Below, in pieces: positions 1 to 32,727 of a stretch of DNA of 32,727 bases. The position numbers and the translations under genes are program-made. Origin of the DNA: an uncultured Pelagibacteraceae bacterium (GTDB taxonomy: Bacteria > Pseudomonadota > Alphaproteobacteria > Pelagibacterales > Pelagibacteraceae); assembly GCA_902616205.1 (NCBI GenBank), contig CACMRY010000008.1, positions 1-32,727 on the forward strand. Direction: 5' to 3'. Numbering within the stretch: the first letter of the stretch is position 1; every line of letters starts with the position of its first letter. The notes under the pieces are model-generated. The model searched no databases. It saw only the letters and a list, made by a program, of their open reading frames with translations, and was not told the origin of the DNA.

Positions 1-1464
1 TTCTAAAACTTTCGGTGTTACATCTGGATCTGGTTCTCTACACTCAGTACAAGTTTTTCGAGCCAATCTTTGTGCAAGAACTAATGAACAGGCAGCTGAA
101 ATTAAATAATCAGGCGTTCCCATATTTTGTAATCTGGTAATAGAACTGGGTGCATCATTTGTATGCAGTGTACTAAATACTAAGTGACCCGTTAATGCAG
201 CTTTCAATCCAATATCTACTGTTTCTTTGTCCCGCATCTCTCCAACTAGAATTATCTCTGGGTCTTGTCTTAAAAAAGATCTAAGCGCTCTATTAAAGTC
301 ATAACCAATATCATCTTTAATTTGAACTTGTCCTACACCATCTAATTCATATTCAACTGGATCTTCTGCTGTTAAAATATTTAAGTGAGGTTTAGATACC
401 TCTTTTAAAATACTATACAAAGTTGTAGTTTTTCCTGAACCTGTTGGACCAGTAACTAAAATTAACCCTTGAGTACCATGAATTGCTTTTCTTAAATTTT
501 TTAAATCGTTTTCTTCAAAATTTAATTGTTCTAAACTTATGTCACCAGCATCTTTGTTTAGAATCCTCATTACAATTCTCTCATTTGTTGCCGTCGGCAA
601 TATTGATAGACGAAGGTCTACTACTTTTCCATCTATCTTAAATGGAATGGCCCCATCTTGTGGCAATCTTCTTTCTGCAATATCTAATTTACCCATTATC
701 TTAAATCTGGTTACAACAGCTCCGTAATTTGAGTGCAAGAATTTTGCAAAATGCTCTTGCTCTTGTAGCATTCCATCCAATCTATATCTTACTCTTGCGC
801 TAAATCTGTAAGGTTCGATATGAATATCTGATACACCAGATTTAATTGCTTCTGCTACAACTGCAGTTGAAAATTTAATAACCTCAGACTCGTTCTCTAA
901 TGCTTCAATATCTTCTTCTGGTTTTTCATCTAGAACTTCTGCATTTTCATCGACTTCATAATCAAAGGTTTGTATTTTTTCTTTGTTTGCTTTTTGAATA
1001 GCTTCAATTGTAGTCTCACCTTCTTTCAAAAGTTTTTGAATAAAATCTGAAATTTGAGTAACTTTAGCTGCATGTAGTTCAATATCTTTTTTTGTTATTG
1101 TTTTTAAATTTCTCATTAAACTTAATTTTGAACTATCAGAAATTGCGATATGAAGAGTTTTTCCTTCGATTTTAAAAGGAGCAATAAAATTCATTCTCAC
1201 ATAATTTGATGGAAGTACTGATTTAATATCATCAGCAATAGGCATTGTTGTTAGATCTACAACTTGTAGAGACTGCTCTTTAACTAATAAATCTAATATT
1301 TTATCTTCATCTGTTAATTTCAACTCAAATACAGCATCTAGTTGAGATTTTTCACCCTCGGAAGAGGCTTTTTTAATATCAATTAAATCTTTTCCAGAAA
1401 TAATATCTTGATCAATTAAAATATTGATTAAATTAATTTCGGACTCTCTACTTATATCAATCAT
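1..1464 (-). CDS. pilB: Type IV pilus extension ATPase PilB (C-terminus cut by window edge)
   Basis: This frame is open from an ATG at 1464 to base 1, giving 488 residues; the ORF track omits it because its stop lies outside the window. PilB-type ATPases are hexameric cytoplasmic motors that power pilus extension. The first ~170 residues resemble the MshEN/T2SSE N-terminal region. An SDIHIEPY motif near residue 213 starts the core, Walker A (GPTGSGKTT) begins at residue 339, the Walker B-like DPEIILVGEMRD is near 400, and the His box (TGHLVFSTLHT) follows. TCTEC (Cys472, Cys475) is the first half of the zinc tetracysteine typical of PilB/GspE and absent from PilT. The start overlaps the pilQ stop as ATGA, so translation is probably coupled. 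The missing part should contain the second CxxC. Confidence 0.93.
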   Translation of the reverse strand, partial: MIDISRESEINLINILIDQDIISGKDLIDIKKASSEGEKSQLDAVFELKLTDEDKILDLLVKEQSLQVVDLTTMPIADDIKSVLPSNYVRMNFIAPFKIEGKTLHIAISDSSKLSLMRNLKTITKKDIELHAAKVTQISDFIQKLLKEGETTIEAIQKANKEKIQTFDYEVDENAEVLDEKPEEDIEALENESEVIKFSTAVVAEAIKSGVSDIHIEPYRFSARVRYRLDGMLQEQEHFAKFLHSNYGAVVTRFKIMGKLDIAERRLPQDGAIPFKIDGKVVDLRLSILPTATNERIVMRILNKDAGDISLEQLNFEENDLKNLRKAIHGTQGLILVTGPTGSGKTTTLYSILKEVSKPHLNILTAEDPVEYELDGVGQVQIKDDIGYDFNRALRSFLRQDPEIILVGEMRDKETVDIGLKAALTGHLVFSTLHTNDAPSSITRLQNMGTPDYLISAACSLVLAQRLARKTCTECREPDPDVTPKVLE

Positions 1465-3011
1465 AATACTCTTGGTGCAATAAACACTAATAATTCGTCT
1501 AAGTTATCAGAATTTGATTTACCTTTAAAGAGATTACCTATCACAGGAACATTCCCAAGACCTGGGGTTTGACTTTTTTGATTAACAATTACGTTCTTTT
1601 TAATTCCTCCAATAACTACTATATCACCATCTGCGACTAATAATTTGGTTACTATCTCCATTTTATTGATTGGTGGTTCATCAGATTCTGCAGATCTATT
1701 TGGGGTATCATTGTTGACTTTAATATTAAGTAGTACATTTCCGTCTCCAATAATGCTTGGAGTAACCTCAAGTTTTAATGCTGCTTCTTTAAATGATGTA
1801 GTTGTTGTACCATCAGCTGTTGTTTGGTATGGAATTTCCTCACCTTGAGTTACAGTTGCTGACTGATTATCCAATGTGAAAACTTTTGGATTTGATATAG
1901 TCTTACCTAATCCTAAACTTTCTAGAGCAGTTATTTCTGCTTTTAGAACTCCCGTTCCAGTTCTTCTTAAAATTCCTATACCACTTGATGCACCAGTTGC
2001 TGCAAAGTTTGTTATACTATCTGTCGCTGAACCTAATTCTCCAACTCCATCTGCACTTAAATCAGTCCCATCAGCACTTCCTGAACTCGGACCAGCTATA
2101 CCTCCAGCATTTCTTCCTCCTCTTAAATAGTAACCACCTAATCTTGTACCTAATGCTCTTTCAAAATCTGAGTTAGCCTCAACAATAAAGGCTTCAATTA
2201 AAACTTGTTTAGTTCTAACATCGATTTCTTTAATTAGTTTGTCCACAACATCAAGATCTTTTTCTTTACCTCTTACAATAATTGATCTTGTTGTGACCTC
2301 CTCAGTAACTTGAATTGGTACAAATGCAGACTCTCCTGAACGTTGTGTAAATAACTCCTCCAATGTAGCTTTAGCTTGGTCTGGAGTAATATAATAAAGT
2401 CTAAATATTTCAGATATAATTGGCTCAACACTATCCTCCAACTCAACTTTTCTTTTTACTGCAGACGCTCTATCAGATTTATAATTTTCTTGTGATGTCA
2501 ACACTTCAGGTGAATGAATTCTTATTAAGTTTGAACTTACATCAATGTCTGATGCATAATTTTTCATGTCTAATAATGCTTGAAAAGCTTTGTCCCAAGG
2601 AACATCAATTAATTCTGCTGAGATTGCACCAGCAACTTCATCTCCAACTAGTACATTAATTTCTCCAATTTTACCCATCAAATACATGGTTTCTTTAAAA
2701 TCAAGATTCTTAAATTTAAAAGTAATTCTTTGTTTAAGAAGTGGATATGTATCTGGTATCAAAAGATAGTTTCTTTGAGCCTCAGATGAAATTTTTTTTC
2801 TTTTGCCATAAACTTTATCTCCTGATGATGGTTTTGGTCCAAGCTCTAAAGTTTTTTGTATTTCCGCTGCACCATCTTTTTTTATATTCTCTTTAATTAA
2901 TGGAGTGTTATGTTTGAAGGGCTTATTTGCACTTTTCATTTGTTGGCAGCCTACTAATACAACTGAAAAGAGAAATAATAATATTAGTTTATTAAATTTC
3001 CTAATATTCAT
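1461..3011 (-). CDS. pilQ: Type IV pilus secretin PilQ/MshL-like, predicted lipoprotein
   Basis: This is the outer-membrane secretin through which the pilus exits. I start it at the ATG at 3011, not the TTG at 3041 used by the track, because GGGAGG lies just upstream and the product then begins with a clean lipoprotein signal (SVVLVGC, Cys22). The protein is 516 residues. An STN-like segment (about 80-160) is followed by a secretin N (NOLAM-type) repeat (about 200-270), a Gly/Ser-rich loop, and a C-terminal secretin domain ending in PVIGNLFKGK and LDELLVFIAPRVL, the usual secretin end. It is shorter than Pseudomonas PilQ (about 700 aa) and shows no AMIN domain, so it is closer in size to MshL. 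It overlaps pilP by 11 bp and pilB by 4 bp. Confidence 0.9.
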   Translation of the reverse strand: MNIRKFNKLILLFLFSVVLVGCQQMKSANKPFKHNTPLIKENIKKDGAAEIQKTLELGPKPSSGDKVYGKRKKISSEAQRNYLLIPDTYPLLKQRITFKFKNLDFKETMYLMGKIGEINVLVGDEVAGAISAELIDVPWDKAFQALLDMKNYASDIDVSSNLIRIHSPEVLTSQENYKSDRASAVKRKVELEDSVEPIISEIFRLYYITPDQAKATLEELFTQRSGESAFVPIQVTEEVTTRSIIVRGKEKDLDVVDKLIKEIDVRTKQVLIEAFIVEANSDFERALGTRLGGYYLRGGRNAGGIAGPSSGSADGTDLSADGVGELGSATDSITNFAATGASSGIGILRRTGTGVLKAEITALESLGLGKTISNPKVFTLDNQSATVTQGEEIPYQTTADGTTTTSFKEAALKLEVTPSIIGDGNVLLNIKVNNDTPNRSAESDEPPINKMEIVTKLLVADGDIVVIGGIKKNVIVNQKSQTPGLGNVPVIGNLFKGKSNSDNLDELLVFIAPRVL

Positions 3012-3429
3012 CTGCCTCCCTAATAACATTGTTAAAATCAATGATCACAAATTTCTTGTCTTCTTTTTCAAATATTGCTTCGTTTAATCTAAGATCTATA
3101 AGTTTTATTTTTCCTAAAAATTGTCCAAGCGTAATTGTCATTACTTCACCACCAGAATTTGCTAATGAAATGTAACTATTATCCTTACCTGATATCAGTC
3201 CAACAAGTTTAAAATTATACAAACTCATTTCGTCCTCTTCTTCTTCAGATGGCATTTGAGAATTTAAAGCACCACCTGTACCTTCATTACCCGCAAAAGG
3301 ATCATTCAAAGGAACTTCCTCATCTTCAGATATTTCTTGCGCAATTTCATTTTGGCCGTGGTTATCTGCAAAACTATTTGATGAAAAAATAAAAAATAAT
3401 AAAATCAGAAAAAGTTTAAAAAAATTCAT
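3001..3429 (-). CDS. pilP: PilP-like periplasmic alignment-complex protein
   Basis: The protein has 142 residues and a signal peptide with a likely cleavage after FSSNSFA. An acidic low-complexity linker (many Glu and Asp, about residues 30-70) follows. The C-terminal part (LYNFKLVGLISGKDNSYI, then a GQFLG-type strand) resembles the PilP/GspC homology region that docks on the secretin N-domains. PilP is normally a lipoprotein, but no lipobox cysteine is visible here and the secretin carries one instead. It sits between pilO (14-bp overlap) and pilQ (11-bp overlap), the standard pilMNOPQ position. The family call rests on position and the short C-terminal domain, because PilP sequences diverge strongly. 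Confidence 0.78.
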   Translation of the reverse strand: MNFFKLFLILLFFIFSSNSFADNHGQNEIAQEISEDEEVPLNDPFAGNEGTGGALNSQMPSEEEEDEMSLYNFKLVGLISGKDNSYISLANSGGEVMTITLGQFLGKIKLIDLRLNEAIFEKEDKKFVIIDFNNVIREADEY

Positions 3430-4054
3430 TTGGCAAACCTACAATTGTTAGTTCTCCACTTGCAACGACTGCTCCGTTAGGATCGTTTTGTACTACATTT
3501 ATGAGCTCTTTGTCAAAGTTTAGCATTTTTTTTGACCTAGATACTGCTCTTTTAAATTTAATATAGTTTAAAAAGTTACCCTTAATCTCATAATCTACAG
3601 GTATTTTGTAATAAGACACCATGCTTTGATCAAGTAGTTCCTGAGCCTGGGCAGCCACCCCTGATTTTAATACTGGTTGTGGTTTTTGCTTTTGTATTTT
3701 TGAAATTACTAATCCATAAGCTCCAGCGTACCTACTTAAACTGTCGTATAAACCCTCCACTTCTGCTTTAGAGTGAAATAGTGTTGAATTTTTTTCAACA
3801 ATAGGTTCCATTTTTTTTATTCTATTTTTTATTGTTATAATGTCATTTTCAAATTGCTGAATTTCCATTTGCTTATTTATTTGATCATCCAAAGTTGCTT
3901 TTTTTTCATTTACCATTGGCCTTAAAATTGCAAAATAAATTATTAGGAAAAGAATGATAGCTCCAATTCCAATTCCAAATTTAATTAAAGTTTTCTTATC
4001 AAAAGCTGCAAACTTTTCTTTTAAATCTTCAACAGTTATATTTTTCAAATCCAT
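3416..4054 (-). CDS. pilO: PilO-like inner-membrane alignment protein
   Basis: The chosen start is the ATG at 4054, which has GGAG eight bases upstream and forms TAATG with the pilMN stop; the track's ATG at 4075 has no such site. The product is 212 residues. It has a cytoplasmic N-terminus, one membrane segment (about residues 24-45, GIGIGAIILFLIIYFAI), a coiled-coil stretch (about 50-100) and a periplasmic ferredoxin-like domain. This is the PilO layout; PilO pairs with PilN through similar domains and links the cytoplasmic PilM ring to PilP/PilQ. Position between the PilM-PilN fusion and PilP supports the call more than residue identity does. Confidence 0.82.
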   Translation of the reverse strand: MDLKNITVEDLKEKFAAFDKKTLIKFGIGIGAIILFLIIYFAILRPMVNEKKATLDDQINKQMEIQQFENDIITIKNRIKKMEPIVEKNSTLFHSKAEVEGLYDSLSRYAGAYGLVISKIQKQKPQPVLKSGVAAQAQELLDQSMVSYYKIPVDYEIKGNFLNYIKFKRAVSRSKKMLNFDKELINVVQNDPNGAVVASGELTIVGLPNEFF

Positions 4055-5760
4055 TAGATTTTCTCCAATATACAATTAATTAAAAAGCCTTTCATTGCAT
4101 TATTTGTGTTACCAGAGGCTGTTGATAAATCCATGCTTGCAAGAGATGCCTGTGAAATTAATTTTTTATTATTTAAATTACTAATTAACTTTAAAATATC
4201 CTGGTCACTCGCAGCAAGCCCTTGAATAAGAATTTGGTTAGTTCCATTAAAATCAAGTTTTGTAAATCTTACTCTTTTTGGAACTGCTGATGCAACCTGA
4301 GCCAATACTCTAAAACTTATTTTTTTGTTTGACTTAATTGATTTACTTAACTCTAAAGATTTATTTAATTTGCTGAGTTCTTTACTTATTTTTGCTAACT
4401 GATCACTTCTTTCTTGATGAGTTTGAACTATCTGAGAGTAATTGCTAATTTTACTATTTAAGGAATTTATTTGCCAGAATGATAAAGCAAAAAGAACAAT
4501 ATAAACTACTGACACTGTCCCTAATATTCCTTTAAATGCAAAATTTGAAAATGCTTTTGCCCTTTTTTGTTTTATCATCGAGTCTCTGTTTGGAAGTAGA
4601 TTTATATTTTTAACAGCTGTTACAAATTTAAAATATCCAAATACATCAAGCTTTCTAAATGCAAGACCCATCACTGTAGATAGATAAGATCGATTGTCTA
4701 ATTTAACACTTTCTTCAATTTGAGCAGGAATTTTTATTCCATCGAGTGGATCAAATAAATTAAAACCTGTATTAACTAAATTTTTTCTAAAACTTGCAAG
4801 ATAAGTTTCAACATTGGCTAAATTAGAAGTAACTTTTAAATTTCTGATTCTTTTTTCATATTTTGTTTCAAAATCCTGTACTGCTTGTTTTACTTGAGTA
4901 ATGTATCTTCTTACTAACGCATCCATCTCCTCTTGATTGTTACTTTCAATTAAAGTGGTTCTATCCTGGCCTCTAATAAATATATCAGTAATAATCGGAT
5001 TATTTTCATATAAAATCATTACATAATTCTCATCTAATCCAAATTCTAAAACAGCAGTCAAATTGGAATCTTCAATAGTCCCTGAAATTTGATTTATTTG
5101 GTCTACTGCAGATTTTAATGCAAAACATTTTACATCAATAATAACAGCGTTCATTCCTCCTTTCTTAATTATTTCAGTATAACTATTTATGTCTGCTAAC
5201 TTTGATGCCACAAATAATATATCCATTGTATTGCCAGTTTGATCTCTATTTATCACCTGGTGAAAAATAGAATAATCATCCAAGTTATCAGTAAGCTGAA
5301 CTAAATTCTCCCAAAGTGAATCTGTTTTTACAGCGTTATGAAGCTCTTCATCTGTCATTAATGGGCTTGTAACAACTCTTATAATTGCACTGGTTACTGG
5401 TATCGCTATTGCAGCATTAGATGTTGAAATTTTTGACTTTTGAATCGCAATTTTTAACTCTTCGGCAACTTTATCTGGATGTTCTAAAACTGATGAGTTT
5501 TCTGGCAAACCTTCAATTTTATGTGTATAAAATTTTTCTAAAATCCATTGATTAGATTTATTAGTTGAAATTTGAGCTAATCTAATTTCATTTGTAGATA
5601 AATCTACACCAACAATTTCCTCCCCTTTAACGGAACTCTTGCCAAGTCTATTTTTTATTAATTTACTAAAAAAATTTTCTTTTTTTGTAGATGATGCCTC
5701 TGGCTTTACTGAAGGAGCACTATCTTTTTTTTTAAATAAATTAGCAAATGGGTTTTTCAT
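4054..5760 (-). CDS. PilM-PilN fusion protein (type IV pilus alignment complex)
   Basis: One 568-residue ORF carries what are usually two genes. Residues 45-375 are PilM-like, an actin-fold cytoplasmic protein with the nucleotide-site start GVDLSTNEIRLAQI (51-64) and end SYLSTVMGLAFRK. Residues 384-568 are PilN-like: the PilN N-terminal motif INLLP (386-390), a membrane segment (about 411-430), a periplasmic coiled coil and a small C-terminal domain. In other bacteria PilM binds the INLLP peptide of PilN, so the fusion tethers known partners. The first 45 residues are Lys/Ser-rich and probably disordered. No frameshift or internal stop is seen at the join. It heads the minus-strand pil operon and overlaps pilO by one base. 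No clear Shine-Dalgarno site precedes the ATG. Confidence 0.9.
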   Translation of the reverse strand: MKNPFANLFKKKDSAPSVKPEASSTKKENFFSKLIKNRLGKSSVKGEEIVGVDLSTNEIRLAQISTNKSNQWILEKFYTHKIEGLPENSSVLEHPDKVAEELKIAIQKSKISTSNAAIAIPVTSAIIRVVTSPLMTDEELHNAVKTDSLWENLVQLTDNLDDYSIFHQVINRDQTGNTMDILFVASKLADINSYTEIIKKGGMNAVIIDVKCFALKSAVDQINQISGTIEDSNLTAVLEFGLDENYVMILYENNPIITDIFIRGQDRTTLIESNNQEEMDALVRRYITQVKQAVQDFETKYEKRIRNLKVTSNLANVETYLASFRKNLVNTGFNLFDPLDGIKIPAQIEESVKLDNRSYLSTVMGLAFRKLDVFGYFKFVTAVKNINLLPNRDSMIKQKRAKAFSNFAFKGILGTVSVVYIVLFALSFWQINSLNSKISNYSQIVQTHQERSDQLAKISKELSKLNKSLELSKSIKSNKKISFRVLAQVASAVPKRVRFTKLDFNGTNQILIQGLAASDQDILKLISNLNNKKLISQASLASMDLSTASGNTNNAMKGFLINCILEKI

Positions 5761-5779
5761 TATTTAATAAATCAAATAA

Positions 5780-5814
5780 AGTTACTTATATATAAACCTA
5801 CAGTTTAAGTAACT
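5780..5814. promoter_or_regulatory. Inverted repeat between divergent pilMN and pilT
   Basis: Nine-base arms AGTTACTTA (5780-5788) and TAAGTAACT (5806-5814) are exact reverse complements separated by 17 bases. The repeat sits 20-54 bases upstream of pilMN and would overlap its promoter or 5' leader; TATATA-like sequence lies between the arms. It could be an operator or a leader hairpin. The pairing is read directly from the sequence, but the function is inferred. Confidence 0.35.
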
Positions 5815-5856
5815 ATTAAATTAAAAGTTGAGTAGTTTGAGCATAAAATAAATGAC

Positions 5857-5891
5857 TAAATTGGGTCAAATTAGTAAATTTTATGTAAGAT
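5857..5891 (+). promoter_or_regulatory. Putative pilT promoter with shared 14-bp element
   Basis: TAAATTGGGTCAAA (5857-5870) is followed 15 bases later by a -10-like TAAGAT (5886-5891). The same 14 bases occur upstream of the 181-aa/pilY1 unit with a -10 at almost the same distance. The element occupies the -35 region but does not match TTGACA, so an activator site or alternative sigma element is possible. A second -10-like TATAGT (5902-5907) would give a nearly leaderless pilT mRNA. Confidence 0.45.
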
Positions 5892-5918
5892 TACTACATT
5901 TTATAGTATCAATTATCT

Positions 5919-6935
5919 ATGTTTGATAAATTAGAAGATCTTGCCAAAAATAATAAAAAAATATCCGATTTTCATATTAGAGCAGGATCGCCTTTAGCTT
6001 ACAGACAAACTGGTGAAATTATTATGGTGCAAGAAACGCCAGTTACTCCTCAAGATCTAAAAGATCTATTATCAATGAATTGTAATGAAGGCGAATTAGA
6101 AAAATTTGAAACAACGCATGAGCTTGATACTGCTATCACATTAGGTGGTTTAAGGTTTAGAGCAAACTTTTATAAAACGATTAATGGTCCTGCATGTGTT
6201 TGTAGGAGAGTTGAGAGTAAAATTCCAGATATGGATCAATTCAGTTTACCACCAGCACTTTATGATGTGATTGACTATCATAAAGGATTAGTTTTGGTAA
6301 CTGGCCCAACTGGATCAGGTAAATCAACAACTCTAGCTGCTATAGTAAATGAGATAAATAAACAAAGGACAGCGAATATAATTACAGTTGAAGATCCGGT
6401 TGAATTTATTCATAAGGATCAAAAAAGTATTGTTTCACATAGAGAGGTTGGAAAACAAACTCAATCGTTTGCTGCAGCCTTAAAAGCAGCTCTTAGAGAA
6501 GACCCTGATGTAATTTTAGTGGGAGAGATGAGAGATCTCGAGACTGTAAGTCTAGCATTAACCGCAGCTGAAACGGGTCACTTAGTATTTGGAACTTTAC
6601 ATACAAGTGGAGCACCAAGCACCATAAATAGAATTATCGACGTGTTTCCTCCTGAACAGCAAGCACAAATTAGAGCCCAAATTTCTACTTCACTTAAAAT
6701 GGTAGTTACACAAAGATTATTTAAAACAAAAGATGGACAAGGTAGATGTGGCGCTTTTGAAATTATGAAGTGCACTCCTCCAGTTCAAAATTTAATTCGT
6801 GAGGCAAAGATACATCAAATTCCAAGTGTGATGCAAACAGCGGTTAGAGATGGAATGATTACCATGGAAAAATCTATTCAGGATCTTGTAACATCAGGAA
6901 AAATTGACACTAGTGCAGCAAAAGCAGAACATTAA
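5919..6935 (+). CDS. pilT: Type IV pilus retraction ATPase PilT
   Basis: This 338-residue cytoplasmic ATPase depolymerises pili. It has the full PilT set: an N-terminal PAS-like region, Walker A GPTGSGKS (129-136), VEDPVEFIH (157-164), Walker B DPDVILVGEMRD (195-206) and His box TGHLVFGTLHTSGAPS. A C-terminal LIRE motif after PPVQN corresponds to the AIRNLIRE retraction motif of PilT. No tetracysteine zinc site is present, which separates it from PilB. It leads the plus-strand unit into the minor-pilin genes; its end overlaps the next gene by 32 bp. No Shine-Dalgarno site is seen before the ATG. PilT indicates retractile pili, as used for twitching or DNA uptake. Confidence 0.95.
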   Translation: MFDKLEDLAKNNKKISDFHIRAGSPLAYRQTGEIIMVQETPVTPQDLKDLLSMNCNEGELEKFETTHELDTAITLGGLRFRANFYKTINGPACVCRRVESKIPDMDQFSLPPALYDVIDYHKGLVLVTGPTGSGKSTTLAAIVNEINKQRTANIITVEDPVEFIHKDQKSIVSHREVGKQTQSFAAALKAALREDPDVILVGEMRDLETVSLALTAAETGHLVFGTLHTSGAPSTINRIIDVFPPEQQAQIRAQISTSLKMVVTQRLFKTKDGQGRCGAFEIMKCTPPVQNLIREAKIHQIPSVMQTAVRDGMITMEKSIQDLVTSGKIDTSAAKAEH

Positions 6936-7578
6936 AGGTTTTACTCTCTTAGAATTATTAGTGATAATTGCAATTATAGGAGTAGTTGCAGGAATGGGTT
7001 TACCACAATTTGAAAAATGGAGTATGGATAGACTGGTTAGAACTCAAGCTGAAAAAGTTGCCTCAATCTTAAGTGTAGCAAGTACTCAAGTTGAAAGAGG
7101 ATCATATCCATATGTTAGAGTAGAATTTGAAACGGATAAGTTGATCACCGTGAAAGGTATCGACGCTACTACTCTTTCTAATAAACTCAATGCTAACAAA
7201 AAACCAACTTGTGTCAGTACAGACATGGATGGCTCTGATACCATAACATCATTATCATTGGATGAAGATGTGTATGTCTATCATTTAGTAAAAAATGCAG
7301 CGATTTGTTTTTCAAAAGGTGGTAAGTACTTTAAACAATTTGGAAGCGCAGATAGTCAATATAATAGTACTTTAGACAAAGTATCATTAACAAATAATTT
7401 AATTGTAATTTGTCATCAAAGAGTAACAACATGCAATCCCCCAACAAAAAAATTTTTGCCACTACAGACTGCAACCAAAGATGGGAATTTTCCTGTATAT
7501 TTAGTAAAATATTCAAGATTTGGTATAATAAATAAATACAAATATTCTTACGAAAAAAATGACTATATTAACCAATAA
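6904..7578 (+). CDS. Minor prepilin, FimT/FimU (GspH)-like
   Basis: The 224-residue product has a short leader ending in Lys-Gly, then the type III signal FTLLELLVIIAIIGVVAGMG. Cleavage after Gly12 leaves Phe at +1 and Glu at +5. The start is a TTG at 6904 inside pilT, with AGGA four bases upstream; a GTG at 6913 is the alternative. Being first of four prepilin genes before PilV, PilW and PilX, it matches the FimU/FimT slot of the Pseudomonas fimU-pilVWX-pilY1 order. The globular part has several cysteines and no recognised domain. It is too long and too divergent to be an obvious major pilin, though that cannot be excluded from sequence alone. Confidence 0.82.
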   Translation: MTLVQQKQNIKGFTLLELLVIIAIIGVVAGMGLPQFEKWSMDRLVRTQAEKVASILSVASTQVERGSYPYVRVEFETDKLITVKGIDATTLSNKLNANKKPTCVSTDMDGSDTITSLSLDEDVYVYHLVKNAAICFSKGGKYFKQFGSADSQYNSTLDKVSLTNNLIVICHQRVTTCNPPTKKFLPLQTATKDGNFPVYLVKYSRFGIINKYKYSYEKNDYINQ

Positions 7579-8101
7579 ATACAGAAACAGAGACTCAGAA
7601 AAGGGTATAACTTTGTTGGAGGCTATTGTTGCAACAGCAATAATTGGTATTGGTTTTGTGGCTGTATTTCAAATGGTTCAGTACTCGGTAAGATCTATTG
7701 ATGTTTCTGGCGAAAGAACAAAGGCAAACTATATTGTAGGAACAATTGCTGAGGATATTTTTGCTTATAAAAAACAGGAAAAGGCCTCAAAAACCTTCAT
7801 GGACGCATTAAAAGACAATCAATGGAAAGTTGAAACTTGTACAGATGGATCTAATTCAAATCCATCTGCAAACATTGCAGAAGATAATATAAGGAATAAA
7901 TGGAATGCAAAAGTATCAAAAGGCGTTTTGAAATGCGTTGATGGAGCAAAAGATAAAAAAGTATTAACTATGCATCTAATGTGCAAAACGGGTTGCCCAG
8001 TAAGTAATCCTACAGCATACGACAAAGTTTATGTGGGAAGAATGGAAATTAATATGAATAGTGGCAATAAGACAAAATATTTATATTTCCAAGTAAAATA
8101 A
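7559..8101 (+). CDS. pilV: Minor prepilin PilV-like
   Basis: The 180-residue protein has a 16-residue leader ending in Glu-Lys-Gly, then ITLLEAIVATAIIGIGFVAVF, the class III prepilin helix with Glu at +5. PilV proteins form part of the minor-pilin priming complex that starts pilus assembly and links PilY1 to the fibre. The rest is a small domain with four or more cysteines (including ETCTDG and CKTGCPV), which could form disulfides in the periplasm. It overlaps the preceding prepilin by 20 bp and its stop forms TAATG with pilW. The subtype call rests mostly on gene order. Confidence 0.78.
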   Translation: MTILTNKYRNRDSEKGITLLEAIVATAIIGIGFVAVFQMVQYSVRSIDVSGERTKANYIVGTIAEDIFAYKKQEKASKTFMDALKDNQWKVETCTDGSNSNPSANIAEDNIRNKWNAKVSKGVLKCVDGAKDKKVLTMHLMCKTGCPVSNPTAYDKVYVGRMEINMNSGNKTKYLYFQVK

Positions 8102-8979
8102 TGAAAAAGAAATTTAGTAAAATTTCTGGTCTTACTTTAATAGAAATTTTAATTGCAATTGTAATATCTAGCTTGATGATGGCTGCTATGTTTACATCTT
8201 ATTCAGTTGTGAATAGTACTTATAGACAAGTAACTGATAGAGCAAAAATTTCACAAGCAGGTCGAGATCTTGTTGGTCAAATTTTAAGAGAAGTTAGAAT
8301 GGCTGGGTATAAGTATTTCAATGACAATATTGCTGCTGACGAATCTCATGTACCAATTAAGATTACTAAACGAAAGGGTTTTGGTGATGCGGGAACAAAA
8401 GTTCCAAAAGAATTTGAAGAGGTCGGATGTGATACTTTAGAAATTGTTTACGGAAGTGTTGATTATGACAGTGATGCTGACGAGGACAAAAAATATACTT
8501 ATACAAGATATAAAATTAAATATTGGTGTGAGGCATCTGCAAAAATTGATCCATTTACAGATAAAGAAATAAAAGGTTTTAAGGTTTTGAAAGCTAGAGA
8601 AAAATGGGATGGTTCCAAATTTAGTGCACTTTCAACAGATGACACTCTTTTTGACAGAGAGGAAGTTTTAGATTTTGTCCAAGATATGGTTTTTGTTCCT
8701 TTAGATGAAAATGGAAAAAGAATTGATGCAGATAGCAGTGGTAAGTATACAAATGCACAAGTTGTACCAAGTTCTGGTAAGGAATACGATGTTAGAACAG
8801 TTGATATTGGATTAATTGTTAGATCAACTAGACCTTTTTATAGAGATGATAAAAGGTCAGGAGCTATTCGAAAGATTATCTCCTTAACATCTGGGCGAGA
8901 CATATCAGAAGAGGATAGATATTTAAGAGACATAATTACAGTTACCGCTAACGCAAGAAATGTTGGAATTGAACAATGA
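8101..8979 (+). CDS. pilW: Minor prepilin PilW-like
   Basis: The 292-residue protein has leader MKKKFSKISG, then LTLIEILIAIVISSLMMAAM with Glu at +5. After the helix, QAGRDLVGQILREVRMAGY is the conserved PilW segment. A DSDADED stretch near residue 122 is acidic and might bind calcium. PilW is usually the largest non-adhesin minor pilin and precedes PilX, as here. The gene starts on the last base of the pilV stop (TAATG) and ends in ATGA with pilX, so coupled translation is likely. Family assignment is good. Confidence 0.85.
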   Translation: MKKKFSKISGLTLIEILIAIVISSLMMAAMFTSYSVVNSTYRQVTDRAKISQAGRDLVGQILREVRMAGYKYFNDNIAADESHVPIKITKRKGFGDAGTKVPKEFEEVGCDTLEIVYGSVDYDSDADEDKKYTYTRYKIKYWCEASAKIDPFTDKEIKGFKVLKAREKWDGSKFSALSTDDTLFDREEVLDFVQDMVFVPLDENGKRIDADSSGKYTNAQVVPSSGKEYDVRTVDIGLIVRSTRPFYRDDKRSGAIRKIISLTSGRDISEEDRYLRDIITVTANARNVGIEQ

Positions 8980-9662
8980 CAAACAAAAAAGAAAAAGGTT
9001 TTGCGTTAGTTCTTTCATTAGTTTTATTAATGGCAATGTCTTTAATGGGTGGAGCTTTAATTGTAATTTCTGCAAGTGACCACCAAAGTAATAATTTAAG
9101 TGATGAGTATCAGCAGACTTTTTATGTTGCAGAAACCGCTTTGTTGGAGGGAGAAAAATATATTATTAATCAATACCTGGGACCCTACAAAGCAAACGGT
9201 CAAAGAGATTCTTCTAAGAGACAATTGGTAGGAAATTCAACAAGTTTATTTGCAACAGGAACTCCACCAGTAGCACCGAGTGCAATCAGATCATGTTTTA
9301 ATAGTTATGTAGATATTGACAGATCAACTTTTAAAGTTTTAAGTGGTCCAGATCCAGATACTCCAACTAGCACTGCAAATGTTGATGTACACGAAAGTAA
9401 AAGTTATTATGATTTTCTTACCTCAGGAATTGTTCAAAGTGGTGATAGTAATCGTGAAAAGAAAAGGATGCAAAAATTCAAATATGAATATTTTATGACC
9501 AGAGTTGGATCGGCTCCATTTAAAGGCTCAGGGACAAGTATCAAAAAAGATGCAACAGATGCAAGTTCAGATGGGATGGCTTATAGAGTTTATGGTTGTG
9601 GTAACTTCGATAGTGGTAAGATAATAGTTGCTTTAGAAAGTACGATTGTTCTACCTAAATAA
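8976..9662 (+). CDS. pilX: Minor prepilin PilX-like
   Basis: The 228-residue protein has a short leader (MTNKKEKG), then FALVLSLVLLMAMSLMGGAL, followed by the PilX signature YQQTFYVAETALLEGEKY. Position +5 is Leu instead of Glu. Lack of Glu5 is known for the tip pseudopilin GspK and fits a tip position, since no upstream subunit needs to be paired. Two or more cysteines lie in the globular part. It ends the pilT-to-pilX unit; about 98 bases follow before the next gene, including a putative promoter. Confidence 0.83.
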   Translation: MTNKKEKGFALVLSLVLLMAMSLMGGALIVISASDHQSNNLSDEYQQTFYVAETALLEGEKYIINQYLGPYKANGQRDSSKRQLVGNSTSLFATGTPPVAPSAIRSCFNSYVDIDRSTFKVLSGPDPDTPTSTANVDVHESKSYYDFLTSGIVQSGDSNREKKRMQKFKYEYFMTRVGSAPFKGSGTSIKKDATDASSDGMAYRVYGCGNFDSGKIIVALESTIVLPK

Positions 9663-9683
9663 TTAGTATTTTGCGAAATATGT

Positions 9684-9719
9684 TAAATTGGGTCAAAATG
9701 GTGACCTCCAGACTATAAT
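9684..9719 (+). promoter_or_regulatory. Putative promoter of the 181-aa/pilY1 unit with shared 14-bp element
   Basis: TAAATTGGGTCAAA (9684-9697) repeats exactly the element in front of pilT. A perfect -10 TATAAT lies at 9714-9719, 16 bases after the element, giving a predicted 5' leader of about 34 bases. Here the element is extended into an inverted repeat, GGTCA (9691-9695) and TGACC (9702-9706) with a 6-base spacer. The pilT copy has only the first half. A dimeric regulator site overlapping the -35 region is a reasonable reading. Confidence 0.5.
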
Positions 9720-9760
9720 GACGCTTTTTAATTTAATATGATTGATTTAAAATAATTATA

Positions 9761-10306
9761 ATGAATAAATTACTCTTAAAGTTCATTTTACCAATACTGT
9801 TAATCTTATTAAATTTTTCTTACGTAGAAGCCAAGTGTAAATTTATTATGGATCTTGGTGAAGAATATAAAAAATCTGACGAAAAAGAATTTGGTGAATT
9901 TCCAGAAAATGAAACAGGATATGCTGAAGTTGATATTTTTGCACCAGATATATGTTCAAGTGATAACTTTAACGATCAATTCATAATTAAGCATATTTTT
10001 TTAGAAAAAAAATTGATGGCAATCAGATTTTATGTCGATAACACAATAGATAATTCAGCAACTGATAGTTTAAAATTAATGAATTATGCAAAAAGAATTT
10101 ATGGTGATTTTGATACTGGTAGCAATCCCCAAAATTTTAATAATTTTATTATATGGGAAAGAGCAAATAAATATATTGTATACCAAAGAGCTCTTAACAA
10201 AGATGTTTGGGAAGAGGAAATCTATATTTCAAATGATAAGTACTGGGATCAGCTTAGTCGACATAAAAGTTTGATGGAGATGGGCGAAGACCCAGATGAA
10301 AGTTAG
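9761..10306 (+). CDS. Unrecognised secreted protein beside PilY1
   Basis: I do not recognise this 181-residue protein. It starts with a clear Sec signal peptide (about residues 1-24, cleavage likely after YVEA). The mature part has two cysteines (CKF just after cleavage and APDICSS), an acidic N-terminal half and an aromatic C-terminal half (IYGDFD, IIWERANKYIVYQRA, EEEIYISNDKYW) that reads as alternating beta strands. It is the first gene after the shared pilus promoter element and ends one base before the pilY1 start, so the two are almost certainly cotranscribed. A role as periplasmic chaperone or partner of PilY1 or the minor pilins is inferred only from position. It does not obviously resemble PilY2, which is smaller. 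Confidence 0.8.
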   Translation: MNKLLLKFILPILLILLNFSYVEAKCKFIMDLGEEYKKSDEKEFGEFPENETGYAEVDIFAPDICSSDNFNDQFIIKHIFLEKKLMAIRFYVDNTIDNSATDSLKLMNYAKRIYGDFDTGSNPQNFNNFIIWERANKYIVYQRALNKDVWEEEIYISNDKYWDQLSRHKSLMEMGEDPDES

Positions 10307-13300
10307 ATGAAAAAAATTTCAATATTATTAGTCTCTATTTTTTTAATTTTTCCTTTTGTAATTTCTAATTCTTATTCAAAAGCTTTACCACCTGGTTCAG
10401 GAGTAGCAGATGTTCCTGCTAATGTTTTAATTTTATTAGACAAGTCTGGTAGTATGAGTATTTCATCTTATACCGGTGCAAATATAGGAAGACCTCAGTC
10501 AATTGCGTTGATCGAAAATACTGGAAACTATATTTCAAATAATAATAATCAATTAGTGGGAGTTGATCACGGAAGTAACGCTAGAACTGCCATCGTTCAA
10601 AAAAGAGTAACTTATAGTGTAAGAAATAATAATTGTTCTACAAATTATGGAAATACCAGTATCCTTCATCATGACGGTCATATATATTTTTCAGGAAAAC
10701 GAACTCATAGAAGTAATGGTACTCTTTGTAGAGTAAATACTTCATCAGGTGTACTTACTCAAATTAAAGGTGGTTTTCATAGAAACTCTAGATTAACAAT
10801 AAAAAAACACAACGATGTGATAATTGTTATTGACAAGCATTCAAGAGAAATTTTTTTATACGACTCTGCTACTGGTGCTAAAAAAGAATGTTCAACTAGC
10901 GGTGAACTACGAAATGATATTCATAACTCTGGATATGGTAACGGTGTAAGATTTACAGTTGATGCATCTGGTAATTTAGTTTTTGCAAGATCTTATTATA
11001 TAAAGAAATTCTCTAGAAGTGGAATGAATTGTCCAAATAATAGCAAATTTTTTCAAAGTGCATATTTCTTTGATATAAGAAATTCGACTGCAATAGCAAG
11101 CCATCCTACAAACGAAAATATAATTTATTTCACTTCATCCTCAAACCACGCACTTCATAAAGTTACTTTAAACTCAAGTAGTGGTACTAATGTTAGTTTT
11201 ACACAGGAAAGAGTGGGTAGATATGGACGACTTGGTGGCAATTATAATCCAACTTCGAAATCAGCTATCCGCTTCAACTTCCCAAGAGATATTACAATTG
11301 ATCCTTCTTTAAACAGAATATTTGTTGCAGAAACTAATAATTTCTCAATACAAACATTTGACCTTAATTTGAATTATCATGGGCGTTCAGGGTATAGAGC
11401 AGCACAATCAAGAATGTCAGGTGCTCATCAAGCCATTCAATCTTTAGTAACAGACAGTAGTTTAGTCTCTTCAGTTAATTTTGGATTTGGATACTGGTCT
11501 CATGATGCAAGTAACACAATATGGTACAGTTACTATAAACGTCATAATAGTTATAAAAGATGCAGATCTTATATTGGAAACCCAAGTTGGTTGACAGCAA
11601 GTCACTGGTTAGCAAGATATAATTATTGGTGCTGGAAACCTTCTGCGGGTGGCTTAGGTTATACAAAATGGGATACAGCGAGAGATCAAGCAGATCCTTG
11701 TGACGGTCAAAATTGTTTAAAAGTTAAAGTGGATAGAAACGGTGCTAATAAAATTAACAATTATATTAAAAGTGTCAGACCAGGTGGTGGTACTGATGCA
11801 AATACCTGGGCAACAATTGCAGAACAATACTACAATCATAAATCAGAAAGCCCCATAGATAAAAACAGCCCGTGTCAAGGATCTTATGTAATCGTAATTG
11901 GTGATGGAGATTGGTACAATCAAGCAGCTGCAATAACAAAAACAAAAAATCTTCTAAAAAAGAAAATCAAAACTTTTACTGTAGCTTATGGAGGTGGAAT
12001 TAGCCCAGGTGGAATAAGAGCATTTAATGCAATTGCAAAAGCAGGTGGAACAGACAGAGTAATAAAAGCAGACACAACAGATCAATTAAAAGCACAATTG
12101 GGTGCTGCAATTAGATCTGTAATTGCTGACAAATTAGCCTTTACTGCTCCAGCAATTACCGCAACAATTGAAGAAGGTGGATCATTATTCCAAGCACAAT
12201 TTAAATATAAGCAAAATGAGGAATGGCAAGGTTCATTAACAAGAACTGCAATATCTAAAGAAGGTGTTGTTGATGAAAAAGATCCGTCCAATTGGAATGC
12301 TTCAGATGTGATACCATCTCCTGGTTCAAGAAAAATATGGGGTGTAATTCCAGGTGCTGATTACAAAACTGATTATAATAATTATACTGAAGCTAATTCA
12401 TTATTAATTCAATCTCAACTTGGATTATTTGGTAATGAAGTTGGTGATTATCATAGGGATACACCAAAAGTTGCTGGTGTAACAGGTAATACTCGTTGTA
12501 GCGCAAAAGGAGATAGTGTTGCAACTATTGCGGATGGAAATGATGATGATGTTAAAGGTTTAATAAGTTTTTCTAGAGGACAGGATTATTTTGATTACGA
12601 CGGAGATTGTTTGTTAAACGAAATGAGAATAGGACCACCAATTGTCGATAAAAATGGAAAAATAATTACAAAAGGAAGAAAAAAATATTTAGGAGATATA
12701 TTTCATTCTGAAATGGTAATCGTAGGAGCACCTTCTGCTGAAACAGCGTTTTCATCGAGTAACCAAGAAGCTTATTGGAGATCTATTAATAATTATGATG
12801 CTTGGGCCAAATCTTTAAGTACAAGAGAAGAGAGAATTTATGTTGGAGGTAACGATGGCATGTTACATTCAATTGATAGTAAAACAGGTATTGAAAAATG
12901 GGCATTCATACCTCCATTTATAATGCCAAAAATACCTCTTATGGTGAACGAAAATTTGAACAATGAACTTGCAAAACAAAAAGGGGGAACTAATGCAATT
13001 TATGGAGTGGACGGATCTCCAGTAGTACACGACATGTTTTTTAAAAGTCCTCTTGGATCTGGAAAACAATGGCACACTATATTAATGGTGCCTTATGGCA
13101 GAGGTGGAAATGGTTTTTCTGTTCTTGATATAACAAAACCTGATAAACCGCTTCATTTATACAGTGTTTATAATGACCATATTAAAAATACAGTTCATGT
13201 AATGAACCATTTAGGCACTCATTCAGAATACGAGTACATTGATGATACTTATTCAATAATTGATATGGAAGAAAGTATTACAGTTCAAGATAATTATAAT

Positions 13301-14746
13301 AATAACAACAGTATTGATGATGAATGTAAGGCAGATACAACCACATCATGTTATGAAAGTAAAACGTGGACTTTTCCAGTTGTAGGTGTTCAAAAATCTG
13401 ATTTAATTATTTCGATAAATAATAAAATTGAAAAAAACTTTACTGTTAATATCGCATCTTCAGGTAAAACTGAAATAACTTTACCAGACCAATTATTTTT
13501 TCAAGCAAATGGTGATAAAGCTCAATCTCAAGATACTCTTATTATTAAATTGACAAGAGCTGCAACTCAAAGCTTAAGTCAAAATCTTCCAGCAGAGTAT
13601 AATTATAGAGAATTGGGAGAAACTTGGTCAGCTCCTAGAATATTTAGATTACCCAATACAGGTGCAGGAGACACAAATATTCTTGATGATATTTATGTCG
13701 CCGTTATGGGAGGTGGGTATGGTGGTAGAAATGATGGAGTAGGATCAGCTTTATTTGTTATTAATCTAGAAGATACAATAACTCCAGGCAAAGTAGAGAA
13801 GGTAATTGAAGTGTTAGATGATAAAAATATTGATATTGTAAATTCGATACCTGGAAGTCCTGTTGTTATTACTTCAGATACTGCAAGAGGAATAAAGTTT
13901 ACAGGAGCACTTGTCTACACAAATGATTTTGAAGGAAAGATTACCAAATTTAATTTGACTAATATGAAAGTGGATGCAGCAGGGAGTGCCATTAAACTTT
14001 ATGATCAATCAACTATTCTGTCGATAGAGGCTAGCAAAGAAAATGGACGGTACCAATATCACTCTATGGATGCAGGAATTGGAAAAACATCTAAAAATTT
14101 GTGGCTTTTTTCGGGTACTGGCGATTATGAAAGATTAACGTTTAAAGATACAAAACTTGATAATATTATGTTTGGGTTTAGAGATAAGTTTTATCCAAAA
14201 TTTCATTCACCTCAAAGATCCACAACTATACTTCATGGACTTGAAAAATGCATGGATACTACAGATGATACCACCGGTGTTAAATGTCCACTTACAACTA
14301 AAGCGGTAAGCAGGAAAGCAAGAGCAACGAAAGACCATGGCTGGTTTATAAAATTACCTTCTAGTCAAAAAATAACTGCTGAGCCAACATTGTCAAACGG
14401 ATTGGTATACTTCCCTATTTTTGAACCATCTGTATCGAAAAATAGATGTAGTTTGGGTCTTGCACTGATATGTGCAGTTGATGATGAGTGTGGAACTAAC
14501 GTTTCAAAACAATTAAATGAAAATAAATCTCTTAAAAGCCAAACAGTTGATGGAGAGGTCTTCACTGGAAAAACCTGTAAAGCAGTAGGTAAAGGTGTGC
14601 TTTCAAGACTCGTGGTATTTGCAAATAAATTGTTTGCAAATATAGCTGGTAAATCTGAACAAGAAAAAACGGATCTTGTAGTTATAGATACAGGAGAATC
14701 TGATATAGATAGCTTTAGAAATTCTTGGAGAGATGTAAACTTTTAA
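10307..14746 (+). CDS. pilY1: PilY1-like pilus tip adhesin with vWA and PilC-type propeller domains
   Basis: The 1479-residue protein has a signal peptide (about 1-24). A von Willebrand A domain starts with the MIDAS motif DKSGSMS (45-51) and seems to resume after a long insert with FGFGYWSHD (about 392-400), GGGTDANTW (493-501) and VIGDGDW (530-536). The insert (about 85-355) has NHL-like propeller repeats such as FNFPRDITIDPSLNRIFVAE. The second half is the PilC/PilY1 propeller: RIYVGGNDGMLHSID (843-857), YGVDGSPVVHD, MVPYGRGGNGFSVLDI, LGETWSAPRIFRLP and VAVMGGGYGGRNDG. A DYDGD...NE stretch (763-772) could bind calcium. PilY1 proteins sit at the pilus tip, help priming and mediate adhesion or surface sensing. 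Its stop shares TTAA with the opposing gene. Confidence 0.92.
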   Translation: MKKISILLVSIFLIFPFVISNSYSKALPPGSGVADVPANVLILLDKSGSMSISSYTGANIGRPQSIALIENTGNYISNNNNQLVGVDHGSNARTAIVQKRVTYSVRNNNCSTNYGNTSILHHDGHIYFSGKRTHRSNGTLCRVNTSSGVLTQIKGGFHRNSRLTIKKHNDVIIVIDKHSREIFLYDSATGAKKECSTSGELRNDIHNSGYGNGVRFTVDASGNLVFARSYYIKKFSRSGMNCPNNSKFFQSAYFFDIRNSTAIASHPTNENIIYFTSSSNHALHKVTLNSSSGTNVSFTQERVGRYGRLGGNYNPTSKSAIRFNFPRDITIDPSLNRIFVAETNNFSIQTFDLNLNYHGRSGYRAAQSRMSGAHQAIQSLVTDSSLVSSVNFGFGYWSHDASNTIWYSYYKRHNSYKRCRSYIGNPSWLTASHWLARYNYWCWKPSAGGLGYTKWDTARDQADPCDGQNCLKVKVDRNGANKINNYIKSVRPGGGTDANTWATIAEQYYNHKSESPIDKNSPCQGSYVIVIGDGDWYNQAAAITKTKNLLKKKIKTFTVAYGGGISPGGIRAFNAIAKAGGTDRVIKADTTDQLKAQLGAAIRSVIADKLAFTAPAITATIEEGGSLFQAQFKYKQNEEWQGSLTRTAISKEGVVDEKDPSNWNASDVIPSPGSRKIWGVIPGADYKTDYNNYTEANSLLIQSQLGLFGNEVGDYHRDTPKVAGVTGNTRCSAKGDSVATIADGNDDDVKGLISFSRGQDYFDYDGDCLLNEMRIGPPIVDKNGKIITKGRKKYLGDIFHSEMVIVGAPSAETAFSSSNQEAYWRSINNYDAWAKSLSTREERIYVGGNDGMLHSIDSKTGIEKWAFIPPFIMPKIPLMVNENLNNELAKQKGGTNAIYGVDGSPVVHDMFFKSPLGSGKQWHTILMVPYGRGGNGFSVLDITKPDKPLHLYSVYNDHIKNTVHVMNHLGTHSEYEYIDDTYSIIDMEESITVQDNYNNNNSIDDECKADTTTSCYESKTWTFPVVGVQKSDLIISINNKIEKNFTVNIASSGKTEITLPDQLFFQANGDKAQSQDTLIIKLTRAATQSLSQNLPAEYNYRELGETWSAPRIFRLPNTGAGDTNILDDIYVAVMGGGYGGRNDGVGSALFVINLEDTITPGKVEKVIEVLDDKNIDIVNSIPGSPVVITSDTARGIKFTGALVYTNDFEGKITKFNLTNMKVDAAGSAIKLYDQSTILSIEASKENGRYQYHSMDAGIGKTSKNLWLFSGTGDYERLTFKDTKLDNIMFGFRDKFYPKFHSPQRSTTILHGLEKCMDTTDDTTGVKCPLTTKAVSRKARATKDHGWFIKLPSSQKITAEPTLSNGLVYFPIFEPSVSKNRCSLGLALICAVDDECGTNVSKQLNENKSLKSQTVDGEVFTGKTCKAVGKGVLSRLVVFANKLFANIAGKSEQEKTDLVVIDTGESDIDSFRNSWRDVNF

Positions 14747-15495
14747 TCATTATTAAATAACTTTTTTAGCTTATTTTTTACTTTATCTTTATTAGCATCT
14801 ATCTCCTTTTTTATTTTTTCTTTAATTTTTTGTTCATCAATATTCTTTATTTTATCTAAAGAATTGCTAACATCGCTGGATAACGCTTTATTTTTGACTG
14901 ATTTTAAAGCCTTATCAAAGAGGTCTTTTAAAACAGTCTTGTAATTTTTACTGTCTTCAGTGTTTCCTACATTATTAAAGCTCATATCTTTAAGACTTAT
15001 TTGCTGGTTAAAATTTAAATTCTCAGAGTTTGCTGAAATTTTAAAATTTTTTAAGTCTAATTTTTTAACAATAAATTCCTTCGAGCTTGAAGCCTTTTTG
15101 TCATTTTTGCTCAGATTTTCTTCTATTGATTTTACATTATCCTCAACTTTTAAACTTCTATTTAGATTGAAATAATAATTTAAATCAATTCCATCTAAAA
15201 TGATTTCATCAATTTCAATTTTATTACTAAAAATTGATGTTGTGCTTAGTTTTGCAGATGCATTTTTTATTTCTAATAGAATACCAGGAAAGTCTTTGTT
15301 GCTTATTTTTAAATTTTTAATTTTAGCTTTACCGCTTAGGTACCCAATGCTTAGGTCATCAATTTTAGTCTCTCTTTTTAAAGAATTAGATAAATTACTT
15401 TCAAGAGAGCTCTTTATAATACTATCACCTATAAATTCAACTAGAATATAAATTATTAAAAAAATAATAATTAATATTGAAATAAGTTTTTTCAT
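14743..15495 (-). CDS. Small AsmA-like membrane-anchored protein
   Basis: The 250-residue protein has one N-terminal membrane anchor (about 3-22), then beta-rich repeats of the type found at the start of AsmA/DUF748 proteins: IDDLSIGYLSGKAKIKNLKI, GILLEIKNASAKL and IDEIILDGIDLNYY. The C-terminal third is Lys/Glu/Asp-rich and probably helical. AsmA-like proteins span or line the periplasm and are linked to envelope lipid homeostasis; this one is much shorter than typical. It is the last gene of the pilD-moxR-DUF58-tgpA run, five bases after tgpA, and converges on pilY1. The family call is moderate and the function is unknown. Confidence 0.62.
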   Translation of the reverse strand: MKKLISILIIIFLIIYILVEFIGDSIIKSSLESNLSNSLKRETKIDDLSIGYLSGKAKIKNLKISNKDFPGILLEIKNASAKLSTTSIFSNKIEIDEIILDGIDLNYYFNLNRSLKVEDNVKSIEENLSKNDKKASSSKEFIVKKLDLKNFKISANSENLNFNQQISLKDMSFNNVGNTEDSKNYKTVLKDLFDKALKSVKNKALSSDVSNSLDKIKNIDEQKIKEKIKKEIDANKDKVKNKLKKLFNND

Positions 15496-15500
15496 TTAAA

Positions 15501-17408
15501 TTATTTTGCTGAAATAAAAGTTCTAAATATCTTTGTCAATTCAATATTTTGATTTTGATATCTAAACCTTTCATAAAGGTTAAAAAACGATTTATATTTC
15601 TTTTGATAATCTTGTTTAAGTTTATTATATATTTCTTGATGTGTATCTGAATTCAAAATTTTATTTTGTTTTTTACTAATCACAATAATATAATGTAACA
15701 TCCATTTTAAAATATTTGCTTTATTGATTTTGAAATATAATTTTAATACCATATAAATTATTAAAGGCGCAAAAATCAAATAAAAAATATTTGAAAATCT
15801 TAAATTCGTAATTTCTTTTATAAATGATTTTCTTTTATTGTTGTCATAGGATAATAAATGTTTGGTCCACACAAAGTCTGCATAGTTGAAAAAATATTTT
15901 AAGTTTTGAAAAGCTTTTAGTGTAAATAGTGAAGTTGTGTTCTCCTCTGTATTATTAAATAAATTATTATAGCTATTTCTTATATTTGAACCTGGTATAA
16001 CTGAGGTTGGGTCTATTTGAGTCCACCCTTTCCCATTTATCCAAACTTCTACCCATGCATGAGCATCTTGTTGCCTAAAAACATAAAAATCGCCAACTGT
16101 ATTTAATTCACCACCATAATACCCAGATACAATTCTACTAGGTATGTTAGCTAATCTTGAAAGCAAAACTAATGTTCCAGCAAAATATTCACAGTATCCC
16201 TCTTTGCCTCTTAAGAAAAAATCTGCATAACTATTTTGTGAATTATTTACAGGACTTAAATTGTAATAATAAGAACCATCTGAAAAAGTATTTAAAATAT
16301 GATTTAGATATTCTATATTAGATTTAGATTGTTTATTATTTTTCACCCAATCTATTAGCTCTTCCGAAACCGATTTTGGCAATAAAGTATAATATTCTAA
16401 AAGTTCTTCACCAATTCTATAATCAGCATCATACTTTTGAAATTCTATTTGTATCTTTCGATCAATTGGATCTAAACTTTTATATGTTTGATTAAAAGGA
16501 TCCTCCCCAATCCTAACATTTTGTTTTGCTAATCTTGAATTGTTTAAGGCTGGTATCCATTTTTTTTTATGAGGATTTAGTATTACCTGATATTTTATAT
16601 CTATAGCCTTTGCATTTGTTATTTTATATGAGTTTTTGTAGTTATTATAAAGATACAGGGGTGATGATGTTCGCCAAGATTTATCCTCTTCCATATAATC
16701 AAATATTTTTACCCTAAAATAAAGATCCTGCTTTTTAAAATTTTTGTTCACTAATGTGAAAACTTTTTCATCTGAATTTGCAAAATTTTCAAAAGATCCA
16801 AGATTAATAGAGTCAGGAATTCCAAGTGAACTTTTAGATGGATCAAACAATCTAAAATTTATTTCGGCTCTTGGAAAAATTAAATAAAAAATAATAATAA
16901 ATGGAAAAATACTTAGACCAAAGCCTAAATATTTTAATATATTTTTAAAATTAAAATCCATTACTTCTTTTTGTTGAATTAAATACATATTGATCACTAA
17001 TAAAACGATAATTGATAATGAAATTAATGAACTCAAAATGTCTTGGCCGCTGATCAAACTTACTACACTAAGCACCATGCAAATTAAATTATAAGATAAA
17101 AGATTATTTTTATTATTTAATTCTGCATATTTAACAATTAATAAAACTCCTATACAATTTATGAAAAATTCCTCAGAAAATATATATTGGTTAAATATAA
17201 ATTGGATATAAAGTAATCCAATTGCATAAATTGACAGTAAAAAACTTTTAAACTTAAAATCTATCCTATTAATTAAAATACTTATAATCGATGTTATTCC
17301 CCAAAATATCTTATTAACAAGTGATACATTTTCTGAAATAGATAATAAACAAATTCCTAATAATATGAGAGATAAAAATTTAGTATCGCTAAAATTAATT
17401 TTTGACAT
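15501..17408 (-). CDS. TgpA-like membrane transglutaminase (DUF3488 + transglutaminase core)
   Basis: The 635-residue inner-membrane protein has about six N-terminal hydrophobic helices (residues 10-180, ending in LIFPR), a periplasmic transglutaminase-like domain, and one later membrane helix (about 546-566). The catalytic triad is visible as Cys406 (GYCEYFA), His450 (QDAHAWVEVW) and Asp466 (GWTQIDPT). TgpA of Pseudomonas is an essential member of this family; its substrate is not firmly known. The neighbours DUF58 and MoxR are its usual genomic partners. The start overlaps the DUF58 gene by 14 bp. The family call is secure, but the biological role is open. Confidence 0.9.
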   Translation of the reverse strand: MSKINFSDTKFLSLILLGICLLSISENVSLVNKIFWGITSIISILINRIDFKFKSFLLSIYAIGLLYIQFIFNQYIFSEEFFINCIGVLLIVKYAELNNKNNLLSYNLICMVLSVVSLISGQDILSSLISLSIIVLLVINMYLIQQKEVMDFNFKNILKYLGFGLSIFPFIIIFYLIFPRAEINFRLFDPSKSSLGIPDSINLGSFENFANSDEKVFTLVNKNFKKQDLYFRVKIFDYMEEDKSWRTSSPLYLYNNYKNSYKITNAKAIDIKYQVILNPHKKKWIPALNNSRLAKQNVRIGEDPFNQTYKSLDPIDRKIQIEFQKYDADYRIGEELLEYYTLLPKSVSEELIDWVKNNKQSKSNIEYLNHILNTFSDGSYYYNLSPVNNSQNSYADFFLRGKEGYCEYFAGTLVLLSRLANIPSRIVSGYYGGELNTVGDFYVFRQQDAHAWVEVWINGKGWTQIDPTSVIPGSNIRNSYNNLFNNTEENTTSLFTLKAFQNLKYFFNYADFVWTKHLLSYDNNKRKSFIKEITNLRFSNIFYLIFAPLIIYMVLKLYFKINKANILKWMLHYIIVISKKQNKILNSDTHQEIYNKLKQDYQKKYKSFFNLYERFRYQNQNIELTKIFRTFISAK

Positions 17409-18318
17409 TCGCTAGGTATTTTAAAATTTGGTAAAATGAATTTTGTGTATGATTGAGGTAAAATGTATTATCTCTATGTTTAATTGTAAGTTCTATTTTA
17501 TTTTTATAATAATAATCGATGATATACGAAACATAGCCTAGTAGATCTTCAAAAGGTATTTCTTTGTAGTTATCGAAATTTAAAATTAAGTTATTCTCTT
17601 TTTTTGGTTCCTCAAATTTCTTAATATATTTTTTATTTTTAGTGATTGATTTCTTCCAAGCAATTTTTGAATAGCTGTCACCCCTTTTATAATCTTCTAT
17701 ACCCTCAAATTCATTATAAGCCTGACCTTTTAAATTAATGTTAAACTCATTAAGTAAATTAATGTTTGGTTGAATTTTTTTTGGAAATACAATTATTTTA
17801 GATTTAATGTGAAAGTATCTTTTTGTTCTAATTATCCCAAAAGGATAAATTGATGTTAGAACTATATTTGGAATTGAAATTGTTCCTCTTTGAAAATATT
17901 GATCACTTAGCCGAATTGGATTAAGTTTTTTTGTGAAATTTAAACCTTTCAAATTTAGTTTTTTATAATTTAAATCAATGTTTAATTTCTTTTCATTAAT
18001 ATGATTTATTATTTGAATATCTAATCTTTCATCCTTAGTTGATTCGATATAATAATAATCCAATACACTCATCGATAAATGATTTAAGTTTTGATTTGAG
18101 ACAAAGATTGAAATAAAAAAAATAAAAAAAATAATTATGGATATGAGTAAACCAAAATTATTTTCATAAAAAACAGAAATTAAAAAACAGAAAAATATAA
18201 AAAAGCCAAGACCAACCCCGTTCCAATTTGGATAAATTATAATTTTACTTCTATTTTTATCTTTAAGTGACCGAATAATAGAACTTTTAGCTATCCCCTG
18301 AATAGTCCTTGCTATCAT
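17395..18318 (-). CDS. DUF58 family protein
   Basis: The 307-residue protein has two adjacent hydrophobic segments (about residues 30-72), then a beta-rich region. The DUF58 signature appears near residues 203-222 as EFEGIEDYKRGDSYSKIAWK (the family pattern is EF.GLR.Y..GD..R.IDWK). DUF58 proteins form a conserved set with MoxR ATPases and TgpA-like proteins and often have a vWA-like C-terminal fold. The start overlaps the moxR stop as ATGA and the end overlaps tgpA by 14 bp, so the three are tightly coupled. The molecular function is unknown. Confidence 0.87.
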   Translation of the reverse strand: MIARTIQGIAKSSIIRSLKDKNRSKIIIYPNWNGVGLGFFIFFCFLISVFYENNFGLLISIIIFFIFFISIFVSNQNLNHLSMSVLDYYYIESTKDERLDIQIINHINEKKLNIDLNYKKLNLKGLNFTKKLNPIRLSDQYFQRGTISIPNIVLTSIYPFGIIRTKRYFHIKSKIIVFPKKIQPNINLLNEFNINLKGQAYNEFEGIEDYKRGDSYSKIAWKKSITKNKKYIKKFEEPKKENNLILNFDNYKEIPFEDLLGYVSYIIDYYYKNKIELTIKHRDNTFYLNHTQNSFYQILKYLANVKN

Positions 18319-19196
18319 TTTTGAATACTAATCTTTGATAAAATTTCCTCATTTATGTAGTTTAATTTATCTTCTTGGTTCAGAAATTTTATTCTATGTC
18401 TAAATATATATGGAATAATGTCTTTAATTTCTTGGTGTGTTACATAATCCTTACCATGAACAACAGCCCAACCTTTTGCAAGATCAATTATTTGTTTCAA
18501 ACATCTTGCGGACACATGAATATTCTGGTCTAAAGATTTAATAGTTTCCTCTATTTCAATTACATATTTATAAATTTCGTCACTAACTTTAACTTTTTTT
18601 TTTTTAATTTGTAAATCATCCCAATTTATTGGTTCTGATTTAATTGATAGTAAATCATATCCATTTTTAAGCATGTTAATTTTTTCAATTTCATTTAAAT
18701 CAGACAATGAATATGAAATCATAAATCTATCTAATTGTGAATCTGGTAGACTGCTAGTACCAGAGGAGTCCATTGGATTTTGCGTGGCAATAACAAAAAA
18801 AGGTTCAGGTAATCTATAAGTCTCACCATCTATAGATACGCTTTTTTCCTCCATTGCTTCTAGGAAAGCACTTTGAGATTTCGGACTTCCTCTATTTAGT
18901 TCATCTGCTAAAACTATATTTGTAAAAATCGGACCCTTTTGAAATTCTAATTTCTCATTTTTATAAATATTAAAACCTAAAATATCACTTGGTAGTAGAT
19001 CAGAAGTAAACTGTACTCTTTTAAAACTTAATCCTAAATTTAGTGTAATTGATTTTGCAAATGTAGTTTTACCAGAACCTGGATTATCTTCAATAAGTAT
19101 GCTTCCTTCAGATATAATTGCTGCAAGCGTGAGTTTAATCCTATCTTCATTACCAACAATTGATTTTGAAATATTTTTAATAATATTATTAAACAT
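18315..19196 (-). CDS. MoxR-type AAA+ ATPase
   Basis: The 293-residue protein has Walker A NPGSGKT (38-44), Walker B VLADELNR (95-102), sensor ATQNP (137-141) and SQLDRF (153-158), all in MoxR spacing. MoxR ATPases are thought to act as chaperones that mature or remodel partner proteins, often vWA-containing or envelope proteins. It lies five bases downstream of pilD and overlaps DUF58 by 4 bp. Four consecutive AAA codons (residues 198-201) make an A12 run in the coding strand, a place where polymerase slippage would truncate the protein. There is no Shine-Dalgarno site before the ATG. Confidence 0.92.
   Translation of the reverse strand: MFNNIIKNISKSIVGNEDRIKLTLAAIISEGSILIEDNPGSGKTTFAKSITLNLGLSFKRVQFTSDLLPSDILGFNIYKNEKLEFQKGPIFTNIVLADELNRGSPKSQSAFLEAMEEKSVSIDGETYRLPEPFFVIATQNPMDSSGTSSLPDSQLDRFMISYSLSDLNEIEKINMLKNGYDLLSIKSEPINWDDLQIKKKKVKVSDEIYKYVIEIEETIKSLDQNIHVSARCLKQIIDLAKGWAVVHGKDYVTHQEIKDIIPYIFRHRIKFLNQEDKLNYINEEILSKISIQK
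18594..18605 (-). repeat. A12 homopolymer inside moxR
   Basis: Twelve consecutive T on the plus strand read as four Lys codons (AAA) in moxR. Tracts of this length are slippage-prone during replication and transcription. The reading frame is intact as given. Confidence 0.9.
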
Positions 19197-19201
19197 TTTG
19201 A

Positions 19202-19963
19202 TTAAATTGCGAAAAATTTTAGTTTATCTTCAAATAACAAATAAATTAAATTTCCAATTATTATATACGGTCCAAAGGGAATTTGTGTAGACATTTTTTT
19301 TGTTTTTTTAATTAAATCAGGTAAAACTACTAGTAACGCAATTACTGAGGATAAAAATATAACAAATGGAATGGACTCTAATCCAAACCAAAATCCAACT
19401 ACTGCTAGTAGTTTAGCATCGCCTAGACCCATGCCTTCTTTATTCTTGAATTTTTTATAAAAGAAAATAATCCCCCAAATAATTCCATAACCGAAACATC
19501 CTCCAATTAAAGAGTTAATATAATTTGGAAAAATTTCATTTAAATTTAGATCAAATGATTTTATAAAACCTATTATCATTAAAGGAAAAGTAACTACATC
19601 TGGAATAATAAAATGTTTTAAATCTATAAAAAAAATTATGATTAAACCTAAGGTTAGAATAAACAAAAATGCTGTTGTAAAAGTTAATCCATAATAAAAA
19701 TATTCTATTAAAAAAAATAGGGCTGTTAATAATTCGACAATTAAATATTGAATGGATATTTCTTTGTTACAATTTCTACATTTTCCTCTTAATAATATAT
19801 ACGAAATAAATGGAATGTTGTCGTACCAACTTATTTTTTTTTTGCATTTTGGACAACTAGAGCGACCTGAAATCACTCCTTTATCTTTTGGTAATCGAAC
19901 TATACAAACATTAGCAAAACTACCCCAAAGCAACCCTAATAATAAAACGAAAATGAAGTCCAC
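19202..19963 (-). CDS. pilD: Type IV prepilin peptidase/N-methyltransferase PilD
   Basis: This 253-residue polytopic inner-membrane aspartic protease cleaves the prepilin leader after Gly and methylates the new N-terminus. The N-terminal cytoplasmic loop has the zinc tetracysteine, CPKC (37-40) and CRNC (62-65), typical of bifunctional PilD. The two catalytic Asp regions are FFIDLKHFIIPD (Asp114) and GMGLGDAKLLA (Asp182). The start is GTG at 19963, directly after an in-frame TAA; no better start exists before the first helix, and no Shine-Dalgarno site is seen. It would process the four prepilin-like proteins encoded at 6904-9662. It heads the minus-strand run into moxR. Confidence 0.94.
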   Translation of the reverse strand: MDFIFVLLLGLLWGSFANVCIVRLPKDKGVISGRSSCPKCKKKISWYDNIPFISYILLRGKCRNCNKEISIQYLIVELLTALFFLIEYFYYGLTFTTAFLFILTLGLIIIFFIDLKHFIIPDVVTFPLMIIGFIKSFDLNLNEIFPNYINSLIGGCFGYGIIWGIIFFYKKFKNKEGMGLGDAKLLAVVGFWFGLESIPFVIFLSSVIALLVVLPDLIKKTKKMSTQIPFGPYIIIGNLIYLLFEDKLKFFAI

Positions 19964-20076
19964 TTATGTATTAAAAATTAAAATTTGATATTTGAAGTTA
20001 CATGAACGATGCCATCTATCAAGAACTGAACTATTAAAACAGCATCATGAATGTGTATGTAAAGATTAGGACTATT

Positions 20077-20082
20077 TATAAT
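20077..20082 (+). promoter_or_regulatory. Candidate -10 element for the GAF-SpoIIE gene
   Basis: A perfect TATAAT lies 55 bases before the start codon. No good TTGACA-like -35 is found 16-18 bases upstream (GTGTATG region). The 173-base divergent gap to pilD holds no other gene I can support. A promoter is expected here by layout; this hexamer is the best candidate. Confidence 0.35.
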
Positions 20083-20136
20083 TAACTCCATAGTTGTAAA
20101 ATTTATCAAAATGGGCTTAAAATGCCAACTAAATAA

Positions 20137-21432
20137 ATGTTTCTATTTAAACCAAAAAAAGTAGAGGAGCCTAAAGCTCAGGTTGAGTCTAAGGCAAATA
20201 TTGATCTTGAAATAATCATGAAGATGAATCAAGAGTTCGCATCTTCATTAGATTTAGATGATACTTTAAATACTGCTTTAAAAGTTATTATTGAGAGAAT
20301 TAACGCTCAAGCCGCAAATATTTTCCTTATAAATGAAAAAATAAATAAGTTTGAATGCATAGCTTCTTTAAATCAAGATTATTTAGATGAATATCAATTA
20401 GATTTAAAAGATGGTGTGATGGGTAAAGCTATCAATCAAAAAAAATGTATTAGAGTTGGAGATGTAAGAAAAGATGTTAGGGAAATTGCAGAATTTTATT
20501 TCGATCTTGATAATAAAACAAATTTTACAACTTTTTCAGTTTTGTGTTCTCCTTTAATTGCTGCAAATAATTGCATTGGTGTCATTCACTGTCTCAATAA
20601 AAAAACTAATAATAAGCTTTTTCAGGAAGAAGATAGACAGTTACTTGAAACATTATCGGCTCCAGCTGCATTTGCAATCAGAAACGCAAAGATGGCAAAA
20701 GAAATGATTGAAAAAAATAAAATTCAAAAAGAAGTAGAAATTGTTGGTGATATTCAAAAATCACTTTTATCTAAAAATAAAAATAGCAAATTCCCAATTT
20801 CAGGTATCAATATACCAGCAAAAGTAGTTTCAGGAGATTTCTATAATTTTTCTGATTTAGGCGAAGGAAAATATGGTTTTGGGGTTGCAGATGTTTCGGG
20901 TAAAGGAATAAAATCATCATTACTTATGTCCAAAGCATCAAGTTTATACAGTTGTTTAAGTAAGACGAATTTTTCTGCTGCTGAATTACTCACTCAATTA
21001 AATAATGAAATCTGTGAAACAATTTCCAGAGGTATGTTTGTAACAATGCTTATTGGTATATATGATAGTAATAAAAATGAATTACTATTGTCAAGTGCTG
21101 GGCACGAACCTCCAATAATTTTTAATCAAGATGAAAAATTTACTAATTATACCGAGTCGGGTCCTCCATTGGGGATTATGCCAAATACAAAATATACCGA
21201 ACATTCAATTCCATTTAAAAAAAGTTCTATGTATATTTTTACAGATGGTATTACAGAAATAAAAAACGATAAAGGTGAAATGCTTGGTTCAGAAGGATTT
21301 CAATATTATATAAAAAAATATAAAGAAAAGCCAAATGATGAGAGACTTGAAGTTATTATAGATGAAATTTTAAACAGTGGGCATACGCAAAAAGATGATT
21401 TAACAATTGTTGTTATTGATAGTAAAAATTAA
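20137..21432 (+). CDS. GAF domain + SpoIIE/RsbU-type PP2C phosphatase
   Basis: The 431-residue cytoplasmic protein has a GAF sensor domain (about 25-185) and a SpoIIE-type serine phosphatase domain (about 200-430). Metal-binding phosphatase motifs are present: VSGDFYNF (Asp234), GVADVSGKGIKS (Asp252), SSAGHEPP (319-325), FTDGITE (Asp370) and QKDDLTIVVI (Asp420/421). Such enzymes usually dephosphorylate a STAS-domain anti-anti-sigma factor and so control a sigma factor or other partner. No STAS or HPK partner gene lies in this window. It diverges from pilD and meets the regulator gene at a shared TTAA stop. The start ATG has no Shine-Dalgarno site. Confidence 0.92.
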   Translation: MFLFKPKKVEEPKAQVESKANIDLEIIMKMNQEFASSLDLDDTLNTALKVIIERINAQAANIFLINEKINKFECIASLNQDYLDEYQLDLKDGVMGKAINQKKCIRVGDVRKDVREIAEFYFDLDNKTNFTTFSVLCSPLIAANNCIGVIHCLNKKTNNKLFQEEDRQLLETLSAPAAFAIRNAKMAKEMIEKNKIQKEVEIVGDIQKSLLSKNKNSKFPISGINIPAKVVSGDFYNFSDLGEGKYGFGVADVSGKGIKSSLLMSKASSLYSCLSKTNFSAAELLTQLNNEICETISRGMFVTMLIGIYDSNKNELLLSSAGHEPPIIFNQDEKFTNYTESGPPLGIMPNTKYTEHSIPFKKSSMYIFTDGITEIKNDKGEMLGSEGFQYYIKKYKEKPNDERLEVIIDEILNSGHTQKDDLTIVVIDSKN

Positions 21433-22421
21433 ATAATAGTGTAATTAAAAAAGTCTTTTATTATTCCCCTTATGTAAGGTTGGTTGCTTACAAAAAATTT
21501 GGATAATTTTTTAAATCCATTTGCGCCTTTTTTTGCACTACAAGTTGTATACAATTTATCACTATTTAAAATAATGTAGTTTAGCTTCATTAATTCATTC
21601 AATTTTCTAATCACGCTTGCTCTTGGTATTCCTGTTAATTCTGCAATTGTTGTTGGATTTAAACCTTTAGAATTTTCAAGCGTATACCTAGTGATAGTAT
21701 TTGTGTACATATCGTGCATTAGATTTGTGTTTTGAGCCTCAATTTTTTGATCCGAATTCTTCATGTTGTAAGCTTGATTAAGCAAACATATGCAAAAAAC
21801 CATTACATTTTCATAGTTTAAAAATATATCTTTAAACCTAAGAATTAATTCTATTTGAAAATTTAAGAAATCGTTCCAATAGTGTGTATAATTTTTTTTA
21901 ATTTGTTTCTCAAAATATTCACTATTTTGTGATTTAAAGTTATTACTTATTTTAAGATATTTAGAAGAAGTTGATAAAAGGTTTGAGAAATTTTGTATAC
22001 TAATTATTGGCTTTTGATATGTAAAAGCATTACTTTGAATTGTAATTTTTTTTTTGTCCCTGACAATAATTCCATCTCTTGTAAGTTCATTCAATTTTCT
22101 TCTTGCAGTTTCTTTTGATAGTTTAAGCTCTCTAACTATTTCACTTATACTTATTTTCTCTATCTCAAGAGATTTATTTGAATAAAATTCATCAAAACTT
22201 ACATTAAAAAAATGCTTATTATAAAATGAAAGTGTTTTATTTACCAAATATGCCAAAATTACATATTTATCTATATCTTTAAAAGCATTGTAAGCATTAT
22301 GAAACCATCCAAATTGTAATTGATAGTATTTTAACATCATATCCTCATAATTTTTATCACAAGCTTCATTAACACTTTCAATTGAAATAATATTAGAAAT
22401 ATTTGGTTTTAAATTACTCAT
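21429..22421 (-). CDS. Internally duplicated winged-helix regulator, family not recognised
   Basis: The 330-residue protein has two winged helix-turn-helix units: residues 90-128 (ISEIVRELKLSKETARRKLN, then a basic wing) and 253-292 (LNPTTIAELTGIPRASVIRK, then a wing). Each is preceded by a similar helical region containing FKDI and a hydrophobic helix, so the protein looks like two copies of a roughly 120-residue unit. Such a chain could bind a dyad site as a monomer. I do not recognise a named family. It overlaps the BASS transporter gene by 8 bp and is translated right after an A12 tract, so it probably regulates, or responds to, the transporter's substrate; that is inference. Confidence 0.8.
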   Translation of the reverse strand: MSNLKPNISNIISIESVNEACDKNYEDMMLKYYQLQFGWFHNAYNAFKDIDKYVILAYLVNKTLSFYNKHFFNVSFDEFYSNKSLEIEKISISEIVRELKLSKETARRKLNELTRDGIIVRDKKKITIQSNAFTYQKPIISIQNFSNLLSTSSKYLKISNNFKSQNSEYFEKQIKKNYTHYWNDFLNFQIELILRFKDIFLNYENVMVFCICLLNQAYNMKNSDQKIEAQNTNLMHDMYTNTITRYTLENSKGLNPTTIAELTGIPRASVIRKLNELMKLNYIILNSDKLYTTCSAKKGANGFKKLSKFFVSNQPYIRGIIKDFFNYTII

Positions 22422-23283
22422 AAATTTTTTTTTTTTGAATTTTTATATATGTGAAATAAATAAGCACAAATAAGTATTGTAAAAGTGCGTATGCAGCCAC
22501 AGGGAAAAGAAATTTAGTATTATCAAATATTAGGGCCCCTATAACTATCCCAATACCACCATTTTGCATTACAGTTTCAACTACGACTGTTATTTTATCT
22601 TTGTGATTTAATTTAAACAATTTTGTCAAAAAAATACTCATGTAAAATGCGAAAAAAAATAACAATACTGTTTTAATTCCAGCATATTTTATATACTCTG
22701 GAATTAAGTATAGATCTTGATAAACTGCTATCCCGATAATCGATAAAAATACAATAGCTGAAATTTTGTCAAAAATCGGATCAATTTTTTTTGAAAAATT
22801 ATAAAATATAGTATTAAAAATAATTCCAAGAAACACGGGAATAGTTACAATTGCAAATAACTTTAAAGAAGCGCCTATAAGACTTGTATTGAAAATTATA
22901 ATACTTGTATCCTGGATCACTACTAGAAAGTAAATTTTAATTATGATTGGTATAGTTAAAAATGCAATTAAGGATGTTACTGCTGTTAGAGATATAGACA
23001 ATGCTACATTGCCACCCATTTTTTTAGTTAAAAAATTAGAAGTTACAGCACTAGGTAAACAAGTTATTAAAACTATTCCTACTTTAGCTTCAACTGGAAA
23101 AGGTATTGTCAATGCTATGATGAAACCAATTAAGGGCATACCAATAAGTTGTGTAACCAAACCCAAATAAAAGCTTAATGGATTTGAGGCGATTGCTTTG
23201 AATGCAGATGTCTTGATTGAAAGTGCTAGTGAAAACATAATAAAAAACATGCCTGCTGGTCCTGCTAATTTTACGAATTCCAT
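22414..23283 (-). CDS. BASS (bile acid:sodium symporter, SBF-like) family transporter
   Basis: The 289-residue membrane protein has about nine or ten hydrophobic helices. Family motifs include ITCLPSAVTSNFLTKKMGG (about 73-91, the unwound crossing region) and ETVMQNGGIGIVIG (about 240-253). BASS members carry organic anions, such as bile acids, pyruvate, 2-keto acids or pantothenate, usually with sodium; the substrate cannot be read from sequence. It lies 39 bases after rodA, so it may be read from the mre operon or from its own weak promoter. The last codons include an A12 run, and the gene overlaps the regulator start by 8 bp. Confidence 0.85.
   Translation of the reverse strand: MEFVKLAGPAGMFFIMFSLALSIKTSAFKAIASNPLSFYLGLVTQLIGMPLIGFIIALTIPFPVEAKVGIVLITCLPSAVTSNFLTKKMGGNVALSISLTAVTSLIAFLTIPIIIKIYFLVVIQDTSIIIFNTSLIGASLKLFAIVTIPVFLGIIFNTIFYNFSKKIDPIFDKISAIVFLSIIGIAVYQDLYLIPEYIKYAGIKTVLLFFFAFYMSIFLTKLFKLNHKDKITVVVETVMQNGGIGIVIGALIFDNTKFLFPVAAYALLQYLFVLIYFTYIKIQKKKIYE
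22425..22436 (-). repeat. A12 homopolymer at the transporter-regulator overlap
   Basis: Twelve T on the plus strand encode the Gln-Lys-Lys-Lys-Ile end of the transporter, four bases before the regulator ATG. With one A fewer, the transporter frame continues into the regulator ATG in frame. Confidence 0.9.
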
Positions 23284-23322
23284 AGAAACTCAAAAACTTA
23301 TAATGAAGATGATTTATAAAAG

Positions 23323-24453
23323 CTAGTAATTTGAAATTTGGTCCTGGCTATAAATTTTACAGCTCATTACAATACTTAGGCCTAGCATTATTGATAACAT
23401 AGAAGAACCACCATAAGACATGATTGGCAGAGGGGCCCCAACAATTGGCAGCAATCCTAAAACCATTGATATATTTACGAAAATATATAGAAAAATTGCA
23501 GAGGCAAACCCAAAACAGAAAAGCTTTGAAAAGAAGCTTTTTGCATAAAAACCAATGCTTATAATTCTGTAAATTAATAATATGTATAATAATAGAAGCA
23601 TAATAGATCCGATAAAGCCAAATTCTTCCGAAAAAAGTGTAAATATAAAGTCTGTATGTTTTTCTGGCAAAAATTCCAAATAACTTTGCGTCCCTTTTAA
23701 AAAACCTTTACCAAAAAAGCCGCCTGAACCTATAGCAATTTTTGACTGTATAATTTGGTATCCCGCACCAAGGGGATCTCTGTCTGGATTGAAAAAAGTC
23801 AAAATTCTAGATTTTTGATAAGGTTTCAACAGAGAAACTGCGAAGGGTAGAGAAACAATTAATAATAACGCTGAGTAGACAAAATATTTAATATTTAATC
23901 CTGCTAACCAAATTATTATTACTCCAGTTCCAGCTATTAAAATAGATGTTCCAAGATCAGGTTGTTGTAATACCAAATAACAAGGGATGAGTAGTAAAAT
24001 TAATGGTACTAAAATAAATTTGTAATTTTGAATTTCAGCAGTTTGAATTCGATGATAATATCTTGCAAAACAAACTATTATGGCAATTTTCATTATTTCA
24101 GAAGGTTGAAGATTTAAAAAATAAAGATCCAACCATCGTCTTGAACCGGATGCCATAAGACCAAAAAATAAAGTTATAAATAAAAGAGATACACATACTG
24201 CATAAAAAAAATATGCATTTTTATACCAAAATGTAATTCTAACAAATGATAAAACTAAAAACATTCCAAAAAATACCAACAGTCTAAGCAAATGATTTTT
24301 TGTGTAAAAAGAAAACTCCCCTCTTTCGGTAGAATAAATTGCAAAAACACTTATTGCGCCAATTAGAATAATTATTAATATTAAAAAATAATCTACAGAT
24401 TTTAGTTTTTCAAATAATGAATAATTTCGTGTATTTAATCTTTCAGTTAACAT
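23323..24453 (-). CDS. rodA: RodA, SEDS peptidoglycan glycosyltransferase
   Basis: This 376-residue polytopic SEDS protein polymerises glycan strands for side-wall growth together with PBP2. Recognisable family segments are MASGSRRWLDL (100s), LQPSEIMKIA, LQQPDLGTSILI (the conserved Asp loop), FLPEKHTDFIFTLFSEEFGF and GAPLPIMSYGGSSML, the C-terminal SEDS signature. Length is normal for RodA. The ATG overlaps the mrdA stop by one base (TAATG). It is the last cell-shape gene of the run. Confidence 0.95.
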   Translation of the reverse strand: MLTERLNTRNYSLFEKLKSVDYFLILIIILIGAISVFAIYSTERGEFSFYTKNHLLRLLVFFGMFLVLSFVRITFWYKNAYFFYAVCVSLLFITLFFGLMASGSRRWLDLYFLNLQPSEIMKIAIIVCFARYYHRIQTAEIQNYKFILVPLILLLIPCYLVLQQPDLGTSILIAGTGVIIIWLAGLNIKYFVYSALLLIVSLPFAVSLLKPYQKSRILTFFNPDRDPLGAGYQIIQSKIAIGSGGFFGKGFLKGTQSYLEFLPEKHTDFIFTLFSEEFGFIGSIMLLLLYILLIYRIISIGFYAKSFFSKLFCFGFASAIFLYIFVNISMVLGLLPIVGAPLPIMSYGGSSMLSIMLGLSIVMSCKIYSQDQISNY

Positions 24454-26414
24454 TATGCTAAACTTGAACTTCCTTTTTTAATTTGTTCTCTTAGAGAATG
24501 ACGGTCAATGATCTTTTTAATTAATTTACTTGCAAGTGGTGCTGCACCACTACTTCCAGATCCTCCATGCTCTACTAAAACGCTTATTGAATATCTTGGA
24601 TTTTTATATGGAGCGAAAGCTATAAATAATGCATGATCCCGATTTTTATACTCTATTTGGGATTGATCTAAATCAAGCTTTCTTTCTTCTTCAGTAATTC
24701 TTTTAACCTGTGATGTTCCAGTTTTTCCAGCATATTGATATTTTAAATCATCGTATCTTGATTTATAAGAAGTTCCATATTGCTCATTAGTTGAACCAAA
24801 CATCGCATCTTTTATAAATTTTATATTTTCAGGATTTCTATATAATCGCTCATACAATTTATAATCTCTATCAACTAAAAATTTTTCATCATTTGAAAAA
24901 TCTGCAGTTTCGTTTACGAATTGTTTCGCAATTTTAAGTCTCGCACTTTCATAATCAATGCTTTCATCTTGAATAATATGGGGTTTTATTTTGTATCCTC
25001 CATTTGCAATTTGAGCTGTCATTAAGCATAATTGTAACGGTGTTGTTTGAATATACCCCTGACCTATTCCATTTATAACTGTTTCACCCAAATACCATGA
25101 TTTCCCAATTGCATTTTTCTTCCATAATGTATTTGGAACTACCCCTTTTTTTTCATCAAAATAGAGGTCTTTTAAAATATTTGACCCAAGACCATAACGC
25201 TTTGCAATGATTGCAAGTCTATCAACCCCCAACAATCTAGCCATTTCATAAAAATAAATATCACAGGATTGCTTAATTGCATTTCTTAGTCTCATGTAAC
25301 CGTGTCCCTTTTTTTTCCAGCAGTGATATTTAACACCATATAATTCGTAAGGATGCTTATGGCCTTTACATAAAATGGGTCTCTCCGGATCGATGGTTCC
25401 AAATTCTAATGCTGCAAGAGCAACTAAAGGTTTAAAAGTTGAGCCAGGGGAATACAATCCAGCAATTGATTTGTTAACTAATGGTTTTAAAGGATCATCT
25501 CTAATCTCTCCCCAATCTTTGTGACCTATACCATGTGTAAATTTGTTTGGATCATACGTAGGAGAAGATGCCATTGCAATTATTTCTCCTGTATAAATAT
25601 CCATAGCAGAAATTGATCCCGCTTTTCCTTTTAAAAGTTCTTGTGCTAATTGTTGTACTTCAAGATCAATAGTAAGCTTAATTTTCTCACCTTGTGTTTC
25701 TTTTATATAATCAATCTGACTAATTCTTTTTCCTGAGGAATTAACCTCATATCTTTTAATTCCATATCTTCCAATTAGTTGTGTTTCTTTAGCATATTCA
25801 ATACCTGATTTTCCTACTTTCAATCCTGGTACTAGATTTTCTTTGATGACATCTTTTCTCTCAATATCTTTTTGACTTGCTGCTCCAACATATCCTACTA
25901 CATGGACTAATGAATCTTTGTACGGATAAAATCTTGAGGATGAAACTACTGGTTTAACTCCCTCTAAATCATGAAGATAAAGATTCAGTTTTGAAAATTG
26001 AGTCCAATTTAAATTGTCAGATGCAACTAGAGTATCCCAAGGTTTAAGCCTTTCCTTTTCTCTATAAATTTTTTTTAACTCATTATTTGATAATTTTAAA
26101 ATATTTTTGAGTTTAAAAATAACCTCATTAAAATTTTTGATCTGATCTAAATCTAAGTGAACTTGAAATACTCTATCGTTATCTGCGAGAATATTGTTAA
26201 AATGATCGACTATAAATCCTCTTTGTGGAGGTGTTTTCCACTCTCTAATTCTATTTTTATCTGAAAGAAGTTCGTATTTTTCTCTATCGGAAATTTGTAG
26301 GCTGTACAATCTTGATGTAATACCTCCTATCAACAATAATTTTGCAGCAGCTAACATAAAAACTCTTCTTGTAATCAATCTGCTTTTTTCAATGCTGCTT
26401 GCTCTATTTTGCAT
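24453..26414 (-). CDS. mrdA: Penicillin-binding protein 2 (elongasome transpeptidase)
   Basis: This 653-residue class B PBP has an N-terminal membrane anchor (about 16-34), a pedestal domain beginning PPQRGFIVD, and a C-terminal transpeptidase domain. Catalytic motifs are SPGSTFKP (active Ser325, Lys328), SCD (383-385, the SxN position) and AGKTGTSQV (KTG). Cys349, Cys365, His371 and Cys384 are arranged like the zinc site described for Escherichia coli PBP2. PBP2 cross-links the glycan made by RodA. The start overlaps mreD by 11 bp, with AAGG a few bases upstream. A C-terminal Ser/Gly-rich GGSGSSGAAPLASK stretch is normal for the family. Confidence 0.95.
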   Translation of the reverse strand: MQNRASSIEKSRLITRRVFMLAAAKLLLIGGITSRLYSLQISDREKYELLSDKNRIREWKTPPQRGFIVDHFNNILADNDRVFQVHLDLDQIKNFNEVIFKLKNILKLSNNELKKIYREKERLKPWDTLVASDNLNWTQFSKLNLYLHDLEGVKPVVSSSRFYPYKDSLVHVVGYVGAASQKDIERKDVIKENLVPGLKVGKSGIEYAKETQLIGRYGIKRYEVNSSGKRISQIDYIKETQGEKIKLTIDLEVQQLAQELLKGKAGSISAMDIYTGEIIAMASSPTYDPNKFTHGIGHKDWGEIRDDPLKPLVNKSIAGLYSPGSTFKPLVALAALEFGTIDPERPILCKGHKHPYELYGVKYHCWKKKGHGYMRLRNAIKQSCDIYFYEMARLLGVDRLAIIAKRYGLGSNILKDLYFDEKKGVVPNTLWKKNAIGKSWYLGETVINGIGQGYIQTTPLQLCLMTAQIANGGYKIKPHIIQDESIDYESARLKIAKQFVNETADFSNDEKFLVDRDYKLYERLYRNPENIKFIKDAMFGSTNEQYGTSYKSRYDDLKYQYAGKTGTSQVKRITEEERKLDLDQSQIEYKNRDHALFIAFAPYKNPRYSISVLVEHGGSGSSGAAPLASKLIKKIIDRHSLREQIKKGSSSLA

Positions 26415-26928
26415 TTTCTTGCCTTAGATCTATTAAATAAATTTGATTAAAAATCTTTGAGAATAAAGGATACACTAAAAAAGTTAATATAGAAGAAAAC
26501 ATTAAGGTGCCGTATCGTATTGGCATGTCAAAAATAATTGTCAAAATAGTATAGTGTAAAGAACTTATAATTAAAATTGCTATAATAAAAAAACCCCAAT
26601 CATATAATAAGTTAGGAAGAAGAGTTCTAGCTCTTATGAATAATGCAAAAGTGCAAAGCAACATATAATTTATTGAGGAGATACCAATTGGAAAATTTTG
26701 CACAACATCATTTATAATTCCTGCACAAAACACTAGGCCATATCCTAGTCTCTCGGGTTTTTTCAAAATCCAAAAGAAAATCAAAATATAGATAAAATTA
26801 AATGAAAAGCTTATGTTAAATAAAAAAAAGGATAAATCAAAACCAGTAAAAGCTATAAAAAATAACAGCAGAATAGGGAAACTGTGAATGAAAGTTTTAT
26901 AGGCTTTTTTTGGAAAAGATAATGCCAT
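26404..26928 (-). CDS. mreD: Rod shape-determining protein MreD
   Basis: This 174-residue integral membrane protein has about five hydrophobic helices and the MreD-like segment GYGLVFCAGIINDVVQNFPIG (about 86-106, quoted in part by family resemblance to GLLLDVLSGSPLG). MreD works with MreC in the elongasome. It starts two bases after the mreC stop and ends inside mrdA, so its position between mreC and mrdA supports an otherwise weakly conserved family. No Shine-Dalgarno site is visible. Confidence 0.88.
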   Translation of the reverse strand: MALSFPKKAYKTFIHSFPILLLFFIAFTGFDLSFFLFNISFSFNFIYILIFFWILKKPERLGYGLVFCAGIINDVVQNFPIGISSINYMLLCTFALFIRARTLLPNLLYDWGFFIIAILIISSLHYTILTIIFDMPIRYGTLMFSSILTFLVYPLFSKIFNQIYLIDLRQENAK

Positions 26929-26930
26929 GA

Positions 26931-27767
26931 TTAGTTATTTACTCTTATAAATTTTAATTGACTGTAATTAACAAAAAAATCAACATATCTTATACCATCA
27001 TCGATTTTGACTTTTCCTACTGGTATTGCTGGAGAAATTATTCCATCAACACCTGAAGTATAAACTATTGAACCCTCTTTTATTTCATTCATCTTTGGCA
27101 AAAACTCCAAATCTGCGAACGAATTATTTCCATTACCAGACAAAATTGCATTAACTCCACCAGGTTCTATTACGACAGGTATCTTGCTGTTCAAATCTGA
27201 TGCAAGTAGAATTCTGGATGTTAACAAGTTTACATTTATTATTTTTCCTACAAAGTAAGATTGATCTTTCACAGCAACACCTAATTTAATTCCATGCTTG
27301 TAACCTTTATTTATTATCATAGATTTTAAAAAAGGGCTTTGCTGGTCAAGTAGAACTTTTGCCAACAAATAATCCTCTGAATATATATTTCTTTCATCAA
27401 TAAGTTTTTTTAGTCTAATATTTTCAGATTTATAAAACTCTATTTCATTTTTTATTTTTTCAACTTCAAAATTTTTTACTCTTAAAATTTGGAATTCCTC
27501 ATACATATTTAGATGATCTTGAAGTAAATAGTATTGATCTTTCACGTACACAAATGGTGCTGAAACCAAAAATGATCCTTTAAATATTAAATCTTTAGTA
27601 ATAGATCTAAACTTATTTATAGGACCTGATTTAAAATACTCTAAAGATAAAACTAAAATTGAAATTATTAATAGGGTAAATAAAGAAAAGTTTTGACGTG
27701 TACCTTTTTTTAAAAAAGCTGATCGAATAGCAATTATAAAATCATCTCTACCCGATTCTGCCGCCAT
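26931..27767 (-). CDS. mreC: Rod shape-determining protein MreC
   Basis: The 278-residue protein has a cytoplasmic N-terminus, one membrane segment (about 27-45), a coiled coil (about 90-125, LNMYEEFQILRVKNFEVEKI onward) and a periplasmic beta domain with conserved MreC pieces such as INKGYKHGIKLGVAV, TSRILLASDLNSKIPVV and VYTSGVDGIISPAIPVGKV. MreC activates PBP2-RodA. It lies six bases after mreB. Length is normal. Confidence 0.93.
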   Translation of the reverse strand: MAAESGRDDFIIAIRSAFLKKGTRQNFSLFTLLIISILVLSLEYFKSGPINKFRSITKDLIFKGSFLVSAPFVYVKDQYYLLQDHLNMYEEFQILRVKNFEVEKIKNEIEFYKSENIRLKKLIDERNIYSEDYLLAKVLLDQQSPFLKSMIINKGYKHGIKLGVAVKDQSYFVGKIINVNLLTSRILLASDLNSKIPVVIEPGGVNAILSGNGNNSFADLEFLPKMNEIKEGSIVYTSGVDGIISPAIPVGKVKIDDGIRYVDFFVNYSQLKFIRVNN

Positions 27768-27773
27768 AGTATT

Positions 27774-30384
<2,611 letters not shown>

Positions 30385-30436
30385 AAAATGTAAACTTATT
30401 ATCGGCATGCATCATACATGCTCTCGTTCAGATTGC

Positions 30437-30465
30437 AAAATAAATTGGGGTTAAATACCCAAATT
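30437..30465 (-). terminator. Possible hairpin plus T-rich tract after ilvC
   Basis: On the minus strand, AATTTGGGT and ACCCCAATT pair at eight of nine positions around an ATTTA loop, followed by TTTATTTT. It begins 13 bases after the ilvC stop. The stem is AT-rich, so it could be a weak or partial terminator, an attenuator-like element, or an mRNA-processing hairpin in front of leuA. Confidence 0.4.
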
Positions 30466-30477
30466 AATTAAATGATT

Positions 30478-31515
<1,038 letters not shown>

Positions 31516-32064
31516 TTATTTAAATACTTTTTCACCTCTAGTCATAGCGACCGCTCCAGTTCTAGATATACTTATTAGACCATATTTTTTTAAGTTATTT
31601 GCCATTTTATCTATTTCTCTTCTAAGCGCTGTTATTTGGACAACTTTAGATCTATTCGTGGTATCCAATATTACAGCATTATACTTTTTACAAGCATTAA
31701 TGGCTTTATCAATTTTTCCATTAGTTCCAACAAATTTAAAAAGGGCCATTTCTTTAAATATCACGTTTTTATCTTCACGTTTAAAGTCAGCTACTTTATG
31801 AACTGGGACTAGCTTTTTAAGCTGTAGTTTAATTTGGTCAACTACTTGTGGTGTTCCTGTTGTAACAATAGTTATTCTTGAAATGTTTAATTTTTGATCA
31901 ATTTCAGCAACTGCCAAAGATTCAATATTATAACCTCTTCCAGAAAATAAACCTACAACTCTTGCTAAAACACCAGCCTCATTATCAACCCATACCACAA
32001 TAATATGAGTATCTAATTTCTCTTTTCTTCCAGCAACGCTGTATGCAGATTTTGATTTTGGCAT
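31516..32064 (-). CDS. ilvH: Acetolactate synthase small (regulatory) subunit
   Basis: The 182-residue protein has an N-terminal ACT domain, HIIVVWVDNEAGVLARVVGL, then FSGRGYNIESLAVAE (about 20-55), which binds valine for feedback inhibition. A C-terminal ALS_ss_C domain follows (FKEMALFKF to ISISRTGAVAMTRGE). It partners with IlvI. About 18 extra residues precede the ACT domain compared with E. coli IlvH. The start codon overlaps the ilvI stop by one base (TAATG), giving balanced subunit synthesis. Confidence 0.95.
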   Translation of the reverse strand: MPKSKSAYSVAGRKEKLDTHIIVVWVDNEAGVLARVVGLFSGRGYNIESLAVAEIDQKLNISRITIVTTGTPQVVDQIKLQLKKLVPVHKVADFKREDKNVIFKEMALFKFVGTNGKIDKAINACKKYNAVILDTTNRSKVVQITALRREIDKMANNLKKYGLISISRTGAVAMTRGEKVFK

Positions 32065-32727
32065 TAAACGAGCGTTCTTCCTTTGCCTGTAATTTTATTC
32101 TCTTTCTTATCTTTTGGACCCAAAATCATTTGATTATGAGGTTTGCCAGAAGGTATCATTGGAAAGCAATTTTCCTGTTTATCGACTAAACAATCAAAAA
32201 TAACTGGTCTGTCTGTATTTAGCATTTCTATGATCTTATCGTCTAATTCTTCAGGTGTTTTAGCTCTAATACCAACACATCCATATGCCTCTGCCATCTG
32301 AACAAAGTCAGGTAATGCCGCAGTATAACTCTCTGAATAATTTTTGTCATGAAGCAATTCTTGCCATTGTCGAACCATTCCCATGTATTCATTATTTAAA
32401 ATAAATATTTTTATTGGCAAACTATATTGTACAGCAGTAGACATTTCCTGCATCGTCATTAATACAGATGCTTCTCCTGCAATATCAATTACTAGCTTTT
32501 GTGGATGTGCAATTTGAACTCCAACAGCTGCAGGCAGACCATATCCCATAGTACCCAATCCTCCAGATGTCATCCATCTATTTGGTTTATTAAATTTATA
32601 GTGTTGCGCAGCCCACATTTGATGTTGTCCAACTTCAGTAGTTATAAAAGTATCTTTATCTTTTGTAAGTTCATACAATCTTTCAATTGCATACTGAGGT
32701 TTAATTGTTTCCTCACTACCAATATAA
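32064..32727 (-). CDS. ilvI: Acetolactate synthase large subunit, C-terminal part only
   Basis: The frame is open past the track's start (a TTG at 32678) to the window edge, so 220 codons of a protein of about 570-600 residues are visible. It is the C-terminal ThDP-binding domain: GGLGTMGYGLPAAVG, DIAGEASVLMTMQEMSTAVQ, then FILNNEYMGMVRQWQELLH and CFPMIPSG near the end. The enzyme makes acetolactate from pyruvate (or acetohydroxybutyrate with 2-oxobutyrate). The ThDP motif usually written GDG...NN reads GEA...NN here, with Glu in place of the Mg2+-binding Asp. Confidence 0.94.
   Translation of the reverse strand, partial: YIGSEETIKPQYAIERLYELTKDKDTFITTEVGQHQMWAAQHYKFNKPNRWMTSGGLGTMGYGLPAAVGVQIAHPQKLVIDIAGEASVLMTMQEMSTAVQYSLPIKIFILNNEYMGMVRQWQELLHDKNYSESYTAALPDFVQMAEAYGCVGIRAKTPEELDDKIIEMLNTDRPVIFDCLVDKQENCFPMIPSGKPHNQMILGPKDKKENKITGKGRTLV

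Follow-up and report, generated by a model that had tools for sequence, protein, structure and literature searches.

Organization of the pilus locus

The window analyzed here is a 32,727-nt stretch of contig CACMRY010000008.1 from an uncultured Pelagibacteraceae bacterium, and all coordinates refer to it. Judged by its genes, it contains a type IVa pilus locus, in which pilM and pilN form one gene, pilMN. The minus strand carries pilB, pilQ, a probable pilP, pilO and pilMN in that order, and the genes for a PilT-like ATPase, minor-pilin-like proteins and a PilY1-like protein are divergent from them.

1..1464, minus strand: pilB assembly ATPase with an MshEN N-terminal domain, truncated by the window edge (Pfam T2SSE 1e-108, MshEN 1.4e-13)
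1461..3041, minus strand: pilQ secretin (TIGR02515, type IV pilus secretin PilQ, 306.8 bits, over cut-off)
3001..3429, minus strand: probable pilP, without a Pfam match, assigned from its place between pilO and pilQ
3416..4054, minus strand: pilO (Pfam PilO E 4.4e-4, just under cut-off, and operon position)
4054..5760, minus strand: pilMN fused gene, 568 aa, a single open frame with Pfam PilM_2 and PilN matches
5919..6935, plus strand: pilT-like retraction ATPase, divergent from pilMN (Pfam T2SSE 1.5e-49, without MshEN)
6904..9662, plus strand: four minor-pilin-like genes (N_methyl motif match in three)
10307..14746, plus strand: PilY1-like tip protein, 1479 aa (Pfam T4P_PilY1 8.7e-21)
19202..19963, minus strand: pilD prepilin peptidase (Pfam A24_N_bact and Peptidase_A24)

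The locus thus holds PilM, PilN, PilO, PilP and PilQ, assembly and retraction ATPases, and minor pilins, with PilO matching below threshold and PilP placed by position. PilB carries an MshEN domain, and domains of this kind bind c-di-GMP in other motors. The stretch at 15501-19196, which separates pilD from the PilY1 region, holds genes for a TgpA-type transglutaminase, a 307-aa protein without a Pfam match and a MoxR-type AAA ATPase. A PADLOC search returned no match.

A single frame encodes PilM and PilN

The pilMN frame opens with an ATG and runs through 568 codons with zero internal stops, and its stop codon shares one base with the ATG of pilO (TAATG). Pfam places both families in this one chain and above cut-off, with PilM_2 at residues 51-256 (PF11104, E 1.6e-20, 73.8 bits against a cut-off of 27) and PilN at residues 484-563 (PF05137, E 1.9e-10, 41.1 bits against a cut-off of 22.8), in agreement with an earlier note on this DNA that had read PilM and PilN in one uninterrupted frame and had proposed the Pfam search. 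TIGR01175 scores 80.3 bits, under its cut-off of 133. The PilM_2 alignment covers no more than profile positions 1-203 of 340; using a family profile, the PilM domain aligns end to end with Pseudomonas aeruginosa PilM (5EOX, 2.8e-67). This alignment and the region modeled confidently by AlphaFold2 (~45-370) match the boundaries of 45-375 given for PilM in the earlier note to within a few residues, and its position for the INLLP motif was exact.

5629..5760, minus strand: N-terminal tail, residues 1-44 (pLDDT mostly <50; conservation 0.61-0.63)
4645..5628, minus strand: PilM (actin-like) domain, residues 45-372, from Pfam, model and profile; nucleotide motifs altered
4606..4644, minus strand: fusion joint, residues 373-385, VFGYFKFVTAVKN (identity 0.98 over 372-385)
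4591..4605, minus strand: INLLP, the PilM-binding peptide of PilN, residues 386-390, from the sequence
4462..4530, minus strand: predicted membrane helix of the PilN part, ~residues 411-433, assigned by eye, within a long helix of the model
4057..4461, minus strand: coiled and ferredoxin-like periplasmic part of PilN, residues 434-568 (Pfam PilN 484-563; helix/strand order of the model)

The second half of the chain therefore has the full set of PilN features: the profile match, an N-terminal INLLP, a membrane helix (by eye) that is preceded by a basic stretch, and the ferredoxin-like domain. The host assembly, which is 70.5% complete, returned no second PilM_2 or PilN match when searched. Because PilMN is a single chain with a single membrane helix, the fusion would fix PilM and PilN at a 1:1 ratio and tether PilM to the membrane.

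Predicted structure and the PilN peptide

Each of the ten best PDB matches to the predicted structure is a PilM (lowest E values 1.4e-22 and 9e-23). At the sequence level, the profile match extends across the joint as far as the PilN peptide in an engineered P. aeruginosa PilM:PilN1-12 chimera (5EOU, 2e-70), with GLALRSFD-SSGMAR-INLLP of the chimera aligning to GLAFRKLD-VFGYFKFVTAVKN-INLLP of the SAR11 protein. The linker from the end of PilM to INLLP is 13 residues long in PilMN and 6 in the chimera. The AlphaFold2 model treats the joint as flexible (pLDDT <50 at ~374-381) and places INLLP at moderate confidence only (blocks of ~58-73). A second model (A3) resembles the PilN-bound PilM structures 5EOU and 2YCH (TM 0.75-0.76 by target) more closely than PilN-free P. 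aeruginosa PilM (TM 0.65-0.69 by target), although the prediction method itself may favor this bound-like conformation.

The peptide might reach its groove in either of two ways. As a variant of the single-chain subunit that we propose below, INLLP could bind the PilM domain of the next chain and so build a covalently linked, domain-swapped ring; the flexibility and 13-residue length of the joint favor such an exchange, and PilM and PilN of Myxococcus xanthus have been modeled as a ring (PMC8389850). We regard binding in trans as somewhat doubtful, since the P. aeruginosa chimera, with just 6 residues between PilM and INLLP, was deposited as a PilM:PilN1-12 complex; the monomer models are blind to the difference between cis and trans. 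The single-chain subunit itself is common to both arrangements.

The joint is the most conserved part of the protein

Across 43 non-redundant copies, the top 22-aa windows all fall inside residues 365-392, where conservation is ~0.99, compared with 0.86 for the PilM domain and 0.82 for the PilN fold. Synonymous variation is 0.35 over residues 372-385 and 0.62 in INLLP, around a value of 0.43 typical for the gene. Of 38 aligned SAR11 copies, 37 have an unchanged INLLP and the other reads INLLS; the motif has decayed in three divergent copies (L131, L139 and L182). As the joint and INLLP are the most conserved stretch while synonymous change stays in the usual range, the alignments indicate that selection acts on the joined protein.

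This pattern bears on whether the fusion is a by-product of neutral genome compaction, in which adjacent, overlapping genes were joined without functional effect and the motif losses described below are unrelated drift. SAR11 genomes are indeed small and streamlined, and pilM and pilN of gammaproteobacteria already abut or overlap (e.g. L197), so that one frameshift could join them. We nevertheless consider this explanation unlikely, as the constraint on the joint is stronger than that on either domain and the fusion is also present in alphaproteobacteria with genomes of 1.9-2.8 Mb (G210, G273).

Loss of the PilM nucleotide motifs

The nucleotide site of the fused PilM domain is altered at every motif: R60 replaces the phosphate-1 lysine, E239-F-G-L replaces DIGA and T311-S-N replaces AGG. 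The DIG aspartate and both glycines of the adenosine motif are absent from all 59 fused copies compared. At the phosphate-1 position, 51 of these copies have Arg, 4 have Gln and 1 has Lys, and fused PilM is short of a subdomain 2B segment of ~17 residues or more; in the window protein, subdomain 2B is largely missing. Separate gammaproteobacterial PilMs retain the phosphate-1 lysine, the DIGA motif and the adenosine GG (DIG aspartate and GG present in 3 of 3 counted; in one further motif scan a simple pattern missed some motifs, and absence there means "not matched").

With these motifs lost, the fused PilM domain probably no longer binds ATP, although the arginine of the main SAR11 type is a conservative substitution for the phosphate-1 lysine. 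Judged by its sequence, we read PilMN as containing a PilM-fold domain that acts like a PilM scaffold rather than an ATP-binding PilM. Free PilM has been proposed to switch in dependence on ATP and PilN; such switching would then probably be impossible here, which alters the argument of the earlier note that fusion limits an exchange of PilM that matters for signaling between the motors and the alignment complex. In Thermus thermophilus PilM, Lys26 is required for ATP binding, yet the K26A mutant, although unable to bind ATP, continues to bind PilF and stimulates it together with PilN (PMC6325625); a nucleotide-free PilM can therefore still couple to a motor.

The same features raise the possibility that PilMN is the GspL of a type II secretion system (T2SS). 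The architecture is the same, GspL likewise has lost its nucleotide motifs and is not known to carry bound nucleotide, and the PilN part of one relative (L098) matches GspL_C weakly (E 0.003, under cut-off). This identity is very improbable, as PilMN is far closer to PilM by profile (5EOU, 2e-70) and by structure (9e-23 for 5EOU against 1.4e-8 for 1YF5), and no GspL family matches it in Pfam at E 0.001. Its operon, with a PilQ-type secretin, a second, PilT-like ATPase and PilY1, is not a T2SS neighborhood, and true alphaproteobacterial GspL loci differ, with proteins of 362-375 aa. PilMN is thus best described as a pilus protein of GspL-like design.

Distribution of the fusion

The closest named relatives belong to the Pelagibacteraceae (SAR11), which are very abundant ocean bacteria, with 98% identity to a single-cell genome. 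A scan of genome contigs confirmed 241 relatives, and nearly all of the 80 kept are full-length, unbroken and fused, the exceptions being one that ends at a contig end (L097) and one with a shortened C-terminus (L033). The full-length copies share 64-98% identity (70-98% among those from the contig scan) and come from many independent assemblies, many of them single-cell genomes. Divergent fused copies (22-24% identity) are present in the complete, single-contig SAR11 genomes G012, G158, G357 and G435, and further ones in G051, G083, G273 and G210. That sequencing or assembly error joined two genes, as might be feared of a window from a fragmented, 70.5%-complete assembly and as the earlier note had allowed, is scarcely credible given these relatives, the complete genomes and the concentration of conservation at the joint itself. 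A pilMN match was found in 18 of 61 related genomes. Many of the others are incomplete, and SAR11 bacteria may carry the pilus as an accessory trait.

Looking more widely, 49 of 385 sampled alphaproteobacterial genomes contain PilN matches (54 in total). None of the 54 lies in a frame shorter than 345 aa, the size range of a free-standing PilN, and 8 are the fused PilMN protein. Five other matches that were inspected in detail (L134-L138) are interpreted as GspL of type II secretion loci. Six more, in long frames with provisional start codons (L183-L188), have T2SS-like surroundings. In a phylum-wide sample drawn mostly from outside the Alphaproteobacteria, most of the PilN matches listed are in frames of ~180-250 aa, and in the gammaproteobacterial examples opened, PilM and PilN are separate and INLLP lies at PilN residues 3-5. 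As short-frame PilN is absent from the class sample and the genes are separate in the examples opened elsewhere, fusion seems, in the genomes sampled, to be the usual arrangement of alphaproteobacterial type IVa pili. The survey of related genomes that the earlier note had suggested thus finds the fusion throughout SAR11 and in other sampled alphaproteobacterial pilus loci, and separate pilM and pilN, which would have spoken against it, in none of them.

Several candidates were set aside during these searches. PilN-containing frames of ~520-605 aa in several high-GC gammaproteobacteria resemble fusions, but they are long stop-free frames that read pilM out of frame, or the genes are separate. 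Most PilM_2 matches in the class survey fall at positions 130-235 of 400-450 aa frames and are probably FtsA/MreB-type actins. Matches of 374-455 aa in five genomes (G244, G184, G366, G306 and G268) belong to loci resembling those of a T2SS and are interpreted as GspL.

A proposed role for PilMN

We think it likely that PilMN is a single-chain, GspL-like, membrane-tethered and nucleotide-free PilM-PilN subunit of a genuine SAR11 type IVa pilus machine. The PilN membrane helix would anchor the cytoplasmic PilM domain to the inner membrane, and the conserved joint would bring INLLP to the PilN-binding groove of its own or a neighboring PilM domain. Since the joint would deliver the peptide in this way, PilM would be held permanently in the PilN-bound state. 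With the nucleotide motifs gone and subdomain 2B largely missing, the domain may serve as a scaffold without nucleotide, in the manner of GspL in type II secretion. Such a scaffold could hold PilB and PilT at the ring and couple both, via PilN, to PilO, PilP and PilQ.

More tentatively, it is possible that alphaproteobacterial type IVa pili followed the GspL route independently, with PilN tethered to PilM first and the ATP site and subdomain 2B lost afterwards. If so, the ATP binding of free PilM would mainly serve its reversible association with PilN and the motors, and would become dispensable once the association is covalent. To our knowledge, type IV pilus biology has yet to settle what the ATP bound by PilM is for. 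In SAR11, a type IVa pilus seems to work with PilM joined to PilN and the nucleotide site gone, and these bacteria are thus a natural setting for testing whether motor switching requires the exchange of PilM and its binding of ATP.

Comparison with known systems

The protein is a natural counterpart of the GspL arrangement as well as of the chimera built for crystallography. The P. aeruginosa chimera 5EOU has the same fold and domain order, and the natural joint mirrors the engineered one; P. aeruginosa itself has two separate genes and a PilM that binds ATP, whereas the SAR11 protein lacks the nucleotide motifs and the greater part of subdomain 2B. T. thermophilus PilM-PilN (2YCH) shares the PilM fold and the binding of the N-terminal PilN peptide, but its genes are separate and it relies on Lys26 for ATP binding (PMC6325625) where SAR11 has Arg.

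Two fusions have been described before. GspL/PulL of the T2SS is presented as a PilM and PilN fusion (PMC10191384, PMC4471445), with a PilM-like cytoplasmic domain, a membrane helix and a PilN-like periplasmic domain in one chain, as also in EpsL (PMC10191384); SAR11 PilMN differs from it in having INLLP, a type IVa operon and a fold that ranks PilM far above GspL. Clostridioides difficile is described as having PilM and PilN fused in a type IVa pilus system (PMC6916266, citing Melville and Craig 2013), as in SAR11. Compared by this published description, it is a monoderm without an outer membrane or PilQ, and a different motif has been suggested for the monoderm PilM-PilN contact (PMC6916266), whereas SAR11 retains INLLP.

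The earlier note had not known the fusion as the standard arrangement. This impression of novelty is right only in part: we found no report of a PilM-PilN fusion from SAR11 or alphaproteobacteria in the open-access literature, but C. difficile PilMN and GspL/PulL are precedents (PMC6916266, PMC10191384, PMC4471445). Because a similar fusion is already known elsewhere, SAR11 PilMN represents a variant that spans a lineage rather than a new type of machine. What is new is the combination of a lineage-wide diderm type IVa fusion, a constrained joint with INLLP in most SAR11 copies, and the loss of the nucleotide motifs. PilMN also bears on how the GspL of the T2SS originated from pilus parts.

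Divergent variants

In two alphaproteobacteria outside SAR11 (L139 and L182), PilM and PilN are fused, INLLP has decayed and the PilM nucleotide motifs are not recognizable. In a SAR11 subgroup (L010-L017 and L098), the N-terminal tail of PilMN is enlarged to ~200 aa and holds a near-invariant domain of ~60 aa, VIHKKDGRLHIYVRQDKYKGELKSKNWVGRLYIDGKQKISSSGTPNLDEAIPILEKWFD, flanked by low-complexity linkers. This domain has no Pfam match and, among the 61 related genomes, occurs only in PilMN. Frames of 755-840 aa in some relatives, considered as PilM-N-O triple fusions, carry N-terminal extensions instead, with pilO still separate.

In complete SAR11 genomes with divergent pilMN (L131, L132, L133 and L140), the neighboring gene encodes a protein of 398-422 aa, with no pilO between the two. 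The three such proteins scanned (L131, L133 and L140) contain LysM domains, and those of L131 and L140 match PilP weakly, so that the neighbor, once a candidate PilO-PilP fusion, is a LysM and PilP-like protein. In two of the SAR11 genomes with divergent pilMN, a PilO match lies ~27-33 kb away.
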